A DNA stretch of 64,000 nucleotides from positions 1,240,001-1,304,000 of the forward strand of contig NC_020504.1 of the NCBI RefSeq assembly GCF_000349325.1. Reading direction: 5' to 3'. The DNA is from Streptomyces davaonensis JCM 4913. GTDB lineage: Bacteria > Actinomycetota > Actinomycetes > Streptomycetales > Streptomycetaceae. A program made the position numbers and the translations under genes. Shown here piece by piece: positions 1 to 64,000 of this stretch (position 1 is the first letter of the stretch; each line of letters starts with the position of its first letter). The notes under the pieces are model-generated. The model did not search any database, was not told the origin of the DNA, and was given only the letters and a program-made list of their open reading frames with translations.

Positions 1-878
1 GGGTACATGCGGCGTCGGTGAACGCCTACGACTGGCATTTCCTGCACGGCGACCCGAAGGTGGCGCGCCCGGTGATGGGGTGGCGCGGCCCCAAGGCGCG
101 GATCAGGGGGCGGGACTTCGCGGGCGTGGTGGAGGCGGTGGGCGGTGACGTCTCCGATCTGAAGCCCGGGGACGAGGTGTTCGGCGAGGCCGACGGCGCC
201 TTCGCGGAGTATGTGTGCGCGCCGGACGGCTCGGTGGGCCCGAAGCCCGCCAACCTGACCTTCGAGCAGGCCGCCGCGATACCCCTGGCGGGGAACACCG
301 CGCTGATCGGCGTGCGGGACGTCGCCGGGGTGCAGCCGGGGCAGACCCTCCTGATCAACGGCGCCTCGGGCGGCGTCGGCACCTTCGCGGTACAGCTCGG
401 CACGGCGTACGGCGCCGAGGTGACCGCCGTGTGCAGCGCGCGCAACGCCGACCTGGCCCGCTCGCTCGGCGCGGACCAGGTCATCGACTACGCCCGTGAG
501 GACTTCACCCGTGCGGGCCGGCGCTACGACGTCGTGCTGGATCTCGTCGGCAACCACTCACTGACGGCGTTCCGGCGCGCGCTCACCCCGTCCGGCACCC
601 TGGTGCTGTCCGGCGGCGGGGTGTACGAGGGCGGCAGCCTCCTGGGACCCATGGGGCTGTTCCTGAAACGGCGGCTCGCGGCGCCTTTCACGCACCAACG
701 CATGCTCGAACTCCCGGCTCACCAGAGCAAGAAGAACCTCGCGACCCTGCGGGAACTCGCCGAGTCCGGGCGCATATCCCCGGTGGTCGAGCGGACGTAT
801 CCCCTGAGTGAGGCGGCCGAGGCCATCCGGTACCTGGAGGTGGAGCACGCACGAGCGAAGATCGTCATCACCGTGTGA
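1..878 (+). CDS. Zinc-type alcohol dehydrogenase/quinone oxidoreductase-like protein (MDR family), 5'-truncated
   Basis: Medium-chain dehydrogenase/reductase of the NAD(P)H:quinone oxidoreductase branch, predicted to reduce quinones, enones or similar carbonyls in the cytoplasm. The reading frame is open to the window edge (first full codon at base 3). The residues before the GTG at 18 read VHAAS, so that GTG is internal and the true start lies outside the window. Visible marks are the GroES-like motif with GRDFAGVVEAVG, the proline/glycine-rich GDEVFGEADG, and the Rossmann loop GASGGVGTFAVQLG that binds the nicotinamide cofactor. No structural-zinc cysteine cluster is seen, which fits the zinc-free quinone oxidoreductase subgroup. 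It ends at TGA 876-878, convergent with the cupin gene. The physiological substrate cannot be told from sequence. Confidence 0.88.
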   Translation, partial: VHAASVNAYDWHFLHGDPKVARPVMGWRGPKARIRGRDFAGVVEAVGGDVSDLKPGDEVFGEADGAFAEYVCAPDGSVGPKPANLTFEQAAAIPLAGNTALIGVRDVAGVQPGQTLLINGASGGVGTFAVQLGTAYGAEVTAVCSARNADLARSLGADQVIDYAREDFTRAGRRYDVVLDLVGNHSLTAFRRALTPSGTLVLSGGGVYEGGSLLGPMGLFLKRRLAAPFTHQRMLELPAHQSKKNLATLRELAESGRISPVVERTYPLSEAAEAIRYLEVEHARAKIVITV

Positions 879-914
879 CAGGTCAGACCGCGTGACGGAC
901 CGGGGCGGCCGAAA

Positions 915-1277
915 CTAGTCGGCCTTCGCGTACTCCCTCGCCGTCTGCCCCTGGAAGTCGTACGCGATGACCTGCTCGTCGCCCACGACCCAGGCATCGT
1001 GACCGGGCGAGCAGACGAAGACGTCTCCCGGGCCTACTTCGGTCTCGCCGCCGTCGGCCATGGTGATGTGCATGCGGCCTTGGACGACATAGCCGTTGTG
1101 GTGCATCTGACAGGTCTCGGTGCCCGCTATCGGGCCCACGCTCTCGGACCAGCGCCAGCCGGGCTCAAAGGTCGCCACGGCGAAATCCAGATCCGTCATG
1201 TGAACGGCTTCCAGGTGGCCGCGGGGGAAATCACGCCGCTCGTCCGGCTTGTCGAGCGTCTTTACTTCCAGCACCAT
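915..1277 (-). CDS. Cupin-domain protein
   Basis: A single-domain cupin of 120 residues. The beta-barrel motifs are GTETCQMHHNGYVVQGRM and a second motif around GPGDVFVCSPGHDAW. The paired histidines and the later GH supply possible metal ligands. Small cupins of this kind act as metal-dependent isomerases, dioxygenases or ligand sensors, and nothing here tells which. The ATG is preceded by GGAAGGGAG at good spacing on the minus strand. It lies downstream of, and in the same direction as, the threonine-dehydratase-like gene, but a strong hairpin at 1291-1314 separates them, so co-transcription is doubtful. Confidence is high for the fold and low for any specific reaction. Confidence 0.8.
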   Translation of the reverse strand: MVLEVKTLDKPDERRDFPRGHLEAVHMTDLDFAVATFEPGWRWSESVGPIAGTETCQMHHNGYVVQGRMHITMADGGETEVGPGDVFVCSPGHDAWVVGDEQVIAYDFQGQTAREYAKAD

Positions 1278-1290
1278 GACGCGCTCCCTT

Positions 1291-1314
1291 CCGGTCGCGG
1301 CGCACCGCGACCGG
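1291..1314 (-). terminator. Perfect 10-bp hairpin between the dehydratase and cupin genes
   Basis: The left arm CCGGTCGCGG (1291-1300) pairs exactly with CCGCGACCGG (1305-1314) around a 4-base loop. It lies about 100 bases after the dehydratase stop and just before the cupin ribosome-binding site. A terminator is likely, although there is no U-tract and an mRNA leader structure for the cupin gene is the alternative. Confidence 0.5.
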
Positions 1315-1416
1315 GGCCGGTCGCCCGGCGGCCCTGCACACCGCCGTCGCTGGCCGAGCCCCTACTACTCCATCGTCCGCCCGGCCACCCGGTGCCGCCA
1401 TTCGACGGACGACCGT

Positions 1417-2394
1417 TCAGGCCGCCGTCCCGCAAAGCTCGGCGAACCGCCCGGCATCGACATTGCCTCCGGAGACGATCACTCCGACACGGGCCGGGAG
1501 ATGCTCGACTCTGCCGCTCAGCAGGGCCGCCAGTGGGGTGGCGCCGCTCGGTTCGACGACGATCTTCAGCCGCTCGAACGCGAACCGCATCGCCTGCCGG
1601 ATCTCGTCCTCGCCGACCAGGGCGACGGCGTCGACGAGCCGTCGGTTGACGGAGAAGGTGAGTTCGCCGGGGATGTGCAGGGCCTGGCCGTCGGCGATGG
1701 TCTTCGGCACCGGGATCTCGATGCGCCGCCCCGCCTGCAGGGACCGCTTGGTGTCGTCCCCGGCCTCGGGCTCGACGCCGATCAGCCGCAGCCCGGGGTA
1801 CAGCCCCTTGGCGGCGGTGCCGCATCCGGCGATGAGCCCACCGCCGCCGACCGGCGTCAGCAGCGCGTCCAACTCGCCGACCTCTTCGAGGAGTTCCAGC
1901 GCGGCCGTGCCCTGTCCCGCCATGACATGAGGGTGTTCGTAGGGCGGGATGAGGGCGAGTCCCCGCTCCGCAGCAAGAGCCTTGGCAATGGCCTCGCGGT
2001 CACCCGTGTAGCGGTCGTAGGTGACAATCTCGGCTCCGTAGCCCTCGGTCGCGCGCCGCTTGGACGGCGGGGCGTCCTCGGGCATGACGATCACGGCGGT
2101 GGTGCCGAGTTCACGGGCGGCGAGGGCGACGGCCTGGGCGTGGTTGCCGGACGAGTAGGCGGCGATGCCCCGGGCGAGCTGCTCCGGGGTCAGCCGGGAG
2201 GCGGCGTTGTAGGCGCCGCGGAACTTGAAGGCGCCGACGCGCTGGAAGTTCTCGCACTTGAGGAAGACCTCGGCGCCGACGAGTGCGTCGAGCGTGCGGG
2301 AGCGCAGCACCGGGGTGCGGTGGGCGACGCCCTTGAGGCGGGCGGCCGCGTCGCGGATGTCGTCGAGGGTGATGAGGGGTGGGGTGGTCGTCAC
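1417..2394 (-). CDS. PLP-dependent threonine/serine dehydratase-like ammonia-lyase
   Basis: Fold-type II PLP enzyme of 325 residues, short like serine racemase and 3-hydroxyaspartate ammonia-lyase and lacking the ACT regulatory domain of biosynthetic IlvA. The Schiff-base lysine lies in GAFKFRGAYN (about residue 57). The asparagine motif is SSGNHAQAVA, and the phosphate-binding glycine loop is VGGGGLIAG (about residue 178). Expected chemistry is water elimination from a beta-hydroxy amino acid, giving a 2-oxoacid and ammonia. The GTG start overlaps the TGA of the upstream regulator (GTGA, 2391-2394), so the two are translationally coupled. A YheO/DauR-type regulator as partner suggests amino-acid catabolism, possibly of D-amino acids or hydroxyaspartate rather than isoleucine synthesis. 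The substrate is inferred. Confidence 0.87.
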   Translation of the reverse strand: MTTTPPLITLDDIRDAAARLKGVAHRTPVLRSRTLDALVGAEVFLKCENFQRVGAFKFRGAYNAASRLTPEQLARGIAAYSSGNHAQAVALAARELGTTAVIVMPEDAPPSKRRATEGYGAEIVTYDRYTGDREAIAKALAAERGLALIPPYEHPHVMAGQGTAALELLEEVGELDALLTPVGGGGLIAGCGTAAKGLYPGLRLIGVEPEAGDDTKRSLQAGRRIEIPVPKTIADGQALHIPGELTFSVNRRLVDAVALVGEDEIRQAMRFAFERLKIVVEPSGATPLAALLSGRVEHLPARVGVIVSGGNVDAGRFAELCGTAA

Positions 2395-3095
2395 GCTTCT
2401 CCTCCGTCGGAGTCGGAAGTCGGGCCGGTGGTGGCGCGCGCCTGGGAGAGGTAGTTGTAGGCGGAGGCGCGGGAGATGCCGAGCCGGGCGGCGACCTGTT
2501 CGACCGCGCGCCGCACGGCGAACACGCCCCGCCCGTCCAGACCGCGGAACAGCGCCAGGCGCTGGGCGCGGTCCAGTTCCGCCCAGCCGCGGTTCTGGCG
2601 GAGCTGGTGGGCGTCGAGGATGGCGTCGACGACGGAGTCGATGTCATTGCCGAAGGCGGTGACCGGCGCCTCGACGGGGGCCGGGCCGACACCGGCGAGG
2701 GCGCCGAGCAGGGCGTGGGCTTCGTTGACGGCGGTGACGTCCAGGTTGACGCAGAGGGCGCCGAAGACCTCTCCGCGGGAATCCCGCAGGACCATGGTGG
2801 ACGCCTTGACCAGTTTGCCGGTCCGGGTCCGGGTGACGTAGTTCAGATCGTCGCCCGCCTCGGCACCACGCGCCACGATCCGCATGCCGATCTCGCTCAT
2901 CGCCCCGCCGACGGCCCGCCCGGTCACCGATCCGGCGACCGCGACGACGGACCGCTCCGGCTGCCGGTAGTCGTGCAGAACCACCTCGCACAACGGCCCG
3001 AAGGTCGCCACGAGCCCGTCGACGACCGGCGCCAGCGCCGCGATGATCGCGTCCTGCTCGGATTCCAGGGCCGATTGCTCATGCTCGACATTCAC
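2391..3095 (-). CDS. YheO/DauR-like transcriptional regulator (PAS-like sensor plus HTH)
   Basis: A 234-residue regulator. The N-terminal half (about 20-135) resembles the YheO-like PAS domain, with CEVVLHDYRQPERSVVAV and GEVFGALCVNLDVT. The C-terminal quarter (about 165-225) carries a DauR-like helix-turn-helix, with RRAVEQVAARLGISRASAYN. Known relatives control D-arginine or other amino-acid catabolism. It is first in a two-gene operon and its stop codon overlaps the dehydratase start, so it probably responds to that enzyme's substrate. A start at 3095 fits the domain boundary, although no strong Shine-Dalgarno sequence is visible. Confidence 0.82.
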   Translation of the reverse strand: MNVEHEQSALESEQDAIIAALAPVVDGLVATFGPLCEVVLHDYRQPERSVVAVAGSVTGRAVGGAMSEIGMRIVARGAEAGDDLNYVTRTRTGKLVKASTMVLRDSRGEVFGALCVNLDVTAVNEAHALLGALAGVGPAPVEAPVTAFGNDIDSVVDAILDAHQLRQNRGWAELDRAQRLALFRGLDGRGVFAVRRAVEQVAARLGISRASAYNYLSQARATTGPTSDSDGGEA

Positions 3096-3382
3096 ACGTC
3101 TAGACTACACGTCCAGATCCTGTACAGATAGTCCAGCCATCCAGGCCCCCGCCCCAAGCCCGAAAATCGCTGCTGCCACCGCTGACGACGGTGCGCACGG
3201 ACTTCGCCGAGATCGGCACCCGGTCGCCCGTGGAACTCGTGGTGCGCAGGAGCAGCGGCCCGGCGCGCGTAGTGCCTCAGGGGCGCGAGGAGTGAACCCG
3301 TGAACCCTGCATGCGCCCCCGAGGGCGCGGGGAGAATGCGGTACGCGTTTGAACGGTGTCCATCGGGAAAGCAGGCCGCTCC

Positions 3383-4093
3383 GTGTTGTTGCATCTGCCC
3401 ACATCCGTGTCCGAGGTACAACAGCACTCCGCCGAGGGGGCGTTGCCGATCGGCGGTGCGACGCTCGTGTGGGCGACCTTCCAGCGCGACGGCTTCCCCG
3501 AGCAGGCCATGTCGCTGCGCAACCTCCCGGAGGCCAATGTCCTCGGCCCGGAGACCCTGGGCTCGGCGGTGGTCCTGCACCGCATCGACGACCGCGTACC
3601 GGAGGTCCTGCGCCGGGCGGCCTCGACGATAGGCACCGGCGCGGTGCGCCGAGCCGCCACCGTCGGCGGCAACATAGTCGGCAGCACCCTGCGCTGCCTC
3701 CTCCCCGCCGCCCAGGTCCTGAACGCCCGCGCCACGGTCCTCGACGCGGCCGGCGTCTACGACACCGACCTCACCGAACTCCTGGCGAAGGGCCCCATCC
3801 TCCTCAGCCTCACCTGGCAAACCCCCCTGGCCAGCGGCTACTTCAAGGAGGACGCCGCACCCGGCGGCCCGCCGCCCTTCGTCGTCGCCACAGCGGTGCA
3901 TGCCGACTCCGACGGCACGCGGCAGCTGCGCGTGTCGGTACGCGACGGCTACGAGTTCCTGACGGCGACCGCACCCTGCGACACGGACGTGGAGACGGTC
4001 CTGCACACCGTGGAGACCACGGACATCGGCGCGCTCCCCGCAGACGCGCGGAACGTGGTGCGCGCCCAGATCAGCGAGGTACTGACCCGCTGA
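3383..4093 (+). CDS. FAD-binding subunit of a molybdopterin dehydrogenase (CoxM/XdhB type), orphan
   Basis: Resembles the FAD subunit of xanthine-dehydrogenase/CO-dehydrogenase enzymes. The FAD pyrophosphate loop is LPIGGATLVWA, the second FAD motif is VRRAATVGGNIVGS, and a CO-dehydrogenase flavoprotein C-terminal-like segment follows. At about 236 residues it is a little short for the family (270-300). The partner [2Fe-2S] and molybdenum subunits are not in the window, so it may be a stand-alone relic or work with subunits elsewhere. The GTG at 3383 matches the usual beginning of the fold. A GTG at 3356 is in frame but has no ribosome-binding site. A strong hairpin terminator follows. Function as an oxidoreductase is uncertain. 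Confidence 0.72.
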   Translation: MLLHLPTSVSEVQQHSAEGALPIGGATLVWATFQRDGFPEQAMSLRNLPEANVLGPETLGSAVVLHRIDDRVPEVLRRAASTIGTGAVRRAATVGGNIVGSTLRCLLPAAQVLNARATVLDAAGVYDTDLTELLAKGPILLSLTWQTPLASGYFKEDAAPGGPPPFVVATAVHADSDGTRQLRVSVRDGYEFLTATAPCDTDVETVLHTVETTDIGALPADARNVVRAQISEVLTR

Positions 4094-4114
4094 CACAGCG
4101 TCAAGTCAGCAGTA

Positions 4115-4152
4115 CAGAACGCCCCGCGGCCCCTCCGGCCCGGGGCGTTCTG
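4115..4152 (+). terminator. Intrinsic-type terminator after the FAD subunit gene
   Basis: A perfect 12-bp stem (4115-4126 with 4141-4152, arms CAGAACGCCCCG and CGGGGCGTTCTG) closes a 14-base loop that can itself pair GGCC with GGCC. It begins 22 bases after the stop codon. No U-run follows, as is common in Streptomyces. Confidence 0.75.
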
Positions 4153-4330
4153 CATGCCCGGCGCAAGGCGTCCGCCACTGCGGCCAATTCCAGCCACTCG
4201 CAGCCCACTTGCTCGATTCTGCTCGTAACTCCATCTTTTCGAGCAGCTATTGACACGCGGCGCTTGCGTGGACAGAGTCGTGCGGCAGCAAGAGCAGCCG
4301 GCCGCCACGCATTAGGGAGCGATCCGCGCC

Positions 4331-5770
4331 ATGCATGAAAACGCTGCTGTCTCACGCCGTACTGTCATGGGCGGGGCCCTGGCCTCCGGTGCTGTGGTCG
4401 CCGGGCTGGGTTCCGGGGCCTCCGCCGCGCCAACCCCCGCCGCCGCACCTGCCGTTGAGGGAACACCGTCGCGGCGGCCGGGGCAGAAGTCGATGATCGG
4501 GGTGCCGTTCGGCGCCTACCCCACGGTTCGCGTCGGGCTCGTCGGGCTCGGAAACCGGGGGCACGGTATGGCCTCGGGGTGGGCCGCCGTTCCGGGCTGT
4601 ACCGTGACCGCCGTGTGCGACATCCGGGCCGACCGGGCCAGACGCACCGCCGACAAGCTCGTCGCCGAGGGGCGTCCGCGCCCGGTCGAGTACGGCGGCT
4701 CCGCCGACGCCTGTGCGCGCATGCTGCGCCGGGACGACATCGATCTCGTCTACATCGCCACGCCCTGGGAGTTCCACTACGAACAGGGGCGCGCGGCGCT
4801 GCTCGCCGGCAAGCACGTCCTCGTCGAACTGCCCATCGCCACCGGGCTGGAGGAGCTGTGGGATCTCGTCGACACCAGCGAGCGCACCCGCCGACATCTG
4901 ATCCTCTCCGAGAACTGTTCCTACGGCCGCAACGAGCTGGCGATGCTGAAGATGGCCCACGACGGGCTGTTCGGCGAGGTCACCAACGGCCACGGCGGAT
5001 ACCTGCACGATCTGCGGGAGCTGCTGTTCTCGGACACGTACTACACCGACGCCTGGCGGAGGTTGTGGCACACCCGCAGCACCGCGTCCTTCTACCCCAT
5101 GCACGGTCTGGCCCCGATCGCGGCGGCGATGGACATCAACCGCGGCGACCGGATGACGGCGCTGCGAGCGACCGCCACCGAGCCGCGCGGACTGGCCGAC
5201 TATCGCGAGCGCTTCGTCGACAAGTCCCATCCGAGCTGGAAGGAGACGTACATCAACGGTGACCTGGTCACCTGTCTTATCGACACCGCGCGGGGCCGGG
5301 TGATCCGCGCCGAGCACGACGTCAGCTCGCCCCGGCCGTACAGCCGTATCAACTCGCTCGCGGGCAGTCGCGGGATCTTCGAGGACTACGCCGGAGTGAC
5401 GTCCGCGGGCGGGGGCCGGATCTATCTGGAGCCCGACCACAGCGGTCACACCTGGCGGGCGTTCGACGCCTACCGCAAGGAGTTCGACCACTGGCTGTGG
5501 GTGAAGATCGGCGACGACGCGGCCAACAACGGCGGCCACGGTGGCATGGACTACGTGCTTCAGTGGCGCACGGTGCAGCAGATGCGCGCCGGCCTCGTCC
5601 CGGACATGGACGTCTACGACGGCGCGGTCTGGTGCGCTCCGATCCCGCTGAGCGTCAAGTCCCTTGCCGCGGGCGGCCGTCCGGTCTCCGTCCCGGACTT
5701 CACCCGCGGCTCCTGGGTCAACCACCGCACCGGCCTGGACTCCACGCCGAGCGAGATGCCGCCGGTCTGA
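4331..5770 (+). CDS. Tat-exported Gfo/Idh/MocA-family protein, GH109-like (alpha-N-acetylgalactosaminidase type)
   Basis: Gfo/Idh/MocA oxidoreductase fold of 479 residues. An N-terminal Tat signal has SRRTVMGG at residues 8-15 followed by an Ala-rich core, so the protein is probably exported already folded with NAD. The Rossmann loop is VGLVGLGNRGHG. The C-terminal block contains HGGMDYVLQWRTV, DMDVYDGAVW and PDFTRGSW, close to the pattern I know from GH109 glycosidases, which cleave N-acetylgalactosamine through transient NAD-dependent oxidation at C3. The ATG at 4331 has AGGGAG upstream. It stands alone, with its own terminator-bounded promoter region. GH109 is a good family call, but the sugar specificity is inferred. 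Confidence 0.82.
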   Translation: MHENAAVSRRTVMGGALASGAVVAGLGSGASAAPTPAAAPAVEGTPSRRPGQKSMIGVPFGAYPTVRVGLVGLGNRGHGMASGWAAVPGCTVTAVCDIRADRARRTADKLVAEGRPRPVEYGGSADACARMLRRDDIDLVYIATPWEFHYEQGRAALLAGKHVLVELPIATGLEELWDLVDTSERTRRHLILSENCSYGRNELAMLKMAHDGLFGEVTNGHGGYLHDLRELLFSDTYYTDAWRRLWHTRSTASFYPMHGLAPIAAAMDINRGDRMTALRATATEPRGLADYRERFVDKSHPSWKETYINGDLVTCLIDTARGRVIRAEHDVSSPRPYSRINSLAGSRGIFEDYAGVTSAGGGRIYLEPDHSGHTWRAFDAYRKEFDHWLWVKIGDDAANNGGHGGMDYVLQWRTVQQMRAGLVPDMDVYDGAVWCAPIPLSVKSLAAGGRPVSVPDFTRGSWVNHRTGLDSTPSEMPPV

Positions 5771-5854
5771 TCCCGCAGCCCGGCCGACATGCCGTCGGCG
5801 CAGGTCAGGCGTAGCGTCGTAGAAGAGGCTCGCAGGACGGAAAGGCTGAACGCC

Positions 5855-7195
5855 ATGCCTGAACCGGCGGCATGCAAAGCACTGCGCAAGAGAGCCCGCG
5901 ATCTCGCCACCGAACTTCAACAGGTCCTCGGCGACCTGCTCACGGAACCGTTCGGCGACCGTCGAGCACAGCTCCAGGAACGTGCGGAACTCCTGGAGCT
6001 CCGCATCGACGACGTACGGGCTCAGATGGAGGCGGCGGGCTGTGACGCACCACTGCCGCACGAGCCGCCGCCGACGCCCGTCCCCACGCTGGAGGAGTTC
6101 GGCCACGGCAGCATGCGGGTCGGCGGCCGCAAGGCCCTCGGGCCGCGGCCCCTGGTGGTCGTCCTCATGGAATGGGACGACGACGGACAGAACGGCTTCC
6201 TGAACCTGCTCTCCGAGCACCCGCTGGAGTACTACGAGAAGCTGGCCTTCGGTCATCCCACGCCGCCGTTCACGACCACACCGGTCAACCCCGCAAGCCT
6301 GACCGAATACGTTCAGGAGTGCTCCAACGGGCGTTTCTGGTTCACCCGGGCCGGTGTCCTGGGGCCTGTCCCCATGGGCGCGTTCGGCAACCCGGACGAG
6401 CTGACGCACGTGCAGAAGGTGGCCGAGCGCATCGCGGGCCGGTTCCCCTACGTGCTGTTCGGCATGGACGTGGACGCGAGTTCGGTGGTCACGGCCGACG
6501 AGCTGGTCGTCCTGGTAGTGGAGAACCACCGCTATCGCTGGCCGGCCAACCGCAGTACCCAGTCCGTGCCGTTCACCGTCAGGGTGTTCCCGGTGTCCGT
6601 CACCAAGACCATGGAGCTGAGCCTGGCGTTCGCCGGAGCCCTCACGCCCTTCTACCAGATCGGGCACGAGGTGACGCATTCCCTGGGCACCAGAGACATG
6701 TACAACCCGGGGAACATGAACCACCTGCTCACGCTGATGGGTGCCTACCCGTTCTTCAGCAACGACCAGGTCACCGTCCATCTGGACGCCTGGCACAAGC
6801 TCGCGCTCGGCTGGTGCGAGCCGGAGCGGGTGCAACTGACCGCGCACGGCAGCGCGTTGGTCCTGGAGATCTCCGCCGAGCGGCCGGACGGCGCCGTCAT
6901 CCTCTGGCATCCGAGCCACGGCGCCTCGGAGTACTTCCTCCTCGAACGCCGCTCCCCCACCGGGGGCCGCAAGTACGACGCCGACTTCCCGGGCGACGGT
7001 GTTCTCATCTGGCACGTCGACCCGTCCCGCGCGCCCATGCACCGAGGCTCCCCCGACCTCGCTCTGGGCGGAAACGGCGTGTGGCGTACGGGGACCGAGA
7101 CGCCACAACTGACCTGGACCGACGGCAGTGTCGCCGCGGACAGTCTGACCATCAAGGCCGGTCCCGTGCCGGAATCGGTGCTGGTCTCCTGGTGA
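5855..7195 (+). CDS. M6-like zinc metallopeptidase without signal peptide
   Basis: A 446-residue protein. An N-terminal region rich in Arg, Glu and Leu (about 10-60) is probably a coiled coil. A linker is followed by a metallopeptidase domain with the zinc motif HEVTH inside GHEVTHSLGTRDMYN, then LTLMGAYPF and a DAWHKLALGWCEP segment. This order matches immune-inhibitor-A/M6 peptidases. M6 enzymes are normally secreted, yet no signal peptide or membrane segment is visible, so it may act in the cytoplasm or need another export route. The ATG at 5855 has GGAAAGG 10 bases upstream and is preferred over the in-frame ATG at 5789. Peptidase activity is inferred from the intact HExxH motif. Confidence 0.78.
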   Translation: MPEPAACKALRKRARDLATELQQVLGDLLTEPFGDRRAQLQERAELLELRIDDVRAQMEAAGCDAPLPHEPPPTPVPTLEEFGHGSMRVGGRKALGPRPLVVVLMEWDDDGQNGFLNLLSEHPLEYYEKLAFGHPTPPFTTTPVNPASLTEYVQECSNGRFWFTRAGVLGPVPMGAFGNPDELTHVQKVAERIAGRFPYVLFGMDVDASSVVTADELVVLVVENHRYRWPANRSTQSVPFTVRVFPVSVTKTMELSLAFAGALTPFYQIGHEVTHSLGTRDMYNPGNMNHLLTLMGAYPFFSNDQVTVHLDAWHKLALGWCEPERVQLTAHGSALVLEISAERPDGAVILWHPSHGASEYFLLERRSPTGGRKYDADFPGDGVLIWHVDPSRAPMHRGSPDLALGGNGVWRTGTETPQLTWTDGSVAADSLTIKAGPVPESVLVSW

Positions 7196-7246
7196 TGTGG
7201 GCGAAGGCTATCCTTCGACCCGATGAGCGGGCGGGGAGGGCAACCG

Positions 7247-7657
7247 ATGACGGACGGGCCGATCGAGCTGGTGCGGCTGGAGGGGGACGGCAACAGCGTC
7301 GTGCTGAGGATCAGCGGTGCGGACGGCGATGTGCTGACCGGAGGCTTTGTCATCGACACGCCCTTCGTGAAGGGCGCTCTCCAGGTCTGGGTCTTCCCCG
7401 GTGAACTGCGGGAGTGGCAGGAGGCGCTGGACGCGCTCGACGCCGGGCAGGACGCCGTGTGGCGGGAGTTCTCGCGCGGGCCCTCGATGGTCATCGAGCG
7501 GGACGTGGCGGAGGAGCGGGCGCGGGTCACGGTCAAGGACCCCTCGATGTCGCTGACGTCGGTGACGGTGACCGTGCCGCTGGTCGACTCCTGGTTCGAC
7601 GACGCCTATGAGCGGCTGGAGTCGGTCCGCAAGACCTGGCCGTCGGACGAGGGCTGA
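7247..7657 (+). CDS. DUF5959-like conserved hypothetical protein
   Basis: A small cytoplasmic protein of 136 residues with no signal or membrane segment. The pattern IELVRLEGDGNSVVLRI, then alternating beta-strand segments and an acidic C-terminus with a conserved Trp, resembles the Streptomyces family I know as DUF5959. That assignment is from memory. The ATG at 7247 follows GGGGAGGG at a 6-base spacing, which decides it over the ATG at 7223. It is convergent with the MFS gene, with only 2 bases between stop codons. Function unknown. Confidence 0.72.
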   Translation: MTDGPIELVRLEGDGNSVVLRISGADGDVLTGGFVIDTPFVKGALQVWVFPGELREWQEALDALDAGQDAVWREFSRGPSMVIERDVAEERARVTVKDPSMSLTSVTVTVPLVDSWFDDAYERLESVRKTWPSDEG

Positions 7658-7659
7658 CG

Positions 7660-8862
7660 CTAGCGCACGCCGCCCGGCTCCGTGACCGGTACCGGGCGGC
7701 GCAGCAGGTAGACGCCCGCCCCGGTCACCAGTAGCGCCATGCACGCGATGAACACCAGCCCGGCGCCCTCCAGACCGATCGGCGACACCAGCAGGCCCAC
7801 GCCGATGACCGGCACCGAGATTCCCGCGTAGGCCACGACGAACAGCGCCGAGATCACCGCCGCCCGCTGGTCCTCCTCGGCGGCATCGGCCACCGCGGAC
7901 AGCGCACCCCGGAACGACAGCCCCTGCCCGGCCCCGCCGACGATCGCGCTCAGCACCACCAGGGGCAGCAGATCCCACCGCAGCGCGCCCGCCAGCAGTG
8001 CGAGCCCGGCGAGCAGCGCGGTGCAGCCGAGCGGCAGCGACCGGGCCACGCCGACCCGGCCGACGGCGAGCTGACCGGCCGTCGAGGCGAAGAAGGCCAG
8101 CGCGACCACCAATCCGCTCACCGCCCGGTTGTGCACGTCCAGGGAGTGGGCGAGGAAGGACGGGCTGACCGAGGTGAACACCCCGAACAGGGCGAACCCC
8201 ACGAAGGAGGCGACCGCCGCGGGTCCGAAGACCGGACGCACCCGCGGGGGCAGGCCGGGTTTCTGCGGCCGTACGGTGTTCAGCGGCCGCCGCTCCCGTA
8301 CGGTCTCCGGCAGACCCAGCAGGACGGCGGCCGAGCAGGCCACCAGGGCGAGATGGACCACGAAGACCAGGTACAGCGGCCAGTCGGCGTACTGCGCGAG
8401 CACCCCGGCGAGCAGCGGGCCGCAGCCCAGGCCGCCCATGTTCGCGGCGGTCGCCACGAAGGTGCCCCGTGAGGAGCCGCGCGGGGCAAGTTCGATGACG
8501 TAGGCCGAGGCGGCCCCGGTGAACAGGCCCGCGGACAGGCCCGACAGCAGCCGTCCGACGTAGAGCCAGCCCAGGGCGGTGGCGAACAGGAAGCAGACGG
8601 CGCTCGCTGCGGCGAAGCCCAGGCCCCACCACAGCACCGGCCGTCTGCCCACGGCGTCCGAGGCGTTGCCCGCAAGCAGCAGTACGCCGATGACCCCCAA
8701 GGCGTAGACGGCGTAGACGACCGTGACGGTGAGTTCGGAGAAGTCGAACTTGTCCTGGTACAGGCCGTAGAGGGGGGTCGGGAGCGTCGTTCCGGCCATG
8801 CAGACCGCGAAGACCGCTCCGGCGAGCAGGCAGGGGCGCCAGCCACGCAGGTCACCGTCCAT
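7660..8862 (-). CDS. MFS transporter (12-TM drug/metabolite efflux type)
   Basis: An integral membrane protein of 400 residues with about 12 hydrophobic helices. The motif-A loop between TM2 and TM3 reads GNASDAVGRRPVLWWG. It also has a helix-5 proline/glycine pattern (AANMGGLGCGPLLAGVLA) typical of antiporter-type MFS proteins. The start at 8862 overlaps the end of the SRPBCC gene by 11 bases, so the pair is an operon and probably translationally coupled. Substrate unknown. The coupling to a START-fold protein hints at export of a hydrophobic small molecule, which is inference. Confidence 0.88.
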   Translation of the reverse strand: MDGDLRGWRPCLLAGAVFAVCMAGTTLPTPLYGLYQDKFDFSELTVTVVYAVYALGVIGVLLLAGNASDAVGRRPVLWWGLGFAAASAVCFLFATALGWLYVGRLLSGLSAGLFTGAASAYVIELAPRGSSRGTFVATAANMGGLGCGPLLAGVLAQYADWPLYLVFVVHLALVACSAAVLLGLPETVRERRPLNTVRPQKPGLPPRVRPVFGPAAVASFVGFALFGVFTSVSPSFLAHSLDVHNRAVSGLVVALAFFASTAGQLAVGRVGVARSLPLGCTALLAGLALLAGALRWDLLPLVVLSAIVGGAGQGLSFRGALSAVADAAEEDQRAAVISALFVVAYAGISVPVIGVGLLVSPIGLEGAGLVFIACMALLVTGAGVYLLRRPVPVTEPGGVR

Positions 8863-9385
8863 GGGCGGCGCTGAAGTCGGTCAGACGGTTCAGCCAGTTC
8901 TGGTGGGCGTTGAGCATCGGGTTGGGGAGCTGCGCGGCCAGGTCGGTGGCGATCCGGCCGATCTGCGTCTCCTGGGTGAGGACGCGGACCCGGCCGCCGG
9001 GCAGGTCCTCGACGAGCCAGCCGTGCAGGACTTCGAGCCGCTGCTCGGGCGTGCCGTCCTGTTCCGCGGTCCAGGACAGGCGGCCCGCGGCGCCCTCCGC
9101 GGGGGCCCGGCACTCGACGACCCGCGCGAACTGGGTGCTCACGGACGCGACACCGACGGGCTCGAAGGTGAAGTGGACGCCGTCCTTCAGTACGGGGCCG
9201 CCGCCCTCCGGGAAGGCGATGGCGGTGATGTGGTCCAGGTAGGAGGCCCAGGTGGCGGTGTCGGTCAGGGGGTGCCAGACCTGGGCGGCGGTGAGGCCTT
9301 GGACGATCACCTCGTTGGAGACGAAGTTGTCCCCCGTGCCGGGGAGGTACTTGTCGGGCCAGTTGATCGCGGGCTGCGTGGTCAT
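8852..9385 (-). CDS. SRPBCC (START/polyketide-cyclase-like) family protein
   Basis: A 177-residue protein with the helix-grip layout of SRPBCC domains: an early strand/helix containing GLTAAQVWHPLTD, a central beta-sheet with GVHFTFEPVGVASVS, and a long C-terminal helix with NAHQNWLNRLTDF. Such proteins bind hydrophobic ligands in a deep cavity and some act as cyclases. It is the first gene of a two-gene operon with the MFS transporter. It lies divergent from the SIR2 gene across about 90 bases. The ligand is not deducible. Confidence 0.8.
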   Translation of the reverse strand: MTTQPAINWPDKYLPGTGDNFVSNEVIVQGLTAAQVWHPLTDTATWASYLDHITAIAFPEGGGPVLKDGVHFTFEPVGVASVSTQFARVVECRAPAEGAAGRLSWTAEQDGTPEQRLEVLHGWLVEDLPGGRVRVLTQETQIGRIATDLAAQLPNPMLNAHQNWLNRLTDFSAAHGR

Positions 9386-9476
9386 GGGGCGTCCTTCCGT
9401 GTCGGATCACCCATACCCGCACAGACAGTCCCATATCAGAAGACATAGGGCGCTCGGGGCACGCAGAGTAAGAAGC

Positions 9477-11282
9477 ATGACCGACCTCGACAGGCCGACG
9501 GCGGCAGCGGCAGCGGCAGTGCGGGGTCTCGACCCCCTGGTCTCGCTCGCCATGTGCGTGCACGCGGGGCCGGGCGTGTACGCCCTTCTCCTCGGCGCCG
9601 GCATGTCGCGGGACGCCGGGGTGCCCACGGGGTGGGAGATCGTCTCGGATCTGGTGCGCCGGGCGGCCGTCGCCCAGGGTGCCGACGAGGAGCTCGCCGT
9701 CGCCGATCCGGAGGGCTGGTGGGCCCGGCACGGGGACGGCGGGGCGCTCGGCTACTCGGGGCTGCTGGAGGCCCTCGGGGACACTCCGGCCGCCCGGCAC
9801 AAGCTGTTGCGCGGCTATTTCGAGCCGGGCGAGGAGGGGCTCAGGCGGCCCGGGGCGGCGCATCACGCGGTGGCCCGGCTGGTGGCGCGGGGCTGGGTGC
9901 GGGTGGTGCTGACCACCAACTTCGACCGGCTCACCGAGCAGGCGCTGGCCGGCGCGGGCGTACAGCCGCAGGTCGTGCACAGCCCGGACAGTCTGCGCGG
10001 GATGACGCCGCTGGCGCACGCGCGGGCCACGGTGGTCAAGCTGCACGGGGATCTGGCCGACCTGGAGGCGCGCAACACCGAGCACGAGCTGAGCGAGTAC
10101 CCGGCGGCCTGGGCCGGTCTGGTGGATCAGGTGCTGGACGAGTACGGGCTGATCGTCTGCGGCTGGTCGGCACAGTGGGACCACGCCCTGTCGGCCTGCT
10201 TCGAACGTCGCGCCACCCGCCGGTACCCCTTCTTCTGGGCCGCCTCGCACGGCGTGCACGGCCGGGCCGCCGAACTCCTCGCCCGGCACGGTGCCGTCGT
10301 GGTCCGGGGACTGACGGCGAAGGAGTTCTTCCCCGGACTGCTGGACCGGGTCGAGGCCCTGGACCACCTGACGGAGCCCGCGCCGACGCGCGAGCTGTCC
10401 GTGGCCCGCCTCAAGCGCGCGCTGCCCGACCCGGTGCGCCGGATCGCGCTGCACGAGCTGGTGGACGCCGAGGCGGCGCGGGTGGTGGAGCGCCTCTCGG
10501 ACGGCGACCGGTATCCGCCCGGCGCACGGCCCGCGGAGCCCGATGCGCACCGGGATCTGCTGGCGCGGTACCGGAGCGACTGCGACACCCTGCTGCATCT
10601 GCTGGCCGTGGGCGTCTTCCACGACGAGGCCGAGGCGCATACGGCGGTGTGGGTGCGGGCGGTGCAGCGGCTGCTGAACGTGCCCGGGGACGGCGACGCA
10701 CTGCGCCTGTACCCGGCGCTGCTCGCCCTGTCCGCGGCCGGGGGTGCCGCTGCCCTGGCGGGCCGGGACGAGCTGTTCGGCCGACTGCTGCTGGAGCCGG
10801 TGCTGACGGGTACGGCGGCGGCCGAGCCCCGGCCCGCGGTGCTGGCGCTGCGCACGGAGGACGTCCTCGGCGAAGGCGAGTCGCTCAACGCGCTGCTGGA
10901 CCGGCCGTATCCGCCCGGCCTCGTGGGGACGGCGCACAGCACCTGGCTGCGCGGGCGGCTGCGGGACGTGCTGGCCGAACCTGCGGCGGACAGCGACCGG
11001 GCGGTCTCGGACGCCCTCGACTGCGCCGAGTACCTGATGGCACTGGTCCGGGCGGACCGCTCGGAATCCCCGGCGCCGCTCGGCGAATTCACCCTCGGGG
11101 ACCGCTGGGACGGCTCGGGTCGGCTGCGGGTCGCCGCGCGGGTGCAGGCCCGGTTCTCCGAGGGCTGGCCCATGCTGCGCAGCGGGGCGTTCGACGGGGA
11201 CCTCCAACGGGCCCATACGGCCGCCGCGGTGGTGGATGTGCTGTGCGCGGAGGAGGCGGCGCGGCGGGAGCCATTGCGGTGA
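9477..11282 (+). CDS. SIR2-like domain protein, candidate NAD-dependent defence effector
   Basis: A 601-residue protein. The N-terminal 300 residues form a SIR2-like domain: LLLGAGMSRDAGVPTGWE (about 38-55) is the NAD-binding glycine motif, LTTNFDRLTEQAL carries the conserved Asn, VVKLHGDL the conserved His, and VCGWSAQWDHAL closes the fold. The second half (about 310-601) is helical, Leu/Ala/Arg-rich and of no family I recognise. Proteins with this arrangement include antiphage NADases as well as uncharacterised ones. No zinc-binding Cys quartet of true sirtuin deacetylases is present. The ATG at 9477 follows GTAAGAAG. It is followed by a small protein gene and, convergently, a NACHT NTPase. 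The defence role is inferred. Confidence 0.75.
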   Translation: MTDLDRPTAAAAAAVRGLDPLVSLAMCVHAGPGVYALLLGAGMSRDAGVPTGWEIVSDLVRRAAVAQGADEELAVADPEGWWARHGDGGALGYSGLLEALGDTPAARHKLLRGYFEPGEEGLRRPGAAHHAVARLVARGWVRVVLTTNFDRLTEQALAGAGVQPQVVHSPDSLRGMTPLAHARATVVKLHGDLADLEARNTEHELSEYPAAWAGLVDQVLDEYGLIVCGWSAQWDHALSACFERRATRRYPFFWAASHGVHGRAAELLARHGAVVVRGLTAKEFFPGLLDRVEALDHLTEPAPTRELSVARLKRALPDPVRRIALHELVDAEAARVVERLSDGDRYPPGARPAEPDAHRDLLARYRSDCDTLLHLLAVGVFHDEAEAHTAVWVRAVQRLLNVPGDGDALRLYPALLALSAAGGAAALAGRDELFGRLLLEPVLTGTAAAEPRPAVLALRTEDVLGEGESLNALLDRPYPPGLVGTAHSTWLRGRLRDVLAEPAADSDRAVSDALDCAEYLMALVRADRSESPAPLGEFTLGDRWDGSGRLRVAARVQARFSEGWPMLRSGAFDGDLQRAHTAAAVVDVLCAEEAARREPLR

Positions 11283-11340
11283 CGGTGCGTTTCGCTCCGG
11301 TGGCGAGGGGTGATCGGTCGGCCTAGCGTGGGCCGAAGAG

Positions 11341-11356
11341 CCGCCTGTTCAGGCGG
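11341..11356 (+). other. Short leader hairpin before the small Cys protein gene
   Basis: CCGCCTG (11341-11347) pairs perfectly with CAGGCGG (11350-11356) around a 2-base turn, 33 bases before the ATG. A TAGCGT -10-like box lies just upstream in the SIR2-to-small-gene gap. It may be a leader structure or a weak terminator for the SIR2 gene. Confidence 0.3.
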
Positions 11357-11389
11357 ACTTCATCCCCCACACGCAAGGAGAGTGGACCC

Positions 11390-11686
11390 ATGACGACATC
11401 CGCGCAGAACGGCTTCTCGATCGACGCCGGAGGCGTCATCGTGACCCTGCCGCACCGGGACGACGGCAAGTGGACGGTCAAGGAGATCCTCGACCTCGGT
11501 CAACAACAGGCCGACTGGGCCGAGAAGAAGAAGTGTCCGTGCGGCGGCATCTGCATGCTGGTGCCCGAAGGGACCCTGATAGAGGTCCCCGAGGGCGGCG
11601 ATCCCCTTCAGATGAAGGTGGTTTCACCGGTCGAGGTCGCCAAGCGCCAGGCGGAGAACCGCCTTTGGCTGGACGAGTCCGACTAG
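11390..11686 (+). CDS. Small conserved-looking hypothetical protein with CPCGGIC motif
   Basis: A 98-residue soluble protein I do not recognise. A central motif KKCPCGGICMLVPEG groups three cysteines, which could bind metal or form a redox pair. The N-terminal half has beta-strand character and the C-terminus is acidic and helical. No signal peptide or membrane segment is seen. The start is firm: AAGGAGAG sits 6 bases before the ATG. The gap of 107 bases from the SIR2 gene carries its own promoter-like TAGCGT. It is convergent with the NACHT gene, 4 bases from that gene's stop. Strong GC3 bias supports a real gene. Function unknown. Confidence 0.72.
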   Translation: MTTSAQNGFSIDAGGVIVTLPHRDDGKWTVKEILDLGQQQADWAEKKKCPCGGICMLVPEGTLIEVPEGGDPLQMKVVSPVEVAKRQAENRLWLDESD

Positions 11687-11690
11687 GCCG

Positions 11691-14384
11691 TCACACACGG
11701 GCGCCGCCCGGTCGGGTCAGGTCACCGACCGCGGTGGCGCCCGAGACGATCCGGTCCTTGAACTCGGCGTGGCAGAACTGGTAGACGGGCCCGACCCGCC
11801 GCAACACGCTGAGCAGCCGAGCGTCCTCCATGAACGACAACGGGTGCTGCGGCAACCGCTTCGCGGCGGCCAGCCGCAGCCCCGACTCGCGGTAGGTGAA
11901 CCACGCGGTGCTCGACACCGCCAGCAGTCCCACCGCGAGCCCCATCGCCAGGTTGGCCTCCAGGGTCTCCAGCCAGCGGCCGACGCCCTGCACGGCGAGG
12001 TTCTCGCTGCTCGCCAGATGCCCTTCGGTCGTGATGATCCACTTGATCAGCGGGGGCAGCAGCGCGAGCACCATCAGGGCGCCGGCCACCGTGCGGTCCC
12101 CGTGCAGCGTCGACTGCGGGGTCTCCTGTTCGAGGTCGGCCGGCATCCGGGCCCACCGCAGCACGGCGAGGCCCATGCCGAACAGCACGCCGAAGAAGGC
12201 ACCGAAGGCGAAGGCGGCCGCGAGCCGCTCCCACCAGGAGATGGTCGGTGACGCCGGCGTCACGACGGCGAGCAGGAAGGCAGGTCCGACGCCGAACAGC
12301 AACCCTCGGCCGAGACAGGCGGGGAGCATCGCCCCCAGCACGCGCAGCGGGGCGGAGAACTCCAGGCGGGCGGGGCGCGACGAGCCGCCCGGCAGGTCGA
12401 GTCCCGCCATGATCCCGGCGATCAGCAGGAAGACACAGGCACGGAAGGCCGCCCGCCGGTTGACGAAGGCGACGGTCTCGGCCGGGTTCAGGATCGAGAC
12501 GTCCGTGATCGACTGCCCGATCACCTGACGGATCGACAGATACCCGAGGAAGCCCGCCATTTCGGCGCCCAGCCAGAACAGCACGAAGAAGACCAGGATC
12601 CGCTGGAGTTGGGCCCGGCGGTGGCCCGGGGCGCGCGGGCGCGTCGACGCGCTGCGGCGCAACAGCGCCCAGCACAGCACGCCGAGGGCCAGCAGCGCCA
12701 TGAACAGCATCCAAGCGGCACCCGCCTTGACCCCTGTATAGGCGGCCACGCCCATGTCCAGGCCCATGTCCGTGCCGGCGGCCGTCCTCGCCCAGTGCTC
12801 GATCACCGCTCCCACCGCGACGGCGAGCGGCAGCAACACGGCGACCGCGACGCCGAGTCGGCGCGGGATCTCCACGGAGACGGGACGCCGGGCGCGCAGC
12901 GCCGGTCGGGTGCCGCCGCCGACGTAGGCGATTCTGATCATGACCGTGGCGGCTACGGCCGTGGCGAGCGTGATGACGAGGAAGCCGACGAAGCGCTCGA
13001 ACGGCGAGAGCGCCCAGTGGAAGTAGTCACCCACCATGCAGCCCGCGCCGAGCCCGACGACGGATCCGGCGACCGGTCCGGACAGGGGGCCGGCCGGCGA
13101 GGGGCGCAGTGCCCGGTGCAGTTCCCACCAGGCGATGTCGTCGGTGCCCTGCCGTTTGATGTGGGCGGCGAGGAAGCTCAGTGAGGTCCGGGCGTCCTCG
13201 GGCCGCCACCGGGTGGCGGCGGTACGGCGCACGTCGGGCACCGAGGGGTCCCCGGCCGTCGGTTCCGCGGAGAACACCGCCGGGACCAGCGCGTCCAGCA
13301 GATGGTGCTGGAGGCTGTCGGCGTCGGTGGAGCGGATGAGTTCGGCCGGGTCGCTGCTCGGCGAGGCGTAGACGGTGCGGGCGAGCCAGACGTTCAGCGG
13401 CACCGACAGGGCCTGCGCGACGGGGCCTTCGGGCCGTCCGGTGAGTTCGTCGAGGACCGGCTGCCAGGCTGCGCTGCGCCGGGGCGGTACGGCGCTGCGC
13501 AGGTACTCGGCCACGTCCGCCGCCCCGACCCGCTCCGCGACCACCACGGCCGCGGCGGTGACCACGTCGGTGTCCGTCACCATGCGGTGGTACTCGGCCT
13601 GCCGCGAGGTCAGGATCAGCGGACCGTGTACGGCGATGGCGTGGTTGACGGCGGCCATCGCCCTCAGCCGCAGCTCGGCGGGGAGTTCGTCCAGCCCGTC
13701 CAGGACCGGCAGGACCCGTCCCTCGGCGACTAGTTTGCGGGCCGCGTCCCTGCCGTACGTCTCGTGGTTGCGCAGCGCCGGGTAGTCCTCGTGGATACGG
13801 CGCGCCATCCAGTCCAGCAGGGGTTCGCGGCGCGGGTTCCACGGGGCGAGGTCGAGCAGGACGGGGACCGGCTCGCCGGGTTCGGGGTCCCGCAGCAGCT
13901 CGCGTACGAGGAGGATCGCGAGCGCCGTCTTGCCCGCGCCCGGGTCGCCGAGGACCACGAGTCTTCGGCGGGGCAGGGCGCGGAAGGCGGCGGCGAAGGA
14001 CGCGATGTCGTCGCTGCGGCCGGACACGGTGCGGCCGACCATCCGGACATGGTCCCCGGCCTCGGTCTGGCCGCTGCGCCAGCGCACCGCCAACGGGTGG
14101 GGATCCAGCAGCCCTTGGGCGGCGGCCTCCTCGGTCCACTGGCGGCGCACCATGGCGGCGAGCGCCTCGGCGGCCTGTTCCAGTTCGGTCCGGGTGGCCG
14201 GGGCGGCCGGCCGGGAACGGTGCCAGGACCAGCTGAACAGACCGGCCGTGGCCGAGATCAGGACGCTCAGCGAGGTCGCCGCCGCCTGCGCGCCCGCGCC
14301 GATCACGAGGGCCACCACCGTGACGAGCACCCCGGCGCCTGCCGCTCCGATCAGCCAGGGCCACCACGCTCTGTTGTGTCGCAT
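11691..14384 (-). CDS. Membrane-anchored NACHT-type STAND NTPase
   Basis: An 897-residue protein. Two hydrophobic segments lie at the N-terminus (about 8-55), then a NACHT NTPase with Walker A GDPGAGKTALA (146-156), Walker B VLPVLDGLDEL (224-234), a sensor-1-like LILTSRQAEY, and a helical region. The C-terminal 450 residues hold many predicted membrane helices, for example around 400-460, 500-610 and 640-830. STAND ATPases use nucleotide-driven switching as signal-transduction or conflict proteins, and membrane-bearing forms are known in actinobacteria. Its ATG is only 4 bases from the stop of the upstream FG-GAP gene on the same strand, so it may be transcribed as the last gene of that operon. 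Whether it works with the sugar-oxidation genes or with SIR2 is open. Confidence 0.82.
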   Translation of the reverse strand: MRHNRAWWPWLIGAAGAGVLVTVVALVIGAGAQAAATSLSVLISATAGLFSWSWHRSRPAAPATRTELEQAAEALAAMVRRQWTEEAAAQGLLDPHPLAVRWRSGQTEAGDHVRMVGRTVSGRSDDIASFAAAFRALPRRRLVVLGDPGAGKTALAILLVRELLRDPEPGEPVPVLLDLAPWNPRREPLLDWMARRIHEDYPALRNHETYGRDAARKLVAEGRVLPVLDGLDELPAELRLRAMAAVNHAIAVHGPLILTSRQAEYHRMVTDTDVVTAAAVVVAERVGAADVAEYLRSAVPPRRSAAWQPVLDELTGRPEGPVAQALSVPLNVWLARTVYASPSSDPAELIRSTDADSLQHHLLDALVPAVFSAEPTAGDPSVPDVRRTAATRWRPEDARTSLSFLAAHIKRQGTDDIAWWELHRALRPSPAGPLSGPVAGSVVGLGAGCMVGDYFHWALSPFERFVGFLVITLATAVAATVMIRIAYVGGGTRPALRARRPVSVEIPRRLGVAVAVLLPLAVAVGAVIEHWARTAAGTDMGLDMGVAAYTGVKAGAAWMLFMALLALGVLCWALLRRSASTRPRAPGHRRAQLQRILVFFVLFWLGAEMAGFLGYLSIRQVIGQSITDVSILNPAETVAFVNRRAAFRACVFLLIAGIMAGLDLPGGSSRPARLEFSAPLRVLGAMLPACLGRGLLFGVGPAFLLAVVTPASPTISWWERLAAAFAFGAFFGVLFGMGLAVLRWARMPADLEQETPQSTLHGDRTVAGALMVLALLPPLIKWIITTEGHLASSENLAVQGVGRWLETLEANLAMGLAVGLLAVSSTAWFTYRESGLRLAAAKRLPQHPLSFMEDARLLSVLRRVGPVYQFCHAEFKDRIVSGATAVGDLTRPGGARV

Positions 14385-14388
14385 GGCG

Positions 14389-15648
14389 TTACGGCCGGAC
14401 GGCCGCTTCCTCGATGTCGTTGCGGAACAGGCAGAGTTTGGCGTCCTCGGCGAGGAAGTACTTGTCGACCTTGTAGGCGATGGTGGCGAAGTCGAGCCGG
14501 CCGTCGCCGTTGAAGTCGCCGATGGCGATGCGCGCGGCGCTGTCGGAGGACACCCGCCACTTGGCGAAGACGCCCGCCTCGACGTCCAGGCACTTGTAGT
14601 AGAAGACGCCCTGCCAGGGGTACGGCCCGCGCAGCGCGACCAGGAACTCGTCGTCGCCGTCGTTGTCGAAGTCGGCGCAGACGATCTGATGGCTCGGGCC
14701 CTCGCCGAGTTCGTTGGGGTCGCCGAAGACGTCCAGCACGATCCGGCGCCAGCTCGCCTCGGCGACCGGCGTGCCGGGCCGTTCCTTGACGTAGGCGGCC
14801 ACGGTGTTGCCGTGGAAGGGCTCGGTGGCCACGACGTACGCGTGCGGGTCGTCGCCGATGCGTCCGGCGCCCACGTCGCCGCTGCCCTTGAACCCGGTGG
14901 CGTCGAACCGTTCGTGCTCGCCGTCGCCGATGTGCGTGGTGGTGAAGCGCTGCTGGGGCTCGTCGTAGTGGAGCCAGGTGACGCCCTCCTCGGAGGCGAG
15001 CAGGATCGAGTCGAGGTGCTCGCTGCCCGGGAGCGGGTTCTTCTGGATCTCCACGCCGTGGATCATGCGGTAGTGGGCATCGTCGATGATGCGCTTGTCC
15101 CAGGGCTGGCGTGGGTCGTTGTTGGGGCTGAACAGTACGACGGGCACGAGGGCGTGGACGTGGTGGGCGCCCACCGTGGGCAGGGCCATCAGCTCCGGTC
15201 TGCGGGTCTGGGTGAAGTGGCCGAGGCGCATCCGGTGCATGGCGGTGTGGCGGCCGATGAAGTGGCGCTTCCAGCGGGTCTCGGAGTCGAACTTGCCGGT
15301 GTTCTCGATCCAGTCGATCTTCCCGCCGTCGGGGTCGGGGTCGTCGATCCGGCCGCGGGCGCCGTACAGCTCGTAGCAGACGACGATGTCGGGGAAGCCG
15401 TTGCCGGAGATGTCTCCGTAGTGGGCGCCGATCGGCATGTGGAAGCCGTCGGCGACCAGGCGCTTCTGCCAGCCGGGGTTCTGGTACCAGTACAGCTCGC
15501 CGAGGTAGAGACCGTGGCCGACGAGGTCGGGGCGGGTGTCGCCGTCGATGTCGGGGGCCTCCAGCCAGTAGCCCTCGTTGAGGTCGTCCTCCAGGACCTC
15601 GCGGGTGAAGCGGGGGACGCGGAGGTTCAGGGGGGTGCTTGCGCCCAT
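14389..15648 (-). CDS. FG-GAP/VCBS-repeat beta-propeller protein, possibly aldos-2-ulose dehydratase-like
   Basis: A 419-residue protein with no signal peptide. FG-GAP/VCBS-type calcium-loop repeats are spread along it: APDIDGDTRPDLVGHGL, YGDISGNGFPDIVVCYEL, CADFDNDGDDEFLVALRG and IGDFNGDGRLDFATIAY. This indicates a seven-bladed-type propeller, and the length is close to the N-terminal propeller of fungal aldos-2-ulose dehydratase, which dehydrates the 2-keto sugar made by pyranose oxidase. The downstream cupin domains of that fungal enzyme are absent. It lies 27 bases downstream of the TIM-barrel gene, in an operon with a pyranose-oxidase homologue. The fold is confident. The dehydratase role is inference from context and length. 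Confidence 0.72.
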   Translation of the reverse strand: MGASTPLNLRVPRFTREVLEDDLNEGYWLEAPDIDGDTRPDLVGHGLYLGELYWYQNPGWQKRLVADGFHMPIGAHYGDISGNGFPDIVVCYELYGARGRIDDPDPDGGKIDWIENTGKFDSETRWKRHFIGRHTAMHRMRLGHFTQTRRPELMALPTVGAHHVHALVPVVLFSPNNDPRQPWDKRIIDDAHYRMIHGVEIQKNPLPGSEHLDSILLASEEGVTWLHYDEPQQRFTTTHIGDGEHERFDATGFKGSGDVGAGRIGDDPHAYVVATEPFHGNTVAAYVKERPGTPVAEASWRRIVLDVFGDPNELGEGPSHQIVCADFDNDGDDEFLVALRGPYPWQGVFYYKCLDVEAGVFAKWRVSSDSAARIAIGDFNGDGRLDFATIAYKVDKYFLAEDAKLCLFRNDIEEAAVRP

Positions 15649-15675
15649 GGTGGGGTGCCTTCCGGTGTCTGTGGG

Positions 15676-16623
15676 TCAGGTGGGGGTGAGAGCCCGGGCC
15701 AGGTAGGCGTGGGCGGTCTGGGCGTAGTAGAGCGGCGGGTGGCCGCCCCGCGGGTCCTGCTCGGCCTCGACGACCAGCCAGCCCCGGTAGGACTCGCCGG
15801 GGCCGAGGACCTTCAGGACGGTGTCGAAGTCGATGTCGCCGTCGCTGTCGCCGGGCACGGTGAAGATGCCGGCCTCGATGTACTCGCGGAAGCTGCCGTC
15901 GGCCAGCGTTCGGTCGGCGCGGACGGCACCGCGGACGTTCTTCAGGTGCACATGCGCGATGCGGTCCCGGTGCCGTTCCATCAGCGCCGTCAGATCGGCG
16001 CCCGCCCAGGTGAGATGGCCGGTGTCGAGCAGCAGGCCGACATGGCGGGGGTCGGTGTCCCGCATCAGCCGGTCGACGTCCCGCTCGGTCTGGACGCCGG
16101 TGCCCATGTGGGGGTGGTAGGCGAGGGCGTAGCCCTGGCCCGCGACGATCTCGCCGATCTTGTCGAGGCCCTCGCAGAGGTCCGCCCACTGCTCGTCGGT
16201 GAACTCCGGTTTGTTGCTGCGCAGGCTGAGCTGCTGGAGATGGACGGAGCGGCCGAACTCGGCGACACCGATCGTGGTGGTCCGCACGGGCGGCCCGTCG
16301 GCGTTGAACCGGTTCAGGAACTCCAGCACCCGCAGCAGCTCGCGGGCGGTGCGCGCGGAGCCGTCGGGCACGGTGAAGTACGTGCTCACCCAGGGCTCGC
16401 TGACGCTGAGCCCACGCAGGTGCATGGCGGCGGTCAGCGCGTCGGAGTCGGTGGGGAAGGTGTGGCCGATGCTGCACCCCTCGAACCCGGCGAGCGCGAT
16501 CTCGCTGAGGCACTGCTCCATGGGGATGTCGTCGCCGATGAGCGGGAAGTCGTCGTTGGTCCAGCAGGTGGGGGTGATGCCCAGGTGGATGCCGTCCGGG
16601 CGCGGGGTGGTGTGAACCGGCAT
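15676..16623 (-). CDS. Sugar phosphate isomerase/epimerase-type TIM barrel (IolE-like)
   Basis: A 315-residue AP-endonuclease-2/xylose-isomerase-like TIM barrel. The N-terminus HLGITPTCWTNDDFPLIGDD closely resembles myo-inosose dehydratase IolE. Likely metal ligands lie in LAYHPHMGTG, LLLDTGHLTWAG, HVHLKNVR and WLVVEAEQDP. Relatives catalyse keto-sugar dehydration or epimerisation, or, as the alpha subunit of C-glycoside deglycosidases, eliminate the aglycone from 3-keto glycosides. Here it is sandwiched between a pyranose-oxidase homologue (28 bases upstream) and a propeller protein, so a keto-sugar substrate is likely. The exact reaction is open. Confidence 0.82.
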   Translation of the reverse strand: MPVHTTPRPDGIHLGITPTCWTNDDFPLIGDDIPMEQCLSEIALAGFEGCSIGHTFPTDSDALTAAMHLRGLSVSEPWVSTYFTVPDGSARTARELLRVLEFLNRFNADGPPVRTTTIGVAEFGRSVHLQQLSLRSNKPEFTDEQWADLCEGLDKIGEIVAGQGYALAYHPHMGTGVQTERDVDRLMRDTDPRHVGLLLDTGHLTWAGADLTALMERHRDRIAHVHLKNVRGAVRADRTLADGSFREYIEAGIFTVPGDSDGDIDFDTVLKVLGPGESYRGWLVVEAEQDPRGGHPPLYYAQTAHAYLARALTPT

Positions 16624-16651
16624 GGTGGGGTCCGTAGGTCGGGTCGGGGGG

Positions 16652-18352
16652 TCAGTGTCCGGGGTGGCCCTTGACGATGGTGTCGACCGCGTGCAGCGCC
16701 ATCGCGACGCTGGTGAGCGTGGGGTTTGAGGCGTTGCCGAAGGGGTGCAGGCCGTTGCCGCCGAGATAGAGGTTGTCGATGTGCCACACCTTGGAGTACT
16801 CGTCCACGACGCTGTCCAGCGCGCTGCGGCCCATCCGGGTGGTGCCCGCGATGTGCAGCGGCAGGCCCGGGGTGAGGAACACCGGTTCGGAGCCGGGCAT
16901 GAACCCGCCGAGCGCGGCGGCGGTGCGCATCATGTGACGGCTCATCCGGTCGGTCTCCTTGCGTTCGGCCTCGTCGAGGCGGAAGGAGAAGGTGGGCTGC
17001 GGCAGGTCGAAGGTGTCGCGGAGCCGGCGGGAGAAGGTGACCTTGTTCTCCGGGCGGGGCCGGGAGATCCCGAACCAGCGCAGGTCCACGATGAGCCGGG
17101 GGTCCACATTGGGCGGTACCGCGCCGTAGGTGAAGGCGTCCCGGTGGATCTGGCAGTGCCAGGGGCGCGCCTCGGACACCAACAGGGCCAGGTTCGGGTC
17201 CCGTTCGCAGGGTGGGAAGGGCACCGGGTCGGCGGTCTTGTCACCGGCGTGGAGCTGCTTGAGCTGGGCGGCGCGGTAGCGGGCGACACGGTCGGCGGCG
17301 GCCCGGTCCGGGTCGTCGCCGCTGTGCAGGATCTCCTCGATGTGGTCCATGTGCTGCTGCTCCAGCACCACCTGGCAGAAGGACATGGGCTGTTCGGTGA
17401 GATAGCGGCCGAGCGCGGGCAGGGTGACGCCGGAGGTGAACAGCAACTGCGGTGTGGGTACGGCGCCACAGGCCACGACGTAGGTGTCGGCCCGCAGCCG
17501 GATCTCGTCGCGGACGTCACGCAGATTGCGCACCACGGCGTACTGGACCTTCTGGTGCTTGCCGGAACCCGTGATCTCCAGCCGGACGCACTGGTGCTCG
17601 GGCAGCAGCCGGAACGAACCCTGCGGGGGTGTGTGCGCGGGGTCGGCCAGTTCACCGAGGACGGTGTCGGCGGCCGACCAGGTCACCGCGGAGGTGTGCG
17701 CGGAGTCGGCACGGTCGCTGACCGCGAGGGGCAGTTCGGTGACATCGGCGAACTCCTCCCCCGCGCGCTGGAGTACGCGCTTGACCAGCAGGTGCCGGGC
17801 GGAGGCGGCGAAGACCGAGGTGCTGCGGGCGAGCAGTGACTCCGCCTCCTCGTAGAGCCGGTCCATCGCCTTGTCGTCGATGGGGTAGCCCTGGCCCGCG
17901 TACTGCCGTTCCACCTCGGGATGGAACCGGGGCACGGCGCAGGTCCAGTGCGTGGCCATGCCGCCCACCGCGTAAGTGGCCGCGGCGGCGGGCAGGTTGA
18001 GGTGCCCGCGCTGTTCCGGGTTCTGGTTGCGCATCGAGAAACCGGCGTACTTGTCCGGGTCGTAGGAGAACGCGGACGGGTCGAGCGTGAGCACGGGTTC
18101 CCGGTTGGTGGCGGTCGACAGCGGGAGCAGATTGCCCTTGATGACGGAGACGAACAGGTCGATGTTCCGCTGGAACAGATAGCTGTTCTTGAGGTGTTCG
18201 CCGTAGTGCCGGGAGAGCTGGGCCCCGGCGTCGATCATCAGGACGTGCTTGCCCGCGTCCACCAGTTTGCGGGCGAAGGTGCAGCCGACGGGGCCGCTGC
18301 CGATGACCAGTACGTCGGCCTCATGGGGGACGGGCACAGCGCTGTCGTTCAT
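16652..18352 (-). CDS. Pyranose 2-oxidase-like GMC flavoprotein (pyranose oxidase / glycoside 3-oxidase)
   Basis: A 566-residue GMC oxidoreductase. The FAD loop is VLVIGSGPVGCTFA (14-27). The segment VGGMATHWTCAVPRF (129-143) matches the flavinylation region of fungal pyranose 2-oxidase, with His135 in the place of the covalent His. Further matches are IHRDAFTYGAV (substrate loop) and VDLRWFG. The catalytic pair corresponds to His500 (LHIAGTTRMG) and Asn543 (NASNPTLT). Such enzymes oxidise C2 or C3 of glucose or glycosides with O2 or quinones as acceptor. GAAAGG sits 6 bases before the ATG at 18352 but abuts the ATG at 18358, so 18352 is the start. There is no signal peptide, so it is cytoplasmic. 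It is first gene of the operon and divergent from a LuxR regulator. Confidence 0.9.
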   Translation of the reverse strand: MNDSAVPVPHEADVLVIGSGPVGCTFARKLVDAGKHVLMIDAGAQLSRHYGEHLKNSYLFQRNIDLFVSVIKGNLLPLSTATNREPVLTLDPSAFSYDPDKYAGFSMRNQNPEQRGHLNLPAAAATYAVGGMATHWTCAVPRFHPEVERQYAGQGYPIDDKAMDRLYEEAESLLARSTSVFAASARHLLVKRVLQRAGEEFADVTELPLAVSDRADSAHTSAVTWSAADTVLGELADPAHTPPQGSFRLLPEHQCVRLEITGSGKHQKVQYAVVRNLRDVRDEIRLRADTYVVACGAVPTPQLLFTSGVTLPALGRYLTEQPMSFCQVVLEQQHMDHIEEILHSGDDPDRAAADRVARYRAAQLKQLHAGDKTADPVPFPPCERDPNLALLVSEARPWHCQIHRDAFTYGAVPPNVDPRLIVDLRWFGISRPRPENKVTFSRRLRDTFDLPQPTFSFRLDEAERKETDRMSRHMMRTAAALGGFMPGSEPVFLTPGLPLHIAGTTRMGRSALDSVVDEYSKVWHIDNLYLGGNGLHPFGNASNPTLTSVAMALHAVDTIVKGHPGH

Positions 18353-18720
18353 GGACATCCTTTCGGCGTGGCCGCGTCGGCGGCACAGGGGGCCGCCGAG
18401 CAGATCCGGCCGAAGAGCCGGTCCGGTGGGAGGTCGGTCAGCCGCCGCACATCCAGGACGGCGGTGCCGCACATACGAGGGCGGGGAAACCGCATGGACG
18501 GTCCGTGGATGCCTCATTCACGGTGGCACAGGGTGGACGCATGTGCGAGTTGTCATATGCCAGAGGCGTACTGGATCACTGGGGCCGCGGCGAGCGCTCG
18601 CTGACCTCCACGAAGTCCCTCCGCCGGGGCTCCCCGGCGTGCCGGACGGCCTGGGAGGAACGAGACTGGAGCTGTGAGGCCCGCACGCACGCGGCCCGGC
18701 CCCGTCGGAGTGAGGCGCCC
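18353..18720 (+). promoter_or_regulatory. Divergent intergenic region between the pyranose-oxidase operon and the LuxR gene
   Basis: A 368-base gap without a convincing gene. In-frame extension of the LuxR gene to 18505 has poor codon bias. The stretch around 18510-18570 is the least G/C-rich and probably holds the divergent promoters. I see no perfect long palindrome. The strong LuxR ribosome-binding site GGAGTGAGG ends 6 bases before 18721. Confidence 0.45.
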
Positions 18721-19344
18721 ATGAGTGCGGACGCAAGACGTGTCGCCGTCGTCGGTGACTGCCCGTTACTGCGCAACGGCGTGGCCCATGTCGTCGAGGA
18801 CGCCGCCGATTTCACTCTCGCCCTCACCACCCGGTCGGTCGACGAGGCCGCCGCCGCACTCGTACCGGGTGACATCGCCCTGGTGGACCTCCAGCTGCCG
18901 CCGGCATGTCTGTCGGACGTGGTGGGACGGCTCACCGCTCAGGGCGTCGCCGTCCTGGTCTTCTCCTCCGGCCCGGACCGGCACGCCGTGCCCGCCATGC
19001 GCGCCGGCGCCCGCGGCTGCCTCAGCCGGCAGGCCGACGAACGCGAGCTGCTGGCGGCGATCCGGCTCGTGGCCGACGGCTGCTCCTACATCTCGGCGGA
19101 TCTCGCCGTACGTGCGGACCCGGCGCCGTCCTGCCGGGTCACGGACCGTGAGCGCCAGATCCTGGACCTGGTGGCGCACGGGGAGACGGATCACGCCATC
19201 GCCGTCCGCCTGGGCATCAGCGAGCACACCGTGCACTCCCATCTGGACCGACTGCGAGACAAGATCGGCTCCCGGCGCCGGGCGGACCTGACCCGCTTCG
19301 CCATCACGCACGACATCATTCCCCCGGCTTCCTGGCCGGGGTAA
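18721..19344 (+). CDS. NarL/LuxR-type response regulator with a TTA codon, orphan
   Basis: A 207-residue regulator. The receiver-like half has the phospho-acceptor candidate in IALVDLQLP. The C-terminal LuxR helix-turn-helix reads LTDRERQILDLVAHGETDHAI in essence, then LGISEHTVHSHLDRLRDKI. No histidine kinase lies nearby. The receiver lacks the usual acidic pair after the first strand (it reads VAVVGDCPLL), so phosphorylation may be atypical. Codon 16 is TTA (18766-18768), the rare leucine codon read by bldA tRNA, so translation is expected to be development-dependent. It is divergent from the pyranose-oxidase operon and is its likely regulator. The start is set by GGAGTGAGG. Confidence 0.85.
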   Translation: MSADARRVAVVGDCPLLRNGVAHVVEDAADFTLALTTRSVDEAAAALVPGDIALVDLQLPPACLSDVVGRLTAQGVAVLVFSSGPDRHAVPAMRAGARGCLSRQADERELLAAIRLVADGCSYISADLAVRADPAPSCRVTDRERQILDLVAHGETDHAIAVRLGISEHTVHSHLDRLRDKIGSRRRADLTRFAITHDIIPPASWPG

Positions 19345-19437
19345 CGCTGCCCCTGCCGGGTGTAGGTGCTTCTCCCCTGTGCAGCCCCTCCCCTGGCCAC
19401 CACACTGAGGGCAGCAGCCCAACATGGTGAGGCTCCG

Positions 19438-21243
19438 ATGGATCGTAAGAAGCTCGAGGAACTCTTCTACGGAAACCGTCTCAGGCCCGTTCCCTGGGCG
19501 ACGGACTGCCCGCTCCGGTTCGACGCCCTGCTGGCGCTCGCCCATCTTCCCGAGTCCGCGCCGGAGACCCGGGAGGACCTGATCCTCGCCATCAACGAGG
19601 ACCACGGTGTCCAGCAGGTTCTCCAGCGCTTCAAGGACCGGAACATGCTGATCCCCTGCGAGCCGATCGCCTCCGGCAGTTTCGTCGCGGCGAAGCTGAC
19701 GCTCAGCGAACTCGTCCAGGTCGTGCTGCCGTTGACCAATCTCTACCGGGTCATCCATGACGGGCAGCGCCTGGCGCTCGACATGGGCGGCCCCGGCATC
19801 GAGGACGCGTTGCGGGAAGACCTCCCGGCGGAGCCACGCAGCAGCGATGTTCCCGATCCCTCCATGTGGGGTCAGGAGCGGAGTCGGCACCTGAGGTGGT
19901 TCCTCAGACTCCTGGCGGCCGTCGTCACGGAGTCGACTCGTCCCGTCGTCGGTGCGCCGGCCACGCCGGTGAGCGCCCAGGTGGTCACGATGCTCACCGG
20001 AGTCCAGCTGACGCCGTCGGACACCAGGCTTCCCGAGCCGGCGGCGGGGGCCGTCATCGACCGCAGACAGCGGTACCCGATCCTCTCCGTGACCGTCAAC
20101 CGACAGTCGTCCAGCGCGGTCGTGCGCTCTCGGGCCACCATCAAGGCCGACGCCGCCGAACAGGTCTTCTCGGTGGACTGCCGCTCGATCGGCTGGGCCG
20201 TGGTCGACAGCGGCATCGACGCACTGCACCCCGCCTTCCTGGACTGGGACACGCCCGTCGAGCCGGGACAGCCACAGCCGCAGCGCCAGTCACGCATCAC
20301 TCGCGCCTTCAACTTCGTCGGCGTACGCAAAACCCTGTCCCTCGACCAGCTGGACGACGGACGCATCGACTGGCCCCGGGCCCTGCCGTATGTCGAGTTC
20401 GAGTTCCCCTGGGCGCCTGCCCCGGCTCAGCGTCCCGAGGGCCCGCGTCGCCCGCCGTACACCGCCCCGCTCGACCCGCACGGCACCCACATCGCGGGGA
20501 TCATCGGTGCCCGGTGGCCCCGGCCTCTTCCCGAGGCCGAGTTCCGTGGCATCTGTCCCAGGATCAAGCTGTACGACTTCCGGGTCCTCGACGCCGACGG
20601 GACGGGGGACGAGTTCTCCATCGTCACGGCCCTTCAGGCCATCCGGTACATCAACGAACAGGCCGGACGGTTCGTCATCGCCGGGGTCAACCTCAGCCTC
20701 TCGGTGCCCCATGACGTGGCGAGCCACTCGACCGGGTGGACCCCGGTGTGCATCGAGTGCGACCGGCTGGTCCGCTCGGGTGTGGTGGTCGTCGCCGCGG
20801 CCGGGAACTCCGGATACGCGGGCGCCGTACGCACGTTGGGCAAGGACTACCACGGAGCCAGCATCTCGGATCCGGGGAACGCGGAGTCGGTCATCACGGT
20901 CGGCTCCACCCATCGCAGCAATCCCCACCGCCACGGCGTCAGTTACTTCTCCAGCCGGGGCCCCACCGGCGACGGCCGGCCGAAGCCCGATCTCCTGGCG
21001 CCGGGTGAGGACATCGACGGACCCGTCCTCGGCGAGAGCATCGCCGCACTGCACGGCACCAGTCAGGCGGCGGCGCATGTGAGCGGTGCCGCCGCGATGC
21101 TGCTGGCGCGCAACCGGGAGCTGATCGGGCGTCCGGAACGGGTGAAGCAGATCCTGTGCGGGACGGCGACGGATCTGGGCCGGGAACGGCATTTCCAGGG
21201 CTCCGGCCTGGTCGACGTGCTGCGTGCGATGCAGTCCATCTGA
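19438..21243 (+). CDS. Subtilisin-family (S8) peptidase with an N-terminal extension, no signal peptide
   Basis: A 601-residue protein. The catalytic triad is visible: Asp257 in VVDSGIDALHP, His348 in DPHGTHIAGI, and Ser542 in GTSQAAAHVSGAAA, with the oxyanion Asn in AAAGNSGYAG. The first 240 residues are an unrecognised domain, partly helical (residues 1-170), that could be a sensor or autoinhibitory module. There is no signal peptide and no pro-domain of the I9 type, so it is probably intracellular. The ATG at 19438 follows GGTGAGG. It is first in a three-gene cassette with an MBL-fold protein (25 bases downstream) and a patatin (ATGA overlap), suggesting a single proteolysis-linked pathway. 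The substrate is unknown. Confidence 0.83.
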   Translation: MDRKKLEELFYGNRLRPVPWATDCPLRFDALLALAHLPESAPETREDLILAINEDHGVQQVLQRFKDRNMLIPCEPIASGSFVAAKLTLSELVQVVLPLTNLYRVIHDGQRLALDMGGPGIEDALREDLPAEPRSSDVPDPSMWGQERSRHLRWFLRLLAAVVTESTRPVVGAPATPVSAQVVTMLTGVQLTPSDTRLPEPAAGAVIDRRQRYPILSVTVNRQSSSAVVRSRATIKADAAEQVFSVDCRSIGWAVVDSGIDALHPAFLDWDTPVEPGQPQPQRQSRITRAFNFVGVRKTLSLDQLDDGRIDWPRALPYVEFEFPWAPAPAQRPEGPRRPPYTAPLDPHGTHIAGIIGARWPRPLPEAEFRGICPRIKLYDFRVLDADGTGDEFSIVTALQAIRYINEQAGRFVIAGVNLSLSVPHDVASHSTGWTPVCIECDRLVRSGVVVVAAAGNSGYAGAVRTLGKDYHGASISDPGNAESVITVGSTHRSNPHRHGVSYFSSRGPTGDGRPKPDLLAPGEDIDGPVLGESIAALHGTSQAAAHVSGAAAMLLARNRELIGRPERVKQILCGTATDLGRERHFQGSGLVDVLRAMQSI

Positions 21244-21268
21244 AGTGGCCGGGCTCGAAAGGAGCGCC

Positions 21269-22348
21269 ATGTTCACATTCGACTTCCTCAACGCCCGCCA
21301 CGGCGATGCCTTCCTGGTGCGGTGGGGGTCGCCGAAGGAAAAGGTCATGCTCGTCGACGGAGGGCCGCCTCAGGTCTTCGAGACGTCGCTGCGCGACCGC
21401 CTGTCCCAGCTGGCTCCGGACGCGCAGGGCAGCCCGAGGATCGACGTCGTGTGTCTGTCGCACGTCGACGACGACCACGCCGTCGGACTGCTCAAACTGC
21501 TCACGCAGATACAGCGCGCCCGGCGGGACGCGGAACCCGATCCCTTCGCCGTGAAGCGGGTCTGGTTCAACTCCGTCGACGAACTGGTGGACCGCAACTC
21601 ACCGGGGCTCAGCGCCTCGACCCAGGAGATCGTGGACCGCGCGAGCGAGGACAGCAGCGCCGTCAGTTCCAGTTACAACCAGGGACGGGCCATCCGGGAC
21701 GCCGCGGCGGCACTGGGGCTCGGCGGCAATCCCCTCTTCGACGGCCCCCTCCTCGTGGGCGAGGAGGCGACGCTCGACCAGCTGCACGTCAAGGTCGTGG
21801 CCCCGGACGACGTCGCCCTGGAGAAGCTGACGCAGCGCTGGCTCAAGGCGAAGCAAGCCAAGGACCCGCAGGTCATCACCTCGGCCTACACGGACGGTTC
21901 GATACCGAATCTCTCCAGCATCGTGCTGATGCTGACGCACAAGGGACGGACGGCCCTGCTCACCGGAGACGCCAGAGGCGACCGCATCCTGGCGGGGTTG
22001 CGTGCCACCGGGCTCCTCGACGACACCGGACCGCTCCATGTCGATCTGCTGAAACTCCCCCACCACGGCAGTGATCGCAACGTGGAGAGCGACTTCTTCG
22101 AGAACATCCACGCCGATCACTACGTGATCTCGGCCGACGGGGTGAAGCACCACCATCCCAACGAGGAGACCCTGCGCATGCTCGTCGAATCGCGGGAGCC
22201 CAACGCCGAGTACACCATCCACCTGACCAACCACATCGAGTTCGCCGACGCCACCCTCGACGACCTGAAGGACGGCCGGAAGTTCACGGTGGACGTCCGG
22301 TCGCCGGCGGACTTGGCACTCGTCATAGAGGTCGGTGAGGAGCAATGA
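21269..22348 (+). CDS. MBL-fold metallo-hydrolase (ComEC-C-terminal-like)
   Basis: A 359-residue metallo-beta-lactamase-fold protein. The first beta strands lead to MLVDGGPP, the metal motif is SHVDDDHAVG (64-73, the SHxDxDH type), then LLTGDARGD and KLPHHGSDRNVESD supply further ligands. This pattern is shared with the C-terminal domain of ComEC and related hydrolases. It has no membrane segments and no signal peptide. AAAGGAG lies 5 bases before the ATG at 21269. The last codons overlap the patatin start (ATGA 22345-22348), so translation is coupled. The substrate could be a nucleic acid or a phosphodiester. Context suggests that it belongs to the protease-patatin cassette. Confidence 0.85.
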   Translation: MFTFDFLNARHGDAFLVRWGSPKEKVMLVDGGPPQVFETSLRDRLSQLAPDAQGSPRIDVVCLSHVDDDHAVGLLKLLTQIQRARRDAEPDPFAVKRVWFNSVDELVDRNSPGLSASTQEIVDRASEDSSAVSSSYNQGRAIRDAAAALGLGGNPLFDGPLLVGEEATLDQLHVKVVAPDDVALEKLTQRWLKAKQAKDPQVITSAYTDGSIPNLSSIVLMLTHKGRTALLTGDARGDRILAGLRATGLLDDTGPLHVDLLKLPHHGSDRNVESDFFENIHADHYVISADGVKHHHPNEETLRMLVESREPNAEYTIHLTNHIEFADATLDDLKDGRKFTVDVRSPADLALVIEVGEEQ

Positions 22349-23577
22349 ACGACCGCACCAGGGACACCCGTTGGGCCGTCGACTCACCCGCCCTCGGCAC
22401 CGGCCTTCAGGCCCGGCCCTGCGGCGACACCCTGCGCCCCGCCCAACCACCCACCACCACCGACCCGTTGGCCGTCGCCCTCTCCGGAGGCGGCTTCCGG
22501 GCGACCCTCTCCGCCCTCGGCTTCCTGCGTCTTGTCGCCGACGCGGGGCTGCTGTCCCAGCTGAGATACGCCTCGTCGGTGTCCGGAGGATCGCTGGCCA
22601 ACGGCCTGCTCGCCACGCACTATCCAGCCCTGAAAGCACAGGGCTTCACGACCGCCGCGGTCGACGAAATCCTCATCGACCCGGCGATCGAGCAGATCAG
22701 CTCCCACTCCCTCAAGAAGGCGCTGCTACGGGGGCTGTGGCGCACCGTAGGCCCGATGACCCGCACCGAACTCCTCGCCCGGCGCCTCGACGAATGGTTC
22801 TTCGACGACACCGGTCTTGAGGACCTGGACCCGCAAGTCCGCTGGATCATCAACGCGGCCAACCTGACCACCGGAGTGCGGTTCACCTTCGAACGCGACG
22901 TGTACGGCGACTACACCATCGGGTTGGCTCCTACGGCCGGCACCGGGCTGAAACTGTGCACAGCGGTCGCCGCCTCGGCCGCGGTCCCGGGGGCCTTCCC
23001 ACCGCTGGTCCTCAACCGCGCGAGCTTCCCCTGCGGCACCGACGCACCCGCCCTCCTGGACGGCGGCGCCTACGACAACACCGGCTCGGAGGCCCTCGAC
23101 AGCGAGCGGTACCGCGATGTGTTCCTGCTCGTCCTCAACGCGGGAGGCCTGCTGCGCCCCGGAGCGTACGGCGGCATACCGATCGTCCGCGATCTCGCGC
23201 GCGCCAACTCGCTGCTGTACCGGCAGAGCACGGCACTGCGCACGCGGCTGATCGTCGAGCGCTTCCTGAGCGGCCATGCCGTGGGCCGCGAGGAACCCCT
23301 GCCTCCCGGCGCACGCCGGGGCGTCCTGGTGGCGCTGGCCACCGACTTCCCCAAGAGCGCCCCCGGGCAGTTGGACAAGTGGCGGGACGCCTTCCCCGAG
23401 CACCGCACGCACGAAGGCCGGGACCTGGCCCTCGTACCGACCGTCTTCGACCGGCTGGAGGAGTCCCTGTGCCGGGCGCTGGTGTACCGCGGCTGGTGGC
23501 TCGCGGGCGCGGGCCTGGCGGCGTACCACCCCCACCGCCTGCCGGACATCGCGTCGATCAAGGCACCGCCGCTGTGA
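22345..23577 (+). CDS. Patatin-like phospholipase (cPLA2-type Ser-Asp hydrolase)
   Basis: A 410-residue protein with an intact Ser/Asp dyad. The oxyanion loop is SGGGFRATLSALG (47-59), the nucleophile Ser80 lies in SSVSGGSLANG, and Asp239 lies in LLDGGAYDNTG. The SVSGGS form of the elbow is more like cytosolic PLA2 than plant patatin. The likely activity is release of fatty acids from membrane lipids. No signal peptide, so it acts on the inner face of the membrane or on lipid droplets. It is the third gene of the cassette and overlaps the MBL gene by 4 bases. Patatins are common membrane-attacking effectors in bacterial immune systems, and an upstream protease could be its activator. That link is inference. 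Confidence 0.85.
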   Translation: MNDRTRDTRWAVDSPALGTGLQARPCGDTLRPAQPPTTTDPLAVALSGGGFRATLSALGFLRLVADAGLLSQLRYASSVSGGSLANGLLATHYPALKAQGFTTAAVDEILIDPAIEQISSHSLKKALLRGLWRTVGPMTRTELLARRLDEWFFDDTGLEDLDPQVRWIINAANLTTGVRFTFERDVYGDYTIGLAPTAGTGLKLCTAVAASAAVPGAFPPLVLNRASFPCGTDAPALLDGGAYDNTGSEALDSERYRDVFLLVLNAGGLLRPGAYGGIPIVRDLARANSLLYRQSTALRTRLIVERFLSGHAVGREEPLPPGARRGVLVALATDFPKSAPGQLDKWRDAFPEHRTHEGRDLALVPTVFDRLEESLCRALVYRGWWLAGAGLAAYHPHRLPDIASIKAPPL

Positions 23578-23590
23578 ACCGACGGGTCCG

Positions 23591-24838
23591 TCAGGCACCG
23601 TCGACGGCCGCGAGCAGCCGTCGTACGGCTTCGTCGACCGTGGCGCGCGGGCAGCCCAGGTTCACGCGCATGTAGCCGTGGCCCTCGATCCCGAACTTCT
23701 GCCCCTTGTCCAGCCAGAGGCGGGCCTTGGTGAGCATGAACTTGTCCAGGGACTCGGCGTCCATTCCCAGGCCGCGGCAGTCCATCCACGCCAGATAGAG
23801 CGCGTCGGCGGGCAGCACCCGCAGCTTGTCGGTGGCGCCATTGACCGCCTGTGCGAAGTGGGTGTGGTTGCGGCGCAGGTAGGTGAGCAGCGCCTCCAGC
23901 CAGGGCTCTCCATGCGTGTAGGCGGCCTCGGCGGCGGCCATGCCCAGCACGTTGACGAACGGGAAGGCGTTGCGCTCGTACTGGCGGGCCAGTTCCTCGC
24001 GGAGTCTCGGGTCGGGGACGAACACGTTGGCGCTCTGGAGGCCGGGGAGGTTGAACGTCTTGCTGGGTGCCGTGCAGGTGATGCTGTTCCGCGCGAACTC
24101 CGGGCCGAGCGAGGCGAACGGGACGTGCTTGCGGTCCGGGTTGACGATGAGGTCCTGGTGGATCTCGTCGGATATGACGAGGACGCCGTGCCGGGCGCAG
24201 ATCTCCCCCATGGTCCTCAACTCGTCCTCCGTCCAGACGTTTCCGGTGGGATTGTGGGGATGGCTGAGGATGAACAGCTTCGTGCCGGGCCGGATGGCGG
24301 CTTCGAACACGCGGGCGTCGAAGCGGTAGCCGTCATCGGTGCGCTCAAGCGGAGCGTGGGCGAGGCGGCGGCCGTTGAGCAGGACGTCGTCGTGGAAGTG
24401 GGCGTAGACCGGCGGCTGGATCAGGACCGAGTCACCGGGGGCGGAGAACGCTTGCACGGCCGTCTTGAGCGTGGTGATGACGCCGGCCGTCTGAAGGACC
24501 CACTCCCGCGGCACCTCCCAGCCGAACCGTCTGGCCTGCCAGCCGGTCACGGCGTCCAGGTAACTGTCGGTCGCGCCGCCGGGATAGCCGAAGACGCCGT
24601 GGTCGACGGCCTCGTGCAGCGCGTCGATCACCGCTTGGGGAGCCCTGAAGTCGGTGTCGGCGACCCACATCGGCAGCGGGTCGGCGGCGGCCTCGTCGGG
24701 CGCCAACAGCTGCTGGCCGTGGGCCCACTTCAGGGAGTTGGAGTTCCTGCGGTCCACGACGGTGTCGAAGACCGCTCCCGAGTGAGCGGCGATGTCCCGT
24801 CGTGCCTGGTCACGGAATGCGGTGTCATCGGGTCCCAT
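23591..24838 (-). CDS. MalY/PatB-type PLP-dependent C-S lyase (aminotransferase class I/II)
   Basis: A 415-residue fold-type I PLP enzyme. The segment LPMWVADTDFRAPQAV near the N-terminus is the hallmark of the MalY/PatB (cystathionine beta-lyase) subgroup. SHPHNPTGNVW and VISDEIHQDLI hold cofactor Asn and Asp residues. The Schiff-base Lys lies in TAPSKTFNLPGL. The expected reaction is beta-elimination of cysteine S-conjugates or cystathionine, giving pyruvate, ammonia and a thiol. It lies downstream of, and in the same direction as, the S8 peptidase gene, separated by a hairpin. It is convergent with the patatin gene, 13 bases away. Confidence 0.88.
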   Translation of the reverse strand: MGPDDTAFRDQARRDIAAHSGAVFDTVVDRRNSNSLKWAHGQQLLAPDEAAADPLPMWVADTDFRAPQAVIDALHEAVDHGVFGYPGGATDSYLDAVTGWQARRFGWEVPREWVLQTAGVITTLKTAVQAFSAPGDSVLIQPPVYAHFHDDVLLNGRRLAHAPLERTDDGYRFDARVFEAAIRPGTKLFILSHPHNPTGNVWTEDELRTMGEICARHGVLVISDEIHQDLIVNPDRKHVPFASLGPEFARNSITCTAPSKTFNLPGLQSANVFVPDPRLREELARQYERNAFPFVNVLGMAAAEAAYTHGEPWLEALLTYLRRNHTHFAQAVNGATDKLRVLPADALYLAWMDCRGLGMDAESLDKFMLTKARLWLDKGQKFGIEGHGYMRVNLGCPRATVDEAVRRLLAAVDGA

Positions 24839-24868
24839 GGCCGGATGCTAGCCACGAGGGGCGGCAAT

Positions 24869-24895
24869 GAGTCCGGCTCACCTCGGCCAGGACTC
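24869..24895 (-). terminator. Candidate terminator hairpin after the second S8 peptidase gene
   Basis: GAGTCC (24869-24874) pairs with GGACTC (24890-24895), extended by GGC/GCC inside with a single bulged A. It sits directly downstream of the peptidase stop (minus strand) and before the malY-type gene. There is no U-run. Confidence 0.4.
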
Positions 24896-24897
24896 GT

Positions 24898-26118
24898 TCA
24901 CGGGGCCTGAAGCAGACCCGGCCCCACGTCCCTGACGGGCTGCGGAAGCGGCCACGCACCGGCCTCCAGGCCGGCCTTGAGTCCGGCCGCGGAGGCATCG
25001 GGGTGCTGCTGGGCGAGCAGGGCGACGACGCCCGCGGCGTGCGGTGCGGCCATGCTGGTGCCGCTCAGCACCTGGTATCCGCCGCCGGGGGCGGCCGAGC
25101 GCACGGACCTCCCCGGCGCGGCGATGTTGATCTCACCGCCGTCGCCGTTGATGCCTCCGTTGGAGAAGAACGCCGGCGACAGCGACGTGTCGAGGGCAGC
25201 CACCGCGAGGATGGAGGGGCAGTTGGCCGGTCGGCTGACGGGCGCAATGCGCTCGCGGCGGTCGCTGTCGTCCCCGGCGGCGGCGACGACCACGGCCCCG
25301 CTCTCGATGGCGCGCTGGGCCACCACCTCGTACGCCTGCGGGAAGAGCTCACCCGGCTGAACCCGGCCGCCGAGCGACAGGGAGATCACGCGCGCGCCGC
25401 GGGCAATGGCCCACTCCATACCCGCGAGAATCTGGCCCTCCGTGCCCTGGCCCGAGTCGCTGAGCACCTTTGCCGCGAGGATCCGCGCCTCGGAGGCCAC
25501 GCTGTAGCGCGGGCCCTGCTGAGGGTCGGCCGGGCCGACGGCAATGCCGATGCAAGCGGTGCCGTGGCCGTTGCCGTCCTCCACCGTCTCGTGGAGTACG
25601 AAAGAGGCCGTCGCCTCGATCCTCCCGGCCAGGTCCGGGTGGTCGGTGTCCACGCCGGTGTCGAGTACGGCGATGTTCACGTCACGCCCGGTCAGGCTGG
25701 ACAGGTTGACCCGGATCGCTTGCAGCCCCCAGGTCCAGCCCTCCTCGTCCCAGGCAGGGCCCTGGGCGGCGGCGATGTGGGCCGTGGTGTGCCGCGCCAC
25801 CACTTCCTCGTCGGTGATCGGCATGAGGTACACCATGCGCTCCGGCTCGGCCGCCATGATCGAGGGCTCGCTCTCGGCCGTCGTCACCAGTAGGTGGCGC
25901 TGATCGGGGCGAACCTCGGCGACCACGACGCCGAGTGTCTCGAAGTGCACTGATACGTCGGGGCGTTCAAGGAGTTCGGCGACGTTGGCGGCGTCGGATC
26001 CTCGGACCCGCTCGACGGATCCGACACCGGGGATGGAACGCAGTGCGTTCAGCCCGCTTTCCTGGTCGCCGCGGTCCAGGACGATGACATATCGACCGGT
26101 GAAGGCACGCCTGTCCAT
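24898..26118 (-). CDS. Subtilisin-family (S8) peptidase with an I9-like N-terminal region, no signal peptide
   Basis: A 406-residue protein. The catalytic triad is Asp in IAVLDTGVDTDHPDL, His in GNGHGTACIGIA and Ser in LSGTSMAAPHAAGVVALLA, with Asn/Asp-type oxyanion region VVAAAGDDSD, where the usual AAGN reads AAGD. That substitution could lower transition-state stabilisation. The first 80 residues (YVIVLDRGDQES, then VERVRGSD and VSVHFETLGVVVAEV) resemble an inhibitor-I9 pro-domain. As with the other subtilase in the window, no export signal is visible. It is divergent from the TIGR04222-like gene across about 195 bases. Peptidase assignment is firm and the role is unknown. Confidence 0.82.
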   Translation of the reverse strand: MDRRAFTGRYVIVLDRGDQESGLNALRSIPGVGSVERVRGSDAANVAELLERPDVSVHFETLGVVVAEVRPDQRHLLVTTAESEPSIMAAEPERMVYLMPITDEEVVARHTTAHIAAAQGPAWDEEGWTWGLQAIRVNLSSLTGRDVNIAVLDTGVDTDHPDLAGRIEATASFVLHETVEDGNGHGTACIGIAVGPADPQQGPRYSVASEARILAAKVLSDSGQGTEGQILAGMEWAIARGARVISLSLGGRVQPGELFPQAYEVVAQRAIESGAVVVAAAGDDSDRRERIAPVSRPANCPSILAVAALDTSLSPAFFSNGGINGDGGEINIAAPGRSVRSAAPGGGYQVLSGTSMAAPHAAGVVALLAQQHPDASAAGLKAGLEAGAWPLPQPVRDVGPGLLQAP

Positions 26119-26313
26119 AGGTCCGTTCGCCTTTGAATTGCCCGCTTTCGGTACTTCCCACGGTCACACTGGGTGCACGGGCTCGCAACTCAACCGCCCC
26201 CTCGCCCTGTGGAAGCTCAGGAGAAGCTCTGAAGTGCCGGTTCGGGGGATTGCGGGCCCGTCGCGCGGGTGACAACACCCCCACCAGGAGCGGGCTTCGG
26301 GAAGGGGGACGGT

Positions 26314-26913
26314 ATGCGGACGGGGGCGCGCAGGACCGCGGTGGGGAACGGGGACACGGGACTTGGGATGTATGACATCGCCTTCCTCGCGGGGAGGGAG
26401 GAACGGGTGGTGGACAGCGCCGTGATCGCGCTGGCGGAGCGCGGGCTCGTGGTCGTGAGCGCCTCGCGCGTGCGGGCCGTGGGCGATGAGGCGCCCGAAC
26501 ATGCCGTTGAGCGTGCGGTGTTCACGTCGTGCCCGCACAGCAGAAGCATCGCGGCTGTCCGGCGGGCGCTGGAACACTCCTCCCCGGTCGAGGAGATAGG
26601 CCGTCGGCTCAGCTCACGGGGCCTGCTGAGCCGTTCCGGTCGTCGACTCACACGGCGTGGCCGACGGATGCTGAAGGCGGCCGCGCGGGACGACAGCGTG
26701 CCGGCCTTCGTGTTCGAGGGCCCCGCGGCCCTGGCGCCGGGGCCGGTCCGGCGCAATGTCATGGCCAGCCACACAATCCCCGCAGGCCTCGGCCGCTACC
26801 TGGCTCGCATGGGAAGAGCCCTGGACGACGAGGGCTCCGGCGTCGGCTCGGACACGACCACCGAATCCGGGGGCGGATTCAGCTGCGGAGGCGGAGGTGG
26901 CAGCGGGGATTGA
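26314..26913 (+). CDS. TIGR04222-like protein with Gly/Cys-rich tail
   Basis: A 199-residue protein. The segment MYDIAFLAGREERVVDSA (about 19-36) followed by IALAERGLV matches the start of the actinobacterial TIGR04222 domain family. The usual membrane helices are not evident. The C-terminus ends in a Gly-Cys run GGGFSCGGGGGSGD, a known feature of that family. It is Arg-rich in the middle (SRSGRRLTRRGRRML). The ATG at 26314 follows GAAGGGGG and is preferred over an upstream in-frame ATG at 26269. Function is not known for the family. The next gene is convergent. Confidence 0.7.
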   Translation: MRTGARRTAVGNGDTGLGMYDIAFLAGREERVVDSAVIALAERGLVVVSASRVRAVGDEAPEHAVERAVFTSCPHSRSIAAVRRALEHSSPVEEIGRRLSSRGLLSRSGRRLTRRGRRMLKAAARDDSVPAFVFEGPAALAPGPVRRNVMASHTIPAGLGRYLARMGRALDDEGSGVGSDTTTESGGGFSCGGGGGSGD

Positions 26914-26939
26914 CGTCCACCCCCGCAATGAGGGCGTCG

Positions 26940-27134
26940 CTACAGCCCCAGGTCCAGGGCCAGGCACGAGAACGTGCGCCAGGCCCCCACATCCTGGTGC
27001 GAGGCGTTCGCGCCGCCGTTCGGGTCGGACTCCGTCACTTCCGTCATGTCCTCGAACCGGACGCGCTCGGGCAGCTTGCCGAAGCGTGCGTGCCGGGCCA
27101 CCGTGGCGGTGTCCGTCGCGACTTCCTGGTTCAT
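26940..27134 (-). CDS. Small hypothetical protein (64 aa)
   Basis: A short but convincing gene: GC-rich third positions throughout and AAGGGGAGG before the ATG on the minus strand. The protein is soluble, with a basic N-terminal half (RHARFGKLPERVRFEDM), a Ser/Asn/Gly-rich middle and a hydrophobic end (CLALDLGL). I do not recognise a family. It is head-to-head with the CGNR zinc-finger gene. If that gene starts at 27133, the two starts nearly coincide. A ribosomally made peptide precursor or a regulatory partner of the CGNR protein are possibilities without direct support. Confidence 0.6.
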   Translation of the reverse strand: MNQEVATDTATVARHARFGKLPERVRFEDMTEVTESDPNGGANASHQDVGAWRTFSCLALDLGL

Positions 27135-27735
27135 GACCGGCCTCCCCTTCGTGCTTCGTCCGTCGTGGACGGGCTACGTCAGCACGCATCCCCGATTCGT
27201 CACCTGTCAAGGCGGTGACGCACATCGCTCCGTCCCGCAACGCTCGGCCCGGTTCGAGATGTTCGTGACGCCGGAGCGGCTGAACGCCTGGTACATGGAG
27301 TCCGGCCTGTTGGACGCGATCACTCCCGGTACGGAGGACGACGTCCGGGAGGCCACGGCCGTACGCGAGGCCGTCTACCGGCTCGTCACCGACCGTCGGC
27401 TCGGCGAGGAGTTCGACCGGGAGGCACTCGCCGTGGTCAACGCCGGCGCGCGCAAGACACCCGTGATACCCCAGCTCACCCTGGGCGGCCGCCACGCCGA
27501 GGGAACAACCGGGCAGGCGCTGGCGACCGTCGCCCGACACGCCGTCGAGCTGCTCAGCGGCCCGGACGTCCCGTTGATGAAGGAGTGCGGCAACCCCGAG
27601 TGCACCCGGGTCCACATCGACCGCTCCCGGGGCATGCGGCGCCAGTGGTGCGGCATGGAGTCCTGCGGCAACAAGATCAAGGCCGCCGCGTACCGCGCCC
27701 GCAAGAAGACGGCCCCCACCGCGAGCGCGCACTGA
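27133..27735 (+). CDS. CGNR zinc-finger domain protein (start uncertain)
   Basis: The C-terminal half carries the CGNR zinc finger: KECGNPECTRVHIDRSR then MRRQWCGMESCGNKIKAAAYR, with four Cys for zinc. The upstream region RFEMFVTPERLNAWYMESGL resembles the stress-linked ABATE-type domain that precedes it in the family. CGNR proteins are predicted DNA-binding regulators. The start is unclear. ATG 27133 gives a family-like 200 residues but has no ribosome-binding site and poor codon bias up to about 27240. ATG 27259 gives 158 residues and leaves the palindrome at 27199 in the promoter. A 21-bp near-repeat of that palindrome lies after the stop. Confidence 0.68.
   Translation: MTGLPFVLRPSWTGYVSTHPRFVTCQGGDAHRSVPQRSARFEMFVTPERLNAWYMESGLLDAITPGTEDDVREATAVREAVYRLVTDRRLGEEFDREALAVVNAGARKTPVIPQLTLGGRHAEGTTGQALATVARHAVELLSGPDVPLMKECGNPECTRVHIDRSRGMRRQWCGMESCGNKIKAAAYRARKKTAPTASAH
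27199..27219. repeat. Palindromic 21-bp element, copy 1 (at the 5' end of the CGNR gene)
   Basis: GTCACC and GGTGAC flank a 9-base centre beginning TGTCAA. It matches the element at 27754-27774 at 17 of 21 positions in the same orientation. It could be the operator of the CGNR gene or one end of a small inserted cassette. Confidence 0.6.
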
Positions 27736-27753
27736 GGTCCGCCCGACCGAACC

Positions 27754-27774
27754 GTCACCAGTCAAAACAGTGAC
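27754..27774. repeat. Palindromic 21-bp element, copy 2 (after the CGNR gene)
   Basis: GTCACC, then AGTCAAAAC, then AGTGAC. It is a same-orientation near-copy of 27199-27219 and sits between the CGNR stop codon and a terminator, a place where an operator would have no gene to control. Confidence 0.6.
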
Positions 27775-27790
27775 GTCGCACCCCCAGAAC

Positions 27791-27832
27791 GCGACTGGAC
27801 CCGCCGGGCGCGCCCCCGGCGGGTCCAGTCGC
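27791..27832. terminator. Strong bidirectional terminator between CGNR and cbtA genes
   Basis: A perfect 17-bp stem (27791-27807 with 27816-27832, outer arms GCGACTGGACCC and GGGTCCAGTCGC) and an 8-base loop. It stands between two convergent genes and should serve both. Confidence 0.85.
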
Positions 27833-27857
27833 GGTGCTGTATGCGGCGCCGACCGCG

Positions 27858-28625
27858 TCAGGCAGCGGGTACGGAGACCTCAGCGCCCCTTCCGGCCGGG
27901 GCAGTGGCCGCCCTCGGTTCCAGCACACGCTCGGCCAGGAAACCGAAGAGCAGGCCGAAGGCGGCCCAGAGCAGGGCCTGGACGCCGAGGGAGGCCATGC
28001 GGAACTCCCACAGATCCGTGGCCGGGAAGCCGTTGGGGACGTTGTCCCCGGCCGGCAGGAACACCATCGCGACCGTCACGGCCGCCACGAAGGCCAGCCC
28101 GGCGGCGATGGAGGCGTTCCAGTTGCCCCACGCGGGAGCGAGCCGACGGCCCAGCAGGACGGCCGTGATGCCGAGCAGGATGCTCAGCGCGATCATCAGG
28201 AAGTACAGAGCGGTCCGCTGATTGAGAGTGTCGGGGTCACCGACGGCGGGCGGGTTCGCCGGGTACTTCAGGGTGGGGACCAGGTAGACGGTGAGAAACG
28301 CGGCGAGTGCGGTCAGCGCGCCCGTGGCCCGGGCGCCGAACCGGCCGATCCGGCCCAGCGCGAAGCAGAAGGCGAGAGCGGCGATGCCGCCGACGGCCAC
28401 GCCGAAGACGAGGACGCCGGTGGCAAGACCCGCGGTCGACTGCACCGACCGGCTCACCAACTCCTCCCCGCCTTCGGCGTGGTGGGAGTTCGACTCCTCG
28501 AACGCGATCGCCGCGTCGACCGACCCCTCGCCGACGAAGTACGCGAAGACGAAGGCCAGCACGCCGGCGCCGAGGCCCGCGAGCATGCCGCGCACCAACA
28601 GGGCACGCACAATGGCGGAGTTCAT
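27858..28625 (-). CDS. cbtA: CbtA-family cobalt transporter subunit
   Basis: A 255-residue membrane protein with about six hydrophobic helices. It starts with VRALLVRGMLAGLGAGVLAF, includes the conserved SRSVQSTAGLATG segment between helices, and ends ALLWAAFGLLFGFLAERVL, as in CbtA. CbtA forms a cobalt uptake system with the small CbtB. The cbtB gene lies 15 bases upstream in the same operon. The pair is preceded by a cobalamin riboswitch, which supports import of cobalt for B12 synthesis. The strong terminator at 27791-27832 closes the operon. Confidence 0.88.
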   Translation of the reverse strand: MNSAIVRALLVRGMLAGLGAGVLAFVFAYFVGEGSVDAAIAFEESNSHHAEGGEELVSRSVQSTAGLATGVLVFGVAVGGIAALAFCFALGRIGRFGARATGALTALAAFLTVYLVPTLKYPANPPAVGDPDTLNQRTALYFLMIALSILLGITAVLLGRRLAPAWGNWNASIAAGLAFVAAVTVAMVFLPAGDNVPNGFPATDLWEFRMASLGVQALLWAAFGLLFGFLAERVLEPRAATAPAGRGAEVSVPAA

Positions 28626-28640
28626 GTTGTCCGCTCCCCG

Positions 28641-28862
28641 TCAGTGGCAGGGGAAGCCGAGCAGATGACGGCCGTCGTGCACCCATTCATGGATGCCCTC
28701 GCCGGAGAAGACGGCGAAGGCGCCCTGCTCGGCGCCGACGAAGTAGAGCAGGACGAGCATCAAGAGGCCGAAGAACAGGGCCCAGGGCAGGATGGCGCGA
28801 ACGGGCAGCGGGGCTGCGACGGGCAGAGCGGTGGGGGCGGGGGCGGCAGTGGACTGCGCCAT
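28641..28862 (-). CDS. cbtB: CbtB-family cobalt transporter subunit
   Basis: A 73-residue protein with a single membrane helix (about 24-44, LPWALFFGLLMLVLLYFVG) and the C-terminal histidine-rich tail of CbtB, HEWVHDGRHLLGFPCH. Those histidines are the presumed cobalt ligands. AAGGAGG lies 7 bases before the ATG at 28862, an ideal Shine-Dalgarno, and directly upstream of it the transcript can form a short TGGGA/TCCCA hairpin. That could be the expression platform of the riboswitch. First gene of the cbtB-cbtA operon. Confidence 0.88.
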   Translation of the reverse strand: MAQSTAAPAPTALPVAAPLPVRAILPWALFFGLLMLVLLYFVGAEQGAFAVFSGEGIHEWVHDGRHLLGFPCH

Positions 28863-28914
28863 GGCGAGACCTCCTTGGGAACACGCGTCCCATGTCATGT
28901 GGAGCACTCGACGA

Positions 28915-29050
28915 CGGCTTCGGGTCTGACTCACCGCCATCCCCCGCACCCGGTAGGGGGCAGGAGTGTGCGGCACACAGTGGCGCGACCGTGCCGGGTT
29001 TGCACCGGACTTCCGAGGTGCGCCGTCGTCCTTGTCGCCCAGATCGTAGG
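28915..29050 (-). ncRNA. Cobalamin riboswitch upstream of cbtBA
   Basis: Read on the minus strand, the leader contains the conserved core of the B12 element: CGGAAGTCCGGTGCAAACCC, then GGCACGGTCGCGCCACTGTG (the B12 box GCCACTG), and, further on, GAGTCAGACC. The paired CCGGTGC/GCACGG-type arms are in place. The outer ends are approximate. The element lies 50-190 bases before the cbtB start, so B12 binding is expected to repress cobalt-uptake genes. Confidence 0.88.
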
Positions 29051-29130
29051 GGCAAGCGGGCATTCGGCCAACATGGCGTGCGCCACCTACGATGAGCCGG
29101 CCGGAGCAGATCCGGCGAAGGGGGGCGCTC

Positions 29131-29709
29131 ATGACGATCCGGCTCACGCTGTTGTGCGCCGCCGCACCGACGAGGCGCGAGGTGCGCTTCGCCGACGACA
29201 CCCCGCTCGACGAACGGGCACAGCGCCAGACGCGCGCGACCGCCCCCACCCTCCCCGCGGCCACCGCCCACCGCACCGCACCCTCACAGCGCTGCCGTCA
29301 GACCGCCGAGGCCCTCGGCTGGGACCCCCTCATCACCGAACCGGCGCTGCGGGACATGGACATGGGCCACTGGTACGGCCGCACCCCGGAGGAACTCGCC
29401 ACGGCGGACCCCTCCGCATTCGCCGCCTGGTTGAGCGACCCGGAGGCCGCCCCGCACGGCGGCGAGTCCGTGGCGGACGTGTGCCGGAGGGTCGCCGGCT
29501 GGCTCGACGCGCTGCCGGCCGACACCGGGCGGATGGTGGCCGTCGTCGAACAGTCGGTGGCCCGTGCCGCGGTGCTCTGCGCACTGTCCGCCCCACCCAC
29601 GTCGTTCTGGCGCATCGACGTACCGCCCCTGGGCGCCGTGCAGCTCACCGGGCGGGCGGGACGGTGGAACCTGCGGATGGGTGCCGTCGGGGGAATGGCG
29701 GACGGCTGA
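29131..29709 (+). CDS. Degenerate histidine-phosphatase-fold protein
   Basis: A 192-residue protein with the layout of phosphoglycerate-mutase-like histidine phosphatases: TAPSQRCRQTAEALG, then ALRDMDMGHWYGRTPEEL and GGESVADVCRRVAGWLD. The catalytic RHG of the first strand is replaced (LTLLCAAAPTRREV), and the second conserved His of the VxxHG motif is also absent (VAVVEQSVARAA). It therefore probably lacks phosphatase activity. It is divergent from the riboswitch-controlled cbtBA operon. A role linked to cobalamin (CobC-type phosphatases remove a phosphate in B12 synthesis) is possible but only contextual. GAAGGGGGG precedes the ATG. Confidence 0.78.
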   Translation: MTIRLTLLCAAAPTRREVRFADDTPLDERAQRQTRATAPTLPAATAHRTAPSQRCRQTAEALGWDPLITEPALRDMDMGHWYGRTPEELATADPSAFAAWLSDPEAAPHGGESVADVCRRVAGWLDALPADTGRMVAVVEQSVARAAVLCALSAPPTSFWRIDVPPLGAVQLTGRAGRWNLRMGAVGGMADG

Positions 29710-29722
29710 AGGCGGGCTGCGC

Positions 29723-30460
29723 TCACCGGCTCTGCCGTGCGTCGAAGTGGGCCGTGGCCAGGACGGAGCCGTCGGCGTCCAGCAACTGGGCACCGGACAG
29801 TGTGTCCGAATCGACTCGGGCAGGGGCTCCCCAGTAGCCCCGGCCTGCGTTGTCGAGGGAGAAGTCCCCGATGTGGACCGCCGTGCCGTCCGTACGCTCC
29901 AGGCGGCAGCTGACCTTTCTGGCGTCCGGGTATCCGCCGTACGAGCCTGCGGCCTCTGACTCGTCGCCGAGGTGGACCGACATGTACACCCAGCCCGGAG
30001 AGTCGGTGTAGGCGAAGATCCGGCCCACCGGGCGGTGGTCGGGGGTCAGCAGTGACGCCGACAGCAGGCCTTGCTCCGATCCGGGGGGCTCCGCGCTCTG
30101 CGAAGGGGGCGTCGGCTCTCCGTCGACCGCCGTACCGACGGCCCAGCCGCCGAAGCCGAACCCGAGGGCGATCACGGCGGCGGCAGCGACCGCCACGCCG
30201 GTCCGTGGTCGCCGCCGTGGCGTCGGCCGGTTCAGGCGCAGCCGGTCCAGCACCCGCGTCTCGAAACCGGAGGGCGGCTCGCTGCCCGGCAGGAGCGAGA
30301 GCAGGCCGTCCGCGACGAGCGACAGCTGCTCGACGTGCTCCCGGCAGGCGGGGCAGCGGTCCAGGTGGGCGATCGCGTCGGCACGCTCCTGGCCGTGGAG
30401 GGCGCCCAGCGCCAGTTCGTCGGCGACGGCCCGCAGGCTCGCGCAGTCCCGGTCAGTCAT
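29723..30460 (-). CDS. RskA-like anti-sigma factor with zinc-finger (zf-HC2) domain
   Basis: A 245-residue protein. The N-terminal anti-sigma zinc finger has the pattern AIAHLDRCPACREHVEQL (about 29-46). One membrane helix follows (about 87-110, GVAVAAAAVIALGFGFGGWAVG). The extracellular C-terminal RskA-like domain includes GWVYMSVHLGDESEAAG. Such proteins hold their sigma factor at the membrane until proteolysis releases it. It overlaps the ECF gene upstream by 8 bases (30453-30460), the normal arrangement for a coupled pair. Confidence 0.88.
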   Translation of the reverse strand: MTDRDCASLRAVADELALGALHGQERADAIAHLDRCPACREHVEQLSLVADGLLSLLPGSEPPSGFETRVLDRLRLNRPTPRRRPRTGVAVAAAAVIALGFGFGGWAVGTAVDGEPTPPSQSAEPPGSEQGLLSASLLTPDHRPVGRIFAYTDSPGWVYMSVHLGDESEAAGSYGGYPDARKVSCRLERTDGTAVHIGDFSLDNAGRGYWGAPARVDSDTLSGAQLLDADGSVLATAHFDARQSR

Positions 30461-31034
30461 GATCGGCTCGCTCGGGTCCCAGAACGGTCCGAAGCTTCCC
30501 CATCGCCGTCCTGATCCGTGTTTTCGCGGTGCCCAGGGGGATCCCCTCCGATTCGGAGATCTGCCGTGCGGTCATGCCGTAGATCCGGGCCATCACCACG
30601 GCCCGCGCCTGCTCACGCGGCAGCCCTGCCACCGCGGCCCGTATCCGCGACGCCGCGTCGTCGGCCAGCGCCCACTGTTCCGGCGTCCGGGTCACTGTGC
30701 CGAGCAGTTCGTCGAGGTCCTCGGGGGAGACCGGGGTCGCGTTGCGCGCGCGGACGGCGTCGATCGCCAGGTTGTGCGTGATCGTCGCGAGCCACGTCTT
30801 CACCGATCCGCGCCGGGAGTCGTAGACCTGCGCGTGCCGCCAGGCGCGTTCGAAGGCCTGCTGGGCGATGTCCTCGGCGAGCTGGGGGTCGTCGACCACG
30901 GCGACGGCGATACCGAAGACCATGCGCTGGAACCGGCGGACGAAAGCGAGGGCGATCTCCGGGGCGCCGGACGCCAGTCCCGCCAGCAGTGCCTCGTCCG
31001 AGAGCCGCCCGAGCGGCAGGCCCGTTCTCCGCAT
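30453..31034 (-). CDS. ECF RNA polymerase sigma factor (SigK/ECF19-like)
   Basis: A 193-residue factor. Region 2 is seen in AFVRRFQRMVFGIAVAVVDD and DIAQQAFERAWRHA with TWLATITHNLAID. Region 4 is ALADDAASRIRAAVAGLPRE, then GMTARQISESEGIPLGTAKT. The zf-HC2 partner and sequence resemble SigK-RskA pairs. The ATG at 31034 gives the usual N-terminus, and an in-frame start at 31100 would add 22 poorly conserved residues. The four GGAAC-centred repeats between this gene and the divergent cupredoxin gene may be its binding sites. Confidence 0.87.
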   Translation of the reverse strand: MRRTGLPLGRLSDEALLAGLASGAPEIALAFVRRFQRMVFGIAVAVVDDPQLAEDIAQQAFERAWRHAQVYDSRRGSVKTWLATITHNLAIDAVRARNATPVSPEDLDELLGTVTRTPEQWALADDAASRIRAAVAGLPREQARAVVMARIYGMTARQISESEGIPLGTAKTRIRTAMGKLRTVLGPERADHD

Positions 31035-31146
31035 ACCAGTGAATACGGCGAACCTCGCCGAACGGATTCCCCCGCTTCCACGTGGGATCACGGTCCCCAT
31101 TCTCCCGCTTGCCGGAAATCTCCTGGCGCGGTCCGTCCGTACTCCT

Positions 31147-31202
31147 GGTCAGGAACGAATGGTCAGGAACGAATGGTCGGGAACGAATGGCCGGGAACGA
31201 TT
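31147..31202 (+). repeat. Four tandem 14-bp repeats before the cupredoxin gene
   Basis: Units are GGTCAGGAACGAAT (31147 and 31161), GGTCGGGAACGAAT (31175) and GGCCGGGAACGATT (31189). Each holds GGAAC, the core of the -35 box of several ECF promoters. The last unit ends 6 bases before the Shine-Dalgarno ACGGAGGG. Confidence 0.85.
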
Positions 31203-31221
31203 TCTCACGGAGGGCCGAGAC

Positions 31222-31686
31222 ATGGCGACGACGTTCATGACGTTCGGGCGCAGGTACGTCGGGCCCGGGCTGGCCGCCGGAGTACTGGCGGCCGGCCTCG
31301 TGGCGTGCGGAGGCGGAAACGGAGACGACAGCGATACCGGCTCGGCCTCGTCGGGCACCCGGGTGGACGTCACGATGACCGACTTCAGGCTGAAGCTGTC
31401 CCGAACGACGCTCACAGCGGGCGACTACACCTTCGTGGCCACGAATGACGGAAGCCACGACCACGCCCTGGAGATCGAGGGGGCCGGAACGGAGGACAGG
31501 ACGAGGACGCTGGAGCCCGGAGAGTCGGCGAACCTCACCATCACGCTGAAGGACGGCACGTACGAGGTCTACTGCCCCGTCGACGATCACAAGGACATGG
31601 GCATGAAGTCCGAGCTCACTGTCGGCGGCACCTCTTCACCCAACACCGACACTGACACCGGCACGAACGGTGGCTATGGCTACTGA
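31222..31686 (+). CDS. Cupredoxin-domain lipoprotein (plastocyanin-like)
   Basis: A 154-residue secreted lipoprotein. The signal peptide ends in lipobox LVACGGG (lipidated Cys28 or so), followed by a Ser/Thr/Asp linker. The beta-sandwich has the copper ligand pattern His in NDGSHDHALEIEG, Cys in EVYCPVDDHKDMGMK, the nearby His, and Met. This is the type-1 copper site order. The C-terminus is a TDTDTGTNGGYGY tail. It is probably an extracytoplasmic electron carrier or copper-binding protein. ACGGAGGG lies before the ATG at 31222. It is divergent from the ECF/anti-sigma pair and likely belongs to their regulon. Confidence 0.85.
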   Translation: MATTFMTFGRRYVGPGLAAGVLAAGLVACGGGNGDDSDTGSASSGTRVDVTMTDFRLKLSRTTLTAGDYTFVATNDGSHDHALEIEGAGTEDRTRTLEPGESANLTITLKDGTYEVYCPVDDHKDMGMKSELTVGGTSSPNTDTDTGTNGGYGY

Positions 31687-31700
31687 GTGCACGGCCGAGG

Positions 31701-31740
31701 GGGCCGCCCGTCACCGGTTCCCCGGCGCCGGACGGCCCTT
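31701..31740 (+). terminator. Candidate terminator after the cupredoxin gene
   Basis: GGGCCG (31701-31706) pairs with CGGCCC (31733-31738), with an inner CCGG/CCGG pairing around TTCC. It lies about 15 bases after the stop codon and is followed by TT. Confidence 0.4.
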
Positions 31741-31788
31741 CGATGGTTCGCTTGCCCTGCTGCGGAGTACGGGCATCGATCACCGCCC

Positions 31789-33228
31789 TTATACGGCGGC
31801 CTTGTCGCCCCGTGCCCCCGAAGCAACCGCGGCCTCCTCCGCCGCGGCCCTGTCGCCGCGCATCGCCAGCAGGGTGACGAGCCCGCCCACCGCGGCGATG
31901 GCGGCGGCCCAGGCGAACGCCGCACTGAAGCCCGCCGTCAGCGCGGGCAGGTTGCCCAGCCGGCCGGCGCCCTGCGACGTGGCCACCGCGGTCAGGGCCG
32001 CGAGGCCGAGTGCCGAGCCCACCTGGTAGGTGGTGTTGACGATGCCGGAGGCCAGGCCCGCCTGCGCCTGCGGTGCCCCGGACATCGCGGCCATCATCGC
32101 CGGGATGTAGGCGAGCGACATGCCCAGCGCGGCGACCAGCGACGCGGGCAGCACATCGACCACGAAGGTGCCGGTAGGCTCGACGGCGGACAGCCACAGC
32201 AGACCGGCGGCGAGCACGAGCAGTCCGGCGCCGATCAGCGCCTTGGCCCCGAACTTCGCGAGCAGCCTCGCGGTGATCGTGGTCATGAAGATCATCAGGA
32301 GGCCGGTCATCGGCAGCAGCGCGGCACCCGAGGCGAAGGCGCCGTAGCCGAGGACCTGCTGGAGGTAGAGGTTGAGGAAGTACCACATGGGGATCCACGC
32401 GGCGCCGAGCAGGGCCATCGCAAGGTTGGCCGAGCCGAGCCGCGGGACGCGCCAGATGCCGAGCGGCATCAACGGTTCGCGCACCGTCTTCTGGATCACG
32501 AGGAAGAGCACGAGCAGCGCGGCGGCGCCGGTCAGTTGAAGCACGGTGCCGGTGGCGGTCCAGCCTGCCTCCGGCGCGCGGACGACGGCGAACACGGCGA
32601 GCGCCAGGCCGCCGGTGACCGCGGCCGCTCCGAGCACGTCGACGGCACCGCGGCTGCTGCCGACGTCCGGCAGGAGCTTCGTGGCGGCGAGGGTGGCGAC
32701 GCCGATCGGGACGTATATGACGAAGATCCACGGCCAGCTCAGCCACTCGGTGAACAGGCCCCCGAGGAACACACCGGCCGTGCCGCCCGCCGGAGCTGCG
32801 GCGCCGTAGAGCGCCATGGCCTTGCCGAGCTCCTTCGGGTCGTGTGCGAAGAGCATCATCAGCAACGTCATGGCCGACGGCGCGATCAGCGCACCGCCCA
32901 CGCCCTGCACGGCCCGGCCGACGACCTCCACCCAGGCGGTCTGCGCGGCGGCCGCGACGATCGAGCCGACGATCAGCACGACCCATCCGGCGCTGAAGAT
33001 CTTGCGCGCGCCGATGAGGTCGGAGAGACGGCCGCCGAGCAGCAGAAGCCCACCGAAGGCGATGACGTACGCGTTGAAGACCCATTGCAGCTCGCCCTGC
33101 GAGAAGCCGAGGTCCTTCTGCATCTCGGGGAGCGCCACCCCGATGATCGACGTGTCCATGATCACCATGAACTGCGCGGCGGCGAGCACGAGGAGCGCCC
33201 ACCAGCGTCTGGGATTGATGGCTGACAT
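31789..33228 (-). CDS. DHA2-type (EmrB/QacA) MFS exporter
   Basis: A 479-residue, 14-helix-type MFS protein. The first helix motif AQFMVIMDTSIIGVALPEM is the DHA2 motif, followed by motif A GGRLSDLIGARKIF. Many Gly/Ala-rich helices follow. Transport of drugs, biocides or metabolites with proton antiport is expected. The ATG at 33228 (MSAINPRRW) lies after GAAGGGG...GGGAG, and the GTG at 33237 is in frame but less likely. The promoter region carries two CsoR-like palindromes (33249-33302). A metal- or persulfide-responsive repressor is therefore plausible, but none is encoded nearby. Confidence 0.87.
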   Translation of the reverse strand: MSAINPRRWWALLVLAAAQFMVIMDTSIIGVALPEMQKDLGFSQGELQWVFNAYVIAFGGLLLLGGRLSDLIGARKIFSAGWVVLIVGSIVAAAAQTAWVEVVGRAVQGVGGALIAPSAMTLLMMLFAHDPKELGKAMALYGAAAPAGGTAGVFLGGLFTEWLSWPWIFVIYVPIGVATLAATKLLPDVGSSRGAVDVLGAAAVTGGLALAVFAVVRAPEAGWTATGTVLQLTGAAALLVLFLVIQKTVREPLMPLGIWRVPRLGSANLAMALLGAAWIPMWYFLNLYLQQVLGYGAFASGAALLPMTGLLMIFMTTITARLLAKFGAKALIGAGLLVLAAGLLWLSAVEPTGTFVVDVLPASLVAALGMSLAYIPAMMAAMSGAPQAQAGLASGIVNTTYQVGSALGLAALTAVATSQGAGRLGNLPALTAGFSAAFAWAAAIAAVGGLVTLLAMRGDRAAAEEAAVASGARGDKAAV

Positions 33229-33248
33229 GACTCCCACCCCTTCTCTTC

Positions 33249-33302
33249 ATACCCCCAGGGGGTATCTGACGGCTGCACCGTAACATACCGGTGGGGGGTA
33301 TG
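33249..33302. promoter_or_regulatory. Two CsoR-like operator palindromes
   Basis: Site 1 is ATACCCCCAGGGGGTAT (33249-33265, a perfect 8+1+8 palindrome) and site 2 is CATACC-N7-GGTATG (33284-33302). TACCCC/GGGGTA palindromes are typical of CsoR/RcnR-family repressors of copper or sulfur-stress genes. They lie just upstream of the MFS ribosome-binding site and may also cover the promoter of the divergent repeat-protein gene. Confidence 0.7.
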
Positions 33303-33389
33303 CGAGGGGCGTGGCCCGATGTAGATCATTCGTTTGGGCCGCGCAGCTTCCCGTGCGGCGGCCCCGCTTCTACATGCCAGGGGGATTCG

Positions 33390-34799
33390 ATGACCGCTCG
33401 TGACGCGGTGCCGGGGCTGGCCGCCAATGCGTCCGCACCCGCAGACGTCCTGCTTCGCCTCGTGCCGCCCGAGCACGACTGGGACATCGTCACCCGGCTC
33501 GTCTATCGCAAGTCGCTGCCGGCCGAGGTCGGAGAGGCCCTGCTCACCCACCCCGACCGCCGAGTGCGCAGCGCGCTCGCCGAAGGCCCGCAGGTCGACC
33601 CCGAACTGCGGGCCAGACTCCTGGACGGCCCGGCCTCGGACGCCATCTGCGTCGCCGTCGGTCCGACCCCCTACCGTGCGACGGTCGCTCCCCTGCCGGC
33701 CTGGGCGTACGAGCGACTGCTGAGCCACGAGAGGCACATGGTCCGGCACGAAACGGCACTGTCCGCCCATGTCCCCGTCCACGTACTCGTGCCACTGGCC
33801 ACTCACGAGGACTGGGTGTTGCGGAAGGCCGCGTGCCGCCGCGTCTGGTCCGAACTCCCCGACGACGTACGCACCGCGCTCCTCGACGACCCGGACCACG
33901 AAGTCCGCAAGACCGCCGCTCTGCACGTCATGCACGAGGACGCCGAACGCACCGCCTGGCTCGTAGACGCGCTCGACGAGTGGCAGCTCGGGGATGTGCT
34001 GGAATCCGGCCTGCTCACCCGGGATTTGGCCGAACGCATGATGGGCCGTGCCGACGACAGGCACCTGAACCGGCTCGCGCTCAATCCGACGTTCCCCGCC
34101 GACCTCGCGGCCCGGCTGGCCGATCACGAGGACCCGCGGGTGCGGCTCGCGGTCTCCGCACGACCCGAGCTGACGGAGGATCAGCGGGCCGCGATCGACT
34201 GGACGGTGGGACCCGAGGACCGGCTGGACCCCTTGACGTGGGTGTGGCGCTCACGCGGGGACGAGGACGTGCTGCGCCGCTGCGCGCACTCGGCACACAC
34301 CTGGCTGCGGCGCTCCGCAGCGATCTGCGCGGAGTTGCCCGAGGACTGCGTGCAACTCCTCGCCGACGACGAGGACTTCGCCGTACGACTGCTGCTCGCC
34401 GAGTGGCATCCGAAGGCGCCGCCGGAGCTGCTGTACGACCTGTATCTGCACGGCACGCACCGGGCCGTGTACATGCTCACCTCCCGCCCGCAGTTCCCGT
34501 CGGCCGGACTGGCGGCGCGCTGCGCCGACGCGGAGGATCCGAGGGAACGCGCCCTCGCGCTGCGCGATCCGGACGCTTCACCGTCCCTGGTGGAGCGGCT
34601 CAGCCGGGACGTGAACGCGAGGGTGCGCGAGGCGGCGGCCTTCGACCCCAGGCTGCCGCTGCCCAGGCTGGTCGAGCTGCTCAACGACCCGCATGAGTGC
34701 AGCGCGGCAGCGGCGGCCAACCCCTCGTTGCCGGTGGCGGAGATGCGGGCTCTGCTCGACCGGGCGGGAGTGCCGGAACTGCCGACTACGTGCTCATGA
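33390..34799 (+). CDS. LRV/HEAT-like repeat protein
   Basis: A 469-residue soluble protein built from short helical repeats of about 22-25 residues, with recurrent patterns such as LLTHPDRRVRSALAEGP, LADHEDPRVRLAVSARP and LLADDEDFAVRLLLAEW. These resemble variant leucine-rich or HEAT-type repeats, which serve as protein-binding scaffolds. AGGGGGA precedes the ATG at 33390. It is followed 4 bases later by another repeat protein (Sel1/TPR type), so the two are probably co-transcribed partners. The function is unknown and nothing catalytic is seen. Confidence 0.72.
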   Translation: MTARDAVPGLAANASAPADVLLRLVPPEHDWDIVTRLVYRKSLPAEVGEALLTHPDRRVRSALAEGPQVDPELRARLLDGPASDAICVAVGPTPYRATVAPLPAWAYERLLSHERHMVRHETALSAHVPVHVLVPLATHEDWVLRKAACRRVWSELPDDVRTALLDDPDHEVRKTAALHVMHEDAERTAWLVDALDEWQLGDVLESGLLTRDLAERMMGRADDRHLNRLALNPTFPADLAARLADHEDPRVRLAVSARPELTEDQRAAIDWTVGPEDRLDPLTWVWRSRGDEDVLRRCAHSAHTWLRRSAAICAELPEDCVQLLADDEDFAVRLLLAEWHPKAPPELLYDLYLHGTHRAVYMLTSRPQFPSAGLAARCADAEDPRERALALRDPDASPSLVERLSRDVNARVREAAAFDPRLPLPRLVELLNDPHECSAAAAANPSLPVAEMRALLDRAGVPELPTTCS

Positions 34800-34803
34800 A
34801 ACG

Positions 34804-36501
34804 ATGTTGATCGTGAGTCAGGACATACAGACCCGGGGAGAGGCGCTCGTCGCCGCAGCACGCGCCGACGACGCGAAGACCGCCCGTCGGCACACCGACT
34901 TCTTCGTGCTCGGCCATCGCGTGGACGAAGGCATCCCGTACTGGGAGCAGGCGGTGGCGGCGGGCGACGCGTTCTCGCACTACACCCTTGCCCGGTACCG
35001 GAAGATCCGAGGGAACCGGCCGGCGGCGGAGGCCCTATACCGCGCCGTAGCCGACCGCCACTCCGGATGCGCGTACGGACTCGGTGTACTGCTCAAGGAG
35101 AACGGCGATCCGGAGGCGGCCGAATGGTTCCGGCGCGGCTGGGAGAGCGGCCGCGACCTGAGCTGCAAGATCGAGCTCGGCAAGCTGCTCGCCGCAGAGG
35201 GCCGGCTCGACGAAGCGCCGAAGTTCCTGATGAGCGACATCGAGATCGGCGACATCGCGGTCTTCCGCTGGGTGCAGCTCTTCGAGTCGATCCGCAAGGA
35301 GTTCGACCGCGTGGCCGCGGACCTCGACGCCGCGGAGGCGGCGGAGGACGGGGACGCGGCGGCAGCGGCCCTACGACCGCTCTTCGACATGGAGAAGCAC
35401 TTCCGCGACTACCCGGGCCTGACCGTGGAGGCCGCGGGCTACTACCGCCGAGCCTCCGCGCTCAGCGCGTCGGCCCGCGTGGACCACGCCGTATTCCTCA
35501 CGGAGACAGAGACCGCCGACGACGTCTCCTGGTTCGAGGCGCGCGGCCTGCTGGTCCAGGCCCACGAGGACGGCTACGAAGGCGCCGCGTACGTGCTCGG
35601 GGCCGTCCACGAGCAGCGCGGCGAGCTCGCCGACGCCGAGCGCTGGTACGGCCTCGCGGCCGACGCCGGGCACCCGGCCGCCCAGTGGAACCTCGGGCTC
35701 CTCTGCCGACGGCAGCGGCGGTACGACGAGGCCGAACGCTGGTTCCGGCAGGTCGGTGAGGACGACGAGGACGTCGTCGCACAGCTTCAGCGGATCGCCG
35801 CGGCGCGGGAGGCGGGCGGCATCGCGCCCGGCAAGGACTTGCACAGGCTGCCCGGGCTGCGCGAGCGCGCGGAGGCGGGCGACGTCCAGGCCTCGTACGC
35901 GTACGGGAAGATCCTCCGCGACTGGGCCGGCGCGGCCGACCGCCACGTGGTCCGCTGGATCGAGCCCGCGGCGCAGGCCGGCGACCCGGAGGCGGCGTAC
36001 GACCTCGCGGAGCTGTACCGCTCGATGCGCAGGCAGCCCGCCGTGCGCGATGACTGGTACCGCAGGTCCGCCGAGGCGGGACACCACGACGCGTGCAACG
36101 AGATGGGCTGGCTCTCCGAGCACCACCGCGACTACCAGGAGGCCGAGCGCTGGTACGTCCGCGCGGCCGAGGACGGCTCGTCGCTGAACGCCATGCTCGC
36201 GGGCAAGCTGAAGGCGCAGCGCGGCGCGCACGACGAGGCGGAGCCCTATCTCCGCAAGGTCTGGGAAGAGGACGGCGACGCCGCGCACCGGACTGAGGCG
36301 GCGGGGTACTACGGACTGGTCCTGCACCGGCTCGGTCGACTCACGGAAGCCGTGGAACCGCTGCGTATGGCTGCCGCGAAGTGGGACGAGGACGTGCGTG
36401 CTCGTTACAGCCCGGACGACCTTGTTGTCCTGGCCCGGACGGCCGACCCGGCGAAGGAACTCGCGGAGGTGGAGGTTGCGTTGGCGGCGGGACAGTCCTG
36501 A
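34804..36501 (+). CDS. Sel1/TPR-repeat protein
   Basis: A 565-residue protein rich in paired-helix repeats of the Sel1/TPR type, for example YTLARYRKIRGNRPAAEALY, AAYVLGAVHEQRGELADAER and AQWNLGLLCRRQRRYDEAER, continuing to EAAGYYGLVLHRLGRLTEAV. The repeats run over nearly the whole length with a variable Asp/Glu-rich centre. Such proteins are adaptors in complexes or signalling. It starts 4 bases after the stop of the LRV-like gene. The ATG at 34804 has no clear Shine-Dalgarno sequence, so re-initiation by terminating ribosomes is likely. A GTG at 34813 is an alternative. Confidence 0.75.
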   Translation: MLIVSQDIQTRGEALVAAARADDAKTARRHTDFFVLGHRVDEGIPYWEQAVAAGDAFSHYTLARYRKIRGNRPAAEALYRAVADRHSGCAYGLGVLLKENGDPEAAEWFRRGWESGRDLSCKIELGKLLAAEGRLDEAPKFLMSDIEIGDIAVFRWVQLFESIRKEFDRVAADLDAAEAAEDGDAAAAALRPLFDMEKHFRDYPGLTVEAAGYYRRASALSASARVDHAVFLTETETADDVSWFEARGLLVQAHEDGYEGAAYVLGAVHEQRGELADAERWYGLAADAGHPAAQWNLGLLCRRQRRYDEAERWFRQVGEDDEDVVAQLQRIAAAREAGGIAPGKDLHRLPGLRERAEAGDVQASYAYGKILRDWAGAADRHVVRWIEPAAQAGDPEAAYDLAELYRSMRRQPAVRDDWYRRSAEAGHHDACNEMGWLSEHHRDYQEAERWYVRAAEDGSSLNAMLAGKLKAQRGAHDEAEPYLRKVWEEDGDAAHRTEAAGYYGLVLHRLGRLTEAVEPLRMAAAKWDEDVRARYSPDDLVVLARTADPAKELAEVEVALAAGQS

Positions 36502-36510
36502 TCGTCCGTA

Positions 36511-38052
36511 TCAACGGGAACGGGGCTCTCGCCGCACCCACTGGGCGAGATAGGCGCCGAGCCCCTCCAGGTCCGCCCCCTCGGCGACGTAGCCGAGGTG
36601 CCCGTCGGGGCGTACGAGGCCATGGGCGACGCCGGGCGGCCAGGGGCTGCGGTCGCCGATCCGGTGCACCGTGACGAGGTCGGCCCGGCCCTCCAGAAGC
36701 GGGGCGAGCCGCTGGTCGGGCCAGAGGCTCGGCGGCCCGGCCAGGAGCAGGTGCCAGCCCGTTGTGGCGGTCAGGCTCTGTAGCCCCCGGGGCAGGTCGG
36801 GCAGCCGGTCCCCCGCTCGCGGCCCACGCCGCGGTGTGCGCGAGCCCCCAACGGACAGCGGGCTGCGACGGTAGTGGATGCCGAGCTCGGAGACGGTGCG
36901 GAAGAGCCGCCTGCGCAGCGGCCGCGCGCGCAGCACCAACGGGGCGACATACGGGGCCAGTTGGTTACGGGCGAAGCGGATGACCGGGTTGCCGCTGGTG
37001 CCGATCGTGAAGGCGCGATCGGTGAGACGCCGGACGAGTCGCCCGACAGGGGCGCGCTCGACCTCGTACGTCTCCAGCAGTTCCTCGGGTGCGGCACCCC
37101 GGCACACCAGGGCGAGCTTCCAGCCGAGGTTGAGCGCGTCCTGGATCCCGGTGTTCATCCCCTGCCCGCCGGCGGGACTGTGAATGTGGGCCGCGTCGCC
37201 GGCGAGGAAGCAGCGCCCGGCGCGGTAGTGGGCGGCGCCGCGATTGTGGAGCCGGAAGTCCGTCATCCAGGCCGGGTCCCGCAGCAGCAGGCCGTCGTCG
37301 GCATAGCGCCTGGTGATCTCCTGAAGCAGGGCCGGCGTCACCTCCGTATCCGGCAGATCGGGCGGCCGCATGGCGAGCAGACGCCAGGAGGCGGGCGACC
37401 CGAGGGGGAAGAAGAACAGCATCCCGCTCCCGCTCACGTACGAGTGCACGGCCCCTTTCGGCTCCAGGCCGTCGACCTCCAGGTCGGCGAGCAGAAACGT
37501 CTGCGGATAGGCGTACCCCTCGAAGCCGATGCCCGCCTGCTGACGAACGGTGCTGTGGGCACCGTCGCACCCCACGACGTACCGCGCCGCAACGGCCTCC
37601 TCCACCCCGTCACGCCCGCGCAACCAACACACAGTGTGCGAGCCGTTCACCTCTGTCCGAACCAGCTCAACGCCCCGCTCGACCGTCACGCCCCGCGCGC
37701 CAAGATGCTCGCTGAGAACCTGCTCGGTCTCGGCCTGCGAAAGGAACAGCAGGAAGGGATAGGCGGTGTCGGTCAGCCCGATGTCGAAGAGCCGCAACGA
37801 CACGACCCGCCGAGGCACATGCATCCGCACCTGTATCGCGGTGTTGCCGCGAGCCACCAACTCATCCGCCACCCCGCCCCCGGCGAGTACCTCAAGCGTC
37901 CGAGGCTGCACGACCAGCGCCCGCGACTCCCGCACCCGATCAAGAGATCGGTCGACGACCCGAAACCGAGCCCCGTACTCCCTCAACTGCGCGGCAAGCG
38001 CAAGCCCGGTCGGACCTGCACCGACCACCAGCACGTCCAGTGGCGCTGTCAT
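36511..38052 (-). CDS. FAD-dependent aromatic-ring hydroxylase (group A monooxygenase, PheA/TfdB-like)
   Basis: A 513-residue flavoprotein. The N-terminal Rossmann loop is VLVVGAGPTGLALAAQL. A DG motif follows in YVVGCDGAHSTVRQQAGI, and the second FAD motif is CFLAGDAAHIHSPAGGQGMN (about 281-300). It belongs to the phenol 2-monooxygenase/rifampicin monooxygenase-like branch that hydroxylates aromatic or polyketide substrates with NADPH and O2. It is a single gene, convergent with the Sel1 protein gene and divergent from DinB. No substrate can be read from the sequence. Confidence 0.87.
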   Translation of the reverse strand: MTAPLDVLVVGAGPTGLALAAQLREYGARFRVVDRSLDRVRESRALVVQPRTLEVLAGGGVADELVARGNTAIQVRMHVPRRVVSLRLFDIGLTDTAYPFLLFLSQAETEQVLSEHLGARGVTVERGVELVRTEVNGSHTVCWLRGRDGVEEAVAARYVVGCDGAHSTVRQQAGIGFEGYAYPQTFLLADLEVDGLEPKGAVHSYVSGSGMLFFFPLGSPASWRLLAMRPPDLPDTEVTPALLQEITRRYADDGLLLRDPAWMTDFRLHNRGAAHYRAGRCFLAGDAAHIHSPAGGQGMNTGIQDALNLGWKLALVCRGAAPEELLETYEVERAPVGRLVRRLTDRAFTIGTSGNPVIRFARNQLAPYVAPLVLRARPLRRRLFRTVSELGIHYRRSPLSVGGSRTPRRGPRAGDRLPDLPRGLQSLTATTGWHLLLAGPPSLWPDQRLAPLLEGRADLVTVHRIGDRSPWPPGVAHGLVRPDGHLGYVAEGADLEGLGAYLAQWVRREPRSR

Positions 38053-38154
38053 GAATCCACGGTAGCGACAGCCATCGCCACAAGCTCGGCCGGTCGTTGC
38101 GGACCATGTACGGGATCTTGAGGCGATGAGCAGCCCATGGCAGGCTCATGCCGC

Positions 38155-38751
38155 ATGATCGATGAATTCGCGAAGGACAACCTGCACGGGAGACTTCGGC
38201 GGGACCGCGAGGCGTTGCTCTGGAAACTCGACGGCTTGTCCGAATACGACGCCCGCCGACCTTTGACAGCGACCGGGACCAATCTCCTCGGCCTGGTCAA
38301 ACACGTGGCCACCGTCGAGGCCAGGTACTTCGGCGAGGTCTTCGACCGCCCTTCCCCGGAACCCCTGCCCCGGTGGCAGGACTACACCGGCGACGATCTG
38401 TGGGCGACCGAGGACGAGACCCGCGATCAGATCATCGGGTTCTACCGGCGCACGTGGGAACACTCGGACGCGACGATCAACGAGCTTCCCCTCGACGCCC
38501 CCGGCCACGTGCCGTGGTGGACGGAGCCCTGTCCGAACACGAACCTGTTCGCCGTCATGCTCCATGTCCTCAGCGAGTCCATCCGGCATGCCGGGCACGC
38601 CGATATCCTGCGCGAGGGCCTCGACGGCAGGACCGGGGTGCGCCCCGAATACGAGCAGCCGATCGACGAGGAAGCCCGTGCAGCCTACTGCGCGAAGATC
38701 GAGCAGGCCGCCAGGTCGGCCGTCCAGGGCCGGTCAGCCGTATCGCCGTAG
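38155..38751 (+). CDS. DinB-family protein (DUF664 type)
   Basis: A 198-residue four-helix-bundle protein of the DinB/YfiT-like superfamily. LVKHVATVEARYFGEVF carries the first conserved His, and LHVLSESIRHAGHADIL the pair of His for the metal site. Such actinobacterial proteins include mycothiol-dependent enzymes, so a thiol-transferase role is possible but not proven. The ATG at 38155 is chosen because it begins the first helix (MIDEFAKDNLHGRLRRD). An in-frame ATG at 38137 adds only six residues. Confidence 0.82.
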   Translation: MIDEFAKDNLHGRLRRDREALLWKLDGLSEYDARRPLTATGTNLLGLVKHVATVEARYFGEVFDRPSPEPLPRWQDYTGDDLWATEDETRDQIIGFYRRTWEHSDATINELPLDAPGHVPWWTEPCPNTNLFAVMLHVLSESIRHAGHADILREGLDGRTGVRPEYEQPIDEEARAAYCAKIEQAARSAVQGRSAVSP

Positions 38752-38808
38752 CAGTCCGTCCACGTACGCCTCCAGCCGTGCTCCCAGTACCTCGGGCGTC
38801 AACGCACC
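38734..38808 (-). pseudogene. Possible remnant of a TetR-type C-terminus
   Basis: A minus-strand stretch ending in TGA at 38734-38736 encodes GALTPEVLGARLEAYVDGLL, followed by RRYG. It reads like the last helix of a TetR regulator. It has no start of its own, and continues only as out-of-frame sequence through the pirin gene. It overlaps the 3' ends of both DinB and pirin genes. This may be coincidence or the scar of a deletion. Confidence 0.22.
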
Positions 38809-39764
38809 CGACCCCGCGGCTTCAGCCGCGTCACCGGCAGCTCGGGAGCGGGCAGCGGAGCGCCGTCGTAGCCCTTCACCTCGCCGAAGCGGGTGCCTGA
38901 CATCCAGTCCCGGCGGGCCTGTTCGATCTCCTCCTGGGACCGGGCGATCCAGTTCCAGAACATGATCAGTTCCTCCTCGAACGGCTCGCCGCCGAGGAGC
39001 ATCAGGCCCGCGTCCGAGGTGGCGCGGAGGGGGAGTTCGGTGCGGCCGCAGCCGAGGTAGAGCATGGAACCGGGGAGGACGGGAACGCCGTCGACCTGAG
39101 CCTCGCCGGACATGGACAGGACGGCGTACTCGAAGTCCGGTTCCAGGGGGAGGCGTACGTCCGCGCCCTGGGCGAGGGTGAGGTCGGCGCCGACCAGAGG
39201 GGTGTACGTCGTTCCGGGGGAGGCCGCTCCGTCGAGGGCGCCGAGGATCAGGGTCGCCGTCAGACCCGGCGCGGTGACCGTCGGCAGTTCCGTGTGGTGC
39301 TCGAAGCGGGGCTCGGTGTGGCGGTCGGTATCGGGGAGGGCGACCCAGAGCTGGGCGCCGTGCAGGTAGCGGGCATGGACGCGCGGGCTCTCCTCGGAGT
39401 GGCTGATCGCCCGACCGGAGGTCATCAGGCCCAGTTCGCGCGGGCGGATCGTCTGGAGACTGCCCGTGGAGTCGCGGTGCAGCACCTCGCCCTGATGCAG
39501 CCAGCTCACCGTCTGGAGCCCCATGTGCGGGTGCGGCGGCACCTGCATCCCCGGCTCGTCGGCGATGTCGTCGGGGCCGTAGTGATCGACGAAGCACCAG
39601 GCGCCCACCATGCGGCGACCCAGGTTGGGCAGCAGTCGGCGCACTTCGGAGGACTCGCCGAGCTTGACCCGGCGCGGGCTGAGGAGTTCCCGTACGGGCT
39701 CCGCCACGACGAAGCCACGGCCACCGCACACCGCGGGCACGGCCTCGCGATCAAGATTGCTCAT
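38799..39764 (-). CDS. Pirin-family protein
   Basis: A 321-residue bicupin. The metal ligands of pirin are all present: PPHPHMGLQTVSWLHQGEVL and GRAISHSEESP supply His, His, His and Glu. Pirins bind iron and act as redox sensors or quercetin-2,3-dioxygenase-like enzymes. The C-terminal cupin half has GALDGAASPGTTYTPL and FEYAVLSMSG. The ATG at 39764 is preferred over a TTG at 39773. It is divergent from the MarR pair across about 110 bases holding a perfect 15-bp repeat, so the MarR protein may control it. Three conserved His and a Glu make the assignment firm. Confidence 0.87.
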   Translation of the reverse strand: MSNLDREAVPAVCGGRGFVVAEPVRELLSPRRVKLGESSEVRRLLPNLGRRMVGAWCFVDHYGPDDIADEPGMQVPPHPHMGLQTVSWLHQGEVLHRDSTGSLQTIRPRELGLMTSGRAISHSEESPRVHARYLHGAQLWVALPDTDRHTEPRFEHHTELPTVTAPGLTATLILGALDGAASPGTTYTPLVGADLTLAQGADVRLPLEPDFEYAVLSMSGEAQVDGVPVLPGSMLYLGCGRTELPLRATSDAGLMLLGGEPFEEELIMFWNWIARSQEEIEQARRDWMSGTRFGEVKGYDGAPLPAPELPVTRLKPRGRVR

Positions 39765-39836
39765 ACCGCCCAACCTAGCCGCGCGGGAGCCGCCGCGTCA
39801 GGCCAACTCAGGTGGACTTCACGGCCTCACCCGAAA

Positions 39837-39866
39837 ATAGTAGCCATGTACATAGTAGCCATGTAC
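39837..39866 (+). repeat. Two perfect 15-bp direct repeats, probable MarR operator
   Basis: ATAGTAGCCATGTAC occurs twice back-to-back (39837-39851 and 39852-39866), generating the palindrome ATGTACAT at the junction. It lies 10 bases before the MarR start and unusually A/T-rich for this genome, so it probably overlaps the promoter of the MarR operon and of the divergent pirin gene. Confidence 0.8.
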
Positions 39867-39876
39867 TCTATCGGTC

Positions 39877-40392
39877 ATGAGTACGGCTGAAGCGGGCGCG
39901 ACGCCCGGATTCCTGGTCTGGCGCCTGTCCATGAAGTGGCGGGTCGCGGTCGACCGCGCGGTGGCCCCACTGGGGCTGACGCACGCTCAGTACGCCCTGG
40001 TGGCATCGCTGTACGGCATGCACCGCGGCGGACTGCGCCCGAGCCAGCGACGGCTCGCCGACCACACCGGACTCGAACCGCTCTACGTCTCCAAGCTCGC
40101 CCGCTCCCTGGAGTCCGCGGGGCTCCTGGAGCGCACCCGTGACCCGAACGATCCGCGCGCGGTACAGCTCGCGCTCACCGAGCGGGGCCATGAGCAGACC
40201 CGGCAGGCGATCAAGGTCGTCCACGGGCTGCTTCAGCAGTTGCTGGCACCGCTGGGCGGCTTGGACAGCGCGCGCACCCAGGAGTTCACCCGGGACCTCG
40301 CCATCCTGCTCGACGCACCTCTCGACCCACTCGCCATCGATGGCGATTCCGACAAGTCCAACGCCGACAAGTCCAACGAGGAGCAGTCATGA
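39877..40392 (+). CDS. MarR-family transcriptional regulator
   Basis: A 171-residue winged-helix regulator. Helices 1-2 are FLVWRLSMKWRVAVDRAVAP, then LTHAQYALVASLYGM. The recognition region is LADHTGLEPLYVSKLARSLE, and the wing RTRDPNDPRAVQLALTERG. An Asp/Ser/Asn-rich tail follows (DSDKSNADKSNEEQS), with a duplicated DKSN unit. It is first gene of a two-MarR operon and its stop overlaps the next start (ATGA 40389-40392). It probably binds the twin 15-bp repeats and controls itself and the pirin gene. The ligand is unknown. Confidence 0.88.
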   Translation: MSTAEAGATPGFLVWRLSMKWRVAVDRAVAPLGLTHAQYALVASLYGMHRGGLRPSQRRLADHTGLEPLYVSKLARSLESAGLLERTRDPNDPRAVQLALTERGHEQTRQAIKVVHGLLQQLLAPLGGLDSARTQEFTRDLAILLDAPLDPLAIDGDSDKSNADKSNEEQS

Positions 40393-40856
40393 CCACCAAC
40401 ACCCCGACCACCACCCCCGCCAGCACTCCCCTGCTCAACCCCCAGGTCATCGGCCTCGCCCACTACGCCGGCCGGGCGGTTCTGGAGCGGGTACTGGCCC
40501 GCCACGGCATGACGTTCCAGCAGTCCATCGCCCTCCGGCGGGCCGCCGCCCAGGGACCGGTCGAGCGGGACGGCCTCGTCGGCGGTGTCGTCGACGCGCT
40601 GAAGGTCACCCCCGCGGAGGCCCACTCCGTGGTCGACGAGCTGATCACCGCGGACCTGCTGAGCCCCGAGGGCCCCTCGCAGGTCCGCATCACGGACACC
40701 GGCCGGGAACTCTTCGACCGGACCTCCGCCGAGACCGCCCCGATCAGCGCCCGGGTCTACGCCGGCATCCCGGAGGAGGACCTGGCCGCCGCGGGCCGGG
40801 TGCTGACCCTCATCACCGAGCGGGCCAACGCCGAACTGGCGGCGCTCAGCGACTAA
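40389..40856 (+). CDS. Second MarR-like regulator of the tandem pair
   Basis: A 155-residue MarR-like protein, with weaker marks than its neighbour: RHGMTFQQSIALRRAAAQGP, then DALKVTPAEAHSVVDELITADLL as the recognition helix and wing region, and a C-terminal dimerisation helix LITERANAELAALS. The first 20 residues are Thr/Pro-rich. It overlaps the preceding gene by four bases, so the two may be made together and even heterodimerise. Its 3' end overlaps the end of the convergent PepSY gene by 11 bases. Confidence 0.8.
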   Translation: MTTNTPTTTPASTPLLNPQVIGLAHYAGRAVLERVLARHGMTFQQSIALRRAAAQGPVERDGLVGGVVDALKVTPAEAHSVVDELITADLLSPEGPSQVRITDTGRELFDRTSAETAPISARVYAGIPEEDLAAAGRVLTLITERANAELAALSD

Positions 40857-42243
40857 CCTCCGCGCGCCCGCGCCGGTGCGCGATCTCGCCGAGCACGATG
40901 TCCACGGCAAGGAAGGCCAGCAGCGTGATCCCGAGCAGCGGGATGAAGTAGCAGACCACGGCCGCCGCCACCGCCAGCGGTACCAGGATCTGCGGCGGCA
41001 CCTGCTGCCAGGCGCCGCGCCGGATCGGCCGCCCGAAGGCGGAACCCCGGCCCCGCTGCCACCACATGCGGTAGCCCCAGACGATCAGCAGGATCAGGGA
41101 GAGCGTCAGCAGCATCAGGGCGATCTGACTGGCCAGGCCGAACAGCACACCGGTGTGCAGGTCGATGCCCCAGCGGGTGAGCTTGGCGAGCACCGGGTAG
41201 TCGGCGAACCGCAGTTCGTCGGTGACCTGGCCACTGGCGGGGTCGACGGCGACGGAGTCCGCCTTGGTCGGCCAGCTGCGCTGGACCTGCTTCACCACGT
41301 ACGCCGACTCCGCGTCCGCGGGCGGCACGATCTCGACCGGGTCGCCGAGCCCCTTCGCACGGGCCGCCGCGAGCACCTTGTCGAGGCCGATGCCGTGCGC
41401 CGCGTCCCCGGCTGCGGCCGAGGCGCCGTGCCCGGAGTGGTCGCCGCCCGCGCTCGCCGAGATCGACGGGGTGGCCCCGCCGAGCGAGGTGCGCAGTTCG
41501 TCGATGTTGGCGCCGGTGTACTGCGACCAGGTCAGTCCGGTGGCCGACAGGAAGAGGAACCCGGCGGCGGCCCAGGCGCCGACCGTGCCGTGCAGGCCCA
41601 GGGTGCGGCGGCGGCCGCTGGTGCCGCGCAGCTTGCGGCGGGCCCGGCGCCGGGAGAACCACAGCACCAGACCGCCGAGGGCGATCACCCACAGCCAGCT
41701 CGCGGCGAGTTCGCTGTAGAGACGGCCGGTCTCACCGAGCCGCAGATCGCGGTGGAACTCGTCGATCCAGGTGCGCAGCGGAAGGGCACCGGTCGAGCCG
41801 TACTGTTCGAGCGAGCCGCGCACCTCGGCGGTGTACGGGTCGACGAACACGGCGAGGGTGCGCTCCTCGTTCACGCCCTCGACGCCGGAGAGCATCACCC
41901 TGGTGGTCGCGTCGTCCTCCGGGGAGGGCCGTACGGCCGCGACGGCACCCTCGGGGTGGGCCTTGCGGGCGGCGGCGACCTGCTCGGAGATCGGCAGCTT
42001 CTCGTCGCCTACGGGGACGGTCAGTTCGTGGGCGTACACGATCTTCTCGGCCGGGAAGGACGCGGCGTACAGGAAGCCCGTCGCGGCGGCGACGAGCAGG
42101 AACGGTGCGACGAGAACTCCGGCGTAGAAGTGCAGCCGCAGGACGAGCGGGCGCAGGGTTGCCCAGGTGCGGGGGCGGGCCGGCGCCGGGGCGACGTCGG
42201 ATTGGGGAGCCTCGTCCGTGGTGGTCGAGGGAGCGGTGGACAT
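40846..42243 (-). CDS. PepSY-associated TM protein (putative membrane reductase)
   Basis: A 465-residue membrane protein with about four helices: 31-55 (VLRLHFYAGVLVAPFLLVAA), 190-210, 230-250 and a C-terminal cluster. The motif RLHFYAGVLVAPF and the histidine in DEFHRDLRLGETGR match PepSY-associated TM proteins, some of which reduce ferric siderophores through haem. PepSY-like sheets lie between the helices (AAARKAHPEGAVAAVRPSPE). A His-containing loop SAGGDHSGHGASAAAGDAAHG could bind metal. The ATG at 42243 is preferred over a start at 42327. It is single-gene and convergent with the MarR pair. Confidence 0.82.
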   Translation of the reverse strand: MSTAPSTTTDEAPQSDVAPAPARPRTWATLRPLVLRLHFYAGVLVAPFLLVAAATGFLYAASFPAEKIVYAHELTVPVGDEKLPISEQVAAARKAHPEGAVAAVRPSPEDDATTRVMLSGVEGVNEERTLAVFVDPYTAEVRGSLEQYGSTGALPLRTWIDEFHRDLRLGETGRLYSELAASWLWVIALGGLVLWFSRRRARRKLRGTSGRRRTLGLHGTVGAWAAAGFLFLSATGLTWSQYTGANIDELRTSLGGATPSISASAGGDHSGHGASAAAGDAAHGIGLDKVLAAARAKGLGDPVEIVPPADAESAYVVKQVQRSWPTKADSVAVDPASGQVTDELRFADYPVLAKLTRWGIDLHTGVLFGLASQIALMLLTLSLILLIVWGYRMWWQRGRGSAFGRPIRRGAWQQVPPQILVPLAVAAAVVCYFIPLLGITLLAFLAVDIVLGEIAHRRGRAEVSR

Positions 42244-42375
42244 CGGAGGGCCTCTTCGGGGCTGGGGACGCTTGGTGTGCTGTAGCGGTCCAGTAGTCGG
42301 GGCGCGCGGGCCCCGAGTTCCCGACACCGAAAGTGACCCGCGTCACACCAATGCGCCCCATGGCATCCTGACGCG

Positions 42376-43023
42376 ATGGCATCACCCACTGATCACGCGC
42401 CCTTGGCCGAACTGGTCGAGCAACTCCTCTCCACGGACGGCCCGTTGCCGATCGTCGCGGCCGGCGACCCGGTGCTGCGGCGCGGAACCGAGCGCTACGA
42501 CGGCCAGTTGGGCCCCGCCCTGCTGGCCCGCTTCATCGAGGCCCTGCGCCTCACCATGCACACGGCACCGGGCGTGGGCCTCGCTGCCCCGCAGGTCGGC
42601 GTCCCGCTGCGGATCGCGGTGATCGAGGACCCGGCACCGGTGACGGAAGAGGTACGGCTGGCGCGCGGCCGGGTGCCCCAGCCGTTCCGCGTCCTGGTGA
42701 ACCCGTCGTACGAACCCCTCGGCACCGCCCGCGCCGCGTTCTTCGAGGGCTGCCTGAGTGTGCCGGGCTGGCAGGCGGTGGTGGCGCGGCCCGTCGAGGT
42801 GCGTCTGACGGGCGAGGACGAGAACGGCCGTACGGTGGATGAGGAGTTCAGCGGCTGGCCCGCCCGGATCGTCCAGCACGAGACGGACCACCTGGACGGC
42901 ATGCTCTACCTCGACCGTGCAGAACTGCGCTCACTGTCCTCCAACGAGGCGATGACCGAGCGATGGACACAGGCGACACCGGAGGAGGCCGCGGCCGCGC
43001 TCGGCTTCGACGTCCCGGACTGA
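42376..43023 (+). CDS. def: Peptide deformylase
   Basis: A 215-residue peptide deformylase that removes the formyl group from N-terminal methionine. The three family motifs are intact: GVGLAAPQVG (66-75), EGCLSVPGW with Cys126, and QHETDHLDG with His168, Glu169 and His172. Metal is bound by the Cys and two His. It is somewhat longer at the N-terminus than housekeeping enzymes and carries an acidic C-terminal tail (TEEAAAALGFDVPD in essence). A second chromosomal copy is common in Streptomyces, and this stand-alone gene without fmt may be the accessory one. Confidence 0.94.
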   Translation: MASPTDHAPLAELVEQLLSTDGPLPIVAAGDPVLRRGTERYDGQLGPALLARFIEALRLTMHTAPGVGLAAPQVGVPLRIAVIEDPAPVTEEVRLARGRVPQPFRVLVNPSYEPLGTARAAFFEGCLSVPGWQAVVARPVEVRLTGEDENGRTVDEEFSGWPARIVQHETDHLDGMLYLDRAELRSLSSNEAMTERWTQATPEEAAAALGFDVPD

Positions 43024-43036
43024 ACCGACGGGCGCC

Positions 43037-43453
43037 CTACCCGGCCGAGACCTCGGTTGGCGCCGAGGGCACCGTGAATTCCTGTGACGGAGTCGGCGCC
43101 GCCGTGGGTTCACCGGTGGGGCGGGGCTCCTCGGGCCGCGGCGTCGGCGCTGCGGACGGGGTCGGAGTCGGAGTCGGGGTCGGGCTGCTCGCGGGTGGTG
43201 GGGCCAGGGGGACCGTCGGTGAGGCGGGCGTCTCGGGGGTCGCCAGTTGGAACGGCAGGGCGATGAGGAGGGCGACGGCGGAGGCGAGGCCGATGCCACC
43301 CGCTGTGCGGAGCGCCCGGCGGCGGGTCGCGGTGCGGCGGACGGTCTCGTAGCGGCCGGGGGGCGCAGCGAGGTAGTCGGGGGTGGGCCGGAGGATGACC
43401 GCCAGGGGGTCGTCGGGGTCGTGCTCCGGGTCGTGGTCAAAGCGTGTGGTCAA
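43037..43453 (-). CDS. Proline/threonine-rich single-pass membrane protein, candidate anti-sigma partner
   Basis: A 138-residue protein. A basic cytoplasmic segment (TVRRTATRRRALR, about 37-50) precedes one membrane helix (about 52-70, GGIGLASAVALLIALPFQLA) and an extracellular Pro/Thr/Ser/Ala tail with repeated PTPTPT. There is no zinc-finger motif. Its start overlaps the ECF gene upstream by 17 bases, so it is made with that sigma factor. A role in tethering or inhibiting it is inferred from position only. Confidence 0.72.
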   Translation of the reverse strand: MTTRFDHDPEHDPDDPLAVILRPTPDYLAAPPGRYETVRRTATRRRALRTAGGIGLASAVALLIALPFQLATPETPASPTVPLAPPPASSPTPTPTPTPSAAPTPRPEEPRPTGEPTAAPTPSQEFTVPSAPTEVSAG

Positions 43454-43928
43454 GGCTTCTCCTCAGGTGGGCGCGGAGCAGTTCGCGGGCCGCGTGGAGG
43501 TCGGCCTTGACGGTTCCTTCCTTGCGTCCGGTCAGCACGGACACCTCCCGGATCGGCATGTCAGCGTAGTAGTGCAGGAGGATCGGGACGCGGAGTCGTT
43601 CCGGCAGTGACTGCACCAGCAGGCGCACCGACGGGTCGGCCTGTTCGGGGTGGGGGCGGACGGCGGCCTCGGACGTCACGCGGCGCATGGCCTTGCGCTC
43701 GCGCTCCAGCTTGCGCCAGTGGTCGCGGACGAGGTTGGCCGCCGTGACGTAGAGGAAGCCGCGGGGTTCGTCCACCTTCGTCCAGCGGGCCCAGAGCCGG
43801 GTGAACGCCTCCGAGGCGATCTCGTGGGCCGTCTCGTCGTCGTCGACGAGACGGCGGCACCAGCCGGCGAGGCGCGGGTAGAGGGCGGCGAACAGTTCGG
43901 ACGCTGCCTTGTCGCGGGACCGTTTCAA
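43437..43928 (-). CDS. ECF RNA polymerase sigma factor
   Basis: A 163-residue ECF factor. Region 2: ELFAALYPRLAGWCRRLVDD, DETAHEIASEAFTRLWARW and GFLYVTAANLVRDHWRKLER. Region 4: LPERLRVPILLHYYADMPI and EVSVLTGRKEGTVKADLHAA. It is short, without an N-terminal extension. It overlaps the membrane protein gene downstream. Upstream on the same strand lie the sortase genes (86-base gap), which could be part of its regulon or operon. Confidence 0.9.
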   Translation of the reverse strand: MKRSRDKAASELFAALYPRLAGWCRRLVDDDETAHEIASEAFTRLWARWTKVDEPRGFLYVTAANLVRDHWRKLERERKAMRRVTSEAAVRPHPEQADPSVRLLVQSLPERLRVPILLHYYADMPIREVSVLTGRKEGTVKADLHAARELLRAHLRRSLDHTL

Positions 43929-44014
43929 CGCTCTCCATGGTCGTGGGGGTCACCGGAGAAGAGGATGCCGGGCCGTCGGCGTACGTTCCTCGGGCCCGGA
44001 ATCCGTTCTGCGGG

Positions 44015-44623
44015 TCAGGGGGATGCGGCCTTCAGTTCGGCGAAGACGATGACGTTGTCGCGGTAGTCGTCGCCGGTCCGGGGTCCGCCGCACGTGATCA
44101 GCCGCAACTCCGGGCGGTCCACGTCCCCGTAGACGTCGTCCGCCGGGAAGTCCGCCTTGGCGACCGTCCGCACGGCGCTGACGGCGAACACCGCCTCCGT
44201 GCCGTTTTCCAGGCGCGCCTCGATCCGGTCGCCCCGGCCCAGGCGCGAGAGGTGGCGGAAGACGCCGTCCCCGTACGTGCCGACCGTGACATGGCCGAGG
44301 ATCACCGACGGGCCGACCTGACCCGGTGTCGGCGAGTGCTCGTACCAGCCCGCCCGGTCGTGCGCCGTGATCGGGGGCACTTGCACGCTGCCGTCCGGCG
44401 TCAGGCCCAGCCGGATGAGCGGGGTGTCGACGTCGATGGCCGGGATGCGCAGCCCGAGCGGCACCGAACGCCGCAGGGACTGGCCCGAGTTCGCGGAGCG
44501 CCGCTGCCGTCGCGAACCCCTGGATCCCGCGGCCGCGTCCGCACCATCACCCCCGTGAACGCCGCAACCCACGAGCGAGGCCAGCGCCGCCGTCGTGAAC
44601 GCGCGCCTGGAAAGCGGGGTCAT
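44015..44623 (-). CDS. Class F sortase
   Basis: A 202-residue sortase. The catalytic residues are visible: His in VILGHVTVGTYGDGVF, Cys in RLITCGGPRTG and Arg in DDYRDNVIVFAEL. Upstream motifs are RIPAIDVDTPLIRLG and PPITAHDRAGWYEHSPTPGQ, both typical of class F. The N-terminus MTPLSRRAFTTAALASLVGC combines a twin-arginine motif with a lipobox-like LVGC, so it may be a Tat-exported lipoprotein. It overlaps the preceding gene (44620-44623, ATGA), whose C-terminus carries a sorting-like signal, so that protein is its likely substrate. Confidence 0.88.
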   Translation of the reverse strand: MTPLSRRAFTTAALASLVGCGVHGGDGADAAAGSRGSRRQRRSANSGQSLRRSVPLGLRIPAIDVDTPLIRLGLTPDGSVQVPPITAHDRAGWYEHSPTPGQVGPSVILGHVTVGTYGDGVFRHLSRLGRGDRIEARLENGTEAVFAVSAVRTVAKADFPADDVYGDVDRPELRLITCGGPRTGDDYRDNVIVFAELKAASP

Positions 44624-44982
44624 GCCCCGGTCGCCCGCCGGCGCCGTACGACGTAGAACGCCGCGCCACCCGCGACGAGCGCCGCGGCAGCGCCCCCGCC
44701 GATCAACGCGCCGTCGCCGCCGGACTCCGAGGACGCCTGCCCCACTCCGGTGTCGGGCGCGCCGCTCGGGACCACGGAGACCTGGCCCGGGGCCGGCTCC
44801 CGGGTCGGCTCGGTGCCGGGCTCCGAGGGGGCGGGCGTCGGCGCCTCGGTCGGATCGGCGCTCGGAGTCGGGGCAGCCGTGGCGCTCGGGCTGGGCGACG
44901 ACTCGTCCGCGAACGCGGGCGCGCTGCCCGCCATTACGGCGGTGCAGACAAGTGGAAGGGCGGCAAGGACAGTTCGGCGCAT
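44620..44982 (-). CDS. Putative sortase-substrate surface protein with atypical sorting signal
   Basis: A 120-residue secreted protein. A signal peptide ends at AFA (about residue 25), followed by a Pro/Ser/Thr/Glu-rich stalk. The C-terminus has the order motif-helix-arginines expected of a sorting signal: APDTG (about 77-81), a hydrophobic segment GGGAAAALVAGGAAFYVV and RRRR. APDTG is not the standard LPxTG or LAxTG pentapeptide. The next gene is a class F sortase, overlapping by four bases, so the two probably form an enzyme-substrate pair. Low-complexity stalk makes homology weak. Confidence 0.78.
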   Translation of the reverse strand: MRRTVLAALPLVCTAVMAGSAPAFADESSPSPSATAAPTPSADPTEAPTPAPSEPGTEPTREPAPGQVSVVPSGAPDTGVGQASSESGGDGALIGGGAAAALVAGGAAFYVVRRRRATGA

Positions 44983-45103
44983 CGAGACGCTCTCTCTTCT
45001 TCGGTCCGCCCGGTGCCGAAGCACGGGGCGGACTGACTGACAGATCGAGCGGAGAGACGACGCGCCGGCGAAGTGGGTTGTAAAGAGACGGCAAAGCCGT
45101 CGC

Positions 45104-46537
45104 TCAGTTGTCCCGGTACGTCTCCAGCAGCCGCAACCACACCTCACTGATCGTCGGATACGACGGAACCGCGTGCCACAGACGGCTGATGGGGACCTCG
45201 CCCGCCACGGCGATCGTCGCGGAGTGGATGAGTTCGCCGACGCCGGGGCCGACGAAGGTGACGCCGAGGAGGATCTCGCGTTCCAGGTCGACGATCATGC
45301 GGGCACGGCCGCGGTAGCCGTCGCCGTAGAGGGAGGCTCCGGAGACGTTGGCGAGGTCGTAGTCGACGGCTCGGACTCGGTGGCCCGCCTGTTCGGCTTC
45401 CGCCAAGGAGAGGCCGACCGCGGCTGCTTCGGGGTCGGTGAAGACGACCTGGGGGACTGCGGAGTGGTCGGCGGTGGCGGCGTGGGCGCCCCAGGGGTCC
45501 GTTTCCAGGAGCGGGACTCCAGAGGCTCGGGCCGCGATCGCGGCGCCCGCGATGCGGGCCTGGTACTTGCCCTGGTGGGTCAGGAGCGCGCGGTGGTTGA
45601 CGTCGCCCACGGCGTAGAGCCAGTCGCTGCCGATGACGCGGAGGCTGTCGTCGACCGGGAGCCAGGAGCCGGGTTCCAGGCCGATGGTGTCCAGGCCGAT
45701 GTCGTCGGTGTGCGGGGCACGGCCGGTGGCGAAGAGGATCTCGTCGGCCTCGATCCGCTCGCCGCTGTCGGTGACCACCACGACCGTGCCGTTCTCGCGG
45801 GTCACGGATGTCACTGACGTACCCGTGCGGACGTCGGCTCCCGCCTCCTTGAGCGCCTCGGCCACCAGCTCACCGGCGAACGGCTCCATGCGGTTCAGCA
45901 GACCCTTGCCGCGGACGAGCAGGGTGACCTGGGAGCCGAGGGCCTGCCAGGCGCAGGCCATCTCGGTGGCGACCACTCCCCCGCCCACCACGACCAGGCG
46001 CCCGGGGGCCTCCTTGGCACTGGTGGCCTCGCGGCTGGTCCAGGGCTTCACGTCGGCGAGTGCGGGCAGGTCGGGCAGGACGGCGCGGGTGCCGGTGGAG
46101 ACGGCGACGGCGTGCCGGGCGGTCAGGACGCGCTCCGTGCCGTCGGCGCCGGTCACGGTGACCTGGCGGGCGCCGGTGATCCGGCCGTGGCCGCGGTAGA
46201 GGTCCGCGCCGATGCCCTCCAGCCAGCCGACCTGGCCGTCGTCCTTCCAGTGGGAGGTGAACGCGTCCCGTCGGGCCGTGATCTTCGCCGTGTCGAGGGG
46301 GCCCTGCACCGCGGCGGCGAGGCCGGGCAGGCGTCGGGCGTCGGCCTGGGCGATGACCGGGCGCAGCAGGGCCTTGCTGGGCATGCACGCCCAGTACGAG
46401 CATTCGCCGCCGACCAGTTCGCTCTCCACGACCGCGGTGGACAGACCGGCCGCACGGGTGCGGTCGGCCACGTTCTCCCCCACGGGCCCGGCTCCGAGCA
46501 CTACGACGTCGTACGCGATGGATTCCGTTTCCGTCAT
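45104..46537 (-). CDS. Pyridine nucleotide-disulfide oxidoreductase (dihydrolipoamide/mercuric reductase-like)
   Basis: A 477-residue flavoprotein. FAD loop VVVLGAGPVGENVADR; redox cysteines in GGECSYWACMPSKALL in the C-x4-C spacing of this family; NAD loop VVVGGGVVATEMACAW; second FAD motif WLYAVGDVNHRALLTHQGK; and the C-terminal dimer-partner His-Glu region HAVPSYPTISEVWLRLLE. The CSYWAC sequence differs from the classical CLNVGC, as in a Streptomyces subgroup of uncharacterised reductases. The neighbouring thioredoxin gene is divergent, so a shared role in disulfide reduction is possible, but the true substrate is unknown. Confidence 0.88.
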   Translation of the reverse strand: MTETESIAYDVVVLGAGPVGENVADRTRAAGLSTAVVESELVGGECSYWACMPSKALLRPVIAQADARRLPGLAAAVQGPLDTAKITARRDAFTSHWKDDGQVGWLEGIGADLYRGHGRITGARQVTVTGADGTERVLTARHAVAVSTGTRAVLPDLPALADVKPWTSREATSAKEAPGRLVVVGGGVVATEMACAWQALGSQVTLLVRGKGLLNRMEPFAGELVAEALKEAGADVRTGTSVTSVTRENGTVVVVTDSGERIEADEILFATGRAPHTDDIGLDTIGLEPGSWLPVDDSLRVIGSDWLYAVGDVNHRALLTHQGKYQARIAGAAIAARASGVPLLETDPWGAHAATADHSAVPQVVFTDPEAAAVGLSLAEAEQAGHRVRAVDYDLANVSGASLYGDGYRGRARMIVDLEREILLGVTFVGPGVGELIHSATIAVAGEVPISRLWHAVPSYPTISEVWLRLLETYRDN

Positions 46538-46677
46538 GGGGTCAGTCTGGTGGGTGGTGTGCGCCGTGGCCACACGGGTACGTGCGCGGATACGTGACTG
46601 TCCGCGCACGGAATACCTGCCCGTCCGGCCGTGTTGTGCCGACGGCTTCGCCCCGACACAGGAAGAGGGAACACGCC

Positions 46678-47064
46678 ATGAGCAGCACCGTGGAGCTCAC
46701 CAAGGAGAACTTCGACCAGATGGTCACGGACAACGAGTTCGTCCTGATCGACTTCTGGGCGTCCTGGTGCGGTCCGTGCCGGCAGTTCGCCCCGGTCTAC
46801 GAGAAGGCGGCGGAGGACAACCCGGACCTGGTGTTCGGCAAGGTGGACACCGAGGCGCAGCCGGAGCTGGCCGCGGCCTTCGGTATCCAGTCCATTCCGA
46901 CCCTGATGATCGTCCGTGACCAGGTCGCCGTGTTCGCGCAGCCGGGCGCCCTGCCCGAGGCCGCCCTGACGGACGTCATCGGGCAGGCCCGCAAGCTCGA
47001 CATGGACGAGGTCCGCAAGGCCGTGGCCGCCCAGCAGGCGCAGGCCGAGCAGAACGGCCAGTAG
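46678..47064 (+). CDS. Thioredoxin
   Basis: A 128-residue thioredoxin with the active site WASWCGPCRQF (about 30-40), the cis-proline motif QSIPTLMI and the core strand VLIDFWA. It is cytoplasmic. The C-terminus has an additional 20 residues of an Ala/Gln-rich helix (VAAQQAQAEQNGQ). GGAAGAGGGA precedes the ATG at 46678. It is divergent from the disulfide-oxidoreductase gene. No thioredoxin reductase gene is adjacent, so this is probably an accessory member. Confidence 0.93.
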   Translation: MSSTVELTKENFDQMVTDNEFVLIDFWASWCGPCRQFAPVYEKAAEDNPDLVFGKVDTEAQPELAAAFGIQSIPTLMIVRDQVAVFAQPGALPEAALTDVIGQARKLDMDEVRKAVAAQQAQAEQNGQ

Positions 47065-47079
47065 GACTCTGAGTAATTC

Positions 47080-48516
47080 CTAGAAGGGGTACGGCGCCAC
47101 GTCGCCGCGCACCGTCGTCCAGCGCAGGTCGGTGAAGGCCTCCAGGTTGGCCTCGCCGCCGAAGCGGGCGCCGGTGCCGGAGGCCGCCGTACCGCCGAAG
47201 GGGGCGACCGCCTCGTCGTTCACGGTCTGGTCGTTGATGTGCACGATGCCGGTCGGGATGCGCTCGGCCAGCTCCAGACCGCGGGCGGCGTCGCCGGTGA
47301 CGATGCCGAGGGACAGTCCGTAGGCGCTGGCGGCGGCGAGGTCGGCGGCCTCGTCGAGGGTGCTGAAGGACCGTACGGGCGCCACGGGGCCGAAAACCTC
47401 CTCCGCGTAGGCGGGGGTGTCGTCGGCGACGTCGGCGAGGACCGTGGGCCGGTAGAACAGCTGGTCGTGGGTGCCGCCCGCGGCCAGTTTGGCGCCCTGG
47501 GCGGCGCTGGCCTCGACCAGGCCGTGCACCTTGGCGAGCTGGCCGGCGTCGATGAGCGGGCCGAGGTGGACCTGGGCGCGGTGCGGATCGCCGACGGCGA
47601 GCGAGTCGGCCTTGGCGGCCAGCCGCTCCACGTATTCCGCGTACAGCGACCGGTGGACCAGATGGCGGCCGGTCGTCATGCAGATCTGGCCCTGGTGGAA
47701 GAAGGAGCCCCAGGCGGCGGTGGAGATCACCGCGTCGAGGTCGGCGTCCTCCAGCACGACCAGGGCGGAGTTGCCGCCCAGCTCCAGATGCGCGCGCTTG
47801 AGGTGGCGTCCGGCGGCCTCGCCGACGGCCCGGCCGGCGGCGGTGGATCCGGTGAAGGAGATCACCGGCACCCGCGGGTCGGTGACCAGGGCGGCGCCGG
47901 TCTCCGCGCCGCCGGGCAGGACGTGCAGCAGCCCCTCGGGCAGGCCCGCCTCGGCGAAGACCGCGGCGAGGGAGAGGCCGCCGCAGACCGCGGTGCGCGG
48001 GTCGGGCTTGAGGACGACGCCGTTGCCGAGGGCGAGCGCGGGGGCGACGGAGCGTATGGAGAGGATCAGCGGGGCGTTGAACGGGGCGATCACGCCCACC
48101 ACGCCGACCGGGACCCGGCGGGTGTAGGACAGCCGGGGCGCCTCGCTGGGCAGGACCTGTCCGGCCGGACGGGAGGCGAGGGCGGCGGCCTCGTAGCACT
48201 CCTGGGCGGCGACATGCAGCTCGAAGTCGGCCTTGCCGGGGATGGAGCCGGACTCCCGGACCAGCCAGTCGCGCAGTTCGTCGGCGTGTGCGGTGAACAG
48301 GTCCCCGGCCCGGCGCAGGACCCCGGCGCGCACGAAGTGCGGCAGGCGTGCCCACTGAGCCTGTGCCGCGCGGGCGGCCTCGGCGGCCGGGGCGACGTCC
48401 TCGGCGGCGGCGAGATCGACCGTGCCGAGGGCCTCGCCGGTGGCGGGCTCGGTGACGGTGTGCTCACCGCCCTTGAGGGGGCGGGGCTGCCAGGACGTGG
48501 GGTCGAGCAACGCCAT
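47080..48516 (-). CDS. Aldehyde dehydrogenase (aromatic aldehyde type)
   Basis: A 478-residue NAD(P)-dependent aldehyde dehydrogenase. The catalytic Cys lies in GSFFHQGQICMTTGRHLV, the general base Glu in KRAHLELGGNSALVVL, and cofactor motifs in VGVIAPFNAPLILSIRS and SFTGSTAAGRAVG. The pattern resembles benzaldehyde/vanillin dehydrogenases. It lies 17 bases downstream of a pobA-like gene in the same operon, so oxidation of 4-hydroxybenzaldehyde to 4-hydroxybenzoate, followed by hydroxylation, is a reasonable inference. GGAGAG precedes the ATG at 48516. Confidence 0.9.
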   Translation of the reverse strand: MALLDPTSWQPRPLKGGEHTVTEPATGEALGTVDLAAAEDVAPAAEAARAAQAQWARLPHFVRAGVLRRAGDLFTAHADELRDWLVRESGSIPGKADFELHVAAQECYEAAALASRPAGQVLPSEAPRLSYTRRVPVGVVGVIAPFNAPLILSIRSVAPALALGNGVVLKPDPRTAVCGGLSLAAVFAEAGLPEGLLHVLPGGAETGAALVTDPRVPVISFTGSTAAGRAVGEAAGRHLKRAHLELGGNSALVVLEDADLDAVISTAAWGSFFHQGQICMTTGRHLVHRSLYAEYVERLAAKADSLAVGDPHRAQVHLGPLIDAGQLAKVHGLVEASAAQGAKLAAGGTHDQLFYRPTVLADVADDTPAYAEEVFGPVAPVRSFSTLDEAADLAAASAYGLSLGIVTGDAARGLELAERIPTGIVHINDQTVNDEAVAPFGGTAASGTGARFGGEANLEAFTDLRWTTVRGDVAPYPF

Positions 48517-48533
48517 GAGGGCTCTCCGTTCGG

Positions 48534-49724
48534 TCACCGCGGGACCCACTCGGGGAGCGGAAGTCCCGTGTAGTTCGCCGCCAGTTCGGCGGCCGCGTGG
48601 CGGGATGCGGTGATCCGGCGCAGACGTGCGAGCTGCATCCGCTGGTCGAACGCATCCCCGTCTGGTTGAGCGTGCAACATCTTAGTCATGTCGTAGGAGA
48701 AACGGGTCGCCTGCCACACGCGGGAAAGACACAGTTCCGAGTATCTGTCGATCAGTTGTGTATCGCCTGTGGAGCACCAGGCGGTGAGGGCGCGGCCGAG
48801 GATGCGGACGTCGGAAACGGCGAGGTTGAGGCCCTTGGCCCCGGTCGGCGGGACGATGTGGGCGGCGTCCCCGGCGAGCAGGAGGCGGCCGTGGCGCATG
48901 GGCTCGTGGACGTAACTGCGCATCGGGGTGACGGATCTTGAGGTCACCGGCCCGCGTTCGAGGGTCCAGTCGGCGTCGATCGCGAAGCGTGCGGCGAGTT
49001 CGTCCCAGATGCGGTCGTCGGGCCACTCCTCCAGTTCGGTGCCGACCGGCACCTGGAGGTACAGCCGGGAGACGGACGGCGAGCGCATGCTGTGCAGGGC
49101 GAAGCCGCGCTCGCCACGCGCGTAGATCAACTCCTCGCAGGAGGGCGGCACTTCGGCGAGGATCCCGAGCCAGGCATACGGGTGGTCGTGGGCGTACGTC
49201 CGGCTCACGGCGGCCGGGATCGCCTCGCGCGCCACGCCGTGGAAGCCGTCGCAGCCGACCACCCAGTCGCAGGTCAGCGTCTCCTCCCGGCCCTCGCGCA
49301 CGAACCGTACGACGGGCCGCTCGCTCTCGGCGTCCTCCACTCCCAGGGCCCGCGCCTCGAACAACAGCGGTGGCCCGTCGGCGAGTTGGAGGGCGACCAG
49401 GTCCTTCACGATCTCGGTCTGGGCGTAGATGGTGACGGTACGGCCGCCGGTCAGGGTCGGGAAGTCGATGCGGTGCCGCTCGCGGTCGAAGCGCAGCTCG
49501 ATGCCGTGATGGACCAGCCCCTCGGCGTTCAGCCGGTCGGCGGCCCCGGCCTCCCGCAGGGCGTTGACGGTGCCCTGCTCCAGCATCCCGGCCCGCTGGC
49601 GGTGCTCGACGTACTCACGGGTCCGGATCTCCAGGACCACACAGCCGACCCCCGCGCGGTGCAGCAGCCGGGCCAGCAGCAGCCCGGCCGGGCCGCCGCC
49701 GATGATGCCGACGGTCGTACGCAT
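48534..49724 (-). CDS. pobA: 4-hydroxybenzoate 3-monooxygenase
   Basis: A 396-residue group A flavin monooxygenase. FAD loop VGIIGGGPAGLLLARLL; RTREYVEHRQRAGMLEQGTV, the pobA-type loop near the substrate; DG motif WVVGCDGFHGVAREAIP; and GRLLLAGDAAHIVPPTGAKG (about 278-297). The overall pattern matches 4-hydroxybenzoate 3-hydroxylase, which makes protocatechuate with NADPH and O2. It lies between a LacI-type regulator (17 bases upstream) and an aldehyde dehydrogenase, forming an aromatic catabolic operon. Protocatechuate ring-cleavage genes are not in the window. Confidence 0.9.
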   Translation of the reverse strand: MRTTVGIIGGGPAGLLLARLLHRAGVGCVVLEIRTREYVEHRQRAGMLEQGTVNALREAGAADRLNAEGLVHHGIELRFDRERHRIDFPTLTGGRTVTIYAQTEIVKDLVALQLADGPPLLFEARALGVEDAESERPVVRFVREGREETLTCDWVVGCDGFHGVAREAIPAAVSRTYAHDHPYAWLGILAEVPPSCEELIYARGERGFALHSMRSPSVSRLYLQVPVGTELEEWPDDRIWDELAARFAIDADWTLERGPVTSRSVTPMRSYVHEPMRHGRLLLAGDAAHIVPPTGAKGLNLAVSDVRILGRALTAWCSTGDTQLIDRYSELCLSRVWQATRFSYDMTKMLHAQPDGDAFDQRMQLARLRRITASRHAAAELAANYTGLPLPEWVPR

Positions 49725-49741
49725 GCGGTGCCTCCCGTGCG

Positions 49742-50755
49742 TCAGCTGGAGTCGCGGTGCACCACCGATGCTCCCAGGACCTTGTGCGTCGTGGGCACCG
49801 CGGCGGGGTCGCGCACCGCCCGGTCGACCAGTTCGGCCAGGTCACGGCCGGACGGCAGCTCGATGTGGACCGTGCTCAGGCGCGGTCTGAGGAGCCGCCC
49901 GAGCATCAGGTCGTCGGCGCCGATGACGGCGGTGTCCGCGGGGACGTCCAGGCCCTCGTCCTGGAGGGCCCTCATCAGCAGCATCGCGTATTCGTCGTTG
50001 TAGGCGAACACGGCGTCCAGTCCCCGCTCGCGCCAGCGCGCGGCGAGCCGGGCGGCGGCCTCCTCCTCGTAGGCGAGGGGCAGCTCCGTCACGGTGGCGT
50101 CGGTGCCGGCCAGGGCCCGGCGCACACCGTCGAGCCGGGGCCCGGAGAAGACCTCCAGGCCGCCCTCCGCGGGCACGACGACGCCGATCCGGCGCCTGCC
50201 GCGCTCGTAGAGATGGCGTGCCGCACTGAAACCGACCGCCGAATGGTCCATCTGGACGGCGTGGGCGCCCTCGACGCACTCGGGGCCGACGGTGACCACG
50301 GCCCGGGCACCCGAGCGCTTGAGCACGGTCACCCCCTGAGGGCCGAGTCCGGAGCCGGGCACCAGGACGGCGACCGGGCGCAGCTCGGCCCAGGCGCGGG
50401 CGGCCTCGTCGCCGTGCAGACCGACGCTGCCGTACTGGACGACCGTGTAGTCGAGGCGGCCGAGGGCCGACTGGAGGTCGCTGATGAACTGGCTGTAGAG
50501 GGGGCCGACGGGGACTGCCGGGGCGGGCATGAGGACCATACGGCTGTGTCCGGCGCGCAGGGAGCGGGCCGCCGCGTGCGGGACGTATCCCAGCTCCTTG
50601 GCGGCCTGGTGCACCCGGCGGCGGGTGGGTTCACTGATCCGTACGGCGCTGGTGTTGTTGAGCACGTAGGAGACGGTCGCGCGCGAGACTCCGGCCAGCC
50701 GGGCCACATCGGCGCTCGTGGGCACGGAACGCGGTGTATTCGGTATCTGCACCAT
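49742..50755 (-). CDS. LacI-family transcriptional regulator
   Basis: A 337-residue regulator. The HTH is SADVARLAGVSRATVSYVLN, with hinge SEPTRRRVHQAAKELGY. A periplasmic-binding-like sensor follows (ARSLRAGHSRMVLMPAPAVP, then DAVFAYNDEYAMLLMRALQD and ADTAVIGADDLMLGRLL). It is 17 bases upstream of pobA on the same strand, so LacI, pobA and the aldehyde dehydrogenase form one operon and it is probably an autoregulated controller of that aromatic pathway. LacI members usually bind sugars, so an aromatic effector would be unusual. The start at ATG 50755 gives the normal N-terminus. Confidence 0.87.
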   Translation of the reverse strand: MVQIPNTPRSVPTSADVARLAGVSRATVSYVLNNTSAVRISEPTRRRVHQAAKELGYVPHAAARSLRAGHSRMVLMPAPAVPVGPLYSQFISDLQSALGRLDYTVVQYGSVGLHGDEAARAWAELRPVAVLVPGSGLGPQGVTVLKRSGARAVVTVGPECVEGAHAVQMDHSAVGFSAARHLYERGRRRIGVVVPAEGGLEVFSGPRLDGVRRALAGTDATVTELPLAYEEEAAARLAARWRERGLDAVFAYNDEYAMLLMRALQDEGLDVPADTAVIGADDLMLGRLLRPRLSTVHIELPSGRDLAELVDRAVRDPAAVPTTHKVLGASVVHRDSS

Positions 50756-50811
50756 GACGCACCGCATCCTTGCAGAAGCTGTGAACGGCCGTCCGGGCGG
50801 GGGCGTCCGGC

Positions 50812-51474
50812 CTAACTGGACGGCGCGGAACGGGTGATGCGGTCCACCAGGTCCAGCCAGCCGGCCTCGACGCGGCCGGGCGGCATCGCGCAGATCTCGG
50901 TGCGGTAGTGGATCGTCGCGGGGTCGAGATAGGCCATCAGCGTCAGCGCGAGCAGCTCGCAGTCCGCGTCGGGAACTATCTCGCGCAGCAGGATCAGTAC
51001 ATGGCCGCGCAGGAAGCGGCGGGGCGCGTTGGAGTAGCGGCGCTCGGGGCCGGGGTCGGCGGCGAGCTGGAGCTCCAGTTCGTCGGCGGAGCGGCGCAGC
51101 AGTGCCACGCCGAACTCCTTCAGCCGGTCCAGGGGCGGCGCGCCGGGTCCCAGGGGCGCGGGACCGGTGATGACCGCGGCCTGGAAGTTCTTCTCCGAGT
51201 GGTCGAGCAGGGCCGTGAGCAGGCCGGTGCGGTCGCCGAAGCGGCGGAAGACCGTGCCCTTGCCGACCTCGGCCGCCGCGGCCACCGCCTCCATCGTGAC
51301 CCCGGCCGCGCCGTGCTGTGCCACCAGCCGGGCCGCGGCCTCCAGCAGCCGGGCCCGGTTGCGGGCGGCGTCGGCGCGCAGGCAGGGCTCGTCCTCCGGC
51401 GAGCCGAGCTGGAGCAGCGTGGGCTCGTCGAGGGGCTCCTGGGGCAGCGGGAAGGGGGGCAGGGACGCGGACAT
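50812..51474 (-). CDS. TetR-family transcriptional regulator
   Basis: A 220-residue TetR regulator. The HTH is RLVAQHGAAGVTMEAVAAAA followed by EVGKGTVFRRFGDRTGLL. The first 35 residues form a Pro/Leu-rich extension. The ATG at 51474 (MSASLPPF) fits better than the in-frame ATG at 51492. It is divergent from the FMN reductase gene, and two GGACC-N2-GGTCC operators lie between them. It most likely represses both and responds to a quinone or electrophile. Confidence 0.88.
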   Translation of the reverse strand: MSASLPPFPLPQEPLDEPTLLQLGSPEDEPCLRADAARNRARLLEAAARLVAQHGAAGVTMEAVAAAAEVGKGTVFRRFGDRTGLLTALLDHSEKNFQAAVITGPAPLGPGAPPLDRLKEFGVALLRRSADELELQLAADPGPERRYSNAPRRFLRGHVLILLREIVPDADCELLALTLMAYLDPATIHYRTEICAMPPGRVEAGWLDLVDRITRSAPSS

Positions 51475-51505
51475 GAAGCCAGCGTAAAGCATCGGGAATG
51501 AAACT

Positions 51506-51552
51506 GGACCGCGGTCCGCTTAAGGTGCTAGAAACGAAACGGACCCTGGTCC
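51506..51552. promoter_or_regulatory. Twin TetR operators between the regulator and FMN reductase genes
   Basis: GGACCGCGGTCC (51506-51517) and GGACCCTGGTCC (51541-51552) are both followed by GCTT and preceded by a GAAAC-type context. The centre spacing is 35 bases. Both face the divergent promoters. Confidence 0.82.
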
Positions 51553-51589
51553 GCTTGCTTCCTGCCCCTGTTTCGCATCTGGAGTTCCC

Positions 51590-52153
51590 ATGTCTGTTCG
51601 CATCCTCGCGCTCGTCGGCAGCCTCCGTGCCGGTTCGCACAACCGCCAGCTCGCCGAGGCGGCCGTGAAGCTCGCGCCCGAGGGCACCGAGGTCGAGCTC
51701 TACGAGGGCCTGGCCGAGATCCCGTTCTACAACGAGGACATCGACGTCGAGGGCAGCGTCCCGGCCGCCGCCGCCAAGCTGCGCGCCGCCGCGCAGTCCT
51801 CGGACGCCTTCCTGCTGTTCTCCCCCGAGTACAACGGCACGATCCCGGCCGTGCTGAAGAACGCCATCGACTGGCTGTCGCGGCCGTACGGCGCCGGCGC
51901 CTTCGGCGGCAAGCCGGTCGCCGTGGTCGGTACCGCGTTCGGGCAGTACGGCGGCGTGTGGGCGCAGGACGAGGCCCGCAAGGCGGTGGGCATCGCCGGC
52001 GGCAAGGTGCTGGAGGACATCAAGCTCTCCATCCCTGGCTCCGTGACCCGCTTCGCCGACACACACCCGGCCGACGACACCGAGGTCGCGGCCCAGCTGA
52101 CCGAGGTCATCGCGCGCGTGCACGGCCACGCGGACGAGACGGCCGCCGCGTAA
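51590..52153 (+). CDS. NADPH-dependent FMN reductase (quinone/azo reductase-like)
   Basis: A 187-residue flavodoxin-like enzyme. The FMN phosphate loop is LVGSLRAGSHNRQLAE (9-24), the second motif FSPEYNGTIPAVLKNAIDWL (about 82-101) binds the isoalloxazine ring, and VVGTAFGQYGG completes the pocket. It reduces quinones, flavins or other electron acceptors using NADPH. It is under a divergent TetR regulator with two operators and ends at a strong terminator (52166-52196). Induction by quinone-like compounds is inferred. Confidence 0.9.
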   Translation: MSVRILALVGSLRAGSHNRQLAEAAVKLAPEGTEVELYEGLAEIPFYNEDIDVEGSVPAAAAKLRAAAQSSDAFLLFSPEYNGTIPAVLKNAIDWLSRPYGAGAFGGKPVAVVGTAFGQYGGVWAQDEARKAVGIAGGKVLEDIKLSIPGSVTRFADTHPADDTEVAAQLTEVIARVHGHADETAAA

Positions 52154-52165
52154 GCAGCCACCAGG

Positions 52166-52196
52166 GCGGGGCGGGAACGCACGGTTCCCGCCCCGC
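52166..52196. terminator. Bidirectional terminator between the FMN reductase and LysR genes
   Basis: A perfect 13-bp stem (52166-52178 with 52184-52196, arms GCGGGGCGGGAAC and GTTCCCGCCCCGC), a 5-base loop, then TTCC. Confidence 0.85.
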
Positions 52197-52205
52197 TTCC
52201 GCATG

Positions 52206-53111
52206 TCAGGCCACCGCCGTAGGTGCCAGCTCACGCAGTTCCTCCAGCGCCGCCGCCACCGCCGGGCGGGTGCGGCAGCCATTGCGGGTGGCGCTGAGGA
52301 TCGTCCGGTGCGGATTGCCGGCGCAGCGGACCCGGGTGATCGGCAGGTCGGGGGTCAGCTCGGCGAGGCGGGGGACCAGGGCGACACCCAGGCGGTGGGC
52401 CACCAGGTGGGCGGTGACCGTCCAGTCCTTGGCGTGATGGAGCACATCGGGGGTGAAGCCCGCCGCCCCGCAGGCCGACATCACATGCGGGCGACAGGGA
52501 CTGTCCGGCACCGGCGCGATCCAGGCCTCCCGCGCCGCCTCCGCGAGGTCGACGCGGGCGTGGCCGGCCAGCCGGTGGTCGTCGGGGACGACGAGGTCGT
52601 ACGGGTCGTCCAGCAGCGGCCGCTGGTCGAAGCGAGTGTCGCTCTGCGGCGGGTTGTGCGGGGTCACCTCCACCACGGCCAGATCGGTCTCCCCCTCGAA
52701 GAGCAGATCGAAGCACTCCGGCACCGCCGTCTCCCGGATCCGTACGGTCAGCCGCGGATGCCGCTCCCTCAGCCGGACGGCCATCGGCGCCAGCAGCACC
52801 GACACGGCCGTCGGAAAGCCGCTGACCCGCAATTGCCCGGCCGGAGCGCTGTATTCGGCGCGCAGATCGAGTTCGGCCTCCTCCCAGCGGGCCTGGATGG
52901 CATCGGCGTGGGCGAGCAGGCTCTCCGCGGCCGGGGTGAGCCGCACTCCCCGCCCCCGCGGTTCCAGCAGGTCGACACCCAGGTCACGGGCGAGTTGCCG
53001 AATCTGCTGGGAGGCGGCGGACGGGGTGAAGTGCAGGGCACGGGCGGCCGCGGTGACCGTGCCGTAGTAGGAGACCGCCCTCAGGACGTGCAGTCGGCGA
53101 AGGTCAATCAT
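52206..53111 (-). CDS. LysR-family transcriptional regulator
   Basis: A 301-residue LysR regulator. The N-terminal HTH is LRRLHVLRAVSYYGTVTAAA, then LHFTPSAASQQIRQLARDL. The effector domain includes GQLRVSGFPTAVSVLLAPM and FEGETDLAVVEV. The first amino acid after the start is MIDLRRL, with ATG 53111 preferred over a GTG at 53120. It is divergent from the small zinc-ribbon gene about 105 bases away and could regulate it. The ligand is unknown. Confidence 0.88.
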   Translation of the reverse strand: MIDLRRLHVLRAVSYYGTVTAAARALHFTPSAASQQIRQLARDLGVDLLEPRGRGVRLTPAAESLLAHADAIQARWEEAELDLRAEYSAPAGQLRVSGFPTAVSVLLAPMAVRLRERHPRLTVRIRETAVPECFDLLFEGETDLAVVEVTPHNPPQSDTRFDQRPLLDDPYDLVVPDDHRLAGHARVDLAEAAREAWIAPVPDSPCRPHVMSACGAAGFTPDVLHHAKDWTVTAHLVAHRLGVALVPRLAELTPDLPITRVRCAGNPHRTILSATRNGCRTRPAVAAALEELRELAPTAVA

Positions 53112-53215
53112 GAAGCCCACGCTTCAAGATGCCGTGCTGAAAGTCAACGTGGACGTACATGAACTCGGGGCCGCACCCTGGCAGTGAACCGACCACCGCT
53201 GTCCGAGGAGTTGCC

Positions 53216-53437
53216 ATGACCAGCACCACCGACACCGTCTGCCCGCACTGCGGCTGGCCGGACGACGCCGAGCCCTTCCAGGTGGTGTCCCGGCACAGCA
53301 CGGCGGCGGGCCGCACGCTGTGGACCCGGTGCGGCTGCGGTTCGCTCCAGGTCCGGGTCGTCGACGACAGCGGCGTGCGAATCGTCTCCCGCAGCAGGCC
53401 GCCGGTGCCCGCTCAGTCCAGCTCGGCCAGCCGCTGA
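53216..53437 (+). CDS. Small zinc-ribbon protein
   Basis: A 73-residue protein with a zinc-ribbon pattern: CPHCGWPDD (about residues 9-17) and TRCGCGSLQV (about 37-46), i.e. a Cys-x2-Cys knuckle and a Cys-x-Cys pair. The tail is Ser/Pro-rich. GAGGAG lies 5 bases before the ATG. Its last 25 bases overlap the end of the convergent LLM gene. It may bind nucleic acid or protein. It is divergent from the LysR gene. Function unknown. Confidence 0.7.
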   Translation: MTSTTDTVCPHCGWPDDAEPFQVVSRHSTAAGRTLWTRCGCGSLQVRVVDDSGVRIVSRSRPPVPAQSSSASR

Positions 53438-54294
53438 ACCGCCGGGGCGGCGAAGTTCTCGATGAACGCCGCCGCCTCCCCGGCGCTCGGGGCGAGGATC
53501 ACCGTGTCGATGCCGAGCTTGGTGTAGCCGGTGATGTCGCGGGTGAAGGTGTCGAGGTCGCCCTCGTTCACGGCGTCCCCGACGTAGAGGATCGTCCGGC
53601 GGATCGCGGCGTCGTCCCGGCCCTCGGTGTCACAGTGCCGGCGCAGCACGTCGAGCTTGTGAGCGACCTCTTCCGGGCTGGACGCGAAGAGATTGCACGC
53701 GTCGGCGTGCCGGGCGACCAGACGGAGGGTCTTCTTCTCTCCCCCACCGCCGATCATGATCTCCGGGTGCGGGCTGCTGACCGGTGCCGGGACGCACAGG
53801 GTCTCGGCGAGCCGGTAGTGGCGGCCCTCGAAGGGGCCGTTGTCGGCCGGGTCCCACATCTGGCGGCAGATCCGCAGCGTCTCGTCGAGCCGCTCGAAGC
53901 GCTCGGCGACCGGCGGGAACTCGACGCCCAGGCCCAGGTGTTCGCGGTCGTACCAGGCCGCCCCGATCCCCAGGGTCGCCCGGCCCGCGGAGAGCACGTC
54001 CAGCGTGGTGACGATCTTGGCGAGCAGCCCGGGATGGCGGTAGGTCACGCCGGTGACCAGCGCGCCGAGCCGGACCGTGGAGGTGTGGCCCGCAAGGAAG
54101 CCGAGGGTTGTGTAGGCCTCCAGCATGGGCGCCTCGGCGCCGCCGTTGGTCTCCATCTGGAAGTAGTGGTCCATCACCGACAGCCAGCTCACGCCGGCCG
54201 CCTCGGCCGCGCGTCCCGCAGCGGCGAGCTCGGCACCCAGCGCGGGGCCGCCCCCGGGGTGCTCGAACCGGTTGATGTGCACGCCGACCCGCAT
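53413..54294 (-). CDS. LLM-class F420-dependent oxidoreductase
   Basis: A 293-residue luciferase-like monooxygenase. The N-terminal signature VHINRFEHPGGGPALGAE and WLSVMDHYFQM, then TVRLGALVTGVTYRHPGLLAK and GRATLGIGAAWYDREHLGLG, follow the F420-dependent branch common in actinobacteria. The C-terminal part carries ASSPEEVAHKLDVLRRHC. It probably transfers hydride from reduced F420 to an unknown substrate. It is convergent with the zinc-ribbon gene. Confidence 0.87.
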   Translation of the reverse strand: MRVGVHINRFEHPGGGPALGAELAAAGRAAEAAGVSWLSVMDHYFQMETNGGAEAPMLEAYTTLGFLAGHTSTVRLGALVTGVTYRHPGLLAKIVTTLDVLSAGRATLGIGAAWYDREHLGLGVEFPPVAERFERLDETLRICRQMWDPADNGPFEGRHYRLAETLCVPAPVSSPHPEIMIGGGGEKKTLRLVARHADACNLFASSPEEVAHKLDVLRRHCDTEGRDDAAIRRTILYVGDAVNEGDLDTFTRDITGYTKLGIDTVILAPSAGEAAAFIENFAAPAVQRLAELD

Positions 54295-54447
54295 GTCCGT
54301 CTCCGCTCGCCCCGACCGTCATCGACGCGGACGACGCTAGTTCTTCGAGCGCTCTCGAAGTCAAGGGACAACTCCGGTACGCCATCCGACCGTTGAAATG
54401 CGTTCAAACAGGGGACCGATTCCGGTCATCTCTGCCAGGGTGAGCGG

Positions 54448-55371
54448 ATGCAGACCCTTTACCGCAGACTGCTCCAGCTGATGCCCCGTCTCGGCGTGCG
54501 GGTGACGGACCTGGCCCCGGGAACCGCGCTGGTCTCCCGGCGCGGCCGGTACTCGGTGAAACCCGCGGGCAAGGACGCCTGGCTCGTCTCGCGCGACGGC
54601 TCGGCGGGCGGCTGGACCAGCGTCCCGCTGGGCGAGAGCGGGGCCCGGCTCATCCTCGGCAAGGCGTCCGCGGCGGATGAGCGCAAGCTCCAGATGGCCG
54701 CGGCCGAATACCTGGGCACGCAGCACGTCGCCGCCATGCTCGACCTCTACGGCGTCAACTGCGTTCTGGACGTCGGCGCCAACCGCGGCCAGTACGCCAA
54801 GCGGCTGCGCAAGCACGGCTACCAGGGCCGGATCGTCTCGTTCGAACCCACCGAGGAGGCCTTCGCCCGGCTCAGCGAGGCCGCCGAGCGCGATCCGCAG
54901 TGGCAGGTGCACCACTGCGGACTGGGCCGCGAGGACACCACGGCCGAGATCCACGTCGGCTGGAACACCATGAACTCCCTGCTCCCGGCGAGCGATTACG
55001 GCCGCGACCGCTACAAGCGCTTCCACACCACCCGCACCGAGGAGATCCGCGTCCGGCGCCTGGACGCCGTACTGGACGAGGCCCTCGACGGCATCGAGGA
55101 CCCGCGCCCCTTCCTGAAGATGGACACCCAGGGCTACGACCTGGAGGTGTTCGCCGGGGCCGGCGAGCGGATCGCCGACTTCGTGGGCCTTCAGTCGGAG
55201 GTCGCCGTGCTGCGGCTGTACGAGGGCAGCCCGCCGATGAGCGAGGCGGTGGCCACGTACGAGGACGGCGGATTCGAGATCACCGGCATGTACCCGGTGA
55301 CCCGGGAAGCGGCCACCGGGCGGGTGGTGGAGTTCGACGTCGTGATGATGCGGTCCAAGGCGGTTCAGTGA
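54448..55371 (+). CDS. FkbM-family methyltransferase
   Basis: A 307-residue SAM-dependent methyltransferase of the FkbM family. The SAM loop is CVLDVGANRGQYAKRL (about 109-124). The following FkbM motifs are VSFEPTEEAFARLSEAA, FLKMDTQGYDLEVFAGAGE and VGLQSEVAVLRLYEGSPP. The N-terminal 90 residues form an extra segment. FkbM enzymes methylate sugar or polyketide hydroxyls, and lone genes are often in exopolysaccharide or glycan loci. It has no glycosyltransferase neighbours here, so the substrate is unknown. Confidence 0.88.
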   Translation: MQTLYRRLLQLMPRLGVRVTDLAPGTALVSRRGRYSVKPAGKDAWLVSRDGSAGGWTSVPLGESGARLILGKASAADERKLQMAAAEYLGTQHVAAMLDLYGVNCVLDVGANRGQYAKRLRKHGYQGRIVSFEPTEEAFARLSEAAERDPQWQVHHCGLGREDTTAEIHVGWNTMNSLLPASDYGRDRYKRFHTTRTEEIRVRRLDAVLDEALDGIEDPRPFLKMDTQGYDLEVFAGAGERIADFVGLQSEVAVLRLYEGSPPMSEAVATYEDGGFEITGMYPVTREAATGRVVEFDVVMMRSKAVQ

Positions 55372-55389
55372 CGCGCTGGTCAGGTCTCG

Positions 55390-56052
55390 TCAGGGGTACA
55401 GGCCGGCCCGGAAGGTGAACGAGACGAGTTGCGCTCGATCACGTGCGCCGACCTTCGTCATGGCCCGCACCGCATGCGTCTTCACGGTGAACGGGGACAC
55501 GGACATCTGGGCCGCGATCTCGTCGTTGCCAAGCCCGCTCGCGACGAGAATGACCACGTCCCGCTCCCTGGGCGTCAGGGCGTCGAAGCGGCGCAGCAGT
55601 TCCTGGTCGATCACCGGGGGCGGACTGTCGGTCATATGGCCGATGAGCGCGGCCGTCGCGGCGGCGGACAGCGCACCGCCACCGCCGACGACCTCGTTGA
55701 TTCCGGCGACGAGTTCGGCCGGGCTCACGGTCTTGCTCAGGAAGCCGTTGGCACCCGCGCGCAGGGCGGCGAGAACGATGTCGTCCTGGTCGAAGGTGGT
55801 CAGCACGATCACCCGCAGCTTCTCGGGCGGGTGCTCCTTGCGGATGCGGCGGGTGGCCTCGACACCGTCGATGCCGGGCATCCGGATGTCCATCAGGACC
55901 AGGTCGACGGGGTTTTCCCGGAGGTAGGGCACGACCTGGAGGCCGTCGGAGAGATCGGCCGCGACCACGAGACCCGGATCGAGCCGGAGCATGGCCTTGA
56001 TCCCGGCCCTGATCTCGGCCTGGTCGTCGACGATCAGAATCCGCGAGGTCAT
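55390..56052 (-). CDS. NarL-type response regulator
   Basis: A 220-residue regulator. The receiver domain holds acidic residues in ILIVDDQAEIRAGI, phospho-acceptor Asp in VDLVLMDIRMPGIDG, and Lys in FLSKTVSPAELV. The LuxR HTH is LTPRERDVVILVASGLGNDE, then QMSVSPFTVKTHAVRAMTKV. It lies downstream of the cognate kinase gene with an ATGA overlap (56049-56052). The palindromic element at 57297-57312 in front of the kinase operon is a candidate target. Confidence 0.92.
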   Translation of the reverse strand: MTSRILIVDDQAEIRAGIKAMLRLDPGLVVAADLSDGLQVVPYLRENPVDLVLMDIRMPGIDGVEATRRIRKEHPPEKLRVIVLTTFDQDDIVLAALRAGANGFLSKTVSPAELVAGINEVVGGGGALSAAATAALIGHMTDSPPPVIDQELLRRFDALTPRERDVVILVASGLGNDEIAAQMSVSPFTVKTHAVRAMTKVGARDRAQLVSFTFRAGLYP

Positions 56053-57224
56053 ACGGCGGCTCCCAGGGGGCTGAACTCCGCGTGGACCCGGAATCGCCCG
56101 TGATCGCTGTCGATCGTCAGTCGCCCATGGGAGGACTCGACGCGTTCGCGCATCCCCACGAGTCCGAGTCCGCTGCCCGGGCCAGGAGGTGAGTCACCGA
56201 CGCGGTTCTCGACGGTGACGCAGATCCTGCCGTCGTGCTCGCGCACCTCCACCGTTGCCGCCCCTTCGCCGTGCCGGTAGGCGTTCGTGAGCGCTTCCTG
56301 AACGACCCGGTAGACCGTCACGCCGACGCTGGGCTCCACGAAACCGGTGGGCAGGTCGAGGGCCGGCCGGACGTCGAGGCCGATGCTCTCGAAGGAGGCG
56401 ATGAGGCCTTGCAGGCCGCTGAGCGCGGGGGTCGGCCGGAGCGCCTCGTCGTCGGTTCGCTTGTCCCCGAGGCGGAGGAGCGTGAGGATCCGTTGCGTTT
56501 CGACGACGACGGTGCGGGCGCTCGACCTGGCCGAGACGAGGGCCTGCCGGGCGGGCTCGGCGTCTTCGGGCAGCCCGATCTCGGCGGCGCCGAGATGCAT
56601 GCTGAGCAGCGCGACCTGGTGGCCGATGACGTCGTGGAGGTCGCGGGCGATGCGGAGTCGTTCCTCGGTCACCCGGCGGGTGGCCTCGATCTCGCGGGTG
56701 GCGATGGCGCTCTCGGCCCGCTCCTCCAAGGTGAGCCAGTGCTCGCGGTGGATGCGCAGCGCGGCCCCCGTCGCACCGCCTGCCACGGCTGAGAAGAGTG
56801 CGGCGGCTCCCACGATCGCGCCGCCCCGGAATCCTCCGACCGTCATGAACGCCCCGAGGAAGGACGCCGCCACGATGCCGATTCCGGCCAGCGGCTGCTT
56901 GCCCCTGAGGGTGACGGAGAAGAGCACGAACACGGCCATCATCCACACCGACAGCGGGTCGTGGCCCACCTCGGTGACGGCGAAGGACGCCGCGCTCGCC
57001 ACGACCAGTCCCGCCCACGGCCGCCACCAGGAGAGGGCGACACCGCCACCGGCGAGGAGCACGGAGAGGGCCGTGGGCCAGTCCGAACCTCGCACGATCA
57101 CCGCCACGATCTGCCCGGTGAACACCAGCGCGGCCAGCGCATAGGCGACGAGGTGCAGCACCTCGGGGCGGCGGACCCACAGGGGTGCCACGGGACCGTC
57201 GTGATTGTTCTGCGCCTCGCCCAT
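56049..57224 (-). CDS. Sensor histidine kinase (HisKA_3 type)
   Basis: A 391-residue membrane kinase. About five or six hydrophobic helices occupy residues 20-160 with no sizeable extracellular loop, so it senses within the membrane. The dimerisation/phospho-acceptor motif is ERLRIARDLHDVIGHQVALL. The HATPase region has PSVGVTVYRVVQEALTNAYR and SGLGLVGMRERVESSHGRL. The ATG at 57224 is preferred over a GTG at 57242. The operon kinase-regulator lies divergent from the DUF308 gene. Confidence 0.92.
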   Translation of the reverse strand: MGEAQNNHDGPVAPLWVRRPEVLHLVAYALAALVFTGQIVAVIVRGSDWPTALSVLLAGGGVALSWWRPWAGLVVASAASFAVTEVGHDPLSVWMMAVFVLFSVTLRGKQPLAGIGIVAASFLGAFMTVGGFRGGAIVGAAALFSAVAGGATGAALRIHREHWLTLEERAESAIATREIEATRRVTEERLRIARDLHDVIGHQVALLSMHLGAAEIGLPEDAEPARQALVSARSSARTVVVETQRILTLLRLGDKRTDDEALRPTPALSGLQGLIASFESIGLDVRPALDLPTGFVEPSVGVTVYRVVQEALTNAYRHGEGAATVEVREHDGRICVTVENRVGDSPPGPGSGLGLVGMRERVESSHGRLTIDSDHGRFRVHAEFSPLGAAV

Positions 57225-57258
57225 GGCCTGATTCTCATCCACATGGGCCGCGGCCGTG

Positions 57259-57312
57259 TACTTCGAATGATGTAGACGGAAATCAAAGGGCGGATCTACT
57301 TCGCTCGAAGTA
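57259..57312. promoter_or_regulatory. Palindrome and half-site TACTTCG between the kinase and DUF308 genes
   Basis: A 16-bp palindrome TACTTCGCTCGAAGTA (57297-57312) and a further TACTTCGAA at 57259-57267 lie in the divergent promoter region. The shared TACTTCG core suggests a regulator site, plausibly of the adjacent NarL-type regulator. Confidence 0.72.
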
Positions 57313-57393
57313 CGCGGCCCCTCCCGAAGCCGCTGAGACTCCTCATCGAGGCGACCGTCTCACACCATCACGATCACCGAACGGGACTCCCCG

Positions 57394-57996
57394 ATGACTC
57401 AGACCACCGTGCCCTCGCGTACGACCACCACCACGACGACGTCCTCCGGGCTCCGCTCGCTCTACCTGATCCGAGTCGCCTTCTCCCTGATCTGGGTGGC
57501 ACTCGTCTTCGCGACCTCCGCCTCCCTCGTGTCGGCGGACAAGCCCACCGCGATCGCGGCCGTGCTGCTCGTCGTCTACCCCCTGTGGGACGCCATCGCC
57601 ACGCTCCTCGAACAGCGCATGACCGGCACCGGCTCCATGGACCGCGTCGGTGCCACCAACGTGGCCCTCGGCATCGCCACCGCCGCCGTGATGACAGCCG
57701 CCGTCTTCTCCACCATCGGGGCGGCACTGCTCGTGTTCGGCATCTGGGCCCTCCTCTCCGGAGCGATCCAGCTCGTCGTGGCGATCCGCCGCCGACGCAC
57801 CGTCGGCGCCCAGTGGCCCATGATCATCAGCGGCGGCCTGTCCGTCCTCGCCGGCGCCTCCTTCGCCGCCATGTCCGCCTCGGACACGAGCGGCCTGTCC
57901 GGCATCGCCGGCTACTCGGCCTTCGGCGCCTTCTGGTTCCTGGTCTCCGTCGTCGCCCTGAGCGTCCGCGGCCGCCGCGAGGAGCGCCTGCGCTAG
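57394..57996 (+). CDS. DUF308 (HdeD-like) membrane protein
   Basis: A 200-residue membrane protein with about six helices. A Thr-rich N-terminus (TTVPSRTTTTTTTSS) is followed by GLRSLYLIRVAFSLIWVALV, AAVLLVVYPLWDAIATLL and GAALLVFGIWALLSGAIQLV, as in DUF308/HdeD proteins linked to acid stress in enterobacteria. It is divergent from the two-component operon with TACTTCG palindromes between them, so it is probably a target of that system. Four bases overlap at its end with the DLH gene. Confidence 0.82.
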   Translation: MTQTTVPSRTTTTTTTSSGLRSLYLIRVAFSLIWVALVFATSASLVSADKPTAIAAVLLVVYPLWDAIATLLEQRMTGTGSMDRVGATNVALGIATAAVMTAAVFSTIGAALLVFGIWALLSGAIQLVVAIRRRRTVGAQWPMIISGGLSVLAGASFAAMSASDTSGLSGIAGYSAFGAFWFLVSVVALSVRGRREERLR

Positions 57997-58553
57997 GCGA
58001 GGAAGTCCAGCACGCGGCGCCACGTCAGCTCCGCCGCGGCCGGGTCGTGGTCGGGGAGGTCGGGGTCGGTGTAGAAGTGGCCGACGCCCGGGTAGCGGAA
58101 GACCTCCAGGTCTACGTCGGCCTTCCGCGCCGCCCGCTGGAGAGCGGCCACGCGCTCGGGCGGCGCGAAGGCGTCCGGTTCGGCGGCATGCAACTGGACC
58201 CTGAGTCCCGGCCGGACGGAGGCGGGCAGGTCGGCGGTGGCGTGCAGGAGGAGGACCCCGGCGGCAGCCGGGCGCTCGGGCCAGAGGTCGGTGACGACGC
58301 CCACGCCCATAGAAACGCCGGCGAGCACGGTCTCCTCCGGCAGCCCCGTGAGGGCTTCGCGCGCCCGCTCGATCAGCACCGCCCAGCCCATCCGTTCGAC
58401 CAACCGGAACCCCCGGTCGAGGGTGTCCGCGGTCTCACCCGCGTAGAGGTCGGGCGTCACGACCGTATGCCCGGCGCGGCGCAGTCGTTCGGCGGCGAGG
58501 AGTTCGGCGGGGCGCGGGCCGAGGACGGAGTGGAACAGTGCGACATGGGCCAT
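57993..58553 (-). CDS. Dienelactone hydrolase-family protein
   Basis: A 186-residue alpha/beta hydrolase of the dienelactone-hydrolase family. The nucleophile elbow reads LAGVSMGVGVV with Ser in place of the Cys of classical dienelactone hydrolases. HFYTDPDLPDHDPAAAE near the C-terminus carries the catalytic His region. FHSVLGPRPAELLAAERLR is typical of the N-terminus. The Ser elbow suggests a general esterase. Its start at 58553 faces the kinase gene, and the final bases overlap the convergent DUF308 gene. Confidence 0.85.
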   Translation of the reverse strand: MAHVALFHSVLGPRPAELLAAERLRRAGHTVVTPDLYAGETADTLDRGFRLVERMGWAVLIERAREALTGLPEETVLAGVSMGVGVVTDLWPERPAAAGVLLLHATADLPASVRPGLRVQLHAAEPDAFAPPERVAALQRAARKADVDLEVFRYPGVGHFYTDPDLPDHDPAAAELTWRRVLDFLA

Positions 58554-58683
58554 GGCGTCATCGTGCTGGACTTCAACTCCCTTGCAGCACAAGGGTGAGG
58601 GTTCCGTGATCGGTGACATCGCGGACCCGGCACTGCATAGGCTGAGCACCGCCGAGTGGCCTGTGGGAGCGGGGGAGACAGCG

Positions 58684-60234
58684 GTGCAGGCGGAGTGGAC
58701 GGGGTCGGTGCGGCCCGGGGAGCGGATCGGGCCGTACATCGTGCTCGCCGAGCTGGCCAGTGGCGGGATGGGGCGGGTGTATCTGGCGCGCTCCCCCGGC
58801 GGTCGTACGGTCGCCGTGAAGACGCTGCTGGCGGCGGCCGACGGCGGCACGGTCCCCGATGCGGACCTCCGCCGTTTCGCCCGTGAGGTGGCGCTGGCCC
58901 AGCGGGTGCGCGGGGTGTTCACCGCGAGCGTCGTCGACGCGGACGCGAAGGCCCGGGTGCCGTGGATGGCCACGGAATACGTTCCGGCGCCGTCCCTTCA
59001 GGCGCTGGTGGCGGGCCAGGGACCGCTGCCGTCGGACGGGCTGCACTGGGTGGCGGCCGGGATCGCCGAGGCGTTGGTCAACATCCATGCCGCCGGTCTG
59101 GTGCACCGAGACGTCAAGCCGTCCAACGTGCTGCTCCCCGAGGACGGGCCCCGGGTGATCGACTTCGGGATCTCGCAGGCCGCCGACATCACCCGTACCA
59201 GGGCGGCCCTCGGCACCATCGCGTTCGCCGCGCCCGAACAGGCCCGGGGCGAGCCGACGACGACCGCTTCCGACGTCTTCTCGCTGGGCGCCACGCTGTT
59301 CCACCTCGCCACGGGCCGCAGTCCGTACCGGGACATGGGCCAGGGCACCGCGCTGGAGCAGCTGGTCCGGGCCGCCGAGGGCGACCTCGACCTGACCGGC
59401 CTGCCCACCGAACTCGACGCCCTGATCCGGCCCTGTCTCGCCCTGGACCCCGCCGACCGCCCCGACCCGCGCGAGCTGCTGACGCGGGTCGGCGCCGTCA
59501 TCGCCGCCCGTCCGCAGGCCGGCGGCGCCACCGACTGGCTGCCGCGGAGCTGGTCCACGGCGATCGAACAGCACCGTCGGCGCCGTACCGAGGAGGCCGA
59601 CGCCGCCCAGCGGCGCATCGACCCCGAGGCGGACACCGAGCGCACCCCGCGCAGTCCCGCCGGCACCCGCCGTATGCCCCCGCGGCCCCCGACGGCCGGG
59701 CGGCACCCGCACACCGGGCGCTGGGCCGCGCTGACCCTTGTGGCGCTCCTCGCGGGAGGCGGTGTCGTCTACGCACTCCAGCCGGACGACGGCGGCGGGA
59801 CCCCGGATCCCGTACGGCAGGATCTGCGGCTGGCCCTGGTGGAGCAGAGTCACCAGGGCGCCTGCACCGACGCACTGCCGCCGCCCACCTTCCAGGCGGC
59901 GGAGCCCAACTACTGCTACCAGATCTCCACCCAGGCCGCGGACCGGATGAGCGTCACCCAACTCAAGGATGTCCGCGCCGAGTTGGACCAGAATGCGGGT
60001 GGCTGGGTGATCCGGATGGCGTTCGAGGACGCCGACGCCAAGCGGTTCGCGACGCTCTCCGAGCGGGCGGCGCAGCGCACTCAGCCGCAGAACCAGATCG
60101 CCATCGTCCTCGGGGACCGGCTCATCAGCGCCCCCTCCGTCGGCGAATCCATCACCGGTGGCGAGGTCGACATCAGCGGCAACTTCACCGCGGACGAGGC
60201 GAAGGACCTGGCGAAGGAACTCGGGGCGCCCTAG
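58684..60234 (+). CDS. Ser/Thr protein kinase fused to an extracytoplasmic SecD-like (P1 head) domain
   Basis: A 516-residue protein. The kinase domain has the glycine loop LASGGMGRVYLA, VAVKTLL with the ATP-binding Lys, LVHRDVKPSNVLL catalytic loop, VIDFGIS and FAAPEQA. A Pro/Arg-rich linker is followed by one membrane helix (about 350-370, WAALTLVALLAGGGVVYAL). The outer domain then reads MSVTQLKDVRAELDQNAGG, IVLGDRLISAPSVGESITGG and NFTADEAKDLAKEL, which is very close to the SecD P1 head. Instead of PASTA repeats this kinase therefore senses or binds through a SecD-derived module. The start is GTG 58684 after GGGGGAG, with GTG 58606 as an alternative. Confidence 0.87.
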   Translation: MQAEWTGSVRPGERIGPYIVLAELASGGMGRVYLARSPGGRTVAVKTLLAAADGGTVPDADLRRFAREVALAQRVRGVFTASVVDADAKARVPWMATEYVPAPSLQALVAGQGPLPSDGLHWVAAGIAEALVNIHAAGLVHRDVKPSNVLLPEDGPRVIDFGISQAADITRTRAALGTIAFAAPEQARGEPTTTASDVFSLGATLFHLATGRSPYRDMGQGTALEQLVRAAEGDLDLTGLPTELDALIRPCLALDPADRPDPRELLTRVGAVIAARPQAGGATDWLPRSWSTAIEQHRRRRTEEADAAQRRIDPEADTERTPRSPAGTRRMPPRPPTAGRHPHTGRWAALTLVALLAGGGVVYALQPDDGGGTPDPVRQDLRLALVEQSHQGACTDALPPPTFQAAEPNYCYQISTQAADRMSVTQLKDVRAELDQNAGGWVIRMAFEDADAKRFATLSERAAQRTQPQNQIAIVLGDRLISAPSVGESITGGEVDISGNFTADEAKDLAKELGAP

Positions 60235-61199
60235 GTCTGTGCCCCTCGGCCGACCTCTGTGCGGGACGCGCGAAAGGTGCGCCGGTAGCTGTCCGGGGGC
60301 ACGCCCAGCGTGCGGTTGAAGTGGCGGCGCAGGGTCGTGGCGGTGCCCATGCCGGTGGCTGTCGCGATGGCGTCGACGCTGTTGTCGGAAGTCTCCAGCA
60401 ACTCCTGGGCGCGGCGGATGCGTTGGTTGAGCAGCCATTGCAGTGGGGTGGTGCCGGTCGCCGCGCGGAAGTGCCGGCCCAGGGTGCGCGAGCTGGTCCG
60501 GGCCCGGCGGGCCAGATCCTCCACGGTCAGCGGCTCGTCGAGGCGTTCCATCACCCAGGGCAGCAGCTCGGCCAGCGGGTGGTCGTCTCGGGCGGGCACC
60601 GGTGTGCTGACGAACTGGGCCTGGCCGCCTGCCCGATGGGGCGGCACGACCAGCCGACGGGCGACGGTGTTGGCGACGGAGGAGCCGCGGTCCAGTCGGA
60701 CCAGGTGCAGGCACAGGTCCAGTGCGGCGGCCTTGCCCGCCGAGGTGAGCACCGTGCCGTTGTCGACGTAGAGGACGTCCGGGTCGACCTCGACCAGGGG
60801 ATGGCGGGCGGCCAGCGCGTCGGTGTGTGCCCAGTGCGTGGTGGCGCGCAGGCCGTCGAGCAGGCCCGCGGCGGCCAGTACGAACGCGCCCGTGCACAGG
60901 GAGGCCACGCGGCTGCCTGCCTCGTGCGCCGCGCGTACCGCGTCGACCAGGTCGGCGGGCGGGTCGACGTCGATGTCCGCCCAGCCGGGGACGATCACCG
61001 TGTCGGCCTGCGCGAGCCGGTCGAGCCCGTGGTCGGGCTCCAGCAGGAACCGTCCGACCCGCACCGGGCCGGGCCCGCACACGCTCATGTCGTACCAGGG
61101 CCCGGGGATGGCATCGGGGGCGGACCCGAACACCTCCTGGGCCACGGAGAGTTCGAAGTGCAGCATCCCGTCGGTGAGGGCGAACGCCACGGTATCCAT
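60231..61199 (-). CDS. GlxA-type AraC regulator (DJ-1/PfpI plus AraC HTH)
   Basis: A 322-residue regulator. The N-terminal half is a DJ-1/PfpI amidotransferase-like domain (VAFALTDGMLHFELSVAQEV and ASLCTGAFVLAAAGLLDG, with Cys in the nucleophile-like elbow). The C-terminal AraC HTH is LARRARTSSRTLGRHFRAAT, then SVDAIATATGMGTATTLRRH. It is the AraC-fused class common in actinobacteria. It is divergent from the saccharopine-dehydrogenase-like gene, and two inverted repeats lie between them. ATG 61199 is chosen, although the GTG at 61238 would place a palindrome inside the coding region. Its stop overlaps the kinase stop tail-to-tail. Confidence 0.88.
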   Translation of the reverse strand: MDTVAFALTDGMLHFELSVAQEVFGSAPDAIPGPWYDMSVCGPGPVRVGRFLLEPDHGLDRLAQADTVIVPGWADIDVDPPADLVDAVRAAHEAGSRVASLCTGAFVLAAAGLLDGLRATTHWAHTDALAARHPLVEVDPDVLYVDNGTVLTSAGKAAALDLCLHLVRLDRGSSVANTVARRLVVPPHRAGGQAQFVSTPVPARDDHPLAELLPWVMERLDEPLTVEDLARRARTSSRTLGRHFRAATGTTPLQWLLNQRIRRAQELLETSDNSVDAIATATGMGTATTLRRHFNRTLGVPPDSYRRTFRASRTEVGRGAQT

Positions 61200-61268
61200 G
61201 TCCGGAATTGTATGGGCAGTGTCGTTCCGGACACTCACGCCGGGGCAATCCTTCCGGCCAGGATTGCC
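61200..61268. promoter_or_regulatory. Two inverted repeats in the divergent GlxA/saccharopine-dehydrogenase-like promoter region
   Basis: IR1: GTCCGGAA (61200-61207) with TTCCGGAC (61225-61232), 17-base centre. IR2: GGCAATCC (61244-61251) with GGATTGCC (61261-61268), 9-base centre. Both are perfect 8-bp arms. They are good candidate operators for the GlxA-type regulator. Confidence 0.78.
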
Positions 61269-61299
61269 TCATCGGAACGCACGAGAGCGGGGAGAGGTC

Positions 61300-62325
61300 A
61301 TGGGACCGGGTCAGAAGGTCGCGGTGTTCGGGGCGTACGGGCACACCGGGCGGTTCGTGGTGGCGGAGCTGCTGGCCCGGGGGTTCGTGCCGGTGCTCTC
61401 CGGCCGTGACGCCGAGAAGCTGCGGGCGTCGGCCGCGCCGGGCCTGGAGCTGCGTCCGGCGTCGGTGGACGACGCGGCCTCACTGGACCGCGCGCTGGCC
61501 GGCACGGCGGCCGTGATCAACGCCGCGGGGCCGTTCGCGACGACCGCGGGGCCGGTGATCGAGGCGGCGCTGCGCGCCGGGATCCCGTATGTGGACGTGG
61601 CGGCCGAGATCGAGGCGAACGACGACATGTTCACGCACTTCGACGAGCGGGCCCGTGCGGCGGGCGCGCTGGTCGTGCCCGCGATGGCCTTCTACGGCGG
61701 ACTCGGCGACCTGCTGGTCACGGCCGCGATGGGCGACTGGACGAGCGCCGACGAGGTGCATGTCGCGTACGGGCTGAGCGGCTGGCACCCCACCGCCGGG
61801 ACGCGGATCGCGGGCGACGTGTCGCGGGAGCGGCGGGGCGGCAAGCGGGTCCGGTACGCCAAGGGGCGGCTGGAGTACCACGACGACGCCCAGTCGATCG
61901 TGGAATGGCCGTTCCCGGAGCCACTCGGCACGCGGTCGGTGTACGCGGAGTTCACGATGGCCGACGTCGTCACCGTCCCCAGCCACCTGACGGTCCCCGA
62001 GGTACGGACGTACATGACGACCGAGGCCGCCGCGGAACTCTCGTCCCCGGACACCCCGGCCCCGGCCGCGTCCGACGAGCACGGCCGCTCCGACCAGACC
62101 TTCCTGGTCGACGTCCTCATCCGCTCCGCGGGCCGGGAACGCCGCGCGGTGGCACGCGGCCAGGACATCTACGCGGTGACGGCGCCGCTGGCGGTGGAGG
62201 CGGTGCGCCGCATCCTCGCGGGACAGACGACGGCGGTCGGCGCCGCGTCAGCGGGCGCGGCCTTCGACGCGGCTGACTTCCTGGCCGCTCTGTCGGCACA
62301 CGTCTCGGTCGACCTCCCCCGCTAG
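61300..62325 (+). CDS. Saccharopine dehydrogenase-like NAD(P)-binding oxidoreductase
   Basis: A 341-residue Rossmann protein. The N-terminal loop is VAVFGAYGHTGRFVVAELL, typical of saccharopine-dehydrogenase-like proteins (also called trans-acting enoyl reductase-like). VINAAGPFATTAGPVIEAAL and YVDVAAEIEAN follow. The substrate part is around GWHPTAGTRIAGDVSRERR. GGGGAGAGG precedes the ATG at 61300. It is divergent from the GlxA-type regulator and presumably its target. True substrate unknown. Confidence 0.85.
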   Translation: MGPGQKVAVFGAYGHTGRFVVAELLARGFVPVLSGRDAEKLRASAAPGLELRPASVDDAASLDRALAGTAAVINAAGPFATTAGPVIEAALRAGIPYVDVAAEIEANDDMFTHFDERARAAGALVVPAMAFYGGLGDLLVTAAMGDWTSADEVHVAYGLSGWHPTAGTRIAGDVSRERRGGKRVRYAKGRLEYHDDAQSIVEWPFPEPLGTRSVYAEFTMADVVTVPSHLTVPEVRTYMTTEAAAELSSPDTPAPAASDEHGRSDQTFLVDVLIRSAGRERRAVARGQDIYAVTAPLAVEAVRRILAGQTTAVGAASAGAAFDAADFLAALSAHVSVDLPR

Positions 62326-62342
62326 GCAGGAGCCACCCGGCC

Positions 62343-62807
62343 TCACTCAGGGCTGAACGTCAGCACCTGTGACCAAGGGCTCCACCGGTATCCGGCGCCG
62401 GAGTAGGTGACGCGCATGCGCGCGGCGACGCCCCATTCGGCGTTGTCACCCGGATATCTCTCCGACCACAGACGGCCATTCACGCGACGGCTCTGCGGGG
62501 ACGCGTGGATGCTGCCGGACTGGGCGGGGAACCACCGCGTCCAGTCTCCGTTCTGCAAGGTGCGGTACTGGATCTGATAGCGGACGGAGACGGGACTCGC
62601 GAAGTTTCCGTTCACGTATCCGTGCACATCCATGGTGACGATGTTGTTGCCGTCGAGGTCGTTGTCGATGCATGCGGCACCGCGCGCCTTGCCGATGCCT
62701 TTCGGACTCCCGCACGCCGCGATGTCCGCGTGCGCCGCGGGTGCCGGCCCGGCCAGCGCGGCTCCGGCGAGTGAGACGACGACACCGATGTATCCGAGCT
62801 TCTTCAA
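62343..62807 (-). CDS. Secreted hypothetical protein
   Basis: A 154-residue protein with a Sec signal peptide (MKKLGYIGVVVSLAGAALAG, cleavage after AHA at about 28). The mature protein begins with a small Cys-pair region (AACGSPKGIGKARGAACIDN) and is then beta-rich with Trp/Tyr-rich segments (WTRWFPAQSGSI, YRWSPWSQVL). I do not recognise a family. It is convergent with the saccharopine-dehydrogenase-like gene. A small exported structural or inhibitory protein is possible. Confidence 0.7.
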   Translation of the reverse strand: MKKLGYIGVVVSLAGAALAGPAPAAHADIAACGSPKGIGKARGAACIDNDLDGNNIVTMDVHGYVNGNFASPVSVRYQIQYRTLQNGDWTRWFPAQSGSIHASPQSRRVNGRLWSERYPGDNAEWGVAARMRVTYSGAGYRWSPWSQVLTFSPE

Positions 62808-62904
62808 AGCCCCGCTCCCATCGTTGAGGACCGGTCGACATGCCTACCCGGCCCTCACACGAAACGCCGCAGGTCGGGGCCGTTTCACACGATGGGGCGA
62901 CCGC

Positions 62905-63276
62905 CTAGGGCCGGAACTCGTGCACGACCTCGATGGTGCCGACGATGTGGGCGTTGAACTCGTCGAGGTCCTCGGCGGGTACCCACAGCTCCAGGATCGT
63001 CCTGCCGCCCGCCTGCTGGACGGGGTAGCGGCTGAGGAAGTCGGTCTCGACCTCGAAGCGGGTCACGAAGCCGGCGCCGCTGTGCTTGACGTTCCAGTCG
63101 AGGGCGATCTTCACCGCGTACTCCTCGTTGAGGACCGGGTAGAAGATCGGCTGCTCGGGCAGTCGCGGGGGCCAGGCGCGCCACCCCAGCTCGCGGACCA
63201 GGGCCAGCTCCTCGGGTCCGGTGGGGCGCCAGAGGGTCGTCGTCGCGGGCGGGCGGCTGGTCATCGCGGTGCGCAT
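62905..63276 (-). CDS. Conserved hypothetical protein (annotated in relatives as ADP-ribosylation/crystallin J1)
   Basis: A 123-residue cytoplasmic protein. The Trp/Pro-rich stretch ELGWRAWPPRLPEQPIFYPV and DWNVKHSGAGFVTRFEVETD followed by LELWVPAEDLDEFNAHIVG are highly conserved features I recall from actinobacterial proteins labelled ADP-ribosylation/crystallin J1, a name that is not evidence of such activity. ATG 63276 and 63264 both begin the protein plausibly. It is divergent from the MarR gene across about 180 bases, so it is probably controlled by that regulator. Confidence 0.72.
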   Translation of the reverse strand: MRTAMTSRPPATTTLWRPTGPEELALVRELGWRAWPPRLPEQPIFYPVLNEEYAVKIALDWNVKHSGAGFVTRFEVETDFLSRYPVQQAGGRTILELWVPAEDLDEFNAHIVGTIEVVHEFRP

Positions 63277-63458
63277 TCCGTGCGGGGCGCCGGTCGTCGG
63301 TGTCGGCCGGTCGAGGATCTTGACGCTAGCGGGAGCGCGCGGGGCGGCGCCAGCGAGTATCGCCAGATAATTGCAGACGGGCTATACTTGCGTACGACGA
63401 CAATTTCACCGATGACATATCCTGGGTGACAGTCACACCGGACGGAGGAGACGGCCCC

Positions 63459-63917
63459 ATGACCGCCACAGACCCCGCGCTCACCGCGCTCGCCCAGGGC
63501 TGGTGCGCCCTGTCCCTGCTGCACGGGCGGATCGAGGCCTACATCGAGCGCGCCCTCCAGTCCGGCCACGACCTCAGCGTGCGCGAGTACTCGCTGCTCG
63601 ATGTCCTCAGCCGCCAGCACAGCGGTGAGGGCGGCCACCTCCAGATGAAGCAGGTCGCCGACGCGGTCGTGCTCAGTCAGAGCGCCACCACCCGTCTGGT
63701 GACCCGCCTGGAGGACCGGGGCCTGCTCTCCCGCTACCTCTGCCCCACCGACCGCCGCGGCATCTACACCGACGTCACCGAGGCAGGGCTGAAGCTCCTC
63801 GAAGAGGCCCGCCCCACCAACGAGTCCGCCCTCCGTGAGGCCCTCGACGAGGCGGCGCAGAACCCCGAACTGGCGCCCCTGGTCCGGGCCGTGGAGACCC
63901 TCCGCGTCCCCGTCTGA
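63459..63917 (+). CDS. MarR-family transcriptional regulator
   Basis: A 152-residue regulator. LSVREYSLLDVLSRQHSGEG begins the HTH, VADAVVLSQSATTRLVTRLE is the recognition region, and CPTDRRGIYTDVTEAGLKLL the wing and dimer helix. GGAGGAG lies 8 bases before the ATG at 63459, which decides it over an in-frame start at 63426. A TATACT -10-like box lies near 63384 in the unusually A/T-rich upstream gap. It is divergent from the small conserved gene and probably represses both. Confidence 0.88.
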   Translation: MTATDPALTALAQGWCALSLLHGRIEAYIERALQSGHDLSVREYSLLDVLSRQHSGEGGHLQMKQVADAVVLSQSATTRLVTRLEDRGLLSRYLCPTDRRGIYTDVTEAGLKLLEEARPTNESALREALDEAAQNPELAPLVRAVETLRVPV

Positions 63918-63926
63918 GCGACCGCG

Positions 63927-64000
63927 TCAGCCCGCCGGAGTCGATCGCGCCGCCGCCAGTGCCTGTTCCGCGTAGCCCCGGCCGAAGAGGACCGCGTGCA
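63927..64000 (-). CDS. C-terminal fragment of an unidentified gene (truncated by the window edge)
   Basis: Reading from the window edge on the minus strand gives HAVLFGRGYAEQALAAARST, then PAG and stop (TGA at 63927-63929). GC3 and helical character fit a real C-terminus. The product cannot be assigned from 23 residues. It is convergent with the MarR gene, 9 bases away. Confidence 0.5.
   Translation of the reverse strand, partial: HAVLFGRGYAEQALAAARSTPAG

Follow-up and report, generated by a model that had tools for sequence, protein, structure and literature searches.

Background

The propeller of fungal aldos-2-ulose (pyranosone) dehydratase (AUDH) reportedly contains a Zn site, and its His155 is said to have been proposed as the proton-shuttling residue of the dehydration; the enzyme is also reported to carry a C-terminal lectin domain. 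Of the AUDH entries in the PDB, one is titled as holding ascopyrone M and one as depleted of its active-site metal. AUDH and pyranose 2-oxidase (POx) genes are adjacent in several wood-decay fungi, according to passages of PMC4256170. Among bacterial POx enzymes of clade I the tested member is KaPOx, which in the passages of PMC10807413 oxidises monosaccharides and is inactive on the glycosides tried. The biological role proposed in print for one bacterial pyranose oxidase, KaPOx, is the supply of peroxide for lignin attack. A bacterial three-gene unit is described here that is a real, conserved variant of the fungal POx/AUDH route and is undescribed in the sources searched. No description of a bacterial operon of this kind was found in the open-licence literature (titles, abstract starts and passages), the word "operon" is absent from the main text of PMC9916811 and PMC10807413, and the paulomycin "pyranose oxidase" Pau41, considered from partial text, gave no lead.

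Layout and recurrence of the unit

The stretch of DNA analysed (the window, 64,000 nt) covers positions 1240001-1304000 of a 9.56 Mb genome. It contains a minus-strand unit of three genes, with gaps of 28 and 27 nt in the order POx, TIM barrel, propeller:

16652..18352, minus strand: pyranose 2-oxidase-like GMC flavoprotein, 566 aa, ATG at 18352, first gene
15676..16623, minus strand: IolE-like xylose-isomerase-type TIM barrel, 315 aa, second gene
14389..15648, minus strand: stand-alone AUDH-type FG-GAP propeller, 419 aa, third gene

The original prediction had given the coordinates, strand, lengths and spacing correctly, including a TIM barrel and a 419-residue propeller following within 28 bases each. 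A promoter and terminator scan of 14300-18700 gave no useful signal.

In a search of 295 genomes of the genus, POx was matched in 6 (E <= 1e-60), the TIM barrel in 16 (E <= 1e-60) and the propeller in 19 (E <= 1e-40), and in all six POx genomes the three genes were adjacent and in the same order, an association that goes beyond chance. That order was also kept in the 16 operon loci compared, in which two genomes are each present twice (L003/L113 and L006/L108). Over the genus, class (394 genomes) and order (293 genomes) sets, which overlap, POx was matched in 15 genomes, of which nine carried the unit and the six most distant (G669, G372, G610, G331, G667 and G451; POx 35-57% identical) did not. 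As these six genomes held neither a propeller match (E <= 1e-10) nor a close TIM barrel anywhere, POx also occurs alone, and the POx of G669 is nested in the operon clade of the POx tree; both points count against the reading preferred below. The unit was carried by two Saccharothrix loci (L072 and L081; POx 56-57%, TIM barrel 50%, propeller 41-43% identical), and in G097 the three genes were still together at 46% (TIM barrel) and 40% (propeller) identity.

The pyranose oxidase

The best PDB match of the window POx was pyranose oxidase 9fl2 (3.4e-117), the Oscillatoria princeps enzyme OPOx (passages of PMC11650716), whose C2 regioselectivity was demonstrated by NMR. Against NCBIfam TIGR02462 the window protein scored 541.2 bits, 3.7 bits short of the curated cut-off of 544.9, which counts against our reading; the Saccharothrix orthologue of L072 scored 611.3. 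The flavin-linking His region (ATHW, with H135), H500 and N543 lay where they had been predicted. The substrate loop, DAFTYGAVP from residue 405, is of the clade I type (DAFxYGxVP) and unlike those of clades II-IV, and the glycoside-type POx/CGOx substrate loop is not present; in passages of PMC10807413 the clade I loop is given as DAFHYGDVP and the clade I flavin motif is printed GTWH. With its flavinylation motif, catalytic His/Asn pair and loop, the protein has the motifs of clade I (AA3_4). It is 97% identical to a POx named Streptomyces cinnabarinus, presumably the one listed in Table 1 of PMC9916811 as 48% identical to KaPOx.

The POx start was conserved as MND- with a purine-rich stretch ahead of it in six relatives (L002-L006 and L069), and comparison of the window with its relatives by eye found no leader-like stretch conserved directly before it. 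Farther upstream the in-frame stretches of L002, L003, L005 and L006 look alike. In Table 1 of PMC9916811 a 64-aa upstream stretch of the S. huasconensis POx is scored as a Tat leader; that species is the source of L004, where the residues upstream of POx equal those of L003. In L002, L003, L005 and L006 a GH15 gene lies over this upstream region in another frame, ending 4 nt inside POx in L002 and L003. Since no leader is conserved by the start and the upstream stretch belongs to GH15 in another frame, a cytosolic POx is tentatively favoured; a secreted POx was set aside, the stretch right before the start differing among relatives.

The propeller

The third protein matched Pfam PF22301 AUDH_beta_propeller (2.2e-50), with FG-GAP repeats present, and AUDH itself (PDB 4a7k, 1.5e-64), its residues 11-408 aligning with AUDH 19-430. 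In an alignment of AUDH with 87 bacterial rows, the window among them (three of the 89 rows retrieved were left out, and the set contains some near-copies and genomes present twice), exactly four histidines were invariant (H138, H197, H279 and H320, equivalent to AUDH H155, H215, H295 and H337), as was E276 (AUDH E292). By our blade assignment H138, H197 and H320 occupy one register of their blades, and H138 aligns with H155, reportedly the candidate catalytic residue. The protein is thus a propeller with the invariant His set of an aldos-2-ulose dehydratase/isomerase.

The chain ends after the propeller, and the cupin folds (AUDH residues about 456-734) are absent from it; there is likewise no C-terminal lectin domain in its 419 aa, the match being to AUDH 19-430 only. 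A bicupin profile (A2) had no match in the window genome (G000), with matches found in G179 and G092. The propeller had been predicted to take the place of the dehydratase domain; as a replacement this does not hold, the protein being a homologue of that very domain. What the operon lacks is the cupin half; in many other bacteria a gene for it is found in the neighbourhood of the propeller gene.

The IolE-like TIM barrel

The second protein scored 307 bits against TIGR04379 IolE, above the equivalog cut-off of 290, with IolE 3cny as its best-matched structure (4.2e-66), and so the predicted IolE-like identity was confirmed. All 22 rows of the clade formed by operon and GMC-associated TIM barrels have C50-S51, whereas 3cny, 9zmu and the other IolE-like gene of the genome (L114) have Glu at the position of Ser51, after strand 2. 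From these three we infer that this Glu may be the residue that defines IolE. The L114 protein scored only 149.6 against TIGR04379, and its gene adjoins an inositol-dehydrogenase-like gene and rhizopine/sugar-type ABC genes (all matches below cut-offs); the operon TIM barrel has neither the Glu nor an inositol gene context. Annotation of the latter as inosose dehydratase is likely a mis-annotation.

In two Streptomyces loci (L116 and L117) a TIM barrel of this clade pairs with a GMC protein resembling glucose/fructose dehydrogenase, and the 14-kb stretch holds no propeller, an arrangement that counts against our reading, since it indicates that the TIM barrel may act directly on a keto sugar. 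The same two loci also encode a PF12902 ferritin-like protein, and the L116 GMC protein is itself of the glucose/fructose-dehydrogenase-like kind. The trio of operon-clade TIM barrel, GMC protein and PF12902 protein was also seen, with a propeller nearby, in the alphaproteobacterium Roseococcus (L059, L062 and L066), with a debranching enzyme gene beside the TIM-GMC group in L059.

Bicupin partners and history of the operon

In none of 80 propeller loci did the TIM barrel and the bicupin occur together, a mutual exclusion that could in part be due to shared ancestry; the bicupin can lie some 7 kb from the propeller (L067 and L070), which counts against our reading. The bicupin family had no credible PDB relative by sequence search, and a putative one came from the fold model only.

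The operon propellers did not form one clade, the window type falling inside the bicupin/epimerase group, and forcing them together cost 113 log-likelihood units (p-AU 4.7e-53; 60 rows, the group having been picked after seeing the tree). The POx tree (SH-aLRT 95) and the TIM tree (SH-aLRT 89, not starred) both placed the window type with the G022 type and not with Saccharothrix. This disagreement probably reflects replacement of the propeller, in an existing POx-TIM unit, by a different propeller of AUDH type. Such an exchange suggests that the activity of an AUDH-type propeller is needed in the unit.

Propellers of this type were also observed in other company. In 60 of the 80 loci L002-L081 (e.g. 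L010, with its bicupin at 9169-9897, L018 and L038) an epimerase-like gene, a bicupin gene and an AUDH propeller gene formed a cluster, often with a berberine-type FAD oxidase, an acyltransferase and an MFS gene, in Streptomyces, Xenorhabdus, Serratia, Pseudomonas, Gluconobacter and others; one idea is that UDP elimination would give the enol of 1,5-anhydrofructose, to be dehydrated and tautomerised. A GH31 gene with the lyase Asn accompanied propeller and bicupin in Paenibacillus, Oscillatoria and Planktothricoides (L055, L058 and L065), loci which look like a possible bacterial anhydrofructose pathway. Counting against our reading, the L058 GH31 had its top total score with maltase-glucoamylase (201 bits) and the lyase second (175). 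In L068, L071, L073, L075, L076 and L115 the propeller lay near a ThuA-like gene with neither bicupin nor TIM barrel, and the ThuA-like protein is a further partner type.

Neighbouring genes

In five window-type relatives a GH15 gene, its N-terminal domain trehalase-like, ran into POx on the same strand, overlapping it by 4 nt in two and by 23-48 nt in three, and a GH65 gene with an F5/8 type C domain lay upstream of POx in two others:

L002 822-2723; L003 5000-7282; L005 688-2904; L006 5356-7209; L069 5320-7194: GH15 upstream of POx
L100 2690-5485; L110 3508-6252: GH65 with F5/8 type C domain upstream of POx

Alpha-glucosides, trehalose and maltose among them, are the usual substrates of GH15 and GH65 enzymes, and glucose is on that account the likeliest POx substrate, the GH15 neighbour favouring a first step on glucose. 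At 1e-10 the GH15 protein matched nothing in the PDB. The window, L111 and L112 lack a GH15 gene upstream of POx, which counts against our reading, as does the lack of a transporter gene inside the unit. Around the unit, the window holds the following genes:

7660-8862, minus strand: MFS gene, sub-family sugar-transporter match
9252-11282, plus strand: SIR2-like protein, PADLOC candidate defence family PDC-S65 (2.7e-174)
11691-14384, minus strand: 897-aa protein, sub-threshold NACHT match (26.0 vs 26.7), beginning 4 nt beyond the propeller gene
18505-26118: divergent LuxR-type regulator beside POx, two subtilases, metallo-beta-lactamase-fold protein, patatin and aminotransferase

Homologues of the MFS gene (83-86%) were seen downstream of the same operon in L003, L004 and L005, and it could be the operon's transporter. 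Homologues of the 897-aa protein adjoin the propeller in L002-L005 and L111-L113 (L113 and L003 being one genome); its function is probably separate from the operon. The LuxR-type regulator had no match in the operon loci compared.

Proposed pathway and alternatives

The operon probably encodes a route, probably a cytosolic one, by which a free sugar or anhydro-sugar is oxidised, dehydrated and rearranged. What was observed are homologies, conserved residues, conserved gene order and the mutual exclusion of TIM barrel and bicupin in 80 loci; every reaction, the substrate, the location and which of the last two steps comes first are inferred from there. POx and O2 would oxidise C2 of a monosaccharide, giving a 2-keto sugar and H2O2, with glucose as first candidate and xylose or 1,5-anhydroglucitol as others. 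The histidine-bound metal of the propeller would then polarise the C2 ketone, so that the C3 proton would be lost and the C4 hydroxyl eliminated. In a third step the metal-dependent IolE-like TIM barrel would tautomerise or hydrate the enolone in place of the AUDH bicupin half, and the products would be compounds like cortalcerone or microthecin/ascopyrone, or else intermediates returning to metabolism. That oxidation by POx and dehydration by the propeller form one pathway is likely, because both have characterised homologues, and in fungi the genes for these likewise lie side by side (PMC4256170, in part). For the TIM barrel as stand-in for the bicupin, which draws on the mutual exclusion and general family chemistry, the chances are evenly balanced.

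The part of the original prediction that saw here the fungal route in a split bacterial form agrees with these results, the propeller being homologous to that of AUDH, whereas a new deglycosidase type is disfavoured. It had named two findings that would speak against it, a propeller with no similarity to the dehydratase domain and no conserved metal site, and three genes never found together in other genomes; the propeller is of AUDH type with four invariant His, and the unit recurs.

The order of the last two steps might be reversed. IolE dehydrates a 2-keto cyclitol, and the TIM barrel could likewise act directly on the 2-keto sugar as dehydratase, C3/C4 epimerase or eliminase, the propeller taking its product; the TIM barrel would then not substitute for the bicupin, and the route would end in a product other than the fungal one. 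The gene order in the 16 operon loci (two genomes counted twice) and the propeller-free TIM-GMC pairs of L116 and L117 agree with this, but TIM barrel and bicupin share none of the 80 loci, and the window-type propeller, although derived from propellers associated with bicupins, is found with the TIM barrel, so that we consider it unlikely, though the strongest of the alternatives. Far less probable is cleavage of a C- or O-glycoside, in which POx would oxidise C3, the TIM barrel eliminate the aglycone and the propeller serve as accessory subunit. Glycoside 3-oxidases belong to the same family as POx, and 3-keto glycosides are substrates of TIM-barrel beta-eliminases that use Mn (passages of PMC10628242 and PMC10807413). 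The clade I-type loop, with the monosaccharide precedent of KaPOx, speaks against such cleavage, as do the IolE-like nature of the TIM barrel and the propeller's own invariant His set; moreover, a DUF6379 partner was not matched in the four proteins scanned (the three genes and the next downstream), as the original prediction had also noted. Given the loop and the missing partner, a C-glycoside deglycosidase was set aside as main reading.

Degradation of a cyclitol, with the TIM barrel as true inosose dehydratase, is very improbable. The TIGR04379 score of 307 bits (cut-off 290), against 149.6 for the other IolE-like gene, points that way; Ser51 in place of Glu and the lack of any other inositol-type gene within the unit do not, and this role was rejected because the genome keeps its inositol-type genes, with their own IolE-like gene, elsewhere. 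We give equally little credence to POx as a mere H2O2 supply, for example in lignin attack, the other two genes being incidental or the propeller only sugar-binding. This role has been proposed for secreted KaPOx (PMC9916811, in part), but the window POx start is preceded by no conserved leader-like stretch, in L003 the stretch there is the end of the GH15 gene, read in a different frame, the three genes still occur together at the identities seen in G097, and the propeller His are strictly conserved.

The oxidise-dehydrate-rearrange route fits a wider scheme, for which we would put the case at slightly less than even. The AUDH propeller would be a transferable dehydratase module of bacteria, acting on 2-keto and anhydro-sugars, and fungal AUDH would be a fusion of what in bacteria are separate propeller and bicupin genes. 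The bicupin would have given way to a TIM barrel of IolE type in the POx operon by non-orthologous displacement. If so, bacteria would have a glucose-to-pyrone pathway, previously without assigned enzymes, and clade I bacterial POx an intracellular role beyond peroxide supply. The conserved operon with a dehydratase domain offers a concrete, testable metabolic role for bacterial POx, and points to a bacterial counterpart of the fungal cortalcerone and anhydrofructose routes and to split bacterial forms of a two-site fungal enzyme, in which single-domain proteins would allow the two AUDH reactions to be studied separately.

Comparison with known systems

IolE inosose dehydratase shares the fold family of the operon TIM barrel and the conserved E, D, H and E (metal-ligand candidates by our reading), and differs in having Glu for Ser51 and an inositol context. 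In the levoglucosan pathway (LgdA-LgdB1-LgdB2-LgdC) and the AtOGE operon a sugar carbon is likewise oxidised before TIM-barrel elimination and hydration; there, however, the carbon is C3 and not C2, the oxidases are others, and the passages of PMC10066097 and PMC10628242 mention no propeller. Kitasatospora aureofaciens KaPOx has the same clade I-type loop and flavin region as the window POx but, according to passages of PMC9916811, a functional upstream leader, whereas no leader-like stretch is conserved at the window POx start. Closest is the fungal pair of pyranose 2-oxidase and AUDH, which leads from glucose to the antibiotic cortalcerone: the operon has a homologous oxidase and a homologous dehydratase propeller with the same four His, but its dehydratase is the propeller only, without cupin half or lectin domain, and an IolE-like TIM barrel stands between oxidase and propeller.
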